A stretch of DNA of 64,000 nucleotides from contig JABDGP010000007.1 of the NCBI GenBank assembly GCA_013285945.1, positions 1 to 64,000 on the forward strand, read 5' to 3'. The translations under genes were made by a program, and so were the position numbers. Below, piece after piece: positions 1 through 64,000 of this stretch. This DNA is from Bacteroidota bacterium. Its GTDB lineage: Bacteria; Bacteroidota; Bacteroidia; Cytophagales; Cyclobacteriaceae. The stretch's first letter is position 1, and every line of letters starts with the position of its first letter. The notes beneath the pieces were generated by a model, which saw only the letters and a program-made list of their open reading frames with translations, was not told where the DNA came from and searched no databases.

Positions 1-15
1 TGCAGACGATCTGCA

Positions 16-43
16 ATTGACCATTGACCACTGACCACTGACG
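16..43. repeat. Tandem heptamer repeat, four copies
   Basis: Four 7-base units follow one another: ATTGACC, ATTGACC, ACTGACC, ACTGACG. They lie just downstream of the beta-helix gene that ends at 72, at the window edge. A similar 7-base rhythm (ATTGACC, AATAACG, ATTAACC, ATTCACC) precedes ccmF near 48044-48071. No function can be assigned. The repeat itself is directly visible. Confidence 0.6.
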
Positions 44-71
44 AGCCGACTCATTGGGAAAATTGAGCAGA

Positions 72-1184
72 TCAGTTATTCACCGTAGCAGAAACATTTA
101 CCTGTAGCTGCGTACCCGGCAGCACGGAGGCATTCTGGATATTTACACTGTTAATTTGTGGGATAGGCGGAAGCGGGCTCGTGTCATACCCACCGCCAAT
201 GGCGCCTCCGCTTGGAAATGGATACGAACCTCCATAAATGCCAATGTCCGTGCCGTCTGTGCCGGCATTGTGTCCAGTTGAACCCGTTTGAAGTCTATAG
301 TTGAAAGTGGCATTATAATTATTCAAATCAGTAACATTAGTAAACAGCGGGTTGACACCAACTTGATTATTGCCACCCGTATTATTGTTAGCTAAAAAAC
401 TATTGGTTGGCGTTGCTGAACTAATATTCGATGAAACAGAAATATTGTTATTAAAAGTGCACTGGGTAATATTCCCCATAACTATAGTTCCAGAAGAGCT
501 TGTAAAAATATTGTTGGTTACGATTGCAAATTGGATAGAAGAAATAGCGCCTATCGCGCCGTTACCATTTCCATTTAAATTAATAAACAGATTGTGGTCG
601 ATTACTACTGAGGGCTGATTGAAGTTGCTTATACAATTTTGACTTGAATTATAAAAAAGGTTGTTCTGGATGACGACATTGCTGGAATTGTTATTTCCAT
701 TGATTGACCCGCCAGGGAATTGACCCGTCATGACATTGTTATAAATTGCCCAATTAATCATTTGCAGGTTAATCTGACCGATTTGATTCCTGAACATTTT
801 GATGTTATTTATGCTTAGGGAGCCGCTTGTTAACCCGACATTTGCGACTTTGAATCCCGAGATCACAGTTCCTGAACCGTCATTCACACCAGCATCTTTA
901 AAGAAATTAATATTATTTACCGCAGTGATCAGGTTAAACTGATTGGCTACGCTGAAGCCAGCGCCAATCAATACTAACTTTTTGGTGATGTTGATATCCG
1001 AATACGTGTACTGTGTGCCATTCACATAAATTGTATCGCCTGCACTTGCAGCAGCGATCGCCTGCGGGATGTCGGGATATTGCGCGGGCTTGTTGAGGTC
1101 GTTGCTCACCGTACGAATAGTTGCATTGGCATGTATTGCACCAATAAGCAATACAAAAATCCAGAAGTTCGTTTTAGCTTTCAT
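72..1184 (-). CDS. Secreted right-handed beta-helix protein
   Basis: The 370-residue product starts with a signal peptide (hydrophobic WIFVLLIGAIHA, likely cleaved after ANA at about residue 22). The rest is rich in Asn, Gly, Ser and Ile, with recurring NN-F and VI-NNL-type rungs, as in right-handed parallel beta-helices of the pectate-lyase-like fold. The C-terminal 40 residues (PLPPIPQINSVNIQNAS region) look like a short beta tail. I see no T9SS sorting domain, so it is probably periplasmic or exported by another route. The ATG at 1184 fits directly before the signal peptide. No enzymatic residues are recognised; an adhesin-like or polysaccharide-binding role would be guesswork. It stands alone, 94 bases downstream of the response-regulator gene. 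Confidence 0.75.
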   Translation of the reverse strand: MKAKTNFWIFVLLIGAIHANATIRTVSNDLNKPAQYPDIPQAIAAASAGDTIYVNGTQYTYSDINITKKLVLIGAGFSVANQFNLITAVNNINFFKDAGVNDGSGTVISGFKVANVGLTSGSLSINNIKMFRNQIGQINLQMINWAIYNNVMTGQFPGGSINGNNNSSNVVIQNNLFYNSSQNCISNFNQPSVVIDHNLFINLNGNGNGAIGAISSIQFAIVTNNIFTSSSGTIVMGNITQCTFNNNISVSSNISSATPTNSFLANNNTGGNNQVGVNPLFTNVTDLNNYNATFNYRLQTGSTGHNAGTDGTDIGIYGGSYPFPSGGAIGGGYDTSPLPPIPQINSVNIQNASVLPGTQLQVNVSATVNN

Positions 1185-1278
1185 GGGTTTGATTTTAGGC
1201 TAATCAAATTTCCCCATTAAACTCACTTCCTCACATCGGATGAATATCTGATTTTAATAGGATAGAGAATAGTTCTGA

Positions 1279-1905
1279 TTAACTCTTTCGCAGCACTTTT
1301 GCTACAGCCTGTGCTTTACTGTGCACATGCAACTTTTCGTAAATGCTCGAAATGTGGGTGCGCACCGTAGAGATGCTGATGAAATACTTGTCGGCTATTT
1401 TTTTATAACTCAACCCATCAACGAGAGAATAAAGTATTTCCTTTTCTCGCACAGTAAGTGAGTAGTCATCTACAGGAGAGACTGATTTTGACTGAAAGGA
1501 TTGAATTATCTTTCTCGCTATGGTATCGCTCATCGGTGCTCCGCCACCAGAGAGTTCACGCACAGCTTCTATAATTTGTGTTGGCGGTGTCTTTTTTAAA
1601 ATATATCCGGATGCACCGTTGCGAATGGCTTCAAATATTTTTTCGTCATCTTCGAATACAGTAAACATTAAAATCTGCATCAAAGGAAAATTGGACTTCA
1701 CCGTGCGCACACCTTCTATTCCCGAAATTTCGGGTAAGCCAATATCCATCAAAATAATATCGGGCTTGGCCTTGTTCAATTCACTTACAATATTCTGAAG
1801 ATTGCCCATAACCGCTACACATTGCATACCCTCCGAATTGTTCAATAAATTCGCCAAGCTGCTCCTCAATGCAGTGTTATCTTCAACAATGGCTACTTTA
1901 ATCAT
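1279..1905 (-). CDS. NarL/FixJ-family response regulator
   Basis: This 208-residue protein has a receiver domain (about 1-120) and a LuxR-type helix-turn-helix (about 145-205). The acidic pocket ED is at residues 8-9, the phospho-acceptor Asp is D54 in ILMDIGLPE, and the conserved Lys is K104 in GYILKK. The DNA-binding part carries the usual LTVREKEIL and STVRTHISSIYEKL signatures. It lies 58 bases downstream of the histidine kinase gene on the same strand, so the two very likely form one two-component pair, phosphorylated D54 switching on DNA binding. The targets are unknown; the adjacent downstream beta-helix gene is one candidate. Confidence 0.93.
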   Translation of the reverse strand: MIKVAIVEDNTALRSSLANLLNNSEGMQCVAVMGNLQNIVSELNKAKPDIILMDIGLPEISGIEGVRTVKSNFPLMQILMFTVFEDDEKIFEAIRNGASGYILKKTPPTQIIEAVRELSGGGAPMSDTIARKIIQSFQSKSVSPVDDYSLTVREKEILYSLVDGLSYKKIADKYFISISTVRTHISSIYEKLHVHSKAQAVAKVLRKS

Positions 1906-1963
1906 GCATAATGATCTATTCAGGTAAAGTTGCTTAATCTGTCGAGATTATTCTGTCAGATGT

Positions 1964-4951
1964 TTATTTGATTTTCACTTGTAGCGACACACAGTTTCCG
2001 TGTTTTAGATCGGATTCTATTTTAAGGATCGCTTTCATTGACTCTGCTCTTTTTTTCATGCTACTCAACCCATTGCCTTCATACGAAAAGTTGGGATCGA
2101 AAACTTTTCCATTGTCGGTAATTATCACCTTCAAATGGTTTTGCTCATAATTCACAGCAATGGAGGCTATCGTGCAATCAGCATGCTTTATAATGTTATT
2201 GATTGATTCTTTCAGAATCAAAAAAATATGCTGACGGTATTCCATCGTTAAGGTAAGTTGCTGAATATTGTTTTGTACATCGATCGAATATTCGATGTTC
2301 TTCGCTTCAAAAAGCTGCGCAGCAAATCGTTTCACCCGCAACAAAAGTTTTTCAAGAGAATCATTATCGGGGTTAATACCCCAAACAATGTCATCCATTT
2401 TTTCCATCAACATCTGGGCATTGTCGCGGATCTCTCTTATCATACCCGAAGTATTTTGATGAGACATCCGATGCAGGGCAAGGTCACCAAGTATAGAAAT
2501 AGAACTGAGTGTAGAACCGATATCATCATGCAAATCTGTTGATATCTTACTTCGTAATCTCTCCTGCATAAGTACCTGATTCAGCCGGTAACGATACCCA
2601 ATATAAACTGTCACTGAGATTACAAACGAACTAAGCAAAACAAACCACCAAGTCTTCCAAAACGGTGGGCGAATTGTAATAAAAAGCAAGTCATCTGATT
2701 TATTTGCAACACCATCACTTGTGGCGCCACGTGCTCTGAAAACATAATGGCCTGGGGCTAAACTTGCATACTGCGCCTGGCCGGTATTGCCAACATACCT
2801 CCATTCCTTATCTACTTCGTCGAGTTTGCAATAGTAATGGTTTTGTAACGGATTACTGTAGTTCAGCAATGCCCAGTGAAATGTAAAGTTGTTATAACTA
2901 TAATCGAGATAAATATATTTTTTTCCATCATCACCGCGTTGCACCTGAATTTCTTTGTTTTGCGAAAACAGCTCGGTGATGGTTATTGTTGGAGTCATCG
3001 CTGATTTAAGCATCACTGTAGGATCAAATTCTGTTATATAGTTTTCATCAGCGTATAGAATTTTTCCTGTGCCAAGACAAGTAATTACGCCATCCATCAT
3101 GTCATTGTTTATCAATCCGTCATTTGATGTAAAACGATTAAATTCATGGGTCTTTTTATTGAATGATAACAAACCGCTGCTGGTGGTTATCCATAATCGT
3201 CCCTGAAGATCGCTGCAAAAGCCGGACACGGTTTTATTCAATTCTTCCGGTACATGCCACTGTTCAATTGCTCTCGTGGTAGTGTGAATTCGAATTACTT
3301 CGCCGGAGATTACAAACCAGAGGTATGGTTTCTCATATTCTATATTTAATAGCCGATATCCGGCGCCGAGCACTTGCGCTGTCGGCTTTGTAAAAGTGCT
3401 GTCCGAGCGATTAAACAAGATCAGTCCTTCGTCAAGATCGGCAAACCAAACATTTCCAACTTCATCTTCTAGTGCACTAGAAACAACAAGTTTTTTGATT
3501 TCCTCTTCTCGTGTCGGAAACCCTGCCATTATTTTTTTGAATTTCCCGTTGATATCAACTTGCCATATTCCGCTCCTCCATGGAAACACCCAATGCTTGC
3601 CGCGACTATCAATAAACATGTTGGTAAAAAAATTCCGCGCGGGTGTGTTACTTTCCTTTTGTGTAAGGTGAAAATCTTTTTGTTCTCCGGTAACTTCATT
3701 TAGTAATACGAGCCCTGATTCTGTACATAACCAAATATGAGTTGCGTCTTCGCGTACAATATTCAGTGTGGCAATCGACTCAACCCCGCTTCCAGTCTTT
3801 TTGATAACCTTAAATGCAGAATCATAAAGAGTAAGGAATTCAGTACCATTTCCACCAACATACAATTGCTTTCCTTTTTGCAACAATGCAATACTTTGCG
3901 GGGTAATTTTATTAGGAGTAAGATAATGATGGATAAAGAATTGTCTGCCAGGGTCCATGATCTTCACGCCCTGTAAATCACTTATCCAAAGCAGGCCATC
4001 TTGCGAAACATATAATTTCGACTGAATAAAATTACTTTCGGTTTCATCCACTGTAGGAAAATATCGCTTCGCATTTCCCTCTTCATCAATGGCCACGAGG
4101 TTTGAGCACCAAATATTGAATTTGCCTCGGAGATTTTTTGCCTCTGCAATTCCATATACATTCAAAGGAACATTTTGACCTGATACAGCGCGTGTTGTTT
4201 TTTTTTCAGGGTCATATACGCGAATGCCCTTGCCCCAGTATCCAAGCCAGAGGTTACCTGTATGGTCTTCGGCAATAGTGTTAATGAGATCAAAAGCTTC
4301 GTGATCCGTTACTTGTTCAAATTTATTTTCACCGAAATGAAATTGCCAAAGACCATTGAAAGTAGACAGCCACAATCTCCCCTTCTTATCTTGATGAACC
4401 TGAACGATGTGGTTGTCAGCTCTGCGTAAAGGGGATTCGTCATGTGTTTCATTATAATGAATTACAAACCGATGCTCCTTAATTATGAACTGAAGCAATC
4501 CTACTTCGGAAGCCAACCAGATATTCCCAATAGCGTCGGCACGAAGATCCCACATCAGGTTGCCATTACCTCTGTTGGTTTTAATGTGATAAGTAGTAAA
4601 AGTGTTTAACTCAGCATCAAATTTCGACAGCCCATCAAGTGTAGCAATCCAATAATCGTGATTTGCGTCTTCAGTTATGGCACTGATATAATTGCTGCGA
4701 AGTGTTGTGGTATCATCCTTTTTGCTTCTATATTTTTTTATAACCGAGCCGTCATACCGGTTAAGCCCGTCTTGTGTTCCGATCCACATAAACCCATAGC
4801 TATCTTGAAAAAAACAGGTAACTCGATTGTCGGATAAACCGTTCTGGTCACTGAGTGAGTATAGCACCAAACGATCGCCGTGAGTCTGTGCGACAATTTG
4901 AATCGCCGCTACTAAAAAAATAAACAGAAAGAAAGAAAATGTGTAACGCAT
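1964..4951 (-). CDS. Propeller-sensor histidine kinase (HisKA_3 type)
   Basis: Large one-piece sensor of about 995 residues. After a signal peptide comes a periplasmic array of two-component-regulator propeller repeats (many GLW/G-NR and DS-G--W units, to about residue 660), then a Y_Y_Y-type beta-sandwich (about 690-755), one membrane helix (about 767-788), a dimerisation helix with phospho-acceptor H808 in DLHDDIGSTLSS, and a C-terminal HATPase_c domain (N-box ESINNIIKHA; ATP-lid end GNGLSSMKKRA). I chose the ATG at 4951, because the extended frame upstream begins only with TTG at 4963 and the signal peptide starts at 4951. Such kinases in Bacteroidota often sense glycans or peptides; the ligand here is unknown. 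Partner: the downstream response regulator. Confidence 0.92.
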   Translation of the reverse strand: MRYTFSFFLFIFLVAAIQIVAQTHGDRLVLYSLSDQNGLSDNRVTCFFQDSYGFMWIGTQDGLNRYDGSVIKKYRSKKDDTTTLRSNYISAITEDANHDYWIATLDGLSKFDAELNTFTTYHIKTNRGNGNLMWDLRADAIGNIWLASEVGLLQFIIKEHRFVIHYNETHDESPLRRADNHIVQVHQDKKGRLWLSTFNGLWQFHFGENKFEQVTDHEAFDLINTIAEDHTGNLWLGYWGKGIRVYDPEKKTTRAVSGQNVPLNVYGIAEAKNLRGKFNIWCSNLVAIDEEGNAKRYFPTVDETESNFIQSKLYVSQDGLLWISDLQGVKIMDPGRQFFIHHYLTPNKITPQSIALLQKGKQLYVGGNGTEFLTLYDSAFKVIKKTGSGVESIATLNIVREDATHIWLCTESGLVLLNEVTGEQKDFHLTQKESNTPARNFFTNMFIDSRGKHWVFPWRSGIWQVDINGKFKKIMAGFPTREEEIKKLVVSSALEDEVGNVWFADLDEGLILFNRSDSTFTKPTAQVLGAGYRLLNIEYEKPYLWFVISGEVIRIHTTTRAIEQWHVPEELNKTVSGFCSDLQGRLWITTSSGLLSFNKKTHEFNRFTSNDGLINNDMMDGVITCLGTGKILYADENYITEFDPTVMLKSAMTPTITITELFSQNKEIQVQRGDDGKKYIYLDYSYNNFTFHWALLNYSNPLQNHYYCKLDEVDKEWRYVGNTGQAQYASLAPGHYVFRARGATSDGVANKSDDLLFITIRPPFWKTWWFVLLSSFVISVTVYIGYRYRLNQVLMQERLRSKISTDLHDDIGSTLSSISILGDLALHRMSHQNTSGMIREIRDNAQMLMEKMDDIVWGINPDNDSLEKLLLRVKRFAAQLFEAKNIEYSIDVQNNIQQLTLTMEYRQHIFLILKESINNIIKHADCTIASIAVNYEQNHLKVIITDNGKVFDPNFSYEGNGLSSMKKRAESMKAILKIESDLKHGNCVSLQVKIK

Positions 4952-5013
4952 GGAAGGAATCAACCATGTAATTTAAGTTTCTTATGGAAAACTTTACACT
5001 CCACAAATAGGTT

Positions 5014-5021
5014 TAATTTTG
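5014..5021 (+). promoter_or_regulatory. Candidate -7 promoter element for uvrC
   Basis: TAATTTTG matches the Bacteroidota TAnnTTTG -7 consensus, about 45 bases before the uvrC start, in the divergent gap with the kinase gene. No clear TTTG -33 element is visible at the usual distance, so this is only a candidate. Confidence 0.35.
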
Positions 5022-5064
5022 ATGTTGAATAAAAAATTGGGAGTCCGTTGTAAATTGCCCGACT

Positions 5065-6861
5065 TTGAAAGTTAACGAATCACTAAAAGCTATTGTCTCC
5101 AATCTCCCTGATTCACCGGGAGTGTACCGTTATTATAATGAGGAAGACGTTCTGATCTATGTTGGTAAAGCCAAGAGTCTGAAAAAAAGAGTCAGTAGTT
5201 ACTTCAACAAACAATCACAATATAGCCGCAAGACAGAAAAGCTGGTATCGGAAATACGAAAGATAGAATATACGTTAGCAAACACGGAATTTGATGCATT
5301 GCTTCTCGAAAACAATCTCATCAAGCAAAACCAGCCCAAGTACAACATTCTGTTAAAAGACGATAAGACTTTCCCATATCTCTGCATTATCAAAGAACCA
5401 TTTCCTCGCATTATTGCCACACGCAAATTTATTCCGAAGTGGGGCGAATATTTTGGCCCATATGCTGGTGTACTTGCCATGAAAAATATTCTGGAATTGG
5501 TTCGTCAATTATATTCTATTCGCACATGCTCGCTTCTGTTATCAGAAGCTAATATTCAACAAAAGAAGTTCAAAGTTTGTCTTGAATACCATATTGGAAA
5601 TTGTAAAGGTCCTTGTGAGGGGTTTCAAGAATTGAAAAATTACCTTGACGATATCGCACAAGCAAGAAATATTTTGAAGGGTGACTTGAGTGTGGTCAAA
5701 AATACGTTTGCTGCGCGCATGAACGAAGCTGCTGAAAAGTTGGAATTTGAAAAAGCAGATGAATACAAGCAAAAGTTGGGTCTTCTCGAAAATTTCCAGG
5801 TGAAGTCGCTGGTAGTTAACCCCAAGATTACCAACATCGATGTAATTACAATCACCGGCAACGAAAATGGTGCATTTATTAATTATCTAAAAGTAAAAGA
5901 GGGGTCAATCATTTTCTCCAAGAATTTGGAAGTCAAAAAGAAATTGAACGAAACCGATGAAGACATTTTAAATATGGCTGTAGCCGAACTTCGCGCGACT
6001 TATCGAAGCGACAACCCCGAAGTGTATACCAATATTCCTTTGTCCTTAAAGTCGGATGAGTTTGAAAATGTGGTTCCGTTAATTGGAGACAAGAAAAAAT
6101 TGGTGGACATGTCGTTGAAAAATGCGTTTTACATGAAACGCGAAAAAGAGCTTGCCAAAGAAACACGACAGTCGAAGAAAAATGAAGTCCTTTCTATCCT
6201 ACAGAAAAATTTACGACTTCTGCAGCTGCCTCGAATTATCGAATGCTTTGACAACTCAAACTTTCAGGGCACCTCGCCGGTAGCAAGCATGGTACGTTTT
6301 GTTGATGGCAAGGCTGACAAAAAAGGTTACCGTCATTTTAATATCAAAACTGTAATAGGCCCCGACGATTTCGCATCGATGAAAGAAATCGTCACACGCA
6401 GATATAAGCGTATCATGGAGGAGCAAGGCGAATACCCTCAATTAATTATTGTCGATGGCGGCAAGGGACAGCTCAGTAGTGCCTGTGAAGCATTGAAAGA
6501 GCTGGGCTTGTACGGAAAAATTCCTATCGTGGGCATTGCAAAAAAACTTGAAGAGATCTATTATCCCGAGGACCCGCTACCTCTTCTCATAAGTAAAAAA
6601 TCTCCAGGACTTCAACTCATGCAACAAATACGTGATGAAGCCCACCGCTTTGCCATTGAATTTCACCGGCTGAAGCGAAGCAAAAATACTTTCATAACGG
6701 AAATAGAAAATATTCCGGGCATCGGGAAAAAGACAGCAGATAAGCTACTCAGGCATTTCAAGTCTTTTAAGAAAATCAAAGAAGCATCCCTCGAAGAGCT
6801 TACTGTTTTAATTGGAAAGAACTCCGCCGAAAAAATCAAACAGATAGAGAGTGAAACGTAA
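5065..6861 (+). CDS. uvrC: Excinuclease ABC subunit C
   Basis: UvrC makes both incisions flanking a DNA lesion in nucleotide-excision repair, after loading by UvrA and UvrB. The 598 residues show the family order: GIY-YIG nuclease domain (SPGVY at 17-21, IYVGKAKSLKKRV at 31-43), a Cys cluster (CLEYHIGNCKGPC), a UVR motif that binds UvrB (about 213-245), an RNase H-like nuclease domain (ECFDNSNFQG from about 391, DGGKGQL) and a C-terminal helix-hairpin-helix (IPGIGKKTADKLLRHF, about 549-564). Length is normal. The start is TTG at 5065; no in-frame ATG lies upstream near the domain boundary. It is a single gene, convergent with the peptidase gene that follows. Confidence 0.97.
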   Translation: MKVNESLKAIVSNLPDSPGVYRYYNEEDVLIYVGKAKSLKKRVSSYFNKQSQYSRKTEKLVSEIRKIEYTLANTEFDALLLENNLIKQNQPKYNILLKDDKTFPYLCIIKEPFPRIIATRKFIPKWGEYFGPYAGVLAMKNILELVRQLYSIRTCSLLLSEANIQQKKFKVCLEYHIGNCKGPCEGFQELKNYLDDIAQARNILKGDLSVVKNTFAARMNEAAEKLEFEKADEYKQKLGLLENFQVKSLVVNPKITNIDVITITGNENGAFINYLKVKEGSIIFSKNLEVKKKLNETDEDILNMAVAELRATYRSDNPEVYTNIPLSLKSDEFENVVPLIGDKKKLVDMSLKNAFYMKREKELAKETRQSKKNEVLSILQKNLRLLQLPRIIECFDNSNFQGTSPVASMVRFVDGKADKKGYRHFNIKTVIGPDDFASMKEIVTRRYKRIMEEQGEYPQLIIVDGGKGQLSSACEALKELGLYGKIPIVGIAKKLEEIYYPEDPLPLLISKKSPGLQLMQQIRDEAHRFAIEFHRLKRSKNTFITEIENIPGIGKKTADKLLRHFKSFKKIKEASLEELTVLIGKNSAEKIKQIESET

Positions 6862-6864
6862 AGC

Positions 6865-6903
6865 AGAAAGTCTGGCGTTGACACTTCGCGCACCAAACTT
6901 TCT
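6865..6903. terminator. Possible bidirectional terminator
   Basis: The 53-base gap between convergent uvrC and the peptidase gene contains an inverted repeat, AGAAAGT (6865-6871) with ACTTTCT (6897-6903), and an inner GCG/CGC pair. There is no strong T-run, so confidence is limited. Confidence 0.35.
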
Positions 6904-6913
6904 ACTCTTACTA

Positions 6914-9052
6914 TTACATATCCTTTTTTGCTAACGGGGGAATCACGCCCATATTATACCATGTGAAAGCATACTGATCTGCAGTTACATCCAGTGCTTT
7001 TGAAAGATTTGATGAACCGTGTCCAGATTTTGTATCAATTCGAATTAATACCGGAGCTACCCCGCTCTGCGACTCCTGCAATGTTGCTGCAAACTTGAAA
7101 GAGTGAGCAGGCACTACTCTGTCATCATGATCGGCTGTTGTAACTAACGTTGCCGGATAGGATGTGCCTGGTTTCAATGCATGGACCGGAGAATATTTTC
7201 TGAGGTATTCAAACATTTCCTTCGAGTCATCGGCAGTCCCGTAATCGTAAGCCCAACCTGCACCCGCGGTAAATTTGTGATACCGAAGCATATCCATTAC
7301 ACCCACTGCCGGCAATGCCACGCGCATCAAGTCGGGGCGTTGTGTCATCGTCGCTCCCACTAGCAGGCCGCCATTGGAACCACCTTGAATGGCTAAGTAT
7401 TCATTAGACGTATATTTCTCTTTAATCAAATACTCTCCGGCAGCAATGAAATCATCAAACACATTTTGCTTATTCATCTTGGTGCCGGCCAGGTGCCACT
7501 TCTCTCCATACTCGCCACCACCGCGCAAATTAGGTTGCGCATAAACGCCTCCGTTTTCCAGCCAAACAATTCGTGACGTATTGAAACTTGGCGTAAGGCT
7601 GATATTAAATCCACCGTAGGCATAGAGTAACGTCGGGTTTTTTCCGTCCAGCTTTGTGCCCTTCTTATAAGTAATGAACATGGGAATACGTGTGCTATCC
7701 TTGCTGTGATAAAAGACCTGTTTGGTTTCATAATCCTCAGAATTGAAATCCACTTTTGGTTTTTCAAATAATGAAGATTTACCGCTGGCTATATCATATT
7801 TAAAAATTGTTGGAGGGTACGTGAACGAAGTGAATGAGTAATAAAGTTCTTTATCATCCACTTTGCCGCCAAATCCATTAGCTGTACCAATTCCCGGTAA
7901 TTCAATTTCGCGTTCAAGCTTCCCTTTGAAATCATATTGTTTCACTTGAGTCTTTACATCTACAAGGTAGTTTGCAAAAATTTTGTGGCCTGCAGTGCCT
8001 GCATTTAACACATTTTCATTCTCGGGGATAATGTCTTTCCAATTTTCGGGAGTAGATTTCATGAAATTAACTCCCACAACTCTGCCATTAGGTGCGCCAA
8101 GATTTGTTTGAATGATCAGTCGATCTCCTTCATTATCTATTACACTATGGTTGTTATCAAAATTATTCACGATCGTGATCAACTTCGCTGAAGGGTTTTT
8201 CAAGTCCTGAATATAGAGCTCGTTACCAGTAGTGCTTGTAGCCGCCGAAATAACAAGGAAGCGTTCATCTTCCGTGAGATATCCGCCCACATACCTGCGA
8301 GGATTTTTATCATCACCAAAAATCAATTTATCCTGACTTCGTGGTGTCCCTACTTTATGATAAAACAGTTTATGGTTTTGAGTCTTGGCAGAAAGTTGGC
8401 TTCCCTTGGGTTTCTCATACGTGCTGAAATAGAATCCGTCATTTCCCTTCCATGCGATACCACTGAATTTGATATTACGAAGTGTATCTTCCAGAATGGT
8501 CTTGTCGGCTGCATTAATAATAATTGCTTCTGTCCAGTCTGCGCCGCCTTTCGAAATTTGAAAACCTGCGCGTGATCCATCCTTTGAAAAGGAGACGCCG
8601 GCCATGCGAGTTGTTCCATCCTTTGAAAAAGTATTTGGGTCAAGGAACACTTTGGGAGTACCTTGCTCACCCTTTTTGCGATACAGAACACTGTGGTTTT
8701 GCAACCCGTCATTCTTATAGAAATAATAGTATTCCCCTTCCTTAAATGGTGCACTCAAGCGCTCGTAACTGTAAAGAGTTTCAAGTCTTTTTTTAATTAC
8801 ATCCCTGTAAGGAATTTTATTGAGGAATCCGAAGGTGACATCATTTTGGTTTTTCACCCATTCGGCAGTGACTTTGGCTGTGTCATTTTCCATCCAACGA
8901 TATGGATCGGAAACTTTCACGCCAAAAAATTCATTTACAGTATCTACTTTCTGAGAAGCCGGGTACTGAAAATTCTTTTCAACTTTTGGCGATTGATTGC
9001 ATGCAGAAAAAAGAAACAAGCCAACACAGACTGCTATTGAAGTATGCTTCAT
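6914..9052 (-). CDS. Prolyl oligopeptidase family lipoprotein (S9A)
   Basis: Serine peptidase of the prolyl-oligopeptidase family, cleaving short peptides after proline. From the ATG at 9052 the 712-residue product begins with a lipoprotein signal whose lipobox LFSAC ends at C18, so it should be a lipid-anchored envelope protein. The N-terminal part (DPYRWMEN motif, then a beta-propeller) is followed by an alpha/beta-hydrolase domain with nucleophile S559 in GGSNGG, Asp in the ADHDDRV motif and H678 in SGHGSS. All three triad elements are present. A TTG 18 bases further upstream also opens the frame, but the ATG fits the signal peptide better. Single gene; probable role is peptide scavenging. 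Confidence 0.95.
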   Translation of the reverse strand: MKHTSIAVCVGLFLFSACNQSPKVEKNFQYPASQKVDTVNEFFGVKVSDPYRWMENDTAKVTAEWVKNQNDVTFGFLNKIPYRDVIKKRLETLYSYERLSAPFKEGEYYYFYKNDGLQNHSVLYRKKGEQGTPKVFLDPNTFSKDGTTRMAGVSFSKDGSRAGFQISKGGADWTEAIIINAADKTILEDTLRNIKFSGIAWKGNDGFYFSTYEKPKGSQLSAKTQNHKLFYHKVGTPRSQDKLIFGDDKNPRRYVGGYLTEDERFLVISAATSTTGNELYIQDLKNPSAKLITIVNNFDNNHSVIDNEGDRLIIQTNLGAPNGRVVGVNFMKSTPENWKDIIPENENVLNAGTAGHKIFANYLVDVKTQVKQYDFKGKLEREIELPGIGTANGFGGKVDDKELYYSFTSFTYPPTIFKYDIASGKSSLFEKPKVDFNSEDYETKQVFYHSKDSTRIPMFITYKKGTKLDGKNPTLLYAYGGFNISLTPSFNTSRIVWLENGGVYAQPNLRGGGEYGEKWHLAGTKMNKQNVFDDFIAAGEYLIKEKYTSNEYLAIQGGSNGGLLVGATMTQRPDLMRVALPAVGVMDMLRYHKFTAGAGWAYDYGTADDSKEMFEYLRKYSPVHALKPGTSYPATLVTTADHDDRVVPAHSFKFAATLQESQSGVAPVLIRIDTKSGHGSSNLSKALDVTADQYAFTWYNMGVIPPLAKKDM

Positions 9053-9148
9053 GATTTTAGGGTTAATCAAGTAATGATAATAGGTTATAGGCTGGTAACA
9101 AATGACCTTTTGACAAGTGGTGTCATGGCCATTTTTAGGGCCAGAGCA

Positions 9149-10156
9149 CTATTTCTCCAAATACCACTTCACGGTTTTCTGTATTCCGCTGTCAAAGTTC
9201 TCATTGGCTTTCCATTTCAGTTCAGTCTCAATCTTTGAAGCATCAATGGCATATCGCTTGTCGTGACCCGCACGGTCCTGCACATAAGTGATCAATTCAC
9301 TATAAGGTTTTCCGCTTTTGCGCGGCTTTAGCTGATCAAGGATGGAGCAGACGGTTTGAGCAATCTGGTTATTGTTACGCTCATTTCTACCGCCAATATT
9401 GTAGGTTTCGCCGGCACGTCCATGTTGAAACGCCAAATCTATTCCTTTCACATGATCCATTACATACAACCAATCGCGCACGTTTTTTCCGTCACCATAT
9501 ATGGGAATAGGTTTTTCTGCGAGAGCTGTACGAATGATGGTTGGGATTAACTTCTCGTTGTTTTGTTTAGGTCCATAATTGTTAGAACAGTTTGTTGTCA
9601 CTACGTTCATTCCATAAGTGTGAAAATAACTTCTTACAATCATATCGCTACCAGCTTTTGATGCTGAGTAAGGGCTATTGGGAGCGTGAGGAGTTTCTTC
9701 AGTAAAAAGTCCAGTTTCGCCAAGGGTTCCATATACTTCGTCTGTAGAAATATGAAGGAAACGATTGTTCGCTTTGTTATAGTTGAATTGAAAAGGAGCC
9801 TTCATCCAGTTTTTTCGAGCGACATCTAATACAGTGAACGTTCCTAACACATTGGTACGAATGAAAGCCTCTGGTCCAGCTATGGAATTATCCACGTGTG
9901 ACTCAGCTGCAAAATGCACAACCCCCGAAATATTATATTGATTGAAAATGCGTTCTATTAATGAGCGGTCCAGAATATCTCCTTTAATAAAAATATGATG
10001 AGGATTAGCATCTACTTCTTTCAAATTGCTTAAGTCACCAGCATAAGTAAGGGCATCCAGATTTATCACTTGGTAATCTTTGTACTGATGAAGAATGTGA
10101 GTGACGAAATTAGACCCTATAAAACCTGCTCCTCCCGTAACCAAAATCGATTTCAT
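9149..10156 (-). CDS. rmlB: dTDP-glucose 4,6-dehydratase
   Basis: Converts dTDP-D-glucose to dTDP-4-keto-6-deoxy-D-glucose, the branch point for dTDP-rhamnose and other dTDP-deoxysugars. The 335 residues form an extended SDR: NAD-binding TGGAGFIGSNF at the N-terminus, LDALTYAGDLSNL typical of RmlB, the STDEVYG active-site segment and the catalytic SPYSASK. It is the last gene of the 34-gene minus-strand block, three bases after rmlC. Length and motifs are normal. Confidence 0.97.
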   Translation of the reverse strand: MKSILVTGGAGFIGSNFVTHILHQYKDYQVINLDALTYAGDLSNLKEVDANPHHIFIKGDILDRSLIERIFNQYNISGVVHFAAESHVDNSIAGPEAFIRTNVLGTFTVLDVARKNWMKAPFQFNYNKANNRFLHISTDEVYGTLGETGLFTEETPHAPNSPYSASKAGSDMIVRSYFHTYGMNVVTTNCSNNYGPKQNNEKLIPTIIRTALAEKPIPIYGDGKNVRDWLYVMDHVKGIDLAFQHGRAGETYNIGGRNERNNNQIAQTVCSILDQLKPRKSGKPYSELITYVQDRAGHDKRYAIDASKIETELKWKANENFDSGIQKTVKWYLEK

Positions 10157-10159
10157 ATT

Positions 10160-10717
10160 TCAAAAATTAAATTGGGCGTCTGCCAATCGAGGGTGCTTTT
10201 TGTCGCGTTCAGAAATTATCATCTCGGGCTCCGCAATTTTCCAATCAATCTTCAAGGCTGGGTCATTAAATAGAATACCGCCTTCGGATGCAGGATAATG
10301 AAATTCGTCGGTCTTATACAACAACTCAACGCTCTCACTTAATACAATGAACCCATGCGCAAAACCTTTGGGTACCAAAAGCTGCTCACCCCGTTCAGAT
10401 GACATTTCAAATTGAAAAGTCTTGCCAAATGTGCTTTTCTCCTTACGCAAATCCAGCACTACATCAAGTATCTTTCCCGATAGAACCCGCACCATTTTCG
10501 TTTGTGCATATGGCGCATTCTGAAAATGAAGACCTCGCATCACCCCGAGCATTGATCTCGACTGATTATCTTGTACAAACCGAATGTCAATACCAACCGA
10601 TTTCAGATCGCGATAGTTATACGTTTCCATAAAATAACCGCGGGCATCGCCAAGTCTTGTTGTTTCAATTATAGTCAAACCCTCAAATCCTGTTTCAGTT
10701 AATTTTATCCGGCTCAT
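10160..10717 (-). CDS. rmlC: dTDP-4-dehydrorhamnose 3,5-epimerase
   Basis: Epimerises C3 and C5 of dTDP-4-keto-6-deoxyglucose to give dTDP-4-keto-L-rhamnose. The 185-residue cupin carries the family signatures RGLHFQ (catalytic His), [21 protein letters not shown] and the Tyr-containing YKTDEFHYP. It is the epimerase type, not the related 3,4-ketoisomerase, judging from the intact RGLHFQ and C-terminal [10 protein letters not shown]. It overlaps rmlA by four bases (ATGA), so translation is probably coupled. Confidence 0.96.
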
Positions 10718-11592
10718 GCAAGAAATTTTTCGTTAGCAATCTTCACCAGGTATTGTCCATATTGATTCTTGCTCAACGGTTTGGCTAATTCCAATAACTG
10801 CTCTTTGGAAATGTATTTTTTATGAAAAGCGATTTCTTCCAGGCAGGCAATTTTTAGTCCCTGGCGTTCTTCGATAGATTCAACAAAAGTAGAGGCTCGC
10901 AATAGTGATTCATGAGTTCCTGTATCGAGCCAAGCCATACCTCTACCTAATAATTTAACCTGAAGTTCGCCATCGTTCAGGTAGCTTTTATTTAAGTCTG
11001 TAATTTCAAGTTCGCCACGCAAAGATGGCTTAATGGTCTTCGCCCTGGCGATTACACTGTTGTCGTAAAAATATAAGCCGGTAACTGCATAGTTCGATTT
11101 GGGGGTTTGGGGTTTTTCTTCAATGGAAATAACTTTGCCGGCCGCATCAAATTCTACTACACCATAGCGCTCGGGGTCATTCACATAATAACCAAACACG
11201 GCAGCGCCACTTTTCAATTGACCTACATCTTCCAGCATTGATGAAAAATTGTAGCCATAAAAAATGTTATCGCCCAATACAAGGCACGCTGTATCATTAC
11301 CTACAAAAGTTTCTCCTATAATAAATGCCTGGGCTAATCCATCAGGTGATGGCTGCTCCCGATACTCAAGTTTCAATCCAAATTGACTTCCGTCTCCTAA
11401 TAAATCCTGAAACAATCTTTTTTCGTGAGGAGTGGTGATAATTAAAATGTCACGAATGTTGGCGAGCATCAGCACCGACAATGGGTAATAAATCATTGGT
11501 TTGTCATACACTGGCAACAATTGTTTGGATACCGACTTGGTGAGAGGGTAAAGTCGTGTGCCTGATCCTCCAGCTAAAACTATTCCTTTCAT
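10714..11592 (-). CDS. rmlA: Glucose-1-phosphate thymidylyltransferase
   Basis: Makes dTDP-glucose from dTTP and glucose-1-phosphate, the first step of the rml pathway. The 292-residue protein has the nucleotidyltransferase signature [12 protein letters not shown] at residues 7-18, [18 protein letters not shown], the sugar-binding LGDNIFYG and the EEKP motif. Length matches RmlA. In this block the order is rmlA, rmlC, rmlB, with no rmlD in the window. Confidence 0.97.
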
Positions 11593-11631
11593 TATTTAAT
11601 AATACGAGGTGAGCAATCAAATTTTACAATC

Positions 11632-12531
11632 TCAATTTCTTTTAGGTCTGATTTCATGCGCCAGTTCAATCGAAGGCTTTGCATCTATTAACCCAAATCC
11701 ACGGCCAGCCAAAATCTCATTATAACTTTTGGTGTGCAGGTCGGTGAAGCCATCACTAAACTCTACTTCCTTTCCACTCATTTTCAGGGAACGAAACGTA
11801 CGCTTGCCTTTCGCCCTTACATCCGCTGGCAGGTCGTTCTCATTAATGCTCAACATCCATTTAACCCGGGCTTGCTTCAGTTGAAGATATCCTGAGGCTT
11901 TGTCAGGGTCTGTATTATCAATTTTTAAACTCTTTACATCACCAAAAACCCAAAGCAACATATCAAAAAAATGAATTCCGATGTTGGTAGCTATCCCGCC
12001 TGATTTAGCCTCATCCCCTTTCCAGCTATGATGATACCATTTGCCGCGAGAAGTGATGTAGGTAAGTTCCACATCAAAAACCTGATCTGCCGGCGAAGAT
12101 TCAATTTCCTTTTTCAATTGAATTATACTCGGATGAAGTCGCAATTGCAAAATTGTAAAAACTTTCTTCCCCGTTTCCTTTTCAATTTCTTCTAGTGCTT
12201 CTACATTCCACGGGTTGAGGACAAGAGGTTTCTCACAAATAGCATCGGCATGATGACGCAATGCAAAACGTATGTGTGAATCGTGAAGATAGTTTGGTGA
12301 ACAGATGCTCACATAATCGATTTTTTGACCAAGACGCTTTAACTTATCAATGTGTCTGTCAAAGCGTTCAAATTCAGTAAAAAAATCGGCCGCCGGAAAA
12401 TAGGAATCCATGATACCCACGCTATCAAATTTATCAAGAGCAGCAACTAGGTTATTACCTGTTTCCTTGATCGCTTGTAGGTGACGCGGGGCTATGTAGC
12501 CTGCAGCGCCTATGAGGGCAAAATTTTTCAC
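11632..12531 (-). CDS. wbpB: UDP-GlcNAc uronate 3-dehydrogenase (WbpB/WlbA type)
   Basis: Gfo/Idh/MocA oxidoreductase of 299 residues. WbpB/WlbA enzymes oxidise C3 of UDP-N-acetylglucosaminuronate, supplying the keto sugar to the aminotransferase WbpE. The N-terminus FALIGAAGYIAPRHL, the CEKPL motif, ITSRGKWYHHSWKGD, NIGIHFFDML and the C-terminal FTDLHTKSYNEILAGRGFG closely follow WbpB as I remember it from Pseudomonas O-antigen clusters. The start is GTG at 12531, overlapping the wbpD stop as GTGA. The next two genes upstream encode the partner enzymes, which supports the substrate assignment. Confidence 0.9.
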   Translation of the reverse strand: MKNFALIGAAGYIAPRHLQAIKETGNNLVAALDKFDSVGIMDSYFPAADFFTEFERFDRHIDKLKRLGQKIDYVSICSPNYLHDSHIRFALRHHADAICEKPLVLNPWNVEALEEIEKETGKKVFTILQLRLHPSIIQLKKEIESSPADQVFDVELTYITSRGKWYHHSWKGDEAKSGGIATNIGIHFFDMLLWVFGDVKSLKIDNTDPDKASGYLQLKQARVKWMLSINENDLPADVRAKGKRTFRSLKMSGKEVEFSDGFTDLHTKSYNEILAGRGFGLIDAKPSIELAHEIRPKRN

Positions 12532-13112
12532 TGTAGTTTTCTAACTAATCCGTCCTTCAATATATATTTTTCTCCACTTTCGTCACAAAATGCTTCTCCA
12601 GTCTTGTTAAAATTTAATTTGTGTCCATACTCACTCATCCACCCCGACTGTTTTGCCGGATTTCCAATAACTAACGCATAATCAGGAACATCTTTAGTAA
12701 CCACTGCCCCGGCACCAATGAATGCATAGCGCCCAATATCATGGCCACACACTATGGTTGCATTAGCGCCAATAGATGCGCCTTCCTTCACCAATGTTTT
12801 GGCATACTGATTTTTTCGGTTGACTGCACTACGAGGGTTAGTCACATTCGTGAAAACCATTGACGGCCCCAGAAAAACATCATTCTCACAAATCACACCC
12901 GTATATATTGAAACATTGTTTTGCACTTTAACATTCTTGCCGAGAATCACTTCAGATGAAATGACCACGTTCTGCCCAATGTTACATTGTTCGCCGATTT
13001 TGCAGTTGGGCATAATATGAGAAAAGTGCCAAATTTTTGTGCCGACTCCAATTTCGCAGCCTTCATCAATTACAGCCGTTGCGTGCGCAAAATATTTTTT
13101 TTCGTCAGGCAT
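12528..13112 (-). CDS. wbpD: UDP-3-amino-sugar N-acetyltransferase (WbpD/WlbB type)
   Basis: Left-handed beta-helix acetyltransferase of about 194 residues. It should acetylate the 3-amino group installed by WbpE, giving UDP-2,3-diacetamido-2,3-dideoxy-glucuronate. Hexapeptide repeats run through most of the chain; diagnostic segments are GPSMVFTNV-NPRS and GNPAKQSGWMSE, and the C-terminal domain has the metal-site-like FCDESGEKYILKDG segment. I start it at the ATG at 13112 (MPDEKKYFAHATAVIDEG); the longer reading from 13151 would overlap the aminotransferase gene by 47 bases. Overlap from 13112 is eight bases. Confidence 0.9.
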   Translation of the reverse strand: MPDEKKYFAHATAVIDEGCEIGVGTKIWHFSHIMPNCKIGEQCNIGQNVVISSEVILGKNVKVQNNVSIYTGVICENDVFLGPSMVFTNVTNPRSAVNRKNQYAKTLVKEGASIGANATIVCGHDIGRYAFIGAGAVVTKDVPDYALVIGNPAKQSGWMSEYGHKLNFNKTGEAFCDESGEKYILKDGLVRKLQ

Positions 13113-14232
13113 GAAACTCTTTAATAGTCTGACAAATGTAAGACAATTCATCTTCGGTCATCTCCGTGTGGATAGGCAGGGAGAGCACCGTTTTGGAAAG
13201 CCTTTCAGCTACCGGAAATGATCCCTCATTGAAGCCTTCCCGTCGGTAAGCCTTCTGTAAATGCAACGGGATGTGATAATAAATCATTGTAGGAATACCC
13301 TTGTCTTCCAGATATTTTTTAAAATGATTGCGATCGATCGTTCTAATTTTTATAGTGTACTGATGAAACACATGCGTGGAGTTCACGGCACGAAAAGGTG
13401 TTTCTATAAAAGGCACGCCAGATAAATTCTTGTCATAATAATTGGCTGCTTCATTTCTTTTGCGCGTATACTCATCAAGGTATTTCAATTTCACAAGAAG
13501 GATTGCTGCTTGTAATGTATCAAGCCTGCTATTGACGCCAATAATGTCGTGTTGATATTTCACTTTTTGGCCGTGATTGGCGATCATTTTTATTTTTTCT
13601 CCTAAAACCTGATCAATAGTAAAAATGGCACCGCCATCGCCATAGCAACCCAGATTTTTAGAAGGGAAAAATGACGTAGTTCCTATGATACCCATTGTCC
13701 CGGCTCTTTTCACAATTCCGTCAGCATAGGTGTAGTCAGCACCCATAGCCTGCGCCAAGTCTTCAATAACATGAAGTTTATGTTGATAGGCTATTTTCAT
13801 AATTGGTTCCATGTCAGCACACTGACCATACAAATGCACCGGCACGATCGCCTTGGTGCGGGAAGTAATTTTGCTGGTTATTTGAGCTACATCAATATTA
13901 AAAGTACGCTCGTCTACGTCAGCAAAAACAGGAGTCAGTCCAAGAAGGGCAATCACTTCGGCTGTGGCCACATAGGTGTGCACGGGCAAAATGATTTCAT
14001 CTCCAGGCTTCAAGTCAAGCGCCATCATCGCAATCTGGAGCGCATCGGTTCCATTGGCGCAAGGGGTAACATTCACACCACGATTATATTTCGATAATGC
14101 CTCAGCAAAAGATTTTACTTGTGATCCCTGAATAAATTCGGTCGACATCAACACCTCCTGAATAGCTTCATCCACCTCACGCTTGATGTGCAGGTATTGT
14201 CCTTGCAAGTCAACCATTTTTATTTTTCTCAT
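13105..14232 (-). CDS. wbpE: UDP-3-keto-sugar aminotransferase (WbpE/WlbC type)
   Basis: DegT/DnrJ/EryC1-family, PLP-dependent. It transfers an amino group, usually from glutamate, to the 3-keto sugar made by WbpB. Visible signatures: PCANGTDALQIAMMALDLKPGDEII, PVHLYGQCADM, EDLAQAMGADY and the PLP lysine K192 in SFFPSKNLGCYGDGG. Length (about 375) is normal. The frame is open to a GTG at 14250 directly after galE, but the ATG at 14232 (MRKIKMVDLQGQY) fits the family start. A perfect 14-base palindrome sits between galE and this ATG (see findings). Confidence 0.92.
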   Translation of the reverse strand: MRKIKMVDLQGQYLHIKREVDEAIQEVLMSTEFIQGSQVKSFAEALSKYNRGVNVTPCANGTDALQIAMMALDLKPGDEIILPVHTYVATAEVIALLGLTPVFADVDERTFNIDVAQITSKITSRTKAIVPVHLYGQCADMEPIMKIAYQHKLHVIEDLAQAMGADYTYADGIVKRAGTMGIIGTTSFFPSKNLGCYGDGGAIFTIDQVLGEKIKMIANHGQKVKYQHDIIGVNSRLDTLQAAILLVKLKYLDEYTRKRNEAANYYDKNLSGVPFIETPFRAVNSTHVFHQYTIKIRTIDRNHFKKYLEDKGIPTMIYYHIPLHLQKAYRREGFNEGSFPVAERLSKTVLSLPIHTEMTEDELSYICQTIKEFHA

Positions 14233-14250
14233 CGAATCGCGATTCGTCAC

Positions 14251-15261
14251 CTAAGCTAATTGCTTTTGCCAGCGCCATGCATCAGCCAAGGCAGTTTCGA
14301 GTGTAAGTTTTGTTTGCCAGCCCAAAAGTTTTTTTGCTTTGGCTGGATTGGCGTAGACTTTTTCAATATCACCCGGTCTGCGTGGGCCGACTTCATAATT
14401 GAGTTTCACGCCGGTCACTTCGATAAATTTCCTAGCTAGTCCTAAAACAGAAACGCCCTCTCCAGTACCCAAATTAAAAGCTTCATTTCGACTTGGCATC
14501 GAGTCGATTTTCTCGACGGCACTTACGTGGGCTTGAGCCAGATCCATTACATGAATAAAATCCCGCAGGCAACTGCCATCCGGTGTTGAATAATCGTCTC
14601 CGAAAATCGTAAGTTTTTCGCGTAAACCTGCAGCTGTTTGCGTCACGTAAGGAACGAGGTTATCCGGTACTCCAATCGGGAGCTCGCCAATCAAAGCCGA
14701 CGGGTGCGCACCAATTGGGTTAAAATAACGAAGTGAAATGACCTTCAATTTCTCACCGGCCAAAACAACGTCTTCAAGCAGTCGCTCACACATCTGCTTA
14801 GTAGCACCGTATGGAGATTCAGCTCTTTTGAAAGGTGCTGTTTCGTCTACTGGAATTACATCCGGCTGTCCGTAAACAGTGCATGATGATGAGAAAATCA
14901 ATTCATTTACTGCAAAATTATTCATCGCTCTCAATAGCTCTGTCATCGAGCGCAAATTGTTATCGTAATATAACAACGGCTCTTGCACCGATTCCTTCAC
15001 CGATTTATAAGCAGCAAAATGAATGACCGTATCAAATTTATTTTTACTAAAAATACTCTCCAGGAATTTTGAATCTTTACAGTCTCCTTCCTGAAACGAA
15101 GGGCATTTATTAGTGATCTTTTCTATACCCGTTAAAAGTGCCTTGTTGCTTTTCGAAAAATCATCGATGAGCAGGATATCATAACCCTGAAGAATTAATT
15201 CTACAGCAGTATGCGCACCAATGTACCCAGCACCACCTGTAAGCAATATTCTTTTTTTCAT
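14251..15261 (-). CDS. galE: UDP-glucose 4-epimerase
   Basis: Interconverts UDP-glucose and UDP-galactose (often the N-acetyl forms too). The 336 residues from the ATG at 15261 show TGGAGYIGAHT, SSCTVYG, SPYGATK with the catalytic Tyr and Lys, RYFNPIGAHPS and the C-terminal RRPGDIEKVYA, all classical for GalE. The longer frame from 15300 would overlap the wbpA 3' end by 32 bases, so it was not used. It lies seven bases downstream of the upstream dehydrogenase gene. Confidence 0.95.
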   Translation of the reverse strand: MKKRILLTGGAGYIGAHTAVELILQGYDILLIDDFSKSNKALLTGIEKITNKCPSFQEGDCKDSKFLESIFSKNKFDTVIHFAAYKSVKESVQEPLLYYDNNLRSMTELLRAMNNFAVNELIFSSSCTVYGQPDVIPVDETAPFKRAESPYGATKQMCERLLEDVVLAGEKLKVISLRYFNPIGAHPSALIGELPIGVPDNLVPYVTQTAAGLREKLTIFGDDYSTPDGSCLRDFIHVMDLAQAHVSAVEKIDSMPSRNEAFNLGTGEGVSVLGLARKFIEVTGVKLNYEVGPRRPGDIEKVYANPAKAKKLLGWQTKLTLETALADAWRWQKQLA

Positions 15262-15268
15262 TTGCAAG

Positions 15269-16519
15269 TTATAAACGCGATGTAACCAATGACTTATCAA
15301 GAAAACCTTTTACATCGTAAACTACAGTGTTGGGTTCTTTTAATGCCTTCCAATCAATAGAAGAAAACTCCTTGTGACCAACGGCGAGAATGATGGCATG
15401 ATACTTTCTTGAAAGATCTTTAGTCAATTCAAGATGATACTCATGCCTCACCTCATCAGCATCGGCATGCGGATCATAAATATCAATCTGCGTTCCAAAT
15501 CCTGAGAGTTCACGCACTACATCAACAACTTTGCTATTGCGTATGTCAGGGCAATTTTCTTTAAAGGTCAACCCAAGCACCAAAATTTTGCCACCAAATA
15601 TCGGCAACTGATTCCTGGCCATAAGTTTAATTACACTGTTGGCAATGTAAATAGCCATATTGTCATTGATTTTTCGGCCCGATAAAATCACTTCGGGATG
15701 ATAACCCAGACTTTCAGCCTTATATGTGAGGTAGTAAGGATCCACGCCAATGCAATGTCCGCCCACAAGACCTGGCCGAAATGGAAGAAAATTCCATTTT
15801 GTACCCGCTGCCTCCAACACTTCCTGAGTATCAATACCAATACGTTCAAAAATGAGAGCAAGCTCATTTACAAAGGCAATGTTCAGATCGCGTTGAGAGT
15901 TTTCAATTACTTTGGCAGCTTCAGCCACCTTCAGCGAAGAGGCTTTGTGTGTTCCTGCTTTGATAATTTTTTTATAAAGTTGATCTACCTTCTCTGCAAC
16001 TTCTGGAGTGCTGCCACTGGTAACTTTTTTAATGTTCGGCAAGCGATGCTGTTTGTCTCCTGGGTTGATCCGTTCCGGAGAATATCCTACAAAAAAATCC
16101 TTATTGAATTTCAGACCGCTCGTAGACTCCAAAATCGGAACACAAACCTCCTCTGTACATCCAGGATATACCGTTGACTCATAAATAACAATATCATTTT
16201 TTTTCAAAACCGACCCTACGGTCTTACTTGCTGACCGTAACGGGTTCAAATCAGGAACATGGTATTCATCAACCGGAGTAGGTACGGTTATAATGAAATA
16301 ATTGACAGACTTCAAATCACCGACTTGCGACGAAAAAATAAGACGCGTTACACTCTTTAGTTCTTCGCTCTCTACTTCAAGCGTATGATCAATTCCTTTG
16401 TTCAATTCTTCAATACGGGAGCTGTTGATATCAAAACCAATGACATCTGTTATTTTTCCAAACTCAACAGCCAATGGCAACCCGACATAGCCCAATCCGA
16501 TGACCCCGATTTTTTCCAT
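15269..16519 (-). CDS. wbpA: UDP-N-acetylglucosamine 6-dehydrogenase (WbpA/TviB type)
   Basis: Oxidises the C6 alcohol of a UDP-N-acetylhexosamine to a carboxylate, using NAD twice. The 416 residues have the Rossmann start GVIGLGYVGLPLA, TVPTPVD, STVYPGCTEE, GYSPERINPGD (which favours an N-acetylated substrate over UDP-glucose), AAKVIENSQRDLNIAF and the catalytic cysteine in GGHCIGVDPYYL. Together with wbpB, wbpE and wbpD it would supply UDP-2,3-diacetamido-2,3-dideoxy-glucuronate. One base separates it from the upstream epimerase gene. Confidence 0.92.
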   Translation of the reverse strand: MEKIGVIGLGYVGLPLAVEFGKITDVIGFDINSSRIEELNKGIDHTLEVESEELKSVTRLIFSSQVGDLKSVNYFIITVPTPVDEYHVPDLNPLRSASKTVGSVLKKNDIVIYESTVYPGCTEEVCVPILESTSGLKFNKDFFVGYSPERINPGDKQHRLPNIKKVTSGSTPEVAEKVDQLYKKIIKAGTHKASSLKVAEAAKVIENSQRDLNIAFVNELALIFERIGIDTQEVLEAAGTKWNFLPFRPGLVGGHCIGVDPYYLTYKAESLGYHPEVILSGRKINDNMAIYIANSVIKLMARNQLPIFGGKILVLGLTFKENCPDIRNSKVVDVVRELSGFGTQIDIYDPHADADEVRHEYHLELTKDLSRKYHAIILAVGHKEFSSIDWKALKEPNTVVYDVKGFLDKSLVTSRL

Positions 16520-16520
16520 T

Positions 16521-17543
16521 TTAACTTTTAATGTTATAGTATTCTAAATACCAATCAATAAAATCAGAAACACCTTTTTCAATAGAAGTGTTCGGCATAA
16601 AGTCAACATCCCGCATCAGTTCATCAATATCGGCCAGCGATTCAGGAACATCGCCTTCCTGAATAGGCATGAAATTCTTAATTGCCTTTTTATTTAATTT
16701 CTTTTCAATGGTCTCAATGAAATAGAGTAACTCAACTTGCTGATGGTTACCAATGTTATAAAGTTTGTAGGGAGCAAAACTACTCGCCGGATCAGGTTGA
16801 TAGCCGCTCCAGTCGGGATCTGGCTTTGGGACTTTAGGAAGTAGGCGTGCCACGCCCTCTACAATGTCATCAACATAGGTGAAATCCCGCTTCATTTTAC
16901 CATTATTATAAACATTAATTGGCTTGCCCTCTAAAATAGATTTAGTAAAAATAAACAGAGCCATGTCGGGTCTTCCATACGGACCATAAGCGCTGAAGAA
17001 ACGAAGGCCAGTCGTTGGCAATTTATATAACACAGAGTAGGCATGTGCCATTAGTTCGTTCGACTTTTTGGAAGCAGCATAAAGGGAAAGCGGATGATCT
17101 ACATTATGCATAACCGAAAATGGCATTTGTTTATTTGCACCGTAAACCGAACTGGATGAGGCATAAATCAGGTGCTCAGGTTTGTGGTGTCTGCATGCCT
17201 CGAGCACATTTAAGAATCCCTGAATATTGCTTTCTAAATAAGCCTGTGGATTTTCGATAGAGTAGCGCACTCCCGCTTGTGCAGCAAGGTTGACAACGTA
17301 ATCAAACTTATGAAGTTGAAATGTTTCTTGAAGAAGGGTAAGGTTCTTTAAATCACCTTTAATAAAAGTAAACTCAGGCTTTCTCTCCAACAGAGCAAGC
17401 CGTGAATTTTTTAAAGACACATCATAGTAATCGTTTACATTATCAAAGCCTATCACCCTGTAGCCTTGATCCAATAGTCTTTTGGAAAGGTGAAATCCTA
17501 TGAAGCCAGCTGATCCGGAGACGAAAACTGTTTTGGAGGGCAT
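16521..17543 (-). CDS. UDP-glucuronate 4-epimerase family protein
   Basis: Extended SDR of 340 residues: SGSAGFIGFHL at the N-terminus, then NVNDYYDVSLK, NLAAQAGVRYSIENP, SSSSVYG and the catalytic LYAASKKSNE. These are hallmarks of the family that turns UDP-glucuronate into UDP-galacturonate. Because the adjacent dehydrogenase looks specific for N-acetylated sugars, the true substrate could instead be an N-acetylated uronate. Family assignment is firm; substrate is inference. Confidence 0.88.
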   Translation of the reverse strand: MPSKTVFVSGSAGFIGFHLSKRLLDQGYRVIGFDNVNDYYDVSLKNSRLALLERKPEFTFIKGDLKNLTLLQETFQLHKFDYVVNLAAQAGVRYSIENPQAYLESNIQGFLNVLEACRHHKPEHLIYASSSSVYGANKQMPFSVMHNVDHPLSLYAASKKSNELMAHAYSVLYKLPTTGLRFFSAYGPYGRPDMALFIFTKSILEGKPINVYNNGKMKRDFTYVDDIVEGVARLLPKVPKPDPDWSGYQPDPASSFAPYKLYNIGNHQQVELLYFIETIEKKLNKKAIKNFMPIQEGDVPESLADIDELMRDVDFMPNTSIEKGVSDFIDWYLEYYNIKS

Positions 17544-17592
17544 TGGTCTTTATGAGACAGCAAAGTAAGTAAAACAAATTAATGATGGGAAC

Positions 17593-18408
17593 TTACACCA
17601 CATTAACGGCCTCATCTTTAACTGCAATTATCTCATCACTGCGCTTATTATCCCGGGTGATTTTCCTATTGGCTTCATACAATTTGGCGTACTTATAGAA
17701 AGTATGATTAGATTCCGCCATCGCCACCATTAGGCCCTCAAAGCCGTCGAAAATTCCTCTTTTAATAATGTAGCTTTTGAAAAAAGTGAAGCTTGCCCGA
17801 AGGATTATTTTAAGGACAGAACTTGCCTCGCGTCCCCCATTCTGGTTTGCATAAATATCAGAGTACGCTTGTATTTTTTTAAGCGTTTCAGATGAATCTT
17901 CATAAGCTCGATGGAGAATATCGCCTTTCAAATGAAGAAACTCTACTCCCTTTTTTAAAATGACGCGGTCATGCGGGTTCTTTCCCCCCCATTTCCCCAG
18001 GCTCTTATTCCAGAGTCTGACCTTTTTATCAGGATACCAATTACCTCGTCTTATCCATTTATTGCCATAAGTAGAGAGGCGATTCATTCGGTACGCTTCA
18101 TATGGCCAGGATTCTTTTATAATCAGTATTGATTCAATTAACTCATCAGATAAATATTCATCAGCATCCAGTGAGATCACATAATCATGCTTGGTTTGTG
18201 AAAGGGCAAAATTCTTTTGCTCTATATGACCATTGAACGGATGTTCAATAAAACGAGCTCCTTTATTTTCAGAAATAATTCTGGTAAGATCTTTGGAAAA
18301 GGAGTCAATAACCACAATTTCATCCGCAACTTGCGCGAGGGAGTCAATGCATCGCCCTATGCTTTTTTCTTCATTAAAGGTGATTACAATAGCACTGATT
18401 TTTGACAT
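17593..18408 (-). CDS. Family 2 glycosyltransferase (WaaE/KdtX-like)
   Basis: Cytoplasmic GT-A enzyme of 271 residues. It starts with ISAIVITFNEEKSIGRCIDSL, has a DS-SKD segment and the nucleotide/metal-binding SLDADEYLS, and continues with RLSTYGNKWIRRGNWYPD and KKVRLWNK---WGG-NPHD, a pattern typical of the LPS-core WaaE/KdtX subgroup. It probably adds a hexose to the core or to the repeat unit. The donor and acceptor cannot be told from sequence. It sits just downstream of the initiating transferase gene. Confidence 0.88.
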   Translation of the reverse strand: MSKISAIVITFNEEKSIGRCIDSLAQVADEIVVIDSFSKDLTRIISENKGARFIEHPFNGHIEQKNFALSQTKHDYVISLDADEYLSDELIESILIIKESWPYEAYRMNRLSTYGNKWIRRGNWYPDKKVRLWNKSLGKWGGKNPHDRVILKKGVEFLHLKGDILHRAYEDSSETLKKIQAYSDIYANQNGGREASSVLKIILRASFTFFKSYIIKRGIFDGFEGLMVAMAESNHTFYKYAKLYEANRKITRDNKRSDEIIAVKDEAVNVV

Positions 18409-18466
18409 TATAATAATAGTATGAATTGCTGACTGTCGTTATTCAAATATCTATTTTGATCTTATT

Positions 18467-19849
18467 TTAAAATGCCTTTTCGTTTCCCCTCAACAAACTG
18501 ACTATCGTTTGAACAATAATTTTGATGTCAAAATAGAATGACCAGTTTTGAATGTAAAATCTATCCAATTTAATTCTATTTCTCATATCATGAAGGTTTT
18601 TTGTCTCACCTCGATAGCCCATGCATTGAGCAAGCCCCGTGATACCAGGCTTCACATAATGCCGTGACATTAATCGTTCAATTCTAAGCGAAAATTGTTC
18701 ATTCAGTTTCAATGGATGCGGCCGTGGTCCTATCACAGACATATCCCCTGTTAAGACGTTAAAAAATTGCGGGACTTCGTCAAGGCTGCTTTTGCGAAGG
18801 AACTTTCCGAGTTTAGTAATTCTATTGTCCTCCTTAGTTGCCTGCCTGGTATCAGCTTCGCGATTGACAATCATTGTTCTGAATTTTAAACAAGTAAAGG
18901 GCTTATTATCTCTGCCCGTTCGCTTCTGCCTAAAAAAAATAGGACCGGGAGAATCCGACTTTATTGCCAAGCCAATAATTGGCACTAGCCACGAAAGTAT
19001 GGTTAAAATTACAAAAGACGAAAAGAGAATATCAAAAAGCCTCTTATACAACCTGTTTCTTCTTTCATCTAAATTAATTGTAGTCTTGCCAAGTGTAGGG
19101 ACATAGTCGTTTCTGTCCAGAGCAAGGGGCTTTTGTTGGATAGAGAAAGAATCGGCAATTAATCTAATTTTTATTAATCTATTCAAACCAAGTTCAACGA
19201 TAGCCTTCAACTCTTCTCCGTCCATATCTTGAATGCAACAATAGATTTCATGTACTACCCTGTCTCTGCAAAAAGATCTTATTTGTTCAACCACTGACTT
19301 ATTCGGAGCTCTGTCAATATATCCAAGAAATCTATAATTTAATTTCCAATGCATGAGAAAATATTTCCTGATGTCCCTTGCCTGCTGTCCTGTTCCGAGA
19401 ATTATTATATTTTTCTGCTGCATCGCCTGCTTTACGAAAAGATTGAAGAAATACAGCACAACCATTTTCCACAAGAAGAAGAACGGGGTAAAGAGCAAAT
19501 ACATCAATCCAATCTGAAGAGGGAAATAATTCTTTTTGAAGAAAAAAATAAGAGAGGCTACTACAAGAACGTGCACAAAGATAAAACTAAGTTGACTTTT
19601 AAAGACTCTAATAATACCAACGGTTCGCGAGAAATTGTACGGGCTCGAGACAAGAGCTAAAAAGAGCCATGAAAGATTGCTGAAAATAAAAAGGTAAAGG
19701 CTGTTTGAGAGTTCTGTGCCAAAAACTGAATCGCCAAAAAGAGAATAAGACAGTATGATTGAAACATTCAATACAATCAAATCGCCGATAAAGAAAATTA
19801 GCTGCGAAAAAGGGGGCATGAAACTTGATTTTCCCCTCAAAGATGGCAA
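18467..19849 (-). CDS. Undecaprenyl-phosphate sugar phosphotransferase (WcaJ-like)
   Basis: Polyprenyl glycosylphosphotransferase that starts each repeat unit by moving a sugar-1-phosphate onto undecaprenyl phosphate. The 460 residues comprise four N-terminal membrane helices, a Rossmann-like middle region (NIIILGTGQQARDIRKYF), a further membrane segment after KRLFDI, and the catalytic domain with KFRTM, SLDEVPQFFNVL, MSVIGPRP and KPGITGLAQ. The first sugar may be glucose or another hexose. The frame opens with TTG at 19849, four bases after the upstream stop; an ATG at 19819 is an alternative start. Confidence 0.93.
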   Translation of the reverse strand: MPSLRGKSSFMPPFSQLIFFIGDLIVLNVSIILSYSLFGDSVFGTELSNSLYLFIFSNLSWLFLALVSSPYNFSRTVGIIRVFKSQLSFIFVHVLVVASLIFFFKKNYFPLQIGLMYLLFTPFFFLWKMVVLYFFNLFVKQAMQQKNIIILGTGQQARDIRKYFLMHWKLNYRFLGYIDRAPNKSVVEQIRSFCRDRVVHEIYCCIQDMDGEELKAIVELGLNRLIKIRLIADSFSIQQKPLALDRNDYVPTLGKTTINLDERRNRLYKRLFDILFSSFVILTILSWLVPIIGLAIKSDSPGPIFFRQKRTGRDNKPFTCLKFRTMIVNREADTRQATKEDNRITKLGKFLRKSSLDEVPQFFNVLTGDMSVIGPRPHPLKLNEQFSLRIERLMSRHYVKPGITGLAQCMGYRGETKNLHDMRNRIKLDRFYIQNWSFYFDIKIIVQTIVSLLRGNEKAF

Positions 19850-19853
19850 AAAA

Positions 19854-21080
19854 TCAGATTTCTTTTGAATTGTACCGGCTTATAAAGCACTGATGCAATA
19901 GGGAAAAAAAAACAACTCCCTGATATCGTCCTAAAAAGACCTCGGTGACTCCGTAGATTAAAAATGGAAAAAAAACAAGTATACCTAAAACATTTTGATG
20001 CCTGACCGCCAGGTACAGTGGCCGCCCAATAAGGAATATAAGGGAGAGTAATCCTATTAAGCCATTTGAAAAAAGTGATTCTATAAATTGATTATGGGAA
20101 TTGTAACTTGACTTTGCGTACTGTATAAGTCCATGTGATAGAAAGTATTCGTTGAGCACCTTTTTGTAATCTCCTGTCCCGACCCCAAATAAAAAGTCGG
20201 GGTTAGCTTTTAAAGCAGCCTTCCAGAGAATCAATCTTTCCCAGTAGTCATTATTTTCCGAAGGCGCATAGCTTCTAGTATTAAGGTCGAAATGATTCAC
20301 TGCCAACATCCCTATCAAAAGGATAATTGAAATAAAAAAGGTCTTTGTCTTGGCGGCGTTGGCCTTCTCTTCAAAAAAGAATTTCAAAATAAAAAATGAA
20401 AAGGTTAGCAGCATACTAATGTATGATGTTCTGCCTGCGGTCAGCATGAGCACAATAAAGAGAAGAATGATGCTCGACACGAGAATCCACGGTGGAAGTC
20501 GGGTTATTTCATAGTACAAAAAATACAAGCCTAATGTGATGGCAAAACAAAGGTAATATGCTAAATATGTCGGCTGCAAATCGCTTTGCTGTACAAGTTG
20601 ATAAAAAAAGAAGGCTTTGCTGTCTCCGTAATGATAGAATGACAAGGAAGCAGCTGCTAAACACAGGAGACTAATTAATACCAAGCCCAAACAAAAGCTA
20701 AGGAGGATATTATAAAATTGGTCTTTTTCAGATTGAGAAGTTCTACTGAAAATAATAGGAATTGCAAATAAGCTAAAGCTTGTTTCCAAAACTTTTAATC
20801 CCATGCTGATGTCTTCAGAATATAGAAGCCCGATCGTCAACACTATCAGGTACAATCCTATATCCCACGCATTTTTCAATAAACTAAGTGAACTCCGTCC
20901 AAGGTCCTGAAACGAAACAGATAACAGACAAATACAAAACAACAACCTCACGCTAAAAAACTGAGAAATTGGAATTGTGAAAGCAAAAACAAGGATTAGA
21001 AACGCAAGTGTTTTATTCAGCCCTATTCGCGCGATAGCCTTTTGATAATTTTGACCCATCAATTTGTTTATCCTATTCAA
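19854..21080 (-). CDS. O-antigen ligase family membrane protein (copy 1)
   Basis: Polytopic inner-membrane protein of 408 residues with about ten to twelve predicted helices and the large periplasmic loop carrying GVGTGDYKKVLNEY and SYNSHNQFIESLFSNGLIG. The H-NQF--- motif is characteristic of the Wzy_C/WaaL family that polymerises or ligates polysaccharide to lipid A-core. Start is TTG at 21080, overlapping the upstream stop (TTGA); an ATG at 21059 is possible. A homologous gene lies two genes upstream (21863-23128). Which one is ligase and which polymerase cannot be decided here. Confidence 0.85.
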   Translation of the reverse strand: MNRINKLMGQNYQKAIARIGLNKTLAFLILVFAFTIPISQFFSVRLLFCICLLSVSFQDLGRSSLSLLKNAWDIGLYLIVLTIGLLYSEDISMGLKVLETSFSLFAIPIIFSRTSQSEKDQFYNILLSFCLGLVLISLLCLAAASLSFYHYGDSKAFFFYQLVQQSDLQPTYLAYYLCFAITLGLYFLYYEITRLPPWILVSSIILLFIVLMLTAGRTSYISMLLTFSFFILKFFFEEKANAAKTKTFFISIILLIGMLAVNHFDLNTRSYAPSENNDYWERLILWKAALKANPDFLFGVGTGDYKKVLNEYFLSHGLIQYAKSSYNSHNQFIESLFSNGLIGLLSLIFLIGRPLYLAVRHQNVLGILVFFPFLIYGVTEVFLGRYQGVVFFSLLHQCFISRYNSKEI

Positions 21081-21832
21081 AATATTTGCGCTTTTACTTT
21101 TAAAATAAGATAAATAAATAAAGTATTCGTTTTAAAGTACCGCTTAAAGAGTCTTCTTGGCTCTTGAATAAGTCGATATAGCCACTCCAATCCCATGTTT
21201 TGCATAAAGAAAGGAGCCCTCGAGGCTATTCCTGCATAGACTGGAAACGCACCACCAACTCCCAGCAACGGAGCATCAATCTTTCTTGAGTGACAGGCCA
21301 TCCATTTTTCTTGTTTAGGGCATCCCAAGGCTACGAATACCAAATTCGCTCCGGACTCTTTGATAAGTGTAATATAAGCTTCATCGTCCAAAGATCTGTT
21401 AAAAGGAGGGGAATACAGACCAGCAATTTTCAACTGAGGGAATTCCCTTACTGCTCTGGCTCGTATCCTCTCCAAGGTCTCAGCCGTTGACCCGAAAAAA
21501 AAGACTTTTAAACACTCCTTCTCTAATAACTTTAACAGGTCAGGAAATACGTCCATTCCGGCGATACGTTCCTGTGATTTCCCATGAATAAATTTTAGTG
21601 ACTTGACAATTGGTACGCCATCGGCCAGTACAAGAGAGGCATTATTGACTTGATGGGTAAACTCATTGTCTTCATAAGCTTCAATAGTCATGTGAACATT
21701 GGCAAAGCAAATATAACTTGCTTGTCTTCTTAGCGCTAAATCGATTATTACTGCTAAGGCATCTTTATAGCCAATCAAATCTATATTTAATGAAATGATT
21801 TTTTCAATCAGCCTTTTTTCCCGTAAAATCAT
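21077..21832 (-). CDS. WecG/TagA/CpsF-family glycosyltransferase (GT26)
   Basis: Membrane-associated glycosyltransferase of 251 residues acting on lipid-linked sugars; the family includes N-acetylmannosaminuronate and N-acetylmannosamine transferases. Visible motifs: FANVHMTIEAYED, LVLADGVPIV, VFFFGSTAETLERI, FVALGCPKQEKWM and GVGGAFPVYAG. The C-terminal tail is basic and hydrophobic, as usual for membrane contact. It lies between two ligase-like genes, which suggests it adds the second sugar of the repeat unit. The donor may be one of the uronates made by the wbp module; that is inference. Confidence 0.9.
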   Translation of the reverse strand: MILREKRLIEKIISLNIDLIGYKDALAVIIDLALRRQASYICFANVHMTIEAYEDNEFTHQVNNASLVLADGVPIVKSLKFIHGKSQERIAGMDVFPDLLKLLEKECLKVFFFGSTAETLERIRARAVREFPQLKIAGLYSPPFNRSLDDEAYITLIKESGANLVFVALGCPKQEKWMACHSRKIDAPLLGVGGAFPVYAGIASRAPFFMQNMGLEWLYRLIQEPRRLFKRYFKTNTLFIYLILKVKAQIF

Positions 21833-21862
21833 GCTACAATTAGTTTCTAACTATTGGCTCAA

Positions 21863-23128
21863 TCATTTTGTCGGTTTATTCACCTTACTGTCATCGGTAT
21901 GAGTGAAAAATAAAAAGGAGTTAAAGAAAGCAAAAAAAACAATCCCACTCCTTCGCTCCAATAATGATTCCGTTATACATGAGAGAATAAAGAGCACGAC
22001 AAAAATAAGGTAAAGGCTGTTTCTTTCTTTAAATGCCAGCTTAATTGAAAAATAAAAGTTCGTTAAAAAAATGATAAGCCCAACACATCCAAATTCAATT
22101 ACAGTCTCTAAAAACTGATTATGTGCATTAAATCTTGTGCTATCAGAGTAAGTCAGTGGCGTGTATTCATTTTCGATATAACAATCCTGAAGTTCATCCT
22201 GAGTATCTCCTGTTCCAACTCCTATAACAGGGTGAGCCATGAAAAGTTTGAATGCACAATCCCATATTAATAATCGCATTTGTCGCTCCCCCCACCTCTT
22301 ACCTGCATCAAACTCGTCTCCATAATTAAACGCTTCCCTAAACCGTTCCCGATTGACCGGGAACAACATTACAATGCCAATAAAAAGAACTCCGAGAGCC
22401 GTAGCAGCAGCCATTGATCGCCAAATGCCAAACTTTTGATTAATTTTAAATGCGAAGTATCCAACACCTCCAAGGATAACTAAGACTATATGAGTTCTTC
22501 CTGCAAGAAGAAATACCGAGACAATCAAAAGTGCCAGAGAGCAATAATACAAAACCGAATTTCTTATGATCAATTGACTTAGCCCTTCAAAACGAAAATT
22601 CGCGAGGATGGCAAGTGAGAAGCAAAAATACATAGCAAGATAAGCCGCGTGCATTCCTGCGATTCCACTCAGTTTATGATAGAAATAGAAAGAGGAGTCG
22701 CCCCGCAGCAAATAGTGATACGTAGCAATTGTGAGGCACGTCAACGCTGTCAACAAGCAACTAATAACAAAAACAATCAGGATAATATTAACCTTAGTCT
22801 TGTCTGGTTTAGCTGAATAATAGAGCATAATCGGGAAAATCAATAAACTCACTTTTTTCTCAAGGTCAAAAAATGCCTGGTGCCAATTATCGGTTCTAAC
22901 CATTCCCAAAAGATTCATTAGGAAGACTGAAATAAATAAGACCATCATACCGCTAAAACGTGATTTCCCTTCACGCTTTGAGATGATTAGGTACCAAACC
23001 CAGTTAATTCCAAGTAAGATTATTATAAAATTATTTAACTGCACATCGCCAAAAGAAAATGGCATTGTAAATACAAAACATAATATCAATACATAATGTA
23101 TTTTACTTGCAAAAGAGGTTTGATTCAT
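21863..23128 (-). CDS. O-antigen ligase family membrane protein (copy 2)
   Basis: A 421-residue polytopic membrane protein of the Wzy_C/WaaL family. It shares with copy 1 the layout of helices and the periplasmic loop (GVGTGDTQDELQDCY, RFNAHNQFLETVIEFGCVG). The repeated relation to the copy at 19854-21080 suggests an old duplication or two distinct jobs, polymerase and ligase. The start at 23128 is ATG followed by NQTSFAS. Confidence 0.85.
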   Translation of the reverse strand: MNQTSFASKIHYVLILCFVFTMPFSFGDVQLNNFIIILLGINWVWYLIISKREGKSRFSGMMVLFISVFLMNLLGMVRTDNWHQAFFDLEKKVSLLIFPIMLYYSAKPDKTKVNIILIVFVISCLLTALTCLTIATYHYLLRGDSSFYFYHKLSGIAGMHAAYLAMYFCFSLAILANFRFEGLSQLIIRNSVLYYCSLALLIVSVFLLAGRTHIVLVILGGVGYFAFKINQKFGIWRSMAAATALGVLFIGIVMLFPVNRERFREAFNYGDEFDAGKRWGERQMRLLIWDCAFKLFMAHPVIGVGTGDTQDELQDCYIENEYTPLTYSDSTRFNAHNQFLETVIEFGCVGLIIFLTNFYFSIKLAFKERNSLYLIFVVLFILSCITESLLERRSGIVFFAFFNSFLFFTHTDDSKVNKPTK

Positions 23129-23166
23129 TTAGAAAGGCCTTTAGCTTCTTACTTGATGCACACTAT

Positions 23167-24618
23167 TTAAAAAGCCTTGTTTACAAAAAAATTAACTGTA
23201 TCTGTTTCACGTCTTAATCTTTCAAAATGTAATTTATCAAATATTGGATTAAATATGTTTATTGAAGTCATGGTTGGATACAATTCGCTGTAGTCGCCGT
23301 CCGGAAAGTAAAGGCAAACAAAGTTCTCAAACGATTCCTTCGTTTTATCAGGCTCATTTTTTAATAACCTGTATCCATGATCACTGGTTAGAATTATGAA
23401 TGATTTGGGGTTATATCTCAAAATTGTATCAATTGATTTCTCCAAGAGCTTATTCGTATATTTTAGCTGGTCCAAATAAGGCTCACTTCGGCTAAAGCTT
23501 GGGTTTGTCGATGGCCTCAGTGCCCCAGTACTATCGTAAATATAGGGATGGTGGGGAAGCAAAAGATGACAATAAACAATCTTCGGTCGGTCTTGCTTTT
23601 CCTTAGATATCCGCTCTAGTTCATTCAATACACTTAAATGATCCATATAAGTATACCTGTAAATGATTCTCATAGGAAGAGTCTTTGATAACAGGTAATT
23701 ATTAAAATTCGGATAGAGAAATCGATCAAAATAGAAAGGCTTCGTATTTAAAATGTCAAAAATTGAAAGATTATATATATCATAACCCTTTAGATAAAAC
23801 TCCTGAAAAACTCTACTATTCTTGATCTTACTAATTATTTTTTTTTGAGTTTCAATATACCGGTTAGTTGAATTTAAATTTAAATCCTCTGTTAAAAACT
23901 CATTGTTTAGCATGGAAGCCATGCTGCTCCCAGTATTATTGTAATTACTTCGGGAATGTGGAATGTAATAAAAGCCCTTTTCCTTAAGAGCATTTATAAA
24001 CTTATTATTGTTGTAGTTCCAGTATTTTTTCAGATTGTCGGCATTTGCATATGCATCCGTTACTATAAAATAAACGTCTGGTCGCCCCTGCCCACTTACG
24101 CGGCTCTTATCAAGGTACTCCATTAAAGCCCTTCCTTCACTCACTCTGCCTACGGTCACTGTTAGAATAACCACCTCCATCGCCAGATACACTAAGAGTA
24201 AAACGTTAAGGTAGAGGTTTAAGGTCTTAAGCCCTCGTTTGGTAGTAAATAGAAACAGCGCGATTCCGGCAATGAAAAAGACTATCAATAATATAAAATA
24301 ACCCTCTTTTAAAAAGTTCTTAATAAAGGCCGAGGAAGAAGTAAAAAGGAAAAATAAATGGGCATAGAACAAAGTTGTCAACATTACTGTGGTTGTAAAA
24401 ATCGCTGACGGTATGCTTTTATTTGTAATGCTGGTTAATAGCAACTTTAACGAAACGGGAAGGGTGAGCAAAACAACAAATGGAATCAGAGTCTCATCGA
24501 ACTCCATTTCGCCATTCAATTCATTTATATTATAAAAAAGAAAAAATATCCCGCAAACACTGTAATGGAATGATCGGTCTCTGGCCAGCTCAAAGAGCGA
24601 GTCCCATCTTTTACTCAT
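23167..24618 (-). CDS. Membrane sulfatase/alkaline-phosphatase superfamily enzyme
   Basis: The 483-residue protein has about five N-terminal membrane helices (to about residue 155) and a periplasmic domain of the sulfatase/alkaline-phosphatase fold. Metal-binding Asp is D188 in IVTDAY; a likely nucleophile is T229 in YNNTGSSMASM; LLPHHPYIYD and the metal-binding TSDHGYR complete the site. Related membrane enzymes transfer phosphoethanolamine or phosphoglycerol, or hydrolyse esters; which applies is unknown. The nucleophile is Thr, not the Cys of type I sulfatases, which favours phospho-group transfer or hydrolysis. It overlaps the upstream kinase/methyltransferase gene by four bases, so the two are likely co-translated. 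Confidence 0.85.
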   Translation of the reverse strand: MSKRWDSLFELARDRSFHYSVCGIFFLFYNINELNGEMEFDETLIPFVVLLTLPVSLKLLLTSITNKSIPSAIFTTTVMLTTLFYAHLFFLFTSSSAFIKNFLKEGYFILLIVFFIAGIALFLFTTKRGLKTLNLYLNVLLLVYLAMEVVILTVTVGRVSEGRALMEYLDKSRVSGQGRPDVYFIVTDAYANADNLKKYWNYNNNKFINALKEKGFYYIPHSRSNYNNTGSSMASMLNNEFLTEDLNLNSTNRYIETQKKIISKIKNSRVFQEFYLKGYDIYNLSIFDILNTKPFYFDRFLYPNFNNYLLSKTLPMRIIYRYTYMDHLSVLNELERISKEKQDRPKIVYCHLLLPHHPYIYDSTGALRPSTNPSFSRSEPYLDQLKYTNKLLEKSIDTILRYNPKSFIILTSDHGYRLLKNEPDKTKESFENFVCLYFPDGDYSELYPTMTSINIFNPIFDKLHFERLRRETDTVNFFVNKAF

Positions 24619-25976
24619 TTTGTAAACAGATAAATAAGCCTTTCCGAATTTGTCATTTCAACTTTTTTGATCAGTTTAAAGTGACGGCTAAACTCCAGTT
24701 CAAAATTATCCCTGGTATAATCATCGTAAATGTCTTCTTTGCTCTGAAGGAGCGTTTGAACCATTGGATCAGATTTTGGGACAAATTCAATTATAAGGTT
24801 ACTCGTGACGGATGCAAAATGAATAGCAATTTTGTAAAAAGGGATATTATAAAAAATAACCAAATGATGTATCAAAGCCAACGCAAGAACAGTGTCCACC
24901 TCAATCCTTTCAAAAAAAGACTGTCGCTCAGAATTTGCCCATCCAAATGAAGGCGTTGGATTTATTGCATCAATTACTAAAGGCAGAATAGAAGTCAATC
25001 CTTCCCTTTTACACATCAAATAATTTCTTTCAACGGAAACCTGGTCGCTGTCAGTTGCTATCACTTCAAATCCCAAGCCTCCCAAATGCCTGCTTATCGT
25101 TCCGTCGTTTGCTCCAAAATCTAAAATCTTCTTTGCATTGTGTATAAGTAAAAGGTCACTTACGGTTTTTATCTTGAAATGCAAATAAGCATCGGATACA
25201 TCCTCTTTATAATATAAAGACCAATTAGAAACAGCATTCCATTCGATCTTAAGTACCTGACTAAGCAGGTCTTCAGTCAGACGCTTAATGTAGTCGGCAT
25301 TAAATGATTTGTAGGTTGCGTGATGCCCCTTACTTTTGTATTTGATCTTGGATCTCGTATGTAGAACAATATGAAGCAAAACTCCCAGGGAAACCTTGTT
25401 CCTTCTCTTCAATAATTTGTTGACAAGTTCAAGAGGGATGCCATCGATGAAGGCATTAAAAAGTGCTGATAAGCCAGCATCTACTTTTGAGATCAAAAGC
25501 AATGGACCGAAGAAATGCTCACAAAACTGCCGATAGGCCATCCAAGGCTCCCCTTCAATGTAAAATCGAAATGACAGCGTGTCTATCAGAACAGCCCTCC
25601 CTTTATAAAATTGAATATTATAAGCGCTGCAGTCTTTAAGTATCATTTTATACTTAATAGCAATTTGTTGTATTTTGAGAGTTGCTATAGCAGCATCCTT
25701 CAGCTGGCTAAATGTCCATTCGCTTGGGTACGAGATCGTGACAACAGAGGGTTTGATCGCTTTGTAGAAATCGCTTTTCAATTCGCTTTTGATTTCTTCA
25801 CCAATTTCCTGATGATCAATTATTAAATTACTGCTTCTTAAATCATGGAAAAGTCCTGATGACATTAAGTGATCATATTCTTTAACATAATTATTTTTAA
25901 TCACTCTGACAATAGCGCCTTTAAATTCGATAACTGATCCGTTTGGATCTTTGAAAGAGCTTTTGTGAATTTTCAT
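24615..25976 (-). CDS. Kinase-like domain fused to SAM methyltransferase (NoeA-like)
   Basis: A 453-residue protein resembling the NoeA-type methyltransferases. Numbering from the ATG at 25976, the N-terminal part has a kinase-like catalytic loop: D115 in LKDCSAYN with N120 five residues later, and D132 in LIDTLSF in the DFG position. The C-terminal part is a class I methyltransferase with motif I ILDFGANDGTIS (about 284-295) and acidic ATDSDQ (about 307-312). Both halves seem intact. The substrate is unknown; a sugar or lipid-linked glycan is likely from context. GTG at 25979 directly precedes the ATG. It starts three bases after the stop of the small membrane-protein gene and overlaps the sulfatase-like gene. 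Confidence 0.8.
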   Translation of the reverse strand: MKIHKSSFKDPNGSVIEFKGAIVRVIKNNYVKEYDHLMSSGLFHDLRSSNLIIDHQEIGEEIKSELKSDFYKAIKPSVVTISYPSEWTFSQLKDAAIATLKIQQIAIKYKMILKDCSAYNIQFYKGRAVLIDTLSFRFYIEGEPWMAYRQFCEHFFGPLLLISKVDAGLSALFNAFIDGIPLELVNKLLKRRNKVSLGVLLHIVLHTRSKIKYKSKGHHATYKSFNADYIKRLTEDLLSQVLKIEWNAVSNWSLYYKEDVSDAYLHFKIKTVSDLLLIHNAKKILDFGANDGTISRHLGGLGFEVIATDSDQVSVERNYLMCKREGLTSILPLVIDAINPTPSFGWANSERQSFFERIEVDTVLALALIHHLVIFYNIPFYKIAIHFASVTSNLIIEFVPKSDPMVQTLLQSKEDIYDDYTRDNFELEFSRHFKLIKKVEMTNSERLIYLFTK

Positions 25977-25979
25977 CAC

Positions 25980-26138
25980 CTAATTCTCTTCTTTATGCTT
26001 CTTGTTGAATATCCGTAGAATAAAGAATTTTATTTTCTTTATATATACCAGGATACCAAGAACGGAGGCTAGGATTACTTGAAAAATTATGCTGCCACTC
26101 GCCGGATCTATATAAACTATTATATTAAGAGATTTCAT
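25980..26138 (-). CDS. Small membrane protein, YIDPASGS motif (52 aa)
   Basis: A 52-residue reading frame fills the otherwise empty 190-base gap between the kinase/methyltransferase gene and the SDR gene. It starts with ATG at 26138 and ends with TAG at 25980. The product has a short N-terminus, the motif VYIDPASGSIIFQ at residues 8-20, one membrane helix (about 17-32) and a very basic tail (KKIKFFILRIF, KKHK). I remember comparable mini-proteins with a YIDPGSGS-like motif in other polysaccharide loci, which supports it being real. The stop is three bases from the next ATG. Function unknown; membrane anchoring of a partner enzyme is one guess. Confidence 0.75.
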   Translation of the reverse strand: MKSLNIIVYIDPASGSIIFQVILASVLGILVYIKKIKFFILRIFNKKHKEEN

Positions 26139-26171
26139 GTCCACATAAGTTTTCGGTTGTAAAAATTAACT

Positions 26172-27149
26172 CTATTTAATAAGTTTAGGATGATATAATT
26201 TCATCCACCTTATTGTTTCGTCGATACCCTGCTCAAGGCTATAAGGCGGTTTACCTAAAACGTCAAACGACGGTTGCATAGGGGCCATATTACTTGTAGT
26301 CATACTTTTATACCTCGAAGTTGTAATCGGAAATTTAAGTCCAATCAGCGTCAGTGCATCTCCAACCAGACCCAGGGTTCTCACAACAATTCTAGGAACT
26401 ACTTTCACTTTTTTTCCAGTTTGTTGAATTGAAAACCCATTTACCCAGTTATAAATATCAGTTGGCATATCTCCTACGTAAAAAACTTTTCCATTAATTT
26501 TTTCTGGCAAAGTATTTAAAATAGAAATAATCTGAAACACAACGTTTCCAACGTAACCATATGAACGGATAACCGGCTGATGACCAGGATGGAAATACAG
26601 TCCCTTACTCACAACTCTCCAAAATTCGTATGGATACCTCAAATGCCAGGGGCCCCAGATATTGGTTGGCCGAATGATAGTCCAAATGCAGGATAAGCCA
26701 ACCGCTCTCGTCATTTGTTCCATTATGACTTTGCTTTCCCCATACACCGTGTGCGGAGCATAGTCTTCATCATCTTTAGGGAATCCATGGTACTGATTTA
26801 CAAACTGAGTTGAAGTAATGATTGCTCTTTTGATATATGGTCTCTGCTTAATTGCATCTAAAATATTTCGAGATCCTTCAGTGTTTACTTTATAATCATC
26901 AAGCAAATTACGCGCATCAGTGTCAGTTCGGGCAGCCAAATGAATTACCACTTCCGGCTTAAATAATTCAAATTTCTCGGTAACCTGATTGATATCCAAT
27001 ATGTCACATTTTTCCCAAAGCCGACTATGATCGCTAACATTTGGTTTTGATATATCCAGATTTAAAACCGTATGCTCCTCCATTAGGGCCAATTTTTCAA
27101 TCAAATTGGTGCCAATAAAACCCGATCCTCCCGTAATTAATATCCGCAT
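26172..27149 (-). CDS. NAD-dependent epimerase/dehydratase
   Basis: Extended SDR of 325 residues with TGGSGFIGTNL at the N-terminus, HLAARTDTDAR, an active-site segment ITSTQFVNQYHG and catalytic Tyr and Lys in HTVYGESK; the RPTNIWGPWH segment contacts the sugar nucleotide. It acts on a nucleotide sugar, but the exact reaction cannot be assigned: it does not match GalE, RmlB, Gmd or Fcl. The last 60 residues look slightly more hydrophobic than usual (LGLVGDALTLIGLKF). It lies directly upstream of the small membrane-protein gene. Confidence 0.82.
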   Translation of the reverse strand: MRILITGGSGFIGTNLIEKLALMEEHTVLNLDISKPNVSDHSRLWEKCDILDINQVTEKFELFKPEVVIHLAARTDTDARNLLDDYKVNTEGSRNILDAIKQRPYIKRAIITSTQFVNQYHGFPKDDEDYAPHTVYGESKVIMEQMTRAVGLSCIWTIIRPTNIWGPWHLRYPYEFWRVVSKGLYFHPGHQPVIRSYGYVGNVVFQIISILNTLPEKINGKVFYVGDMPTDIYNWVNGFSIQQTGKKVKVVPRIVVRTLGLVGDALTLIGLKFPITTSRYKSMTTSNMAPMQPSFDVLGKPPYSLEQGIDETIRWMKLYHPKLIK

Positions 27150-27166
27150 CTTATTTAAATGAAAAT

Positions 27167-27667
27167 TTACAATTTCCTTAAAACTCTTGCCGGATTTCCT
27201 GCGGCGACTGAATTTGATGGTACATCTTTAACAACCACAGCCCCTGCACCAATTATTACATTATCTCCAATATTTACCGGGCCAATAATGATCACATGTG
27301 CACCAAGGTTTACATTATTGCCTAGCGTTGGCGCATTCGATTTATTTCCACGAGAATCAACCTTAATACCAATCGTACAGTTATTACGCAAAGTGCAATT
27401 CTGACCTATTATCGTCGCATCGTTTATTACCAAGCCCTGACCATGCTGAATAATTAGACCCCTGCCTACCTTGGTCTTAAAGGGCAATTCCACACCCAAA
27501 ATCCATTCAACACAAATTCGGTATGAAACTAAAATGGGAATTCCGATCAGCCATATTGGAAATTTCATTTGTCTAACGAAATAGGCCAATCTAAACGCTG
27601 ACGTAATAATGCGTCCTTTTATATTTCCTCTGTTAGCTGACCAATCTTGAAACAAGTAAGAACCCAT
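27167..27667 (-). CDS. Serine-acetyltransferase-like O-acetyltransferase (WcaB-like)
   Basis: Hexapeptide-repeat acetyltransferase of 166 residues. The N-terminal helical part (QDWSANRGNIKGRIITSAFRLAYF, RICVEWILGVELP) and the LbetaH part (GLIIQHGQGLVIND, GAHVIIIGPVNIGDN) resemble the colanic-acid enzyme WcaB and CysE. It probably O-acetylates a sugar of the repeat unit with acetyl-CoA. Its position inside the polysaccharide block, away from cysteine genes, argues against a true serine acetyltransferase. ATG at 27667. Confidence 0.85.
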   Translation of the reverse strand: MGSYLFQDWSANRGNIKGRIITSAFRLAYFVRQMKFPIWLIGIPILVSYRICVEWILGVELPFKTKVGRGLIIQHGQGLVINDATIIGQNCTLRNNCTIGIKVDSRGNKSNAPTLGNNVNLGAHVIIIGPVNIGDNVIIGAGAVVVKDVPSNSVAAGNPARVLRKL

Positions 27668-27709
27668 TTTAAATAAATAGTTTAATAGAGTACAAACATA
27701 AAATTATTG

Positions 27710-29110
27710 TCAAGTTCTCTCGGAAATAGCACTTTCATTTTTTGAGTATTCAAAAAAATATTTAAACATCAAGAAGCCTAAGAAAATTGCCTGAGGCACT
27801 TCCAAATAATTTTCAAAAAAAGAAAATATCACAAAAAACAAAACCAAAATAGCACATGCGTAAGCGTATGACGCCTTTAATGAATTGCTCTCTGTTGTCC
27901 TTTTTTGAAATATCCTTTTAATCCCCTTTATAAAGAAGATTATTACTGCGAACAAAATCAAGAATAGAATCCAGCCAAACTCAGTTATAATTGACAAAAT
28001 CGAAAAAAAAGGCCTTGCCATTGTTGAGTTACCGTACTTTGGAACATTTGTGGCAACCTCTTCCCAATAGGGGTAAACATATTTTGCAAACGCCAATGAT
28101 GAACGCTCTTCCAAAAGCGGCAACTTCTGTGGGTCATTAAAATCACCGAAGTATTTACCCGTTCCAATTAATCCTGCTCTGCTGGAGTATTGGCCAGGTC
28201 CCAACCCTATCAAGATCACCCATGGGAAGTCTTTTGGCAATTCAATGACTGAATTTAAAGCTACAGTAGCTTTGGGTGATTCACCAGAAGTCAATTTTTC
28301 AAAATAATGTGAAATCAGGCTAAAGTTTTTAGGCTGCGTGAATATTGTCAATGAAATCACAATGGTCAAAAGGAAGACAATTAGTACCCTTGAGATACTC
28401 AGTCCTTTTAAGAGCAAGCCAAAATAGATTGACACCAGAATTATAGCCAAGAGAAATGCTATGAACAGATGCCAAATAGAGGCCAGAACTAAGGCTGTAA
28501 AACCAAGGAGGCATACCCCTAATCCATTTTTCTTATAAACCGCATACGGCGTATAAAATAACAGTAGCAAAAGTAGATTGGTGGTATATATCTGATTATT
28601 AAAATTGCCTAAGGGATTTAAAAATGACAATGGATTTAAAGTGCCCTGGACAATATCCCCTGTGGCAGAATCAAAATTACCACCATTTAAAACGAGATAA
28701 ATAAAAATCTGAAATACGCCAAGCAGGGATTGTACTACAATAACTATGCGGATTACCTTGATGTACTTCAAAAAATCTTCTTCCCGAAAGTTCAGATTAG
28801 CCGGTAGTATGAGAAAGAAAATAAATGAACTGTAGGTAAGTAAAATCAAAATAGAGTTTTGGATTACAAATTCTTCTTTTACAAACTGGTAAAAACCGAT
28901 ATAAAGACAAACAACTATGAAGTAGCAAAAGAGATATAAGAGTAGTCTCACTAAGGTAGCCCCGGAATTAGCACGAATAATGAACCATGCTATGCACAAA
29001 AAGGGAGCAAGGTAGCCGATTACTTTGGAGGGAAGCGAAATAGTAACTATACCTAGTATGAATACCTCGAAAAAAGCTTTCCGATAATTGTTTGATACTG
29101 AAGCACTCAA
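27710..29110 (-). CDS. O-antigen polymerase-like polytopic membrane protein
   Basis: A 466-residue inner-membrane protein with about twelve predicted helices and one larger hydrophilic periplasmic loop (about 285-370; WVILIGLGPGQYSSRAGL, YGNSTMARPFF). The layout is that of a Wzy polymerase. It lacks the H-NQF motif of the two ligase-like proteins, so it is the best candidate for the actual repeat-unit polymerase. Wzy proteins are poorly conserved, so this rests on topology and on the neighbouring flippase and glycosyltransferases. Confidence 0.75.
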   Translation of the reverse strand: MSASVSNNYRKAFFEVFILGIVTISLPSKVIGYLAPFLCIAWFIIRANSGATLVRLLLYLFCYFIVVCLYIGFYQFVKEEFVIQNSILILLTYSSFIFFLILPANLNFREEDFLKYIKVIRIVIVVQSLLGVFQIFIYLVLNGGNFDSATGDIVQGTLNPLSFLNPLGNFNNQIYTTNLLLLLLFYTPYAVYKKNGLGVCLLGFTALVLASIWHLFIAFLLAIILVSIYFGLLLKGLSISRVLIVFLLTIVISLTIFTQPKNFSLISHYFEKLTSGESPKATVALNSVIELPKDFPWVILIGLGPGQYSSRAGLIGTGKYFGDFNDPQKLPLLEERSSLAFAKYVYPYWEEVATNVPKYGNSTMARPFFSILSIITEFGWILFLILFAVIIFFIKGIKRIFQKRTTESNSLKASYAYACAILVLFFVIFSFFENYLEVPQAIFLGFLMFKYFFEYSKNESAISERT

Positions 29111-29114
29111 GGTC

Positions 29115-30209
29115 TTAAGGCGTTTTAAAAATCTCCTCCATATTCTTTTGGAATTTTACTAGTGTGAAATTATCCAAAAAATGGTTACGTCCAGCTTCAC
29201 CCATTTTTTGTCGCAGCGATGAGTCCAGGATCAAGATTTTCAGCTTGTCTACTAACTCATCTACATTTCTCGGCTTAACTAAAAAACCACTTTCCCCATT
29301 TTTAACAACCGATGGTATTCCTCTCCATGTCGTTGCTACAACAGGTAAGGCAAACTGCATTGCTTCCAATAATACCACTCCAAAGGTCTCGGCCTCAAAA
29401 AAAGTCGGGAAGCAAAAAATATCCGTATCACTGAAAATTCTAAATTTTGGATCGCCTGAAAGCACGCCCAGAAAAAGGACATAGTCCTCCAATTGGTGAT
29501 CTTGTATGAAGTTCTTTACTCTATTCTCGAATTCCTTAGACTCGAATTTTCCCATTATCTCTATTTGAAATTTTAATCTAAACAGTTTTAATTTCTCACA
29601 AGCCTCCAATAAAATTAATACTCCCTTTGATTCCTTGATTACCCCTACAAAGAGAATCGTCACGAGGGTATCATTTGGTCGGAGTGTGGCACTCCCCCTA
29701 AAATTATCCTCTATTCCATAAGGTATTATCACCTCTCTCTTTGCGTTTAGGTTTTTTCCATCGTGGGGGTTAAATTCAGAAAGCAGAATGGCACAATCTA
29801 CATCTGAGTATGCCAGCATATAAAAAAAGCGGGGCAGTCGGGATTTAAAAACAAATTCGGAGAGGCCGCCAGCATGAAAATGAAAAATGACTTTCTTGAA
29901 CAGCCACCGAGTACTTCCAAGAATGATTAAATCCCTAATAATGGGTACCCTATCAGGCCCTGCAGGAGGATAGTATAAAACTGTAGCATTCTTAAATATT
30001 CTGATAACGTAAATTCTTAAAATGATTTGTATAAGGTGAATAATCTTATAAAAATTTACGCGACCGATTTCGTCCATCTCCTTCGAGAAGGACATCTTTA
30101 CATGAAATAATTTTATCCCATCATATTGCCCTTCCAAAATCTTTGCAATCATGATGGATTGCCCTCCGTAAGGAGGAGGTGTCTGACCAACAAAAACTAT
30201 ATTTTTCAT
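29115..30209 (-). CDS. Family 4 glycosyltransferase
   Basis: GT-B enzyme of 364 residues. The N-terminal domain starts NIVFVGQTPPPYGGQS; the C-terminal domain contains ILFVGVIKESKGVLILLEA and the donor-binding FFEAETFGVVLLEAMQ motif (E-x7-E), followed by VVATTWRGIPSVVKNGESGFLV. It is a retaining transferase acting on the cytoplasmic face of the membrane; donor unknown. It sits between the polymerase-like gene and a second transferase-like gene. Confidence 0.93.
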   Translation of the reverse strand: MKNIVFVGQTPPPYGGQSIMIAKILEGQYDGIKLFHVKMSFSKEMDEIGRVNFYKIIHLIQIILRIYVIRIFKNATVLYYPPAGPDRVPIIRDLIILGSTRWLFKKVIFHFHAGGLSEFVFKSRLPRFFYMLAYSDVDCAILLSEFNPHDGKNLNAKREVIIPYGIEDNFRGSATLRPNDTLVTILFVGVIKESKGVLILLEACEKLKLFRLKFQIEIMGKFESKEFENRVKNFIQDHQLEDYVLFLGVLSGDPKFRIFSDTDIFCFPTFFEAETFGVVLLEAMQFALPVVATTWRGIPSVVKNGESGFLVKPRNVDELVDKLKILILDSSLRQKMGEAGRNHFLDNFTLVKFQKNMEEIFKTP

Positions 30210-30245
30210 CCTTACTTAGTGAGTCATTCTTCCCACACAACTGAC

Positions 30246-31649
30246 CTAATTATTGCGGTGTATATTTAAATTGCTGGTTTTCAAATATTCATTCACCGGA
30301 CTAAGTAAGAGGGATATGTTTTCCCTATTTAAGCAATTAATGCTCATGTAGTTAAAGTTTCCCTCAAAACACATTTTTGAGTAAAGATTAAAAGTCTCAT
30401 TTTTTGAGCCGCTTACCTGTTTCTTCTGAAGTGATTTCACTTTTTCTTCTAACTCAAAATATGAATTTACCTTTTCACAACCAGGATAATTTTGAAAAAA
30501 GACTTCTCCTAATACATATACAGGGACTTTCTTAGTTAAAGCCTCAAAGCCGACGGTACTTGTTAGGGTCACGACTGCATCAAAATTTTCCAGGTTATCC
30601 TTTAAATTATAATATGGATCTAATAAGACCACGTTGGGGAGCTGCTTTATTTTTTTATAAAATCGCAAGCTATTATTCCCGACATTGCTCTTATGTTCTT
30701 TTACAACGAGAATGCAATTTTCTGGCAATGAGAATGCCAAGTTTTTAATTAGATTAATCTCATTTCCATCGTAGTACTTTGCCATTATACTCGTTGAGGC
30801 TTCCGGGTAGAAATGAAGTGGATAGACGACATAAACTTTGGCTGATTGGAATTTTATATCCGCTTGATATACTTTCAATATTTTTCGATAATAGATGTCT
30901 GAAAGAATTCTCCTAATTGCAATTTTATAAACTTTGAAGAGATAGGATTTTGTATTGCCAACCTCTAATGAATGAAATGATCTTAGAAAAAGGAAGCGAA
31001 TCATCTCTTTATAAAACGACATCGTTAAAAGGAAATATTTTCGCTGAAATAACCCTCCAAATTGAGAGTTCTTCATATAATCAGGAATTGCATCCGGCAA
31101 CAAGTATTCCTCAGGAGCTTGGTTATTTCTTAACACCATGTTACCAGTTATATCGGTGTGTATATTGAAATGATAAGGAATTCGTGCAGCCATAAAACCG
31201 AAATACGGAATATTATTGGCACGTGCTTGCTCATATGCCAGATAAAGGAAAGAGTTTGATACTCCTTCTGAAATAACCAATGAAACATCATTTTCCTTCA
31301 AAATTATTTGAAAGAAAAACTTGACTCTTTTAAAAACATCTACACCATTCAGGGGCTTGTCAAATTGGTACGATTGCCTTGAAAAGCTGGCATAATATGA
31401 CCAGTTGTTAAAATCCAAATCTTCATATTCCCCTTTTTCTATCTTTCTTTCCAAAAAATTATTGAGGTAATAAACCTTACCAATTCTACTAAGATTTACT
31501 TTCTTAAAGCTCTCGTAAAACGGAGTTGTCACAGCAAAAAAAATGCTATGGCCATTCTCTTTTAGCATTTCTCCCATTTTATAGCACAATTCGGTATAAT
31601 AACCGGCGCATTCGGGTAGTAAAAATAATATCCCTTTTGAACTCATCAT
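30246..31649 (-). CDS. Capsule-polysaccharide-type glycosyltransferase-like protein
   Basis: The 467-residue protein looks like a GT-B fold protein of the capsule polysaccharide synthesis (KpsS/KpsC) type: YPLHFYPEASTS, VVKEHKSNVGNNSLRFY, VVLLDPYYNLKDNLENFDAVVTLTSTVGFEALTKKVPVYVLGEVFF. In that family the segment around the KEH and TSTVGFEAL elements binds the CMP-sugar. It could therefore be the transferase for the nonulosonic acid made upstream, but this is inference. Start is ATG at 31649, with a second ATG next to it. Confidence 0.7.
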   Translation of the reverse strand: MMSSKGILFLLPECAGYYTELCYKMGEMLKENGHSIFFAVTTPFYESFKKVNLSRIGKVYYLNNFLERKIEKGEYEDLDFNNWSYYASFSRQSYQFDKPLNGVDVFKRVKFFFQIILKENDVSLVISEGVSNSFLYLAYEQARANNIPYFGFMAARIPYHFNIHTDITGNMVLRNNQAPEEYLLPDAIPDYMKNSQFGGLFQRKYFLLTMSFYKEMIRFLFLRSFHSLEVGNTKSYLFKVYKIAIRRILSDIYYRKILKVYQADIKFQSAKVYVVYPLHFYPEASTSIMAKYYDGNEINLIKNLAFSLPENCILVVKEHKSNVGNNSLRFYKKIKQLPNVVLLDPYYNLKDNLENFDAVVTLTSTVGFEALTKKVPVYVLGEVFFQNYPGCEKVNSYFELEEKVKSLQKKQVSGSKNETFNLYSKMCFEGNFNYMSINCLNRENISLLLSPVNEYLKTSNLNIHRNN

Positions 31650-31665
31650 GAGAACTCGTTAGCTT

Positions 31666-33114
31666 CTAGTTTCTATTCTTTATTTTAATCAAACTAAATA
31701 TTTTCTCCTTCTCCTTTTTAGTTAATACTGAAGACAAAAAGAGGCTCAACAATGTTACCATACTTAATGGAATGACTTTTAGGAAATTTGAGAAATCAAA
31801 GAAGTTAAGTATGACCACTGTGAAAGTGAGAATCAAAGTAATTTTTAGAAGCCCCCAAAGATTAAGGTACACAAAATCGATCATTCCCCTCTGCCTAATC
31901 AGTAAGCAGATAAATATAAATGCATAAGAACCCAGTGAAGAATATATCGCGCCATAAACCGAATAGTAAGGAATCAAAAAAATAGCAAATAGAAATGAAA
32001 GCGAAATACCAACGGAGTATATTATTCCCAAGTATAGAGTCTTACCGTCTTTTAAAAAACGCTGCTCAAATACGATAATAATGATTCGCAAGAGCGGAAA
32101 AAAGATGAGTAGGGGAATATAGTCGCCTGCAACAAGGTACTTTTCGGAGGCTACGATTTGAATGATATCGTATCTTAACATAAAAATAAATGGCACAATA
32201 AATATGATAGCTAAGATGGAATATTTAAGCATTATGTTATAAAATAACGCAGGCTTATCACCATCAGTTTGTTCTTCAAAAAAATAGGGAGAAAGTGTAG
32301 CGGTAATGGTGGAGATAAACATAAAAACAATCTCCATCAGCGTGTATGCTACAGAAAATATAGCCACATATTTTGCCCCATCATAAATATTAAGCTGAGT
32401 TCTTACAATTAATGGGATTCCCCACACACCGGCGAAATAGGGCAATAAAGGAATACAATATTTAAAGAGTCTGCCAAATGCATCTTTATCAACTTTGAAT
32501 GGAAATAATAAATTCCATTCTTTCCATGGAAAAGCTATTAAAAGAATTATGCACATACAGAGATTAAATACTACTAACACTTGAAGCAGAGTCAGCTTCA
32601 AAAAAAAAGAAAAAAAAACTGAAATGATTACCCATAAGGAGCCACGAAGAAATTGAAGAAAATTCTGAAAGTTGTTTTTCCCCAATCCATAATGATAAAA
32701 AAGAAATAAGGTCATTACTGCTGTTGTGGCAGTACCCGTTATTGTAAGGACAAGTTCCCTTTTAAACAAACTGAGATTTAACCATTTAGAAATCGAATTG
32801 TTAAATAGGATGATGGTAATTATGAAGACAAGGCTAATCAAAATGGTTACAGTCAATGATGCCCAAAATGCGCTGCTGGTTCTCTCTATACCTTCATTTA
32901 CACTTTTAAATAAGAATTGGTAAGTACCAAGTGTAAACACGTACATCAAAAAAGCTGAGAATGTAAGAAGCAGGGAAAGAGCACCAAACTCCTCCATTGA
33001 AAGATTTTTGGAGAAAAAGTAAACCCTGAGAAATCCAATAAAAAATGTGGAAAAGCTTAAAAAGGCAGAGATAAGTGTTTGAGCAAATAATCTCTTAAAA
33101 GGAATTGGGCTCAA
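31666..33114 (-). CDS. Polysaccharide flippase (Wzx-like)
   Basis: A 482-residue protein with twelve to fourteen hydrophobic helices and almost no soluble loops, of the polysaccharide-transporter branch of the MOP superfamily. The start (KRLFAQTLISAFLSFSTFFIGFLRVYFFSKNLSMEEFGALSLL) is typical for Wzx. It should flip the undecaprenyl-linked repeat unit to the periplasm. No symbol is given because Wzx sequences do not allow finer naming. Confidence 0.88.
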   Translation of the reverse strand: MSPIPFKRLFAQTLISAFLSFSTFFIGFLRVYFFSKNLSMEEFGALSLLLTFSAFLMYVFTLGTYQFLFKSVNEGIERTSSAFWASLTVTILISLVFIITIILFNNSISKWLNLSLFKRELVLTITGTATTAVMTLFLFYHYGLGKNNFQNFLQFLRGSLWVIISVFFSFFLKLTLLQVLVVFNLCMCIILLIAFPWKEWNLLFPFKVDKDAFGRLFKYCIPLLPYFAGVWGIPLIVRTQLNIYDGAKYVAIFSVAYTLMEIVFMFISTITATLSPYFFEEQTDGDKPALFYNIMLKYSILAIIFIVPFIFMLRYDIIQIVASEKYLVAGDYIPLLIFFPLLRIIIIVFEQRFLKDGKTLYLGIIYSVGISLSFLFAIFLIPYYSVYGAIYSSLGSYAFIFICLLIRQRGMIDFVYLNLWGLLKITLILTFTVVILNFFDFSNFLKVIPLSMVTLLSLFLSSVLTKKEKEKIFSLIKIKNRN

Positions 33115-33143
33115 AATGATTTAATTAATATCTTCAATAAAGC

Positions 33144-34136
33144 CTATATTTCAAATCGTTGAAATGAATAGGGATGTGCTTTCATAAACATTTTAACTTC
33201 TGGCTGTAGGTCATTTTTTAAATCTATATTTTCGTATGTTACTCCGAATAAACTATTTGTGAACTCAAATTGGATTAATAAACGCTCACCACTTTCTAAT
33301 ACTTTACCTTTATGAAGCCCTCTTGTATCTACTGCGAGGATTGTTCCTTTTACGCCTGTAATTTCTAAAATATCGTCCTTGGAAAAATTTTCAAATATTT
33401 CCTTGTCCTGAATTCTTCCATCCTTCCAAAGATTTTCAGGTAATCTTTTGTGACTTCCCCGGACATAACAATGAGGGCCGTTTTGGAGATTAACATCTGT
33501 CAAATAAATAAAAAATTTAATGAACTTAATCCTGTCCATATCAAAATGATATAACTGAGCTGCCTCAGAACTTGCTTCTTTCGAAAATGCTGCGCTCCAC
33601 CACATGGCAGTAAGATCTTGAATTGGTTTGCAGCCTAAATAGGCTTGAGCAACTGCAAATAAAGTGGGGTCTACGGTAAGCTTTTGAACAGTTGGATGCT
33701 TTAAAACAGTATGTTCATTAAATTGATACCGTGGAGACTGAACATTTTCCCGACGATACAATGATCTTTTTAATCCATCTTTGGATGGGGGCATTAATTC
33801 TGCCTCTGTCGAAAGCGCTAATTTAGTCAGTTCCTCAACTTTATCGGCGTCTAGTTTTGAATCAAAGATGAAGTACCCGTTCTTGGCTATATCCATCGCG
33901 ACTGATTGAATCTTATCCTTGCTCAGCCTTCCCAATATTCCAATAGATTCGTCACTAATAGAATATGGAGGATAGAGTCTACTTATTCGATGACTAACCA
34001 CATCATTGGACTTACCTTTTGTAAGTACGAATAATCTCCTAAAACTGACATAAGGGTACCAGTATGTTTTTTTCGTCATTTTAAAAACCCAATAACCCAA
34101 CCAGAACAAAGGGTAATAAATCAAATAGGTTCTCAT
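33144..34136 (-). CDS. Phytanoyl-CoA-dioxygenase (PhyH) family oxygenase
   Basis: Fe(II)/2-oxoglutarate oxygenase of 330 residues. Iron ligands are visible as H197 and D199 in YHFDMD and H275 in DTRGLHKG; R285 in GERLLIQFEF should bind 2-oxoglutarate. All elements of the active site are present, so the enzyme is probably functional. The first 25 residues are hydrophobic (LIYYPLFWLGYWVF) and may attach it to the membrane. Position between the flippase gene and the nonulosonic acid genes suggests hydroxylation of a sugar or lipid-linked intermediate. The substrate is unknown. Confidence 0.85.
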   Translation of the reverse strand: MRTYLIYYPLFWLGYWVFKMTKKTYWYPYVSFRRLFVLTKGKSNDVVSHRISRLYPPYSISDESIGILGRLSKDKIQSVAMDIAKNGYFIFDSKLDADKVEELTKLALSTEAELMPPSKDGLKRSLYRRENVQSPRYQFNEHTVLKHPTVQKLTVDPTLFAVAQAYLGCKPIQDLTAMWWSAAFSKEASSEAAQLYHFDMDRIKFIKFFIYLTDVNLQNGPHCYVRGSHKRLPENLWKDGRIQDKEIFENFSKDDILEITGVKGTILAVDTRGLHKGKVLESGERLLIQFEFTNSLFGVTYENIDLKNDLQPEVKMFMKAHPYSFQRFEI

Positions 34137-34189
34137 AATTTAAAGATTGGGATTTAGATGCTATATCAATTGTTGATCTCCAGAATTTT

Positions 34190-35230
34190 TCAAGTCCGGG
34201 ATCTAGTTAATGCAATTGTACTTAATCCAAGTGAATTGCTAACATTTGGACGATTCTTAATACAAAAACAAATCAAATTATACTTATTCATTTCATTTCC
34301 TAATGAGGCAACCAAAGCAAGGGCTTGTTCTGACAGAGCTATATTAGAAGTGCTTATTAGTAAAGAAAAATCAAAATTACCAGCATTAATCTTTAAGGTC
34401 CACTCATATTTTCCCTGCCATAAAACTACCACTTCCAGATCTTTTACATTTTTGTTTACAAGTCCTGAAAAATTAAGTGTGTCATAACTATCACCAGCCA
34501 ATACTACTAGAGCCTCATCGTGTACAAAAATAACATTTTCCTTTCTTGAGATTTTTAATGCATCTGCTTTTTGATCAAACCCGCGATAAAAATACGGCAA
34601 GTGTTCATCGGAATTACTCGAAATCGCGGGGAGTGGGGTGAATTCAAGCCTTCTCTTTACTTCCCTATTAGGTGACCCCACCTGAATACTATATGGGGAT
34701 ACATCTTTCGTAATCACAGTGTTTGCTCCAATCACTGCACCCCTCCCTATATACACACCTTGTTTGATAAATACACCATATCCAATCCAGCAGTCCTCTT
34801 CGACTCGGATTGGTTTTGAATGCTCTTTTCTTCCACTTTCTGAACTAAGAATCAAGGCGTCCTGATCTTTAATAAGCAATGAGGGGTAAGACTGGGCATA
34901 ATGATTTCCGGAACTAGCAAATATGTTAGCCGAAAACAAGCAGTGTCGCTCTATCACTACATCTCCCAAGAGTTTACATCCGTCATTTAAGGTTGAGTTA
35001 TCTTTGATGAGGATATGATTGTTTTCCCAAACATGTAATTCGCAGTTCCTTCCAACCCCGGCATTGTCTCCAATCCTGATTGATTGATTAGCCTTCGCTG
35101 TTCCTTCGGAAGAAAAAATGATCCGAGAGAATGCACCTATGCCCGACCCTTTTCCAATATGAAATTGGAATATGTTATTAATGTAAACACACTTTAAAAG
35201 CAGTTTTATTAAGTGCTTTACCTTGCTCAT
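34190..35230 (-). CDS. Hexapeptide acyltransferase with an unassigned C-terminal extension
   Basis: Residues 1 to about 215 form a left-handed beta-helix acyltransferase (hexapeptide rungs; GNHYAQ with likely catalytic His; IRVEEDCWIGYGVFIKQGVYIGRGAVIGANTVITKDV). The last 130 residues, after about 215, are not hexapeptide repeats and I do not recognise them; they contain GFDQKADALKISRKENVIFV and look alpha/beta. The gene overlaps pseI by four bases, which suggests a role in acylating the nonulosonic acid or its glycan. Confidence 0.78.
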   Translation of the reverse strand: MSKVKHLIKLLLKCVYINNIFQFHIGKGSGIGAFSRIIFSSEGTAKANQSIRIGDNAGVGRNCELHVWENNHILIKDNSTLNDGCKLLGDVVIERHCLFSANIFASSGNHYAQSYPSLLIKDQDALILSSESGRKEHSKPIRVEEDCWIGYGVFIKQGVYIGRGAVIGANTVITKDVSPYSIQVGSPNREVKRRLEFTPLPAISSNSDEHLPYFYRGFDQKADALKISRKENVIFVHDEALVVLAGDSYDTLNFSGLVNKNVKDLEVVVLWQGKYEWTLKINAGNFDFSLLISTSNIALSEQALALVASLGNEMNKYNLICFCIKNRPNVSNSLGLSTIALTRSRT

Positions 35231-36294
35231 GAAAGATTCAAAAAATCAAAACCCAAAGGGGAGCCACGTTTTATATCAGACCGAGCTCTTTTACCAAGCG
35301 CCATATCATAATACTTGGGGGGTAATCCATCACCTGGACGAATTATTCGAATGTTGTCCTTTGTCAGCAACTCTCCTGCTCTGATATCTTTGACTATATA
35401 TATTGACCTCTTGAACATCTTACTTTTTTCTTCGGCTTTTTGAACATCGAGTTGCACCTTTCCCATTGCCAGATAGGCTCTTTCACTTTCAATTACCAAT
35501 TGTTTCATTTCCTCGGGCTCCATACTAAATGTACTATCTACTCCGCCATCTGCTCTTCTGATGGTAAAATGCTTTTCAATTACTCTGGCACCTAATGCCA
35601 CTGATGCAATGCTTGCTCCAACTCCCATCGTATGGTCGCTCAAGCCAATGATGCAATCACGAAATATCTGTTGGAGAACCGGTATGGTTACTAGGTTTGT
35701 ATTTTCGGGAGTAGACGGGTATGTACTCGTACACTTGAGCAGTACGATCTTATTACATCCATTTTCTTTAAGAACCTGAACCGATTCGATGATATCCGCC
35801 AGATTAGCAATTCCAGTGCTCATAATTACTGGCTTGCCTGTCTGCGCTACTTTTTTGAGAAGATGATGGTCAGTATTCTCAAATGAAGCAATTTTATAGC
35901 ACGGAACATTTAAGGTCTCCAGAAAATCGACAGCTGTTTCATCAAACGGAGTACTAAAGCAAATTAGCCCAAGTTCGAGGGCATAATCGAATAACGGTTT
36001 ATGCCATTCCCACGGCGTGTGAGCCTCCTGATAAAGCTCATATAAGTTCCGTCCGTACCATAGAGATTTCTTATCTGTTATATCAAATAACCCACCGGTG
36101 TGGTTTATAGTCATGGTGTCGGCCGTATAGGTTTGTAATTTTACGGCATGTGCTCCGGTAGTTGCGGCAATTTTTAATATTTCCATAGCTCTATCTAATG
36201 AGCGATTGTGATTTCCGCTCATCTCGGCTATGATAAAAGGCTGGTGATCTGCCCCGATTAACCTGTCAGCAATTTTTATTTCAACTCCGTTCAT
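35227..36294 (-). CDS. pseI: Pseudaminic acid synthase
   Basis: NeuB-family enzyme that condenses a 6-deoxy-2,4-diacetamido hexose with phosphoenolpyruvate to form a nonulosonic acid. The 355 residues show IIAEMSGNHN, VKLQTYTADTMT, STPFDETAVDFLE, KIASFENTDHHLL, LLKCTSTYPS, GLSDHT and EKHFTIRRADGGVDSTFSMEP, followed by a SAF (antifreeze-like) domain with RIIRPGDGLPPKYYD. The TADTMTI and DGGVDSTFS segments favour PseI over NeuB. It overlaps both neighbours by four bases, so it is part of a tightly coupled module. Confidence 0.93.
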   Translation of the reverse strand: MNGVEIKIADRLIGADHQPFIIAEMSGNHNRSLDRAMEILKIAATTGAHAVKLQTYTADTMTINHTGGLFDITDKKSLWYGRNLYELYQEAHTPWEWHKPLFDYALELGLICFSTPFDETAVDFLETLNVPCYKIASFENTDHHLLKKVAQTGKPVIMSTGIANLADIIESVQVLKENGCNKIVLLKCTSTYPSTPENTNLVTIPVLQQIFRDCIIGLSDHTMGVGASIASVALGARVIEKHFTIRRADGGVDSTFSMEPEEMKQLVIESERAYLAMGKVQLDVQKAEEKSKMFKRSIYIVKDIRAGELLTKDNIRIIRPGDGLPPKYYDMALGKRARSDIKRGSPLGFDFLNLS

Positions 36295-37733
36295 ATTTTT
36301 TTATATTCATATCGATACGAATTAGGATAATCGATCGTCTCCATTTGTGCGAACCCCAGGTTCAAAAATATTTTTTTTGAACCCTCATTTTCTTTTTTTA
36401 CATAGCCAACTACTGCGATAGAACTATCGCGTTGTTGATAAAACAGTTCGATTGCTTTCTGCAAGACAAGTTCACCCCAACCTCGCCCTCGGTAATTTTT
36501 ATCTAAGGAATAACTTATCGTCGCGTACTCATTTACATCAAAACGAACCTGTGCAAATAAGATATTTTTAAAGGCAAATATAAAAAGAAGATCGGAGGAG
36601 TCAGATATCTTCTTCATAAACCAAGAAGTATGTTCTTCAAGTTCAATAGGCCTTGAATTGTATGATTGCCTTCGCAGATCTGGTTCATTAGTCCATTCAA
36701 ACAGCATCAATAGATCGTCAGGAACTGCTCGTCTAACCTTGCAGTTAAGTTCAAAGTCTAATCGATTAAAAATTTTTAAAATCCGCTGGTCTGAATTTCC
36801 ATCAAATATCCTCAGTCGATTTTGGGTTGCCGATTGTACTTTTTCGGGCTCAACTCGAAAATTTTCAAGTTTAAAAGCTAGGTTGTTCTGTATTAAGAAT
36901 GAAAAAAAATGGCTTTGATTTTCGGCTGTTTGCCTGAGATACAATTCTCCACCAACACTTAGATATTCGTAGGCAATCCCGCTGGCAGAACAAATAGCAA
37001 CTCCCGTCTTTTTCATGATTCCGGCAAGCGAAGAGGATTCGAGATTGCTTAGTATCTCTATTTTAAATGACGATTCATCAACTACATCAACTATATTTTG
37101 AAGGGACTGCCGATGTGCAAAGGCTTCTCCAAGAACAATATAACAAGTGTTAAAAGAAAAATTCAGTCCTATCTTTAGGGCTGAAAGTGTATGGTTTTCG
37201 GGATCGGCTCCCCCCATACAGATCAACAAATTAGTTTCCCGGTTGTTAATCGGTGCCTCTTTTGAGGCTTCTCGAAATGGTTTTTTGAGCATCGCAAACG
37301 CTGGGCCAAAAAAAGTCTTTGTATAGGGCTCTTTTGAATATTCAGAAAGGCTAACATCACCGGCAGGATTAATCAAAACATCTGAAACGAAGTGATAAGA
37401 ATGTATATCGTCAATACACACTAATTTACACCCATGTTCTTTTACCTCTTGTTGATAGGCAGTGTTGAAATTATAACCATCAAGAACAACTATTTCATGT
37501 CCGGTAAGCTGACGTTTAAGTTCATCTAAATCGTTGTTTCCTTCAACATCAATAATTTGATGCCCACTGGCATGAATGAGTTTACTTATGCCGGGTAAGG
37601 GTGATCGAATCAGATATATACACGTGAAATGCCGGGATAAAATTTCGCCTAATGCCAGTAAGCGGTGAATGTGGCCGAGGCCAATCCTGCTATTCCCGTC
37701 TGCTCTTAAAAAGACCTTTGTTTTCGCAACCAA
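36291..37733 (-). CDS. Fusion: PseG UDP-sugar hydrolase plus GNAT acetyltransferase
   Basis: Residues 5 to about 320 resemble PseG, which removes UDP from UDP-2,4-diacetamido-2,4,6-trideoxy-L-altrose: RADGNSRIGLGHIHR with candidate catalytic H21, ICMGGADPENHT, and GVAICSASGIAYEYL. Residues about 335-478 are a GNAT acetyltransferase (NEPDLRRQSYNSRPI, NYRGRGWGELVLQKAIELF). PseH, the GNAT that acetylates the 4-amino group, is the natural identity of the second half, so one protein would carry two consecutive steps. The start is TTG at 37733, one base after the upstream stop; no in-frame ATG lies close by. Confidence 0.88.
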   Translation of the reverse strand: MVAKTKVFLRADGNSRIGLGHIHRLLALGEILSRHFTCIYLIRSPLPGISKLIHASGHQIIDVEGNNDLDELKRQLTGHEIVVLDGYNFNTAYQQEVKEHGCKLVCIDDIHSYHFVSDVLINPAGDVSLSEYSKEPYTKTFFGPAFAMLKKPFREASKEAPINNRETNLLICMGGADPENHTLSALKIGLNFSFNTCYIVLGEAFAHRQSLQNIVDVVDESSFKIEILSNLESSSLAGIMKKTGVAICSASGIAYEYLSVGGELYLRQTAENQSHFFSFLIQNNLAFKLENFRVEPEKVQSATQNRLRIFDGNSDQRILKIFNRLDFELNCKVRRAVPDDLLMLFEWTNEPDLRRQSYNSRPIELEEHTSWFMKKISDSSDLLFIFAFKNILFAQVRFDVNEYATISYSLDKNYRGRGWGELVLQKAIELFYQQRDSSIAVVGYVKKENEGSKKIFLNLGFAQMETIDYPNSYRYEYKKI

Positions 37734-37734
37734 T

Positions 37735-39024
37735 TTACCGTATTTTAAACAAGGGCTTTAATGGTTCACATAGTAGAAATTTTTTGAGGTCATTACTCTC
37801 AAAAGCATTGACTACTTTTTCAAAGTAACCGCGATAACTTTTTAATAAACTCTCAACGTCTTTCTCGCTATGGGCATAATTGATATTATGAGTACCAATC
37901 ATAAAAATTCCATTGGCAAACATTTCCTGCAGAAGGAGGGTTTTTAACTCCCAGGAATTAAACTGCTCATTATCTTTAATAATAAAAAACGACCAGACCG
38001 GATAACCCGAAACGCTAAATACGTGGCCGAGTTTATATTCAGCAATAAGTTGATTCAAGCTCTTCATGATTTCTTCTCCCGTCTTAAAAAGTTTGGCAAC
38101 AACAGGCTCTCGTTGAAGCTTATTGAGTGTAGCGTAAGAAGCTGCCAGAGATAAAGTCTCGCCACCGAAAGTAAATGAGAAGAAAATCTCTTCCATTAAT
38201 TTCATGATTTCTGCGCTACCTGCTACGGCTGACACGGGATACCCATTAGCTAACCCTTTGCCAAAAGTCGCCAAGTCGGGTGTTACGCCGAAAAACTCTT
38301 GTGCTCCTCCATTAGCATACCGAAAGCCGGTAATGGTCTCATCAAAAATCAAAACGGCTCCATGCAGCTGAGTCAACTCTTTTACTTTTTGCAAAAATCC
38401 ATTCTCGGGAGCAGTTGTATTTACGGGTTCTAAAATAACTGCAGCAACCTTTCCTTTTAACTCATTTAATTTTGATTCCAACGAGGCAATGTCATTATAG
38501 AAGAATTTATGTGTAAGGTCTTTAACTGCCTTAGGGACACCAGAATCACGAGTAGTAGACCCGATATACCAATCCTGCCATCCGTGATATCCGCAAACTA
38601 AAACATGATCACGTTTGGTGTAAGCCCTAGCTAACCTGATTGCGCCTGATGTTGCATCAGACCCATTCTTACCAAAGCGCACCATTTCAGCGCAGGGCAC
38701 CATCTCCACGATTTTCTCGGCCACTTTAAATTCCAATTCGTGAGAAAGAGAATAGATGGTTCCATTCTGGAGTTGTTCAGTAACAGCCTTAGTAACATCG
38801 GGATCATTATATCCCAACGTGATGGAGGCTAGGCTGTTTACAAAATCAACGTATTGATTTCCATCTACATCCCAGATATACGCACCTTGCCCTCGTTCTA
38901 CAAAGAAAGGAGAAACCCCTATCGGTAATTGAGTTTTACTCTTACTAAATGTTTGAGAACCTAAAGGGATGGTCTTTAAAGCTCGGGCCAAATAGTCTTC
39001 GGATTTTTTATAACGTTTACTCAT
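37735..39024 (-). CDS. Class III (HemL-like) aminotransferase
   Basis: PLP-dependent enzyme of 429 residues, similar to glutamate-1-semialdehyde aminomutase: WDVDGNQYVDFVNSLASITLGY, RFGKNGSDATSGAIRLARAYT, FDETITGFRY and PLP lysine K256 in FGKGLANGYP. HemL-type genes are expected with haem genes, but this one overlaps the cytidylyltransferase gene by four bases inside the nonulosonic acid module. It therefore probably aminates a sugar, not glutamate semialdehyde. The classical pseudaminic acid route uses only the DegT-type PseC, which leaves this enzyme unexplained. Confidence 0.85.
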   Translation of the reverse strand: MSKRYKKSEDYLARALKTIPLGSQTFSKSKTQLPIGVSPFFVERGQGAYIWDVDGNQYVDFVNSLASITLGYNDPDVTKAVTEQLQNGTIYSLSHELEFKVAEKIVEMVPCAEMVRFGKNGSDATSGAIRLARAYTKRDHVLVCGYHGWQDWYIGSTTRDSGVPKAVKDLTHKFFYNDIASLESKLNELKGKVAAVILEPVNTTAPENGFLQKVKELTQLHGAVLIFDETITGFRYANGGAQEFFGVTPDLATFGKGLANGYPVSAVAGSAEIMKLMEEIFFSFTFGGETLSLAASYATLNKLQREPVVAKLFKTGEEIMKSLNQLIAEYKLGHVFSVSGYPVWSFFIIKDNEQFNSWELKTLLLQEMFANGIFMIGTHNINYAHSEKDVESLLKSYRGYFEKVVNAFESNDLKKFLLCEPLKPLFKIR

Positions 39025-39782
39025 TTATCTTCCTTTTTAATTGATTTACTATATCCTTCATTTCTAGTGATCGAACTGTTGATTGATTTTATTTCGCGGT
39101 TTCCTTCGAGATAATTTGCATAATCAAGCCAGGTTTTGTCTGATCCAATCGCTGACACAAGGTTACTAATCAGTACAAAATCATCAGGTTCATCAACAGT
39201 AAGTCTTAAATGGCCGCATAAATATCCTTCTTCAAAATTATCTGAAATAAATTCGGTACCTCCTTTAAAGGTTGAGTTTTTCCAAATATAAGGAGTCACA
39301 TGTTCGCGCTCTGAAGTAAGTCGGGCTTCTTTCCATGCTTTTTCTAATGCCGCGTATCGAAATACTTCAACATCTTCTCCATCAGGATAGGTCGGAGATA
39401 ATGTATTTGAACAATAATCCAGGTTGTGATCAATTGTGAATTGAATTATTTTATCAATAAGTTCTGCATCAATCAGGGGGCAGTCTGATGTTAATCTAAC
39501 CACGTAATCGGGGTTCTTGTCGTTCAAAGATTGATAAAATCGATCGAGTACATCATCTACAGATCCGCGATAAGAATTTTGATTTAGCTTCTTTGCGATT
39601 TCTGTTATTACTTTGTCCTCTTCTTTTTCAGTGGTAGCAATTATCAAGTCATCAATCATTTTTGATTTGAGAATTCTCCGAATATGCAATTCGAGAAGTG
39701 TCGTTCCATTGATCTCTTTTAAAACTTTCCCTGGCAATCGTGTTGATCCAGTACGGGCTTGTGTAATTGCTATGATTTTCAT
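39021..39782 (-). CDS. SpsF-type cytidylyltransferase (likely CMP-nonulosonate synthetase)
   Basis: About 253 residues from the ATG at 39782. It begins IIAITQARTGSTRLPGKVLKEI, the nucleotide-binding start of the CMP-sugar synthetase (SpsF/PseF) family, and has RLTSDCPLIDAELID and the DYCSNTLSPTYPDGEDVEVF segment typical of SpsF. In this context it should activate the nonulosonic acid with CTP. The frame is open to 39806, but that start would overlap pseC; the ATG lies seven bases after the pseC stop. The last 25 residues are polar and vary from the family. Confidence 0.83.
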   Translation of the reverse strand: MKIIAITQARTGSTRLPGKVLKEINGTTLLELHIRRILKSKMIDDLIIATTEKEEDKVITEIAKKLNQNSYRGSVDDVLDRFYQSLNDKNPDYVVRLTSDCPLIDAELIDKIIQFTIDHNLDYCSNTLSPTYPDGEDVEVFRYAALEKAWKEARLTSEREHVTPYIWKNSTFKGGTEFISDNFEEGYLCGHLRLTVDEPDDFVLISNLVSAIGSDKTWLDYANYLEGNREIKSINSSITRNEGYSKSIKKEDK

Positions 39783-39789
39783 CAAGTAT

Positions 39790-40950
39790 TTATTTAGCAA
39801 TTTCAAGAATTGATTTAATTACATAATCCTGTTCCTCTTCCGTTAAGGTTGGATACATGGGCAGGCTAAGGCACTGTTCGTAATAGTTTTCAGCCTGAGG
39901 AAAGTCACCTTTTTTATTTCCCAGAGACTGATAATAGGGCATGGTATGAACAGGGGCATAGTGAATTTGAGCATAAATGCTATTTTTTCGAAGCTCATCA
40001 TACACAGCCTTTCGATTACTCACCAACACGATGTATAAATGATATGCATGCTTTCCCGATGCGGGGGGCTTCAAGCTTCTGACACCCGCGTTCTTGAATG
40101 CTTTATCGTATTTACTTGCAATTTCCCATCTTTTTGAAAGTCCCTCATTGGCTCTTCTTAGTTGCGATATCCCCAATGCACATTGCATGTCGGTTAAACG
40201 ATAGTTATACCCCAAGTCAATCATTTCATAGTACCATCCTCCATGATTTTCTTTCATCAAATGCGAATCTCGGGTAATACCATGGGTGCGCAACAACAAA
40301 AGTTTTTCGTACAGGCCTTTATTATTAGTCGTTACCATTCCTCCTTCACCACAGGCAATGTGTTTAACCGGATGAAACGAGAAAATTGATAAATCGGCAT
40401 AAACACCATTACCACACATTTGCTTTTGGCCATGGCTATTCATAAAAAAACCTCCGGGAGCATGGCAAGCATCTTCGATAATCCAAAGACCGTGTTCGTC
40501 GGCTAAGTTTTTGAAAGGCTCAAGATTGACAGGATACCCTGCAAAGTCTACCGGTATAATTCCTTGATAAGTTCCCTTGGGCGATGATTCCAAAAGGTGC
40601 TTGACCTTTTTAAAGTCAAGAAGAATTGTTTCAGGATCAACATCGCTGAACACCACCTCTCCGCCGCAATACCGAATACAGTTTGCTGAAGCAGCAAACG
40701 TGATTGGCGTAGTAATAATTTTGGAGCTTTTGTTGACCTCCAAAGCCAGTGCGGCCAAATGAAGTGCCGCTGTCCCGTTTGCTACAGCTACAGCATATTT
40801 AGCCCCTACATAGCTGGCAAATTTTTGTTCAAACTCGTTGACCCTGGGGCCTTGAGTCAAATACTCAGAGGTAAGAGACTCAGTAACTGCGAGGATATCT
40901 TCGGGTGTAATATTTTGTTTGCCGTAAGGAATTATTTTCATCCCATCCAT
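39790..40950 (-). CDS. pseC: UDP-4-keto-6-deoxy-N-acetylaltrose aminotransferase
   Basis: DegT-family, PLP-dependent enzyme of 386 residues that adds the 4-amino group during pseudaminic acid synthesis. Signatures: YGKQNITPEDILAV at the N-terminus, VANGTAALHLAALAL, TTPITFAASANCIRY, EDACHAPGG and PLP lysine K196 in SFHPVKHIACGEGG; the HP-KH-A-GEGG form is typical of PseC. The start at 40950 is ATG; a second ATG lies at 40941. Its substrate is the product of PseB, encoded two genes upstream. Confidence 0.93.
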   Translation of the reverse strand: MDGMKIIPYGKQNITPEDILAVTESLTSEYLTQGPRVNEFEQKFASYVGAKYAVAVANGTAALHLAALALEVNKSSKIITTPITFAASANCIRYCGGEVVFSDVDPETILLDFKKVKHLLESSPKGTYQGIIPVDFAGYPVNLEPFKNLADEHGLWIIEDACHAPGGFFMNSHGQKQMCGNGVYADLSIFSFHPVKHIACGEGGMVTTNNKGLYEKLLLLRTHGITRDSHLMKENHGGWYYEMIDLGYNYRLTDMQCALGISQLRRANEGLSKRWEIASKYDKAFKNAGVRSLKPPASGKHAYHLYIVLVSNRKAVYDELRKNSIYAQIHYAPVHTMPYYQSLGNKKGDFPQAENYYEQCLSLPMYPTLTEEEQDYVIKSILEIAK

Positions 40951-40994
40951 TGATTATGTTATTTCAATTATTACAAAAGTATTAAGTGCCGATT

Positions 40995-41876
40995 TCACAG
41001 TTTCCAATTTGAAGGATTGAGCAGTGAAGTATTTTCGACTTGCAGTTTGCTTAATCTTTCCATCGCGTCTTCCGGAAAAACGGGAAGAATTGAGTCTATA
41101 TTTTGATCCAATTGCAGCTCAGTTTCTACTCCAATGAGTACATAGTCAATGTGGTTTTCACCAAGGGCAAAATTCAGGCAAGCCTGCATCACGCTAAGAT
41201 TATAGTCTGTTCTTATCTGATGAAAGTTGTGTAGTGGGTTTCTCAACTCCGTTAAATTTCCTAAAAGATCTTCGGGGTTTTTAAAAAAGAGGCCTTGCAA
41301 GAAAATTGAGCGCACGTGTATTTCTTTACCCTTCTGCTTTGCCCGTTTGAGCAAGTCTCTTTTTTGAGAGGATGCATCAAATGGATTATAAGGAATCTGA
41401 ATCACCGAAATCGTCTCATCATCGATAGCCTTCATAAACTCCTGAAGATGATAAACAGACAATCCGATTTGTTCAATTTTATTATTCTTTTTCAAATCAA
41501 TCAATTCCTTATGATTCCTTCCTGATACATAATCTAAATATCTATGATACATGTAAACATATAATCTATCAATAGCAAGCCCCTCCAGTGTCTTTTGAAC
41601 CTTTTGGGTCAGAGGGGTATCATCGTGGATAAATTTGCTTATTACTTTTTTAAACTGATTCTGTTTATTCTCTTTATGATAGCGTCCTATTATTTCTAAA
41701 GAATCTCCGTAGGCGTCCGCCGAATCTAAGATTTCAATGTTATAACTCCGTGCTTTTCCAAGAATCTTAAAAGCCTCCATTTGATCAGGCTTTCCCAAAC
41801 TATTATTGATTCCGTAAGGGAGACCCAACTGTACGGTTCCCAGAATCAATTTCCTGCTGCTTTGGACTGAGTTCAA
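40995..41876 (-). CDS. Aldo/keto reductase family protein
   Basis: A 293-residue TIM-barrel oxidoreductase: LILGTVQLGLPYGINN, a DSADAYGDSLEIIG segment with the catalytic Asp and Tyr, and VIQIPYNPFDASSQKRDLL. The usual His is hard to place (YMYHRYLDY is likely). It lies between pseB and pseC, overlapping pseB by four bases with a TTG start, so it is surely part of the nonulosonic acid module. The known route does not require a reductase, so it may act on a side branch. See findings. Confidence 0.85.
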   Translation of the reverse strand: MNSVQSSRKLILGTVQLGLPYGINNSLGKPDQMEAFKILGKARSYNIEILDSADAYGDSLEIIGRYHKENKQNQFKKVISKFIHDDTPLTQKVQKTLEGLAIDRLYVYMYHRYLDYVSGRNHKELIDLKKNNKIEQIGLSVYHLQEFMKAIDDETISVIQIPYNPFDASSQKRDLLKRAKQKGKEIHVRSIFLQGLFFKNPEDLLGNLTELRNPLHNFHQIRTDYNLSVMQACLNFALGENHIDYVLIGVETELQLDQNIDSILPVFPEDAMERLSKLQVENTSLLNPSNWKL

Positions 41877-42883
41877 GCTTCAAAATTTGAATCGACAAAT
41901 TTTTTTATTAATTGCCGCAAACTATCAACCGTTTCCCATTGAGCATTGCTACCTGAATCATAACTAAACCCCGCCGGAACATTTACACCCTTAAAATGAT
42001 TTTTGTATTCCTTTATGTCAAAAATTGGTTGTTGTGGCAAGATGCAATAGTATTTTCCAAGGTCAATTGTATTAATGGAGTCAGAAGCGGTAATCATTTC
42101 TTCATGTAGTTTTTCTCCTGGCCTCATTCCCACCAACTCCTGTCTGCATTCTGGCCCAATTGCCGTTGCAACGTCTACGATTTTATAGGATGGAATTTTA
42201 GGTACAAAAATTTCGCCCCCCCAGGCATTTTCGATAGCATTGAAAACCATTTCACATCCATCTTCCAGTGAAATATTAAAACGAGTCATGCGATTGTCGG
42301 TGATAGGAAGTACCCCTTCTTTTCTCTTCTTTAAAAAAAATGGCATTACAGAGCCATTAGATCCCATCACATTTCCATAGCGAACGACCGAGAAAGTGAT
42401 GTCTCTTTTTCCCCTAATATTATTCGCAGCGATAAACAACTTATCTGACGCCAATTTAGTAGCACCATAAAGATTAATCGGAGCAGCAGCCTTATCTGTA
42501 GATAGTGCCACAACTTTTTTTATTCCACATTTAAGAGCAGCGTTAATAACATTTTCAGCGCCAAGTATATTTGTTTTAACACATTCCATAGGGTTATATT
42601 CTGCCAAATGAACGTGCTTCATCGCCGCAGCGTGTATGACAATGTCTATTCCTTCAAATGCGCTTATTAATCTGCTTTCTTCTCTTACATCGCCAATGAA
42701 ATAACGGATGGCTGGATATTTATCTTCGGGGTATTCAATGGCCATTTGATAATGTTTTTGCTCATCTCTGGATAGGATGACAAGTCGTTTTACCTCAGGA
42801 AATCTTTTAAAAATTAATTTGGTAAACATCTTACCAAAAGAACCGGTACCTCCGGTTATCAATACACTTTTATTGTTAAGCAT
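41873..42883 (-). CDS. pseB: UDP-GlcNAc 4,6-dehydratase (inverting)
   Basis: First enzyme of the pseudaminic acid pathway: dehydrates UDP-GlcNAc at C4-C6 with inversion at C5. The 336-residue SDR starts NNKSVLITGGTGSFGKMF and has HAAAMKHVHLAEYNP, ALSTDKAAAPINLYGATK (catalytic Asp, Lys, Tyr) and RYGNVMGSNGSV, all typical of PseB. The TDKAA-P-N-YGATK motif separates it from the larger membrane-bound PglF type. It opens the nonulosonic acid module; 11 bases separate it from fcl. Confidence 0.95.
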   Translation of the reverse strand: MLNNKSVLITGGTGSFGKMFTKLIFKRFPEVKRLVILSRDEQKHYQMAIEYPEDKYPAIRYFIGDVREESRLISAFEGIDIVIHAAAMKHVHLAEYNPMECVKTNILGAENVINAALKCGIKKVVALSTDKAAAPINLYGATKLASDKLFIAANNIRGKRDITFSVVRYGNVMGSNGSVMPFFLKKRKEGVLPITDNRMTRFNISLEDGCEMVFNAIENAWGGEIFVPKIPSYKIVDVATAIGPECRQELVGMRPGEKLHEEMITASDSINTIDLGKYYCILPQQPIFDIKEYKNHFKGVNVPAGFSYDSGSNAQWETVDSLRQLIKKFVDSNFEA

Positions 42884-42894
42884 AAATTTTATCT

Positions 42895-43824
42895 CTAAGA
42901 TGCAATATTCTTATCCGTTTCAACTAAATTCCTGAGCCCAGATTCGAGGTCAATTCTGTATTTCCAACCTAAGCTTGTTAACTTACTTACATCCATAAGT
43001 TTACGGAAAGTTCCATCAGGTTTGGAGGGGTCAAATTTAATGTCGCCATTAAATCCGGTTATTTTTTTTATCAATTGTGCCAGTTCAGCAATCGAAAGAT
43101 CTTTCCCGGTACCAACATTTATGAACCCAGTCTCTTTGTAGTACGTCATCAAGAATAGGCACGCATCAGCCAAATCATTCACATGTAAAAATTCTCGCAT
43201 TGGAGCTCCCGACCCCCAAACTTCTACAAAGGGCAACCCGTTTATTTTTGCATTAATAAATTTCTTTAGCAAAGCAGGTATTACGTGCGAGTTGTTCAAA
43301 TTATAATTGTCATTAGGCCCGTAAAGATTAGTTGGCATTGCGCTGATAAAATCACATCCGTATTGCCTTCGGTAGCTCTCACATAGTTTTATACCCGCAA
43401 TCTTAGCTATTGCATAGGGTTCATTGGTTTCCTCAAGAAATCCTGAAAGCAGATACTCTTCTTTTAAAGGCTGGTGCGCCAACTTGGGGTAAATGCAAGA
43501 TGAACCGAGAAACAAGAGCTTTTTAACTTTATGAACATAACTCTGTTGGATCACGTTACTCTCGATCATGAGATTTTCATAAAGAAAATCCGCCCGGTAC
43601 GTATTGTTGGCCAGTATACCCCCAACTTTTGCTGCAGCCAAAAAAACATATTCAGGCTTTTCCGTGGAAAAGAAACTTTCAACTGCTGCCTGATTTCTCA
43701 GATCAAGTTCGGATGAAGATCTCAGCACCAAATTAGTGTAGCCTTCACTAGTTAATTTTCTCACAATCGCAGACCCGACCATACCATTATGGCCAGCTAC
43801 GTAAATCTTAGATGATTTTTCCAT
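42895..43824 (-). CDS. fcl: GDP-L-fucose synthase
   Basis: Epimerase/reductase that turns GDP-4-keto-6-deoxymannose into GDP-L-fucose. The 309 residues show [47 protein letters not shown], the catalytic [12 protein letters not shown] and [12 protein letters not shown]. Length is normal. Start and gmd stop share one base (TAATG), so the two steps of the fucose pathway are made from coupled genes. Confidence 0.96.
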
Positions 43825-44936
43825 TATTCGTGATACTGGAAAATTTTATGTCCTCCTTCTTTCAAGTAATGATCACGCTTGAAGAGTTCAAGGTCGCTCT
43901 TTACCATATCATCAATCAAAGAATCCAAATTGTATTTCAATTCCCATTTCAAATCGCGTTTTGCTTTAGTTGGATCACCAATTAATAACTCAACCTCCGT
44001 TGGCCTAAAGTATTTTGGATCAATCTTTACGACAACTTCTCCCACCCGTACTTTAACATCGGTATTTGAGATTTTAGAAACATATCCTATTTCATCAATT
44101 CCTTTTCCTTTAAACTCAATATCAATTCCCAATCTTTGGAACGCCTTGATGATAAACTCTCTTACTGTAGTTGTAACCCCTGTGGCTATTACAAAATCAT
44201 CAGCCTTATCTTGCTGAAGCATTAACCACATCGCCTGAACGTAGTCTTTGGCATGTCCCCAATCACGCTTCGCGTCTATATTACCCATAAATACAGTCTT
44301 TTGAAGCCCCAAGGCAATGCGGCAGGCTGCCCTTGTTATTTTCCGTGTGACAAACGTTTCACCACGCAAAGGCGACTCATGATTAAATAAAATTCCATTG
44401 CATGCAAACAGGTTATAAGCCTCCCTGTAGTTCACTGTGATCCAATAGCTGTATAGCTTTGCTACTGCATAAGGGGAGCGAGGGTAGAACGGTGTTGTTT
44501 CGCTTTGTGGTACTGCCTGTACCAATCCATAGAGTTCTGATGTTGACGCCTGATAAAATTTCGTTTTTTTTGTCAAGCCCAAAATCCGAATTGCCTCAAG
44601 TATTCGCAGGGCACCGATACCATCAGCATTTGCTGTGTATTCTGGCATATCAAAACTTACCTTCACATGAGACATTGCCCCAAGGTTGTAAATTTCATCA
44701 GGTTTAACTTCCTGGATAATCCGGATCACATTGACGGAGTCTGTCAGGTCACCATAATGAAGTCGGAGATTTACGTTTTCTTCATGTGGATCCTGATACA
44801 GATGATCAATGCGATCGGTATTGAATAAAGAGCTTCTCCTCTTCAATCCATGAACTTCATACCCCTTTGAGAGCAGTAATTCTGCTAAATAGGCACCATC
44901 TTGGCCGGTAATACCTGTGATAAGGGCTTTTTTCAT
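43824..44936 (-). CDS. gmd: GDP-mannose 4,6-dehydratase
   Basis: Forms GDP-4-keto-6-deoxymannose from GDP-mannose. The 370-residue extended SDR has [16 protein letters not shown], the [18 protein letters not shown] segment that binds cofactor, [17 protein letters not shown], and catalytic [13 protein letters not shown], then [18 protein letters not shown]. All are standard for Gmd. It is the first gene of the 34-gene minus-strand block and has a good promoter candidate just upstream. Confidence 0.97.
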
Positions 44937-44955
44937 TCAAAAATTTAATTCCAGG

Positions 44956-44963
44956 CAAAGATA
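44956..44963 (-). promoter_or_regulatory. Candidate -7 element for the polysaccharide block
   Basis: On the minus strand the sequence reads TATCTTTG, a full match to TAnnTTTG, about 20 bases before the gmd start. A TTGG lies 15 bases further upstream, slightly closer than the usual -33 spacing. It could drive all 34 genes down to rmlB. Confidence 0.5.
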
Positions 44964-45104
44964 GAAATTTCCGCTGTCCAATGGATTCCCTCAGGTAGCT
45001 GCAAAACCCCGCATCTATATCTTTCCGTTCAGTAAAGCGGCTTGGATCGTTTTTTTATTTTTACGATTCCCTGTATTTTGATGAGATTTGCAAAAAAAAT
45101 AAAA

Positions 45105-45932
45105 ATGGAAAATAGATCTACCGATGAGATTGACCTTCAGGAGCTTGGGGTGAAAGTAATTCAATACTTTAGAAAACACTTGAAATTTGTTCTGATCTCG
45201 TCATCGGTTGGAATTGCACTTTCAATAGTGGTTTATTCTCTGTCTCCCAAAGTGTTTGAAAGTAAGATGCTTTTACTCTCGGATATCCTCACAGAACCGT
45301 ATAGCAAACAAATCACAGAAAGTTTAAATAATTTGATAAGGGAGAAAAACAAGAAGGGATTATCGTTACGCTTAACTCTCACTGAAGAAGAAGCTGAACT
45401 AATTGACCTCATCGAAATTGAAAGCGTCAAAAAAGATAAAGATAAGAGTGACGCCAGCATCTTTCTTGTAACAGTCGACATTAGAGACCGGGCAATACTT
45501 TCAAAACTTCAGGATGGTATGATTCAGTTTTTGAGGAATAATGAATTTGTCAAAATCAGAGTTCGACAAAGAAAGGAAATGTATCAGAGCCTGGTTGATA
45601 AAATTGGTACTGAAATCAGCTCTTTAGATAGCCTAAAAAGGCGCTTATTTTTGGGCAAGCCTGTTTATTCCAAAAGTGCCGAAATGCTGTTGATTGATCC
45701 TACTAGCATCTACTCTAAGATTATCGAACTAAGCAAAGAACAAATAGGTTATAAAAACGCCCTTGAGCTGGTAGACAGCATTCAATTAGTAGAAGGGTTT
45801 ACCGTTTTTGAAAAGCCGGCTTCTCCAAAACTTTCCATATTCCTAGTGGCTGGTTTTACCATCGGATTTCTGTTTGCAATTGGCCTGTTGACCTTACTTC
45901 AGTTATTCAAATTGGCTAACAACGAGGCTTGA
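45105..45932 (+). CDS. Wzz-like chain-length protein (no kinase domain)
   Basis: About 275 residues with the Wzz layout: a membrane helix near the N-terminus (KFVLISSSVGIALSIVVYSL), a periplasmic part rich in charged helices, and a second helix at the C-terminus (FLVAGFTIGFLFAIGLLTLLQLF) after the proline-containing KPASPKLS. It lacks the tyrosine-kinase domain of Wzc-type proteins. It probably sets polysaccharide chain length for the divergent block. I start it at ATG 45105 (MENRSTDEIDLQELG); the frame is open to 45042. Its stop overlaps the ccmB start (TTGA), which links it to cytochrome genes. Confidence 0.78.
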   Translation: MENRSTDEIDLQELGVKVIQYFRKHLKFVLISSSVGIALSIVVYSLSPKVFESKMLLLSDILTEPYSKQITESLNNLIREKNKKGLSLRLTLTEEEAELIDLIEIESVKKDKDKSDASIFLVTVDIRDRAILSKLQDGMIQFLRNNEFVKIRVRQRKEMYQSLVDKIGTEISSLDSLKRRLFLGKPVYSKSAEMLLIDPTSIYSKIIELSKEQIGYKNALELVDSIQLVEGFTVFEKPASPKLSIFLVAGFTIGFLFAIGLLTLLQLFKLANNEA

Positions 45933-46591
45933 AAGCAATCGGGCAACTTATATTAAAAGAATTCAAACTAGAACTGAGGCGCAAGGCTGTAGTTTCGGGA
46001 CTGGCTCTCTATTTATTCAGCACGATTTTTATCAGCTACCTTGCATTTGCTCTTCGTCAAAACCTAATAACTCCGTTAGTGTGGAGTGCGCTTTTTTGGA
46101 TCACCATCTTATTCACCGCTATTAATACGATTGCCAAAAGCTTTATAGGCGAAAAACGTGGTCTCGATATTTATTTCTACTCTATCGCAAGTCCGGTAGA
46201 GGTTTTGCTCTCAAAAATCATATACAATTTCCTGCTATGCCTTTTGCTTTCGCTGACAGGATATTTGTTGTTTGTTCTTTTTCTAAATGACCCGATTCAG
46301 GATAAATTGACTTTTGTAGTTACGCTCATTTTGGCTTCCGGCGGCTTTGCATCTTCGCTCACACTGCTCTCAGGCATTGCCTCAAAAGCCAGTAACAGCA
46401 ACATCCTTATGGCGGTACTGAGTTTCCCAGTCATAATTTCAATTCTTCTAATCGTCATAAGGATCACCAAAAATTGTATGGACGGATTGGACCCAAGTGT
46501 GAGTTACGACAGGCTCCTCTCATTGCTGGCCATCAATGCTTTGGTTGCCGCTATCTCCTACTTACTATTTCCATTTACCTGGAAAAGTTAA
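45929..46591 (+). CDS. ccmB: Haem exporter subunit CcmB
   Basis: Membrane subunit of the CcmAB transporter needed in cytochrome c maturation system I, releasing haem-loaded CcmE. The 220-residue protein has six hydrophobic helices; the start LILKEFKLELRRKAVVSGLALYLFSTIF is typical of CcmB. Start is TTG at 45929, overlapping the Wzz stop. The ATPase gene ccmA is not in the window, so it must be elsewhere. Confidence 0.9.
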   Translation: MKAIGQLILKEFKLELRRKAVVSGLALYLFSTIFISYLAFALRQNLITPLVWSALFWITILFTAINTIAKSFIGEKRGLDIYFYSIASPVEVLLSKIIYNFLLCLLLSLTGYLLFVLFLNDPIQDKLTFVVTLILASGGFASSLTLLSGIASKASNSNILMAVLSFPVIISILLIVIRITKNCMDGLDPSVSYDRLLSLLAINALVAAISYLLFPFTWKS

Positions 46592-46631
46592 CGGACTTTA
46601 AAATAGTAGAGGACTTCTGATGTTTATGGAA

Positions 46632-46639
46632 TAAATTTG
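46632..46639 (+). promoter_or_regulatory. Candidate -7 element for ccmC
   Basis: TAAATTTG matches TAnnTTTG, 20 bases before the ccmC ATG in a 68-base gap. No clear -33 element is visible, so this is tentative. Confidence 0.33.
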
Positions 46640-46659
46640 ACCATTATTTCAATGCTCTG

Positions 46660-47337
46660 ATGAAATCCAATTGGTGGAAAATACTAAGTATAATTTTGCT
46701 GGTCTACTCGATCATTGGCGGGCTGCTCTTTGCAGTGCCTCGCCTGAATATCGTGAATGAAACAATACGAGCGCTCTATTTTCATGTGCCGATGTGGTTT
46801 GGCATGGTAGTTCTTTTCCTCGCCTCAACTATTTATGCAATAAAATATTTGAGGAATCCAAACTTTCAAAACGATACCTACTCTGTAGAGTTTGCCAATG
46901 TAGGTCTGGTGTTTGGGCTGCTTGGCATTTTTACAGGGATGATTTGGGCTAACTACACATGGGGCTCGCCCTGGCATGGTGACCCAAAACAAAATGGTGC
47001 AGCCATAGCGCTGCTCGTTTACCTTGCTTATTTTATTTTGCGAGGATCAGTAAACAATGAAGAGCAGCGTGCCCGATTGAGTGCTGTCTACAATATTTTT
47101 GCATTTGTTGCGATGGTACCGTTAATCTTTATAATCCCACGTATGACGAGCAGCATGCACCCCGGCAGCGGTGGGAATCCTGGATTTAATATGTATGATC
47201 TGGACAGTAAGATGCGGATGGTCTTTTATCCTGCCGTAATCGGTTGGATTTTATTGGGAGTTTGGATTGCGTCATTACGTATTCGGATGAGAATAGCAGA
47301 GGAAAAAATTATAGAATCAGAAAATGAAAACGCATAA
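46660..47337 (+). CDS. ccmC: Haem lyase/handling protein CcmC
   Basis: Delivers haem to CcmE at the periplasmic face. The 225-residue protein has six helices, candidate external haem ligands H42 (in FHVPMW) and H167 (in SSMHPGS), and a WWD-type segment at 101-112 that reads WGSPWHGDPKQN. This segment departs from the canonical WG-WW-WD form but matches the DPKQNGAA variant I associate with Bacteroidota. Its 3' end overlaps ccmD by 14 bases. Confidence 0.9.
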   Translation: MKSNWWKILSIILLVYSIIGGLLFAVPRLNIVNETIRALYFHVPMWFGMVVLFLASTIYAIKYLRNPNFQNDTYSVEFANVGLVFGLLGIFTGMIWANYTWGSPWHGDPKQNGAAIALLVYLAYFILRGSVNNEEQRARLSAVYNIFAFVAMVPLIFIIPRMTSSMHPGSGGNPGFNMYDLDSKMRMVFYPAVIGWILLGVWIASLRIRMRIAEEKIIESENENA

Positions 47338-47539
47338 TAAATACCTACTGTTGGGTTTATTCCTATTAATAAATTCAGCTTTGGCTGCACAAGATGCAGA
47401 AATGGCCGACACGCTGCGATCTGAAGGGAAGATCTTTGTAGTGGTAGCTATCATTCTGGTGATTTTTCTTGGACTCATTGCATTATTAATATATACCGAT
47501 CGCAAAGTTTCCAGGCTTGAGAAGAGACTTCCGAAATAG
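47324..47539 (+). CDS. ccmD: CcmD-family small membrane protein
   Basis: The 71-residue product has a hydrophobic N-terminus ending in LAAQ (a possible signal peptide), one membrane helix (about 41-60, VVAIILVIFLGLIALLIY) and a basic tail (DRKVSRLEKRLPK). It fits the Bacteroidota CcmD pattern, a helper that keeps CcmC and CcmE together. Position between ccmC and ccmE is as expected. Confidence 0.82.
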   Translation: MKTHNKYLLLGLFLLINSALAAQDAEMADTLRSEGKIFVVVAIILVIFLGLIALLIYTDRKVSRLEKRLPK

Positions 47540-47589
47540 CTACTCGGTATCATAGCAATTATCGGGTATGCCAAATAACTAATAACGAT

Positions 47590-47597
47590 TACCTTTG
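47590..47597 (+). promoter_or_regulatory. Candidate -7 element for ccmE
   Basis: TACCTTTG matches TAnnTTTG, but it lies only 14 bases before the ccmE ATG, which would leave a very short leader. Tentative. Confidence 0.25.
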
Positions 47598-47611
47598 CAG
47601 GTCTGTCAAAT

Positions 47612-48019
47612 ATGAAACGTTCACACATCATTGCAATCATCATCGTAGCTGCTGCCATTGGCATTATTATTACCACGGCTGGTGATGCCAGCACCTATGT
47701 AAATTTTGATCAGGCACAACAAATGTCTGACGCAGGTAATTCCACCCCTATTCATGTAGTGGGTAGTTTGAAAAAAGACCAGAGTGGCCACATCATCGGG
47801 CTGGAGAACAGCGTTGACAAACTCTCATTTTCGTTTGTATTAGTAGACGATAATCATCAAGAACAAAAAGTTTTTTACAATGAACCAATGCCTCCGGATT
47901 TCCTACGAAGCGAAAAGGTAGTTGTCGTCGGTGGCTATCAAAACAGTCAATTCGTTGCTAAGAAAATTTTGCTTAAGTGCCCAAGCAAGTATCAGGAACA
48001 AAAGCTTGTTACCCGTTAA
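47612..48019 (+). CDS. ccmE: Haem chaperone CcmE, CxxxY variant
   Basis: A 135-residue protein with an N-terminal membrane anchor (residues 5-21) and an OB-fold beta-barrel. In canonical CcmE a His in an HxxxY motif binds haem covalently. Here the corresponding segment reads LLKCPSKYQ, with C123 and Y127, so it is the CxxxY type known from some sulfate reducers and archaea. The flanking VVVVGGYQNSQFVAKKILLKC is the usual end of the barrel, so the alignment is clear. It receives haem from CcmC and passes it to CcmF. Confidence 0.9.
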   Translation: MKRSHIIAIIIVAAAIGIIITTAGDASTYVNFDQAQQMSDAGNSTPIHVVGSLKKDQSGHIIGLENSVDKLSFSFVLVDDNHQEQKVFYNEPMPPDFLRSEKVVVVGGYQNSQFVAKKILLKCPSKYQEQKLVTR

Positions 48020-48028
48020 TAGCTAAGC

Positions 48029-48064
48029 GTTAATCGGAGATGCTATTGACCAATAACGATTAAC
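48029..48064. repeat. Inverted repeat upstream of ccmF
   Basis: GTTAATCG at 48029-48036 is the exact reverse complement of CGATTAAC at 48057-48064, with a 20-base loop. It lies in the 54-base gap between ccmE and ccmF. There is no T-run, so a terminator is unlikely; it may be a protein site or an mRNA hairpin. Confidence 0.45.
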
Positions 48065-48073
48065 CATTCACCC

Positions 48074-50590
48074 ATGCATTTTCTCATCGGCAATCTTGGC
48101 CACCTGTTCGTTATAGCTTCGTTTGTTGCGTCTTTGGTTTGTGCTTTCGCTTACTGGAAAAGTTTCTATTCCGCTAATAACCTTGAAAAAGGTAAATGGG
48201 TGAACAACGCGCGATTTGCATTCTATTTTCACTCTATCTCCGTACTTGGAATAATTGCCAGCTTGTTTGTGATCATTTATAGACACTACTTCGAATATCA
48301 CTACGCCTATAGTCACTCGTCGTTGCATTTGCCAGGCCAGTATATGATCTCCTGTTTTTGGGAAGGTCAGGAAGGAAGCTTTTTGCTATGGATGTTTTGG
48401 CAAGCTGTACTCGGTGTGATCCTGATTCGCACACAACGTGCGTGGGAAGCGCCCGTAATGATTGTGTTTGCACTGGTGCAGGCATTTCTTGCTTCCATGA
48501 TATTGGGAGTTGTCATTCCTGCGATCAATATTAAAATCGGAAGCTCACCTTTCATTTTGTTGCGTGATGCAATGAGTGATCCGATATTCAAAATCGACCC
48601 CAACTTTATTCCCAAAGACGGCCACGGATTAAATGCGCTTCTTCAAAATTATTGGATGGTCATCCACCCGCCTACACTTTTTCTTGGCTTTGCGCTTACA
48701 CTTCCACCATTTGCATTTTGCATTGCGGGGCTTTGGCAAAAAAAATATTCCGAGTGGATCAAACCCGCTCTGCCATGGGCGCTTTTGGGTGGCGCTGTTC
48801 TTGGCCTCGGCATTTTAATGGGCGGTTACTGGGCCTACGAAACACTTAGCTTTGGCGGCTACTGGAACTGGGACCCTGTAGAGAATGCGGTCTATGTGCC
48901 TTGGCTGATACTCATCGCGTCAATCCATGTGATGATGACGTATAAAAACAGCAACACTGCGCTTAAGACTTCAATCATTCTGGCAATTTCAGTTTTCATC
49001 TTGATTTTGTACTCAACGTTCCTCACCCGAAGCGGTATTTTGGGCGACACTTCCGTACATTCATTTACCGATCTTGGACTTTCGGGGCAGCTGCTTCTTT
49101 ACCTTTTATTCTTTACTGTTGCCGCCATTATTCTTTGTATCAGCCGATGGAAAGAAATTCCGTCATCTGAAAAAGAAGTCTCCGTTTACTCTCGTGAGTT
49201 CTGGGTTTTTTTGGGAGCCACCGCACTCTGTCTTATGGGTTTTCAAGTGCTAATGCCTACGTCCATCCCTGTTTATAATAAAATTATTGAGCTCTTTGGA
49301 GGGCATTCGAATTTAGCACCTCCGGCCAACCAGATCGAATTTTATTCAAAGTTTCAATTATGGTTTGGTGTTGCCGTGGCGTTGATATCCGGTACAGGCC
49401 AATTTTTCTGGTGGAAGAAAATGGATAAAGGGAAACTGAAAAAGGAGTTGCTTACACCAGTACTTTTCTCTCTCGTCATCTTTGCTATAATTATTTCCGT
49501 CGCCAAAGTTTACAGTCCCGTTTACCTCGTGCTTACACTGGCTGGTGTTTATCTAATTGTATCAAATGTTAAAGTACTTTTATCGGTAACGAAAGTAAAT
49601 CCAAATCTTTCGGGAGGAGCCGTGGCTCATATTGGCGTTGGACTTGTGCTAATCGGAATTCTTTTTTCTGCCGGCTACTCTAACGTGGTTTCACTGAATA
49701 ACAGTGGAATGATCGTTAACAAAGAGATGGGCACAGACTTCAACCGCGACAATCTTTTGTTGTTTATCAATGAAGCAAAATCGATGGCGGGATATGACAT
49801 CGAGTATCGCAGTGAAAATTTAGAGCTGAGAAATAAAAGAGGTTATGTCAGAAAAAATGATATCGACCCTACCTCTGATCCTTATCGTGTTGTGGCAATC
49901 AAAGACATCGTTTACAAAGGCGAGAAACTTTACAGCGCCCGCGATACTTTTGAAATTTATCCGGAGAACACGTTTTACGAAATCGAAATGCGCAAGAACG
50001 GAAAGTTAGCTGCCACGCTTTACCCACGCATTCAAATCAATCCGGCCATGGGTGGATTTCTTGCCTCACCCGATATTAAAAAGAATTTTGATCGTGATAT
50101 TTATGCTCACGTATCTGCTATGATGAGTCGAGAGGAAGAACCCAACTGGAGTAAGACTGAAGAAGTGAAAGTAAAAATTGGTCAACAGTTTTTCATCAAT
50201 GATTATGTGGCCATACTTGAAGAGATCAAACGGATTGATCAGCTGGGAGGAGTTACCTTAAATGCAGAAGATGTAGCTGTGAAGGCTAAAATAAAAATTG
50301 AAGGAGAACATGAGTCGTTTTACGCAGAGCCTGTATTTCTGATCCGTAACAAAAATGAAGTCGGCCGTATCCCCGCAGAAATCAACGACCTTGGCATTCG
50401 CATCGCTTTGCTCAACATTCATCCGCAAACCAATGAGTTTTCCCTTGGTACCAACGCCCGCCAAAAAGACTGGGTGGTAATCAAAGCATTGGAAAAACCT
50501 TTTATCAATGTACTTTGGCTAGGCACATGCGTGCTTATGGTAGGCTTTGGCATGGCCATGGTACGAAGGTTTAAGGAATTTAAAAGTTGA
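48074..50590 (+). CDS. ccmF: Cytochrome c haem lyase CcmF
   Basis: Attaches haem to apocytochromes c. The 838-residue protein has about 14 membrane helices, a WWD segment GGYWNWDPVENAVYVPW (about 258-274), and conserved His in SSLHLPGQ, NYWMVIHPPTLF, SVHSFTDLG and AHIGVG. A large periplasmic part follows (about 555-810), then a last helix. Total length is larger than in many proteobacteria, in line with Bacteroidota forms. No ccmG or ccmH gene follows in the window. Confidence 0.95.
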   Translation: MHFLIGNLGHLFVIASFVASLVCAFAYWKSFYSANNLEKGKWVNNARFAFYFHSISVLGIIASLFVIIYRHYFEYHYAYSHSSLHLPGQYMISCFWEGQEGSFLLWMFWQAVLGVILIRTQRAWEAPVMIVFALVQAFLASMILGVVIPAINIKIGSSPFILLRDAMSDPIFKIDPNFIPKDGHGLNALLQNYWMVIHPPTLFLGFALTLPPFAFCIAGLWQKKYSEWIKPALPWALLGGAVLGLGILMGGYWAYETLSFGGYWNWDPVENAVYVPWLILIASIHVMMTYKNSNTALKTSIILAISVFILILYSTFLTRSGILGDTSVHSFTDLGLSGQLLLYLLFFTVAAIILCISRWKEIPSSEKEVSVYSREFWVFLGATALCLMGFQVLMPTSIPVYNKIIELFGGHSNLAPPANQIEFYSKFQLWFGVAVALISGTGQFFWWKKMDKGKLKKELLTPVLFSLVIFAIIISVAKVYSPVYLVLTLAGVYLIVSNVKVLLSVTKVNPNLSGGAVAHIGVGLVLIGILFSAGYSNVVSLNNSGMIVNKEMGTDFNRDNLLLFINEAKSMAGYDIEYRSENLELRNKRGYVRKNDIDPTSDPYRVVAIKDIVYKGEKLYSARDTFEIYPENTFYEIEMRKNGKLAATLYPRIQINPAMGGFLASPDIKKNFDRDIYAHVSAMMSREEEPNWSKTEEVKVKIGQQFFINDYVAILEEIKRIDQLGGVTLNAEDVAVKAKIKIEGEHESFYAEPVFLIRNKNEVGRIPAEINDLGIRIALLNIHPQTNEFSLGTNARQKDWVVIKALEKPFINVLWLGTCVLMVGFGMAMVRRFKEFKS

Positions 50591-50665
50591 TATCGATTTA
50601 ATCCTGACTATCAAGTCTATTAAATTCGCTATCAGTTTATTACCATTCTTTAAAATTCTGAGACA

Positions 50666-51502
50666 ATGCAAAAAGCGAAATCGATTCTAATCACAGGCGC
50701 GTCTTCGGGTATCGGCAATGGCACGGCTAAAGAGTTTATCAGGCGAGGTTACAAGGTCTTCGGCAGCGTACGCAAAGACGAGGATGCCAAACGTCTGAAA
50801 AATGAACTGGGTGAGAACTTCTTTCCATTGATATTCGATGTTACCGACCAAGCCGCTGTAGATCGTGCCGTGACAGAGGTGCAAAAGCTCTTGAACGGAC
50901 AAGGCCTTGGTGGCTTGATTAACAACTCGGGCATTTCAATAAGTGGCCCGATCGAACACCTTCCCATAGAAAAAATAGCTCAAAATTTTGAAGTGAACGT
51001 TTTCGGGCTCATCCGTGCTACAAAAGCTTTTCTTCCATTGCTTGGCACGCAAAAGAATCATCCTTCAGCACCTGGCAGAATCCTTAATATCAGCTCCGTG
51101 GCTGGCAAGATGGCCCCTCCTTTTATGGCACCTTATGTAGGAAGCAAACATGCTGTGGAAGGAATTTCCCACACTTTGCGCCGGGAGTTGATGCGTTATG
51201 GTATTGAGGTAATCATCATCGGCCCTGGTGCAGTTCAAACTCCTATTTGGGATAAAGGCTCAGTAGATGAGTACAAAGACACTGCCTACATTGGCTCGAT
51301 GGCAAAATTTTTTGGCAAGTTTGTAAGCGAAGGTAAAAAGGGATTGCCACTGGAAGAATTCTCGAAACAGGTTGTAGATATTTTTGAAACTCAAAAACCT
51401 AAAACAAGGTATGCTCTCGTGCAAAACAAATTTCAGAACTGGACATTGCCCCGTTTATTGCCCGACCGCGCCGTTGATAATTTTTTCAAAAAACTGATGT
51501 AG
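50666..51502 (+). CDS. Short-chain dehydrogenase/reductase
   Basis: Classical SDR of 278 residues: TGASSGIGNGTAKEF (cofactor site), NNSGIS, the active-site Ser in NISSVAG and the catalytic Y-x3-K in APYVGSKHAVEG. Residue R in GSVRKDED suggests NADP use. The substrate is not known. It lies 75 bases after ccmF and may be read from the same transcript. Confidence 0.88.
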   Translation: MQKAKSILITGASSGIGNGTAKEFIRRGYKVFGSVRKDEDAKRLKNELGENFFPLIFDVTDQAAVDRAVTEVQKLLNGQGLGGLINNSGISISGPIEHLPIEKIAQNFEVNVFGLIRATKAFLPLLGTQKNHPSAPGRILNISSVAGKMAPPFMAPYVGSKHAVEGISHTLRRELMRYGIEVIIIGPGAVQTPIWDKGSVDEYKDTAYIGSMAKFFGKFVSEGKKGLPLEEFSKQVVDIFETQKPKTRYALVQNKFQNWTLPRLLPDRAVDNFFKKLM

Positions 51503-51551
51503 TTTTAATAGCAACATTTGTCTCAATTAACCTATTTAATCACTCTGATCT

Positions 51552-51998
51552 ATGTCACGAACTAAAAAAATTCTGATAGCTCTATTGGTCGTCCTGATTG
51601 TCATTCAATTCATCCGGCCTACGCGCAATATTTCTAATCTGGATGGCCCAAATGAAATTTCAAAGAAGTATACCGTACCCACCGAAGTGCAATCCATCTT
51701 AAAACAATCGTGCTACGACTGTCATAGCAACAACACCAATTATCCATGGTACGCCAATGTGCAGCCCGTTGGCTGGTGGATTCAATACACACATATCAAT
51801 GATGGCAAAAAGCACTTGAATTTTTCAGAATATGCCGGCTACCCTGAGAAGAGAGCCAAGCGTAAATTTGAAGAGATTGTAGACGAAGTGAAAGAAGGAG
51901 GAATGCCTTTGGGAACGTATACATTCATGCATCATGAGGCAGTACTTACACCCGAGCAATCCAAAGCTTTAACCGATTGGGCGGAAAGCCTGAAGTGA
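51552..51998 (+). CDS. Haem-binding domain (Haem_bd) cytochrome-like protein
   Basis: A 148-residue protein with an N-terminal membrane anchor (7-20) and one CxxCH site, C54-Y-D-C57-H58. The following NNTNYPWYANVQPVGWWIQYHI-type region is typical of the Bacteroidota haem_bd family. Being a c-type haem protein it should itself be a client of the ccm genes just upstream. M106 or M126 may act as second ligand; this is not decidable here. Confidence 0.88.
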   Translation: MSRTKKILIALLVVLIVIQFIRPTRNISNLDGPNEISKKYTVPTEVQSILKQSCYDCHSNNTNYPWYANVQPVGWWIQYTHINDGKKHLNFSEYAGYPEKRAKRKFEEIVDEVKEGGMPLGTYTFMHHEAVLTPEQSKALTDWAESLK

Positions 51999-52030
51999 CC
52001 CCGGAAAGGCAGGAAATGCCAACCGAACCT

Positions 52031-52771
52031 TTAGACTAAGCCCTTTGAATACTTCACCTCCGCCAAAAACAAACCTTCAGCCGGTACATTCATGCCGGCT
52101 TTTTTTCTATCCTTTCCTTTAATGATTTCCTGGAAGTCTTTCAACGAAATCTTTTCGGTACCCACATCAAGCAGGGTGCCTACAATGGCGCGCACCATAC
52201 CACGCAAAAAACGGTTGGCCGTGATTTCAAAGACCAACAGATTCTTTTTCTTTGTCCACCGCGCTTTTTTTATTGTGCACACAAAATGGTTCACGTCCGT
52301 CTTTACCTTGCTAAAACTTGTAAAGTCATGCTCGCCAATTAATAATCCCGCTGCCTGATCCATGGCTTTCACGTTAAGTGGCTTAAAGAAATAATACGAA
52401 TACCCCATAAGTAAAGGGTCTTTTACAGTGGTGACGCAGTATCTGTAGGAGCGCTGGCGGGCATCGTAACGCGCATGAGCGTCATCCCTGACTTTGACTA
52501 TTGAGCGGATGGCAATATCCCTGGGAAGGAATGAATTAAGTCGGTGCAATAAATCATCAGTATCTAGCTCGTTTTTAAAATCAGCATGAAAAAACTGCTG
52601 CTCACAGTGCACGCCAGCATCGGTACGACCACTGCCGACGATAGCTATTTTCTCGCGCATCAGTTTAGTGAGTGCATCTTCCACAACTTGTTGTACGCCA
52701 ACAGCATTGGCCTGATTCTGCCAGCCGCTGTAACGTGAACCGTTGTAGCTGATCTCAAAGAAATACCTCAT
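52031..52771 (-). CDS. truA: tRNA pseudouridine synthase A
   Basis: Forms pseudouridine at positions 38-40 in the anticodon arm of tRNAs. The 246 residues start with YFFEISYNGSRYSGWQNQ and carry the catalytic D51 in GSGRTDAGVH. The FTSFSK, FLRGMVRAIVGTLLDVG and MNVPAEGLFL segments are all typical. Convergent with the haem-binding gene, divergent from guaB. Confidence 0.96.
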   Translation of the reverse strand: MRYFFEISYNGSRYSGWQNQANAVGVQQVVEDALTKLMREKIAIVGSGRTDAGVHCEQQFFHADFKNELDTDDLLHRLNSFLPRDIAIRSIVKVRDDAHARYDARQRSYRYCVTTVKDPLLMGYSYYFFKPLNVKAMDQAAGLLIGEHDFTSFSKVKTDVNHFVCTIKKARWTKKKNLLVFEITANRFLRGMVRAIVGTLLDVGTEKISLKDFQEIIKGKDRKKAGMNVPAEGLFLAEVKYSKGLV

Positions 52772-52884
52772 GACAAAAGCATTAACAGACTCATAAAACG
52801 GGGATAGAAATTCGTTTCAAAACTTACATTATTACCTGATTAATCAAATTAACAAATTAATGAATTAGCATATCCACTAATTAG

Positions 52885-54399
<1,515 letters not shown>

Positions 54400-54405
54400 A
54401 ATTTC

Positions 54406-54440
54406 AAAGTTTCCCAGACAGAGACTTTCTTTCCTGTTTT
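54406..54440 (+). terminator. Terminator after guaB
   Basis: AAAGTTTC (54406-54413) pairs with GAGACTTT (54421-54428) with a 7-base loop, followed by CTTTCCTGTTTT. It starts seven bases after the guaB stop. Confidence 0.55.
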
Positions 54441-54486
54441 GGTACATGGATTGGGTCTAGTGATAATTTCCGGCTTTATTTTAAGC

Positions 54487-54514
54487 TTGGACTGGAATTA
54501 GCTTGTTACCTTTG
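54487..54514 (+). promoter_or_regulatory. Candidate promoter for the giant secreted protein
   Basis: TTG at 54487-54489 and TACCTTTG at 54507-54514, 17 bases apart, resemble the Bacteroidota -33/-7 pair. The ATG is at 54653, which implies a leader of about 130 bases. I see no riboswitch in that leader. Confidence 0.45.
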
Positions 54515-54652
54515 GATAAATCTGTTATTCAGTATAATAAGTGAATTGTGCTGTTTAATAAGTATTGTTAATCCTATTAAGGTAGTTGCAACTCTTAACT
54601 TAAGGAACTGAATTACTGTCAGTTATTCGGTTAAGTCTGCTGATAATCTAAA

Positions 54653-57600
54653 ATGACCATGAAAATGCTTTACCCCGTGCCGACGACTTCAACGAAAATT
54701 AGCTCAAATACTAAATTTGAGACGCGAAATGGAGTCCCCAAAACAACATTGTCCATTGGTAAGACTTTGCTGTTAAGCTTTGTCTTTCTGCTCGCTTTTG
54801 GTGCGGTTTCAGCACAGACATACTATAACAGAACTAGTCAGAATAATGTTAACTGGTCTACAACAACCGCATGGTCCACAACAAGTCATGCCGGAGGAAG
54901 TTGTGGATGTACTCCCACAGCAGGCTCTACTGTAAACATAGGCGGAGGAAAAACTGTAACATTAAATAACCTTTTGGTTAGCGTAGCTACTGTAAATGTA
55001 GGAGACGATGCTTCTGCCAGTTCTCTAATAATTGGTAATGGAACTGCCACGGCCTCATCATTGACAATAACGGGAAATCTAACCATAACCGGCTCGGCAG
55101 TTGCAGGGTCAACTGTGCAGGTGGGCGGCACTGCGGCTGGAACAACTAATACCCTTTCTGCCTCCAGTATTTCAACTGATGCATTAAGTACTTTTGATCT
55201 TGGAAACACCGGAAACAGCAATTCGGTGGTAACTATTTCTAATACGTTGACCAATGCGGGGACTTTTCAGACCGTTGGCGATGGTGGCGGGACTTTCACA
55301 ATCGCTTTTGATGGAAACATTACCAATAATGGCACTTTGAATTTGGCAAACGCCACCGAAGGATCAACCGCTTCATTTATTGGCTCAGGCCAAACTATCA
55401 GTGGAACTGGCACAAACACATTCTACAATTTTACGATGGGCACCACGGGGTCCAACAATGTGAATGTCAATAGCAGTATCACGATCAATAATACTTTGAC
55501 TTTTTCAGCCACCGGATTACTGGTTGTCAACTCTTCTTCGAATGTCACTCTAGGCAGTAATGCACCTGCCATATCCGGAGCTAGCTCTACAAAATACATT
55601 CAACTGGACGGTACACAAGGAAGCAATAGCCAGTTGATACGCAACAACGCAGGAACAACGGCAGGTTGGCAATACAAATTTGAAATAGGTACGAGCACCG
55701 GAGGTTATACACCTTTGGATATGTCAGCTTCAACTGTCTCCACTGCTCCAACCAATGGCAGTTCGCTTGCAGTAAAAGCAATTTACACCGCTAGTGTGAC
55801 TGGCCACTTGCGCAGAAGTTTTAGGATGGTAGTAACCGGAAACTCAAACGCCACCACATTTACTGGGGCGAATTTCTACTATGCTTCACCCACGACCCCC
55901 GATATTTCGACAAGTGATGTATTAGCAAATTACAATACGATCTGGTTTCTGAATATCAATACCGGTACATGGGCCGCGGTGCCGGGAACCGCACCGGGTG
56001 CTTCTGGGTTTTTCTCCGGCTCAACTACAGGGCAAATGCTAAGCACCGGTTCTTATTATTTTACTATCGGAGCAGCTACATCATACCAAACCTGGTATTC
56101 TTATTCGACGGGAAATTTTTCGGACTATAGCAACTGGACACAAGATCCGTCAGGTACTACGTTTGTTAACCCTTTTTCAACACCACCCTCCGATGGCGAT
56201 GTTGCCATCATTCTTAATGGGTTTACAATTACTGCGGATGTCAACAATATTAATCTCTACGCTGCTACCATAAATAGTGGCGCTACGCTAGATATGATGG
56301 CAACCACAGGCAATTCCTTAGGTACTGTATCAGGTTCAGGCTTGTTGAGAGTAAATGGCGTGGGTTTGCCTACCGGAACGTATGCTTCTTTTGTTTCTTC
56401 ATCTGGAGGCACAGTTGAGTATTATAATTCAGGAGGGAATCTTTCAACTACTCAGACTACCTACAATAACTTATCGCTCACCAATACAACCAACACTGCA
56501 ATCAGTTATGTAATGGCCAGCAATCTAACTGTAAACAGTGCCATGAAAATTACTCAGTCTTCAGGTACAGGAACTGTAGCGTGGCAGATTAATGACAATA
56601 CGAATACCAGCCGAACCCTGAGCATTGCAGGTGACCTTACGGTTTCATCTGGAGGTATAATCAAAGTAGGTACAGGAAACTCTACATCAACCACACCTCA
56701 TGCACTAACATTGTTTGGCAATTTTACAAATAGTGGGGTCGTACAATTTTTTGACTCAACGGGTACCGGCACACAGGATTATAACATTACCCAATACAAC
56801 AATGGTAGTATTTATGGTGCTGCTCTTCAGGGTAATGCCGTGAACGTCACTTTTAGTGGAGGAACAAACGCCACTGTTACTTGTAACAACCATACTGATT
56901 TCTACAGGTTTATCGTAAGCAAAGGAACTGGTCAGCAAACCATTCTTATCTTGAACTCGGCCAAATCAAATTATATGCGGTTGTATGGCCCTGCAGCTTT
57001 GGGAAGTTCAGGAGCGACGGCAGCTACTGAAAAATCTGACAACGCACTATCTATAGTGAATGGGACACTTGAGATTACCGGGACACTTACTATTCCCATC
57101 CTTGATCAGACCGGTGGCGCAGCGAATGATTATTTCGCAATTCCACAAACAGCCGCCCTTTGGATAAATGGCGCTGGAGTTAATGTAACTGTGGCCAGCA
57201 ACTCTGCTGGAAATGGTGATCAACGACTTATGCTCAATGGGCTTCTTCAAGTTACCAACGGCTCAATAAGCTTTGGTTATTCAAAAGGGCTTGGGTCAGG
57301 AGATGCCGGAACTGTAAATATCCAGGGTGGTACAATGAGTGTTTATCAAATCCGACCTCGTGCGGCAAGTGCGACACAAGCTTTCTCATATATTCAATCT
57401 GGTGGAACTGTCAATGTAGGAACCACCGGAACCAATGGTACACCATCTTTAAATGGTGTGGTTAATACCGGCTATGGGCGGATTTCTATTCCTGTGGCAA
57501 CCAGCTCATTCCAGATGTCAGGGGGTATTTTGAATATTGGTCAGCCCACGTCAAATTCCCCAGGCGGGATCGAAATCGCTTCCTCAACCAGTAACTACTC

Positions 57601-60600
57601 GGTGACCGGAGGAACAATCAATGCATATATTCCTTCTACAGGAAGTAATTTTACCATCAATTCAACGGCTTCGCTTTATAACTTAAATATTTACAGAGAT
57701 GGAACCACAAGTGCTCTAACAGCCCAGTTACAAGCATCTCTCATAGTTTTAAATAACCTTACATTAATAAACGGCAACACACCCACTTTTGATTGTAATA
57801 GTAAAAACCTTGCCGTGGGTGGAAATCTAATAGTCAACACGGGAACAGTTTTTACTTCGGGAACGAATACGTTGACCTTTAATGGTTCGGCTGCTCAAAG
57901 CTGGACTAACAGTGGAACCGTCTCCACGTTGGCCAATGTAAGTGTAGTCGTCAACAAATCGGGAATCTTAACTATACCTAATGCTTTGGGAAGCAGCATG
58001 CTCGGCCTCACGCTTACCTCTGGCACACTTGCTGACGGTGGTAACGTGCTAACCGTATTAACAACATTAAGCAATAGTGCAACTCATACCAGCACTGGGA
58101 GCGGAGCAATTCAGTTTAACGGAACTTCCATCACCGGGAGCGCTGGTACTTTTGGTAACCTGACCATCAATAACAATGGAACGGTTACGACAAGTGGCAA
58201 TCAGACTGTTAACGGTAATTTGCGCTTGCTTAACACTAATTCAGCTTTGAACATTGCGTCTAACAATCTTACTGTTTTAGGTAACATCTTTACAGACGCA
58301 GCCAGCGGCGTTGCCTTCAGTACGACGAAACTCATTATTACCAATGGCAATAGGAATGATTTAGGCCTTACGATGAAACCCAGCGCTTCCGCCAGCGATT
58401 TAACTTTTCCAGTTGGCGCATTTATCCCTAACCCAAGTGCCCCTCCTCCAACGATCCTGATATATACGCCGATGACGATGAATATCACTGCTACAACATT
58501 GGGTACAGTTACCGTACGGCCAGTAGCTTCTGTTCATCCCAATGTAACGACTGGAAGCCAGAGCGTAGCCTACTATTGGCGCGTCACGAGCAGTGGTTTT
58601 GCCGGCACAACTGCCGTGATAAATAAGAATTATACATACAGTACTGCCGTGCGCAATGGCACCACGACTTCCTACGTTGCTGCACGTTACGATGCGTCAA
58701 CATTTACCTGGACATACGGCCCAACGGCTACACCATACAATTCAACAACAGGTGCTGGAACAACAACAATCAATACAGTTATCGGCGCGAATAATGGGTG
58801 GTTCAATACCAATTCGGGCTGGTCAGCAAATGCCGTATACATTGATGGAGAATATACGGCAGGGAATACTTCAGCATTTAACGGAACCGTTGTGGTGTAT
58901 TACAGTCGCCTAACTCCCGGAAATTGGAGCGCTAGTACAACTTGGAGTACACTATCAGTGGGAGGATCAGCAGCTGCGTCCGCACCTTGCAGTACTTGTC
59001 CGGTAGTTATAGGAGATGCAACGCATAATCACGTAATAACAAATGATGCAAACAATCAAACGGCCGGAAGTATTTCTATTGCTCAGGGCTCAACGTTAAA
59101 TTGCGGCTCTACTGCCACAGGTCTGAATTTCGGCGTGTATTCGCAAAGAAATGATGGGACCACACCAGGGACTTTGCAGGTAGGTTCCGCTACTTTCCCA
59201 TCTGGCGATTTTAACAGTTTTCTCGGACCTTCAGGTGGAACGGTGCTTTATACGAGTGGTGGTTATACAATTCCCACATTAACTCTTGGAACCTATTATA
59301 ATTTGAGTATTACGCCAACGGGTGCAATAACATTGCCCACTTCTAATCTCACTATCTATAATAATTTAACCACAGCTTCCGGAACTATTAACACAGATGT
59401 TACTACTGCAACTACTAGGACAATAACTGTCAATGGTAATTTTAACCTTAATTCTGGAACATTTAGTTTCCTCACCAACGCTGGAAACACCGCTATAACA
59501 AGTCTAACTGTCGTTGGAAACAGTTCAATTACAGGCCAATTACAAACAAGCGGTGGTACTGTAACGCATACTTTACTTACCTCGGGGTCTATAACAAACA
59601 CTGGTCACATAATATTTGCCAACGGATCATCTAAGGTAGATATCACTTTTTTTGGTTCAAATTCCCAGTCTTTCACTACAACAAGCCCCGGAGTAACAAC
59701 GCTTGACAAGCTTACTGTAAATCTCGGGACTTCTCAAACTCCAGTATTAACGATCGGTGGAACTGGTACATACAATTTCTTGTCTACCAATTGGCTTAGT
59801 CTGTTAAACGGCACAACCAATTTCAATACCTCGGGCACAGTCACTATTGAAAATGCTAACTCTTTTACTATTCCAGCTACAGCTGACTTAAAAGTTTCTT
59901 CAGGTACTGTAAACATCTGTGCTGGCAACAATGACACCTACGACCTTAAGCTAAATGGGAAATTAGAAGTAGCTGGGGGGACTTTATATGTTGGGCCTTC
60001 GAGCGGGGGTGTCAACAATAATGATATCGAATATGCTTCTGCAGGAACTCCGACTATCATAGTTTCGGGAAGCGGTACGCTCTTTGTGATTGGGGCTATA
60101 CGGAGGAATTTAACAACATTAGCCGGAGCTTTAGTGTATAATCAAAGCGGAACATCAACCACTACAGTTCTGGGAACAAATTGCAGTATTGCTGCAAACA
60201 ATGTCCGTGGTGTTTTTGAAATCGAAAGCAACACTGGAAGTAGTTTCATCTTGGGCGGCTCAGCGAACCTGATTATTCAAAAGACAACAACCGGAAGTAG
60301 TTATGCAGACCTCTATTTAAATCCGGTAACCAATTCTATAAGCGCAACAAGTACTATACAAATGGGCCTTGCTGCTACCACGCAAACGATGACCTACAAT
60401 GGTGTAGGGTTGATTGGAAACTTTACCGTAGTAGGGGGTAATACTACCGTGACTTTATCCTCGGATGCAATGACAGCCGCAGGAAACGTAACCATTTGTT
60501 CTACTTGCGTATTAAGCCCTGGGTCGCTAAACGTTAACATTGGCGGTAACCTGGTTGTCAATTCTACGGGAACTTATAGTGGATCTTCCAATACCACTAC

Positions 60601-63373
60601 ATTTAATGGATCGTTAGCACAGTCGGCTTCCATTGGAGCGAATGTCACTTTTCAAAATGTTACCATTAGTAATACATCAAACACGGTAACATTTTCGGGG
60701 TCATCACCTAACATTACTAACTTAAACATACTCAACGGTACATTGGATGTATCAAATTTGAACGTCACCGTTAGTGGAAATATCATTAACAATAGTACAC
60801 AGATAAATACAGGTGGCGGATCAATAGCTTTAGGAGGGACGAACACCGCACACGCGATTACCAGTTCGGGCGGCACTTTCGGTAATCTCACAATTAGTAC
60901 CGGCTCTGCAACTAAGAATGTAACCCTGAGTGGAAATCTTACAATCAGCGGCAAACTTACGTTTAGCCCGAGCAACAGCAACCGTTACTTTAGTATCGGT
61001 AGCAACCAGCTTACTTTTACTTCGGCAGCTACTGCGTCAGCTAATATAGTTTCGGGCACTGGGAGTACATCGTTCATCAGGACCAATGGCGTAACAAGCG
61101 ACTTGGGTATCGTGAGGTCGTGGCCTGGGAGTGCCAGTTCTGATTTTACTTATGAGCTTGGTACCGGGAATAACTACACACCAGTTAAGTTAAGTTTGGC
61201 AGTCAACTCAGTAAGCGGAGGCAATATCACAGTAGTTGCTGTTAACTCAGCACACCCGACATCGAAAGCCGGTGAGCAATTGCTTAATTATTATTGGACT
61301 CTTACTCGTGATAATATCATTTCGTACACAGCAACAGGAACACAAACCTATAGCTATCCGTCAAGTTTAATGTCGGGCGCTGGCGGGACGTTAGTTGCCT
61401 GTTATTTCGATCCTAATGCTGCGACTTTGGGATGGGTACCTGGGAGTCCTGGTAGTGCCACTACTACCCAAATGGTTTTCACCAATAATTTAACAACAAA
61501 CATGCCTACTGCTGGGGAAAACTTCGACTATTCTGCTGGAACCGGCTATTTAATTGATGGAACTAATGCCTCATTGCCAAATCCTGTTCAGCCTTATTAT
61601 AGTCGATTAACAGGTGGAAACTGGAGTAACGTTAATAGTTGGACAACAAATAGCTCTGGCACTGGTGCAGCGGTATCCTCACCTCCTACAGGTGTACCTG
61701 TTGTAATCTTACCAGGTGCAACGATCACAATGAATACCCTTGGCCGTACGGCATATACTACTCAGATCAACGGTACACTTGCGCTCGGTACTTTCACAAG
61801 ACATAATCTTGGAATCATCAGCGGAACAGGGACTCTTCAGACTGCGACTAATACATTCCCGGCAGGTAATTACAATGCTTTTGTTTCCAGCACTGGTGGT
61901 ACTATTCAGTACGTTGCTCCAATGACAATGAACAATCGTAATACATACAATAACCTGAGCAGTACCGGAGCAGGAACATTGACAATGACAAGTACTGATC
62001 TGACCTTGAATGGAGGATTGACCATAGGTGCGGGTGTGACATTGGATAACAGTGTTAACAACAAAAACATTACTCTTTCAGGGGGCTGGACAAATAGCGG
62101 GGGAACATTTTCTGCCGGCACAGGTACAGTTACTTTTGCAAATACGTCGGCCCAAAATATTACAGGATCTACCGCTTTTAATAATTTGTCAATGGCATCT
62201 TCTGCCAATGTAACCTTAACAGGTACCGGTCCCACTACTGTAAATGGAATACTTTCGCTGAGCGGTGGTAGTATCGTTTCAAGTGCTGGAAATCTGTTGA
62301 CAATTTCATCTACAGGTTCAATTAGCGGCGGCTCGTCGGCGAGCTATGTGTCGGGCCCAATGACCGCTGTGGTAGGTTCTGGTTCTACCTTTAATTTTCC
62401 TTTGGGGAATGTAACTGCAAACTATTATCGGCCAGCTACAGTAGCCAATACCACCGCATCTGATACCTGGAGTACACAATATTTCGCGCAAGACCCAACC
62501 TTGGGCGGGTTCTCGCACTTGAGTCTTAATTTAGCCAATTTGGTAAAAGTTAGTCAATTTGAATACTGGACAATCTCACCAGCTCTTGCTACTACATTCG
62601 CCGACCTTACGCTTGCATACAACACAGGAAGCTACAGTGGAAACATTGGAAATACTTCACAGTTATTCATAGCACATTGGGACAACACTAATTCGCGGTG
62701 GGATCTTCCGCCTGGAGGAGGTACGGTTTCGGTATCTGGCAGCACTACCGCAGGCACTGCAACAGTAACTAATGTAACCAGCTTTAGCCCTTTTACTTTC
62801 GGATCAACTGATTTGGCTTCCGGATTACCCATTGAGCTTGTTGATTTTTCTGGCGAGCCTAAACCGTATGGCGTAGTATTGTCGTGGACCACAGCGTCTG
62901 AAGTAAACAACGACTACTTCACAGTTTATCATTCTGCTTCAGGTGCAAATTTTGAGTCGATTGGAACTGTGAAAGGGCATGGAACTACAAATGCAACTAA
63001 CAATTATACTCTTACAGATTTAAAACCTGCAATTGGGAAAAATTACTACCAACTGAAGCAGACCGATTTCGATGGAAAATCTACCTCAGGTGAAGTCATC
63101 TCGGTAACAGTCGTAAACCTCGACCCTCTGGTAAAAATCTATCCTAATCCTGTAGCGCAACAGCAGGTTTTGAATGTAGAGATCAATGGGCTCCAGGCTA
63201 ACATCCAGGCCGAAGTTCAAATCATAAACCTTCAAGGAAATAAACTGAGCGGCACAACTGTAAGTACCGACTCAGAAGGTACCCTTATAGCTGCTGTTGA
63301 ACCACGTGGTCTCACACCAGGATTGTATATCTTATTGGTGCAGGGCATTCCCTACAAGTTCATCGTTGAATAA
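54653..63373 (+). CDS. Giant T9SS-exported repeat protein (2906 aa)
   Basis: The N-terminus has a signal peptide (about residues 33-55, LLLSFVFLLAFGAVSAQ). The main body is Thr/Ser/Asn/Gly-rich with few charges, and consists of beta-strand repeats such as NLTI-GN and L-NGTLN---. Four modules open with a related YYxRxxxxNWSxxxxW segment near residues 58, 481, 1416 and 2314, each followed by a VVIxxG-TIT element. The final 85 residues form a type A T9SS sorting domain (VKIYPNPV, then LQGNKLSG, GLTPGLYILLV). It should thus cross the outer membrane by T9SS and be surface-attached or released; adhesion is likely but not shown. Cysteines are few (a CGC pair near 83 and a CSTC segment). Confidence 0.9.
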   Translation: MTMKMLYPVPTTSTKISSNTKFETRNGVPKTTLSIGKTLLLSFVFLLAFGAVSAQTYYNRTSQNNVNWSTTTAWSTTSHAGGSCGCTPTAGSTVNIGGGKTVTLNNLLVSVATVNVGDDASASSLIIGNGTATASSLTITGNLTITGSAVAGSTVQVGGTAAGTTNTLSASSISTDALSTFDLGNTGNSNSVVTISNTLTNAGTFQTVGDGGGTFTIAFDGNITNNGTLNLANATEGSTASFIGSGQTISGTGTNTFYNFTMGTTGSNNVNVNSSITINNTLTFSATGLLVVNSSSNVTLGSNAPAISGASSTKYIQLDGTQGSNSQLIRNNAGTTAGWQYKFEIGTSTGGYTPLDMSASTVSTAPTNGSSLAVKAIYTASVTGHLRRSFRMVVTGNSNATTFTGANFYYASPTTPDISTSDVLANYNTIWFLNINTGTWAAVPGTAPGASGFFSGSTTGQMLSTGSYYFTIGAATSYQTWYSYSTGNFSDYSNWTQDPSGTTFVNPFSTPPSDGDVAIILNGFTITADVNNINLYAATINSGATLDMMATTGNSLGTVSGSGLLRVNGVGLPTGTYASFVSSSGGTVEYYNSGGNLSTTQTTYNNLSLTNTTNTAISYVMASNLTVNSAMKITQSSGTGTVAWQINDNTNTSRTLSIAGDLTVSSGGIIKVGTGNSTSTTPHALTLFGNFTNSGVVQFFDSTGTGTQDYNITQYNNGSIYGAALQGNAVNVTFSGGTNATVTCNNHTDFYRFIVSKGTGQQTILILNSAKSNYMRLYGPAALGSSGATAATEKSDNALSIVNGTLEITGTLTIPILDQTGGAANDYFAIPQTAALWINGAGVNVTVASNSAGNGDQRLMLNGLLQVTNGSISFGYSKGLGSGDAGTVNIQGGTMSVYQIRPRAASATQAFSYIQSGGTVNVGTTGTNGTPSLNGVVNTGYGRISIPVATSSFQMSGGILNIGQPTSNSPGGIEIASSTSNYSVTGGTINAYIPSTGSNFTINSTASLYNLNIYRDGTTSALTAQLQASLIVLNNLTLINGNTPTFDCNSKNLAVGGNLIVNTGTVFTSGTNTLTFNGSAAQSWTNSGTVSTLANVSVVVNKSGILTIPNALGSSMLGLTLTSGTLADGGNVLTVLTTLSNSATHTSTGSGAIQFNGTSITGSAGTFGNLTINNNGTVTTSGNQTVNGNLRLLNTNSALNIASNNLTVLGNIFTDAASGVAFSTTKLIITNGNRNDLGLTMKPSASASDLTFPVGAFIPNPSAPPPTILIYTPMTMNITATTLGTVTVRPVASVHPNVTTGSQSVAYYWRVTSSGFAGTTAVINKNYTYSTAVRNGTTTSYVAARYDASTFTWTYGPTATPYNSTTGAGTTTINTVIGANNGWFNTNSGWSANAVYIDGEYTAGNTSAFNGTVVVYYSRLTPGNWSASTTWSTLSVGGSAAASAPCSTCPVVIGDATHNHVITNDANNQTAGSISIAQGSTLNCGSTATGLNFGVYSQRNDGTTPGTLQVGSATFPSGDFNSFLGPSGGTVLYTSGGYTIPTLTLGTYYNLSITPTGAITLPTSNLTIYNNLTTASGTINTDVTTATTRTITVNGNFNLNSGTFSFLTNAGNTAITSLTVVGNSSITGQLQTSGGTVTHTLLTSGSITNTGHIIFANGSSKVDITFFGSNSQSFTTTSPGVTTLDKLTVNLGTSQTPVLTIGGTGTYNFLSTNWLSLLNGTTNFNTSGTVTIENANSFTIPATADLKVSSGTVNICAGNNDTYDLKLNGKLEVAGGTLYVGPSSGGVNNNDIEYASAGTPTIIVSGSGTLFVIGAIRRNLTTLAGALVYNQSGTSTTTVLGTNCSIAANNVRGVFEIESNTGSSFILGGSANLIIQKTTTGSSYADLYLNPVTNSISATSTIQMGLAATTQTMTYNGVGLIGNFTVVGGNTTVTLSSDAMTAAGNVTICSTCVLSPGSLNVNIGGNLVVNSTGTYSGSSNTTTFNGSLAQSASIGANVTFQNVTISNTSNTVTFSGSSPNITNLNILNGTLDVSNLNVTVSGNIINNSTQINTGGGSIALGGTNTAHAITSSGGTFGNLTISTGSATKNVTLSGNLTISGKLTFSPSNSNRYFSIGSNQLTFTSAATASANIVSGTGSTSFIRTNGVTSDLGIVRSWPGSASSDFTYELGTGNNYTPVKLSLAVNSVSGGNITVVAVNSAHPTSKAGEQLLNYYWTLTRDNIISYTATGTQTYSYPSSLMSGAGGTLVACYFDPNAATLGWVPGSPGSATTTQMVFTNNLTTNMPTAGENFDYSAGTGYLIDGTNASLPNPVQPYYSRLTGGNWSNVNSWTTNSSGTGAAVSSPPTGVPVVILPGATITMNTLGRTAYTTQINGTLALGTFTRHNLGIISGTGTLQTATNTFPAGNYNAFVSSTGGTIQYVAPMTMNNRNTYNNLSSTGAGTLTMTSTDLTLNGGLTIGAGVTLDNSVNNKNITLSGGWTNSGGTFSAGTGTVTFANTSAQNITGSTAFNNLSMASSANVTLTGTGPTTVNGILSLSGGSIVSSAGNLLTISSTGSISGGSSASYVSGPMTAVVGSGSTFNFPLGNVTANYYRPATVANTTASDTWSTQYFAQDPTLGGFSHLSLNLANLVKVSQFEYWTISPALATTFADLTLAYNTGSYSGNIGNTSQLFIAHWDNTNSRWDLPPGGGTVSVSGSTTAGTATVTNVTSFSPFTFGSTDLASGLPIELVDFSGEPKPYGVVLSWTTASEVNNDYFTVYHSASGANFESIGTVKGHGTTNATNNYTLTDLKPAIGKNYYQLKQTDFDGKSTSGEVISVTVVNLDPLVKIYPNPVAQQQVLNVEINGLQANIQAEVQIINLQGNKLSGTTVSTDSEGTLIAAVEPRGLTPGLYILLVQGIPYKFIVE

Positions 63374-63380
63374 TTTCAAA

Positions 63381-63420
63381 GCGAAGGCTTCCTACTGCGG
63401 TAGTCTTCGCTTTCTTCTTT
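63381..63420 (+). terminator. Rho-independent terminator after the giant gene
   Basis: Stem GCGAAG/CTTCGC with inner CTAC/GTAG around TGCG, followed by a T-rich run TTTCTTCTTT. It begins eight bases after the stop codon. Confidence 0.75.
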
Positions 63421-63464
63421 AAATCCTCCCAATTTTCCAGCATTTTTAAATCTTGATTTAAGGA

Positions 63465-63472
63465 TATATTTG
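63465..63472 (+). promoter_or_regulatory. Candidate -7 element for purD
   Basis: TATATTTG matches TAnnTTTG, 15 bases before the purD ATG. The -33 region only offers a T-run (CATTTTT). Confidence 0.4.
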
Positions 63473-63487
63473 CCGCAAGTATCCTTT

Positions 63488-64000
63488 ATGAATATTCTTA
63501 TTATCGGCAACGGAGGTCGCGAGCACGCCTTCGCCTGGAAAATCAGACAAAGTCCTGATTGTGATAAATTATTTGTTGCGCCCGGCAATGCAGGCACAGC
63601 CTCGGTAGCAACCAACGTGGCTATTGCTGTAGATGATTTTAAAGAGCTAGGTTCGTTTTGCATCGATCAAAAAATAGACTTGGTTGTCGTCGGCCCCGAA
63701 GTGCCTTTGGTTAAAGGTATTCGAGATTACTTTGAAGCTGATAAAGCCCTCTCAGGCATCCTCATGGTGGGTCCTGGAAAAGTTGGAGCGCAACTGGAAG
63801 GCAGCAAGGATTTCTCCAAGCAATTCATGCTACGCCACAATGTTCCAACAGCAGGAGCTAAAACTTTTTTTAGCAGCCAGTCAGAGGAAGCTCAACAATA
63901 TGTCAACACTATTCAACCGCCCATCGTACTTAAGGCCGATGGCTTAGCTGCCGGAAAAGGAGTTGTAATTGCGCAATCTGTTGCCGAAGCTAAAGTCGCT
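63488..64000 (+). CDS. purD: Phosphoribosylamine-glycine ligase, 5' part
   Basis: GAR synthetase, second step of purine synthesis. The visible 171 residues start MNILIIGNGGREHAFAWKI, followed by VAPGNAGTAS, VVGPEVPLVKG and the beginning of the ATP-grasp domain (GSKDFSKQFMLRHNVPTA, VLKADGLAAGKGVVI). The gene runs off the window end and is about 40 per cent complete compared with the usual length. Together with guaB it makes two purine genes here, separated by the giant secreted protein. Confidence 0.96.
   Translation, partial: MNILIIGNGGREHAFAWKIRQSPDCDKLFVAPGNAGTASVATNVAIAVDDFKELGSFCIDQKIDLVVVGPEVPLVKGIRDYFEADKALSGILMVGPGKVGAQLEGSKDFSKQFMLRHNVPTAGAKTFFSSQSEEAQQYVNTIQPPIVLKADGLAAGKGVVIAQSVAEAKVA

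Follow-up and report, generated by a model that had tools for sequence, protein, structure and literature searches.

A conserved one-helix mini-protein as the third component of NoeA-NoeB-type gene modules

The NoeA/NoeB pair is already known; what is new in the present analysis is a mini-protein as their conserved third component. In the 64-kb window, as the whole stretch of DNA that was analysed is called here, the three genes lie on the minus strand between positions 23167 and 26138. The mini-protein gene (25980 to 26138) starts with an ATG at 26138 and encodes 52 amino acids, beginning MKSLNIIVYIDPASGSIIFQ. Three bases separate its stop codon from the ATG at 25976 of the second gene, which encodes a NoeA-family fusion of a kinase-like domain and a methyltransferase (24615 to 25976, 453 amino acids); with an alternative GTG start at 25979 there would be no gap. 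This gene shares four bases (ATGA) with that of a NoeB-family sulfatase-like membrane enzyme (23167 to 24618, 483 amino acids). The initial annotation had described three coupled genes, encoding a sulfatase-like membrane enzyme, a kinase-like/methyltransferase fusion and a small basic membrane protein, and both the arrangement and these assignments are confirmed, the membrane enzyme as a member of the alkaline phosphatase (AP) superfamily. It had left all three genes unplaced, which no longer stands for the larger two, since by homology these are relatives of NoeA and NoeB (PMC9758233).

As a check, the initial annotation had suggested looking for the three families together in different phyla, and such co-occurrence was found. 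A profile of 13 NoeA sequences identified 80 loci, most of them in MAGs, which cover more than 20 phylum-level lineages, and the addition of plasmid loci, loci from the same phylum and the window itself gave 94 NoeA loci. A mini-protein homologue is present in 90 of the 94 and a NoeB-like gene in 70. Since the profile-derived 80 are those most closely related to the query, more divergent NoeAs may show lower rates; L020/G222, for instance, has no mini-protein. Where there is enough flanking sequence (74 loci), the mini-protein is found in 72 and NoeB in 56. The mini-protein is just upstream of NoeA in most loci, a median of 21 bp then separating its stop codon and the SFRDP motif of NoeA, and downstream in six. 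About a quarter of complete loci have no adjacent NoeB, and in all four genomes of this kind that were tested NoeB is present elsewhere.

The association also holds at the level of genomes, where the search scored first-look candidates only. Among 297 genomes from the phylum of the window, 10 have NoeA; 9 of these 10 also have the mini-protein, at identical loci, compared with none of the other 287 (Fisher 2e-16). The mini-protein profile was partly seeded from same-phylum loci, and the independent test is therefore the one conducted in a gammaproteobacterial class of 219 genomes. There, all 9 NoeA genomes have a mini-protein, 8 of them at the NoeA locus, against 6 of 210 genomes without NoeA (Fisher 2e-12). 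Taken with the 72 and 56 of 74 loci, this indicates that the mini-protein is tied more tightly to NoeA than NoeB is.

The mini-protein consists of a short N-terminus, one membrane helix and a basic C-terminal tail. Its family is characterized by the motif Y-[IL]-D-P-G-[TS]-G-S-x3-Q followed by the helix and the tail, which usually contains Trp. Motif, helix and basic tail are all present in the window mini-protein, where YIDPASGS is encoded at 26091-26114 and the conserved Q at 26079-26081 (minus strand); the motif reads YIDPASGSIIFQ, with a single substitution of G by A. With its PASGS it diverges from the rest of the family, and it has no signal peptide. Across the family YxDPGTGS is near-invariant and often directly at the predicted signal-peptide cleavage site, with AxA before the Y. 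Deviating motifs such as YLDGNSGS and YFDQGTGS are also found. In its own genome the window protein is recovered by the profile with an E-value of 9.8e-16, its sequence being one of the 21 profile rows. The dN/dS values between two congeneric relatives are 0.19 for the mini-protein, 0.15 for NoeA and 0.20 for NoeB; judged from sequence, the mini-protein is under purifying selection.

No model in Pfam or NCBIfam covers the mini-protein or gives a significant match, and literature searches for the motif or the gene trio found no paper naming either. The mini-protein is thus missing from the family libraries searched, yet it may already have been described. The profile count was used in preference to a regular-expression search, which fixes Y/F/L-x-DP by construction and in which independent evidence can therefore come only from the Q, the later G/S and the helix positions. 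A tblastn search of plasmids with a consensus-like mini-protein gave no match, though pSymA carries one, which marks the limit of its sensitivity; the same search gave one weak phage match (8e-4). A VYIDPRSDAG sequence near the N-terminus of S. meliloti NoeB was considered as a fused copy of the motif and is too weak for such a claim. Matches with YIGPGGG and YVGPGLG in L163 (6417-6653) and L233 (6248-6451) were discarded as family members, as they resemble a different small protein; each is located between two larger genes, one of which in L163 is sulfotransferase-like. Variants with YIDPN(T/A)GG are found in L166 (6214-6411), L213 (9901-10167) and L103 (6625-6780). The YIDPNTGG protein of L166 adjoins a type I phosphodiesterase-family enzyme (PF01663), and one of the other variants adjoins a CysD-like gene.

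The NoeA-family fusion matches the annotated S. meliloti noeA with 99% coverage and 30.9% identity (tblastn, E 6e-57). A family search returned only weak methyltransferase matches, and no match for the fusion was found in a sequence search of solved structures. The AlphaFold model (mean pLDDT 91.3) has an N-terminal kinase-like domain (residues ~1-215) and a C-terminal class I SAM methyltransferase (~262-453). The stretch from the kinase-like catalytic loop to the metal-binding Asp (25581 to 25634, minus strand) contains D115, N120 and D132 (LKDCSAYN ... LIDT, numbered from the ATG), and SAM-binding motif I (D-x-G-x-N-x-G, residues 286-292) is at 25101 to 25121 on the same strand. In 45 NoeA homologues D115, N120, D132 and R24 are invariant, as are D286, G288, N290 and G292 of the SAM motif. 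The residues equivalent to D115, N120 and D132 have been named as the kinase site, and in the kinase N-lobe of the family no Lys or ion-pair Glu was identified (PMC9758233). The invariant Arg of the fusion probably stands for the usual kinase Lys.

The NoeB-like enzyme has N-terminal membrane helices (~18-172) followed by a periplasmic alkaline-phosphatase-superfamily domain (model mean pLDDT 83; PF00884, E 2.6e-10). The best PDB fold matches are the phosphoethanolamine transferases EptC (E 9.4e-8), EptA (2.9e-7) and MCR-1; the fold search also returned YejM/PbgA. With EptA, EptC and MCR-1 it shares the fold, the combination of membrane helices with a periplasmic domain and an Asp/Thr/Asp-His site, although sequence identity is only ~11-15%. 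The predicted active site (23377 to 24057, minus strand) is made up of D188, the candidate nucleophile T229, H351/H356 and D413-H414-G415. Across 28 homologues D188, H351, H356, D413 and G415 are invariant and T229 is at least 90% conserved; H414 is mostly kept and is sometimes Glu. D188 and T229 lie 41 residues apart, a distance resembling that between the metal ligand and Thr nucleophile in EptA. A true formylglycine-type sulfatase was rejected, there being no Cys/Ser-x-Pro-x-Arg site and Thr229 in NYNNTGSS in its place.

The genes noeA and noeB have reportedly been known since 1995 as host-range nodulation genes. In the nodL-noeA-noeB operon on pSymA of S. meliloti, NoeA is homologous over its full length (31%), NoeB is of the AP-fold membrane type and the gene order is alike. 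That order is nodL, a hypothetical ORF, noeA, noeB. The ORF, annotated merely as hypothetical, reads ...AHAYLDPGTGSMLVQ... (YLDPGTGS), and the mini-protein is thus present in the classical nod operon. The settings differ, as the S. meliloti genes form a host-range nodulation operon with nodL, while here the module is in a nonulosonic-acid glycan locus of apparent Wzx/Wzy type. The literature searched gave no reaction, activity, substrate or product for members of the NoeA or NoeB families. A 2022 survey of the Legionella kinome described the NoeA family (Lani_1194) as having kinase and methyltransferase domains, with two conserved and mostly same-strand neighbours in 65% and 38% of 816 neighbourhoods, one of them NoeB-like (PMC9758233). 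A YxDPGTGS protein is not described in the main text of that paper (PMC9758233), and the neighbour found in 65% (Lani_1193; PMC9758233) may be the mini-protein.

The mini-protein also occurs away from NoeA. In genome G504 it is with a NoeB-like gene at a distance from NoeA (L164). In genomes that have no NoeA, it accompanies NoeB-like enzymes (L158, L159), is beside a CDP-glycerol-type phosphotransferase (PF04464; L160, L226, L232) or, in two genomes (L161, L162), is fused N-terminally to such an enzyme. PF04464 enzymes use cytoplasmic CDP-glycerol, and these fusions therefore place the C-terminus of the mini-protein in the cytoplasm; the basic tail suggests the same. The mini-protein loci L218 (830-3179) and L226 (7854-10178) contain a phosphonopyruvate decarboxylase and an iron alcohol dehydrogenase, which resemble phosphonate-pathway enzymes at scores below the curated cut-off and suggest surface phosphonate synthesis.

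Extra YidC-type genes abut the mini-protein gene in L084 (8621-10564), L094 (8672-10408), L104 (4582-6222), L162 (1423-3912, fused to a sulfatase domain), L169 (2910-4541), L218 (4412-6115) and L226 (4752-6338). YidC homologues are also near the mini-protein in L158 and L232, and one adjoins NoeA in L165. YidC inserts short one-span membrane proteins, and insertion of the mini-protein by its presumed YidC partner fits this textbook knowledge.

The locus around the module in the window encodes a Wzx-type flippase (Polysacc_synt), Wzy_C-type O-antigen polymerase/ligase-like proteins, NeuB and CTP_transf_3, with no ABC exporter seen among the scanned ORFs, and from its gene content looks to be of Wzx/Wzy type. 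Just downstream of the module, two PF04932 O-antigen ligase/polymerase-like genes (19854-21080 and 21863-23128) flank a WecG/TagA glycosyltransferase. Nonulosonic-acid-type genes (NeuB, CTP_transf_3, Polysacc_synt_2, aminotransferases) and GDP-mannose dehydratase-like genes are at 35227-44936, and a single plus-strand ORF of 2906 amino acids is at 54653-63373.

On balance, it seems somewhat probable that the three genes form a NoeA-NoeB-type module which adds a phosphate-type substituent to a surface or lipid-linked glycan. Since the phospho-type partners of the mini-protein are on both faces of the membrane and the mini-protein is common to them, a membrane-coupled phospho-decoration unit with the mini-protein as adaptor is favoured. 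On the cytoplasmic side of the inner membrane, NoeA would phosphorylate a saccharide, or else another lipid-linked compound, and might then methylate the phosphate. At the periplasmic face NoeB, with its EptA/MCR-1-type architecture, would transfer or remodel a phospho-group by way of its Thr nucleophile. The mini-protein would cross the membrane a single time, its YxDPGTGS motif facing the periplasm and its basic tail, in most members with a Trp, facing the cytoplasm; it would keep NoeA at the membrane and couple it to NoeB. For the genome analysed here, the substrate is likely to be the nonulosonic-acid-containing Wzx/Wzy glycan of the surrounding locus.

The initial annotation had proposed a phosphate or methyl modification of the glycan, for example a methyl phosphate that terminates chain growth. 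A phospho-type modification is still the best general reading, and NoeA could make a methyl phosphate. The terminator itself is unsupported, though possible. The model for it is WbdD of E. coli O9a, which likewise has a kinase and a class I methyltransferase on one polypeptide in glycan synthesis (PMC3482155). By analogy NoeA would phosphorylate and methylate the non-reducing end, halting growth, assisted by NoeB and the mini-protein. WbdD entries do take ranks 1, 3, 4 and 5 in the fold search of the fusion, but the alignment spans only ~200 columns, which is one domain, and generic methyltransferases have near-equal E-values. WbdD has its methyltransferase first, then the kinase and a coiled coil, and capping by WbdD is a feature of the ABC-transporter pathway (PMC3482155), whereas the NoeA-family fusion has the kinase-like domain first and no coiled-coil tail. 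The Wzx/Wzy character of the window locus weakens the idea further, as do several NoeA/mini-protein loci outside polysaccharide clusters, and a WbdD-like terminator is regarded as improbable.

Scarcely more likely is that the mini-protein is itself the substrate or carrier, a phospho-group or glycan being attached covalently by the partner enzymes either to the conserved Tyr or Ser of its periplasmic motif or to the tail. The near-invariant motif, often at a cleavage site, and the several kinds of phospho-group enzyme among its partners would suit such a role; against it, a periplasmic motif is out of reach for a cytoplasmic enzyme, some members deviate from the motif, and the PF04464 fusions in two genomes suit a tether. 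The missing clear Lys/Glu pair (PMC9758233) and YejM/PbgA among the fold matches could instead point to NoeA as a pseudokinase or sensor and NoeB as a YejM-like hydrolase or regulator, in a module that controls envelope composition and builds no modification. This is quite improbable given that the catalytic Asp, Asn and Asp and the SAM residues are invariant and that NoeB keeps its metal-site and Thr residues. Genes of this sort often travel in glycan islands, so that their adjacency might be accidental or reflect merely a shared type of locus; such chance is hardly credible for an arrangement that is near-constant in over 20 phylum-level lineages and not confined to glycan islands, with the mini-protein under apparent purifying selection, and it is contradicted by the co-occurrence data.

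Returning to the membrane-coupled phospho-decoration unit, the conserved small ORF gives an experimental handle on the function of noeA and noeB. That it recurs beside CDP-glycerol-type transferases, in phosphonate loci and with an extra YidC suggests a general membrane adaptor for surface phospho-decoration that family libraries have missed. It is possible, and is put forward tentatively, that the mini-protein represents a new and widespread class of one-helix subunit for the transfer of phospho- and phosphono-groups in the envelope and, in the strongest form of this idea, a trans-membrane group carrier. If so, NoeA-NoeB, CDP-glycerol-type transferase and phosphonate loci would have a one-helix subunit in common, sometimes with a dedicated YidC, which has been overlooked in the nod operon.
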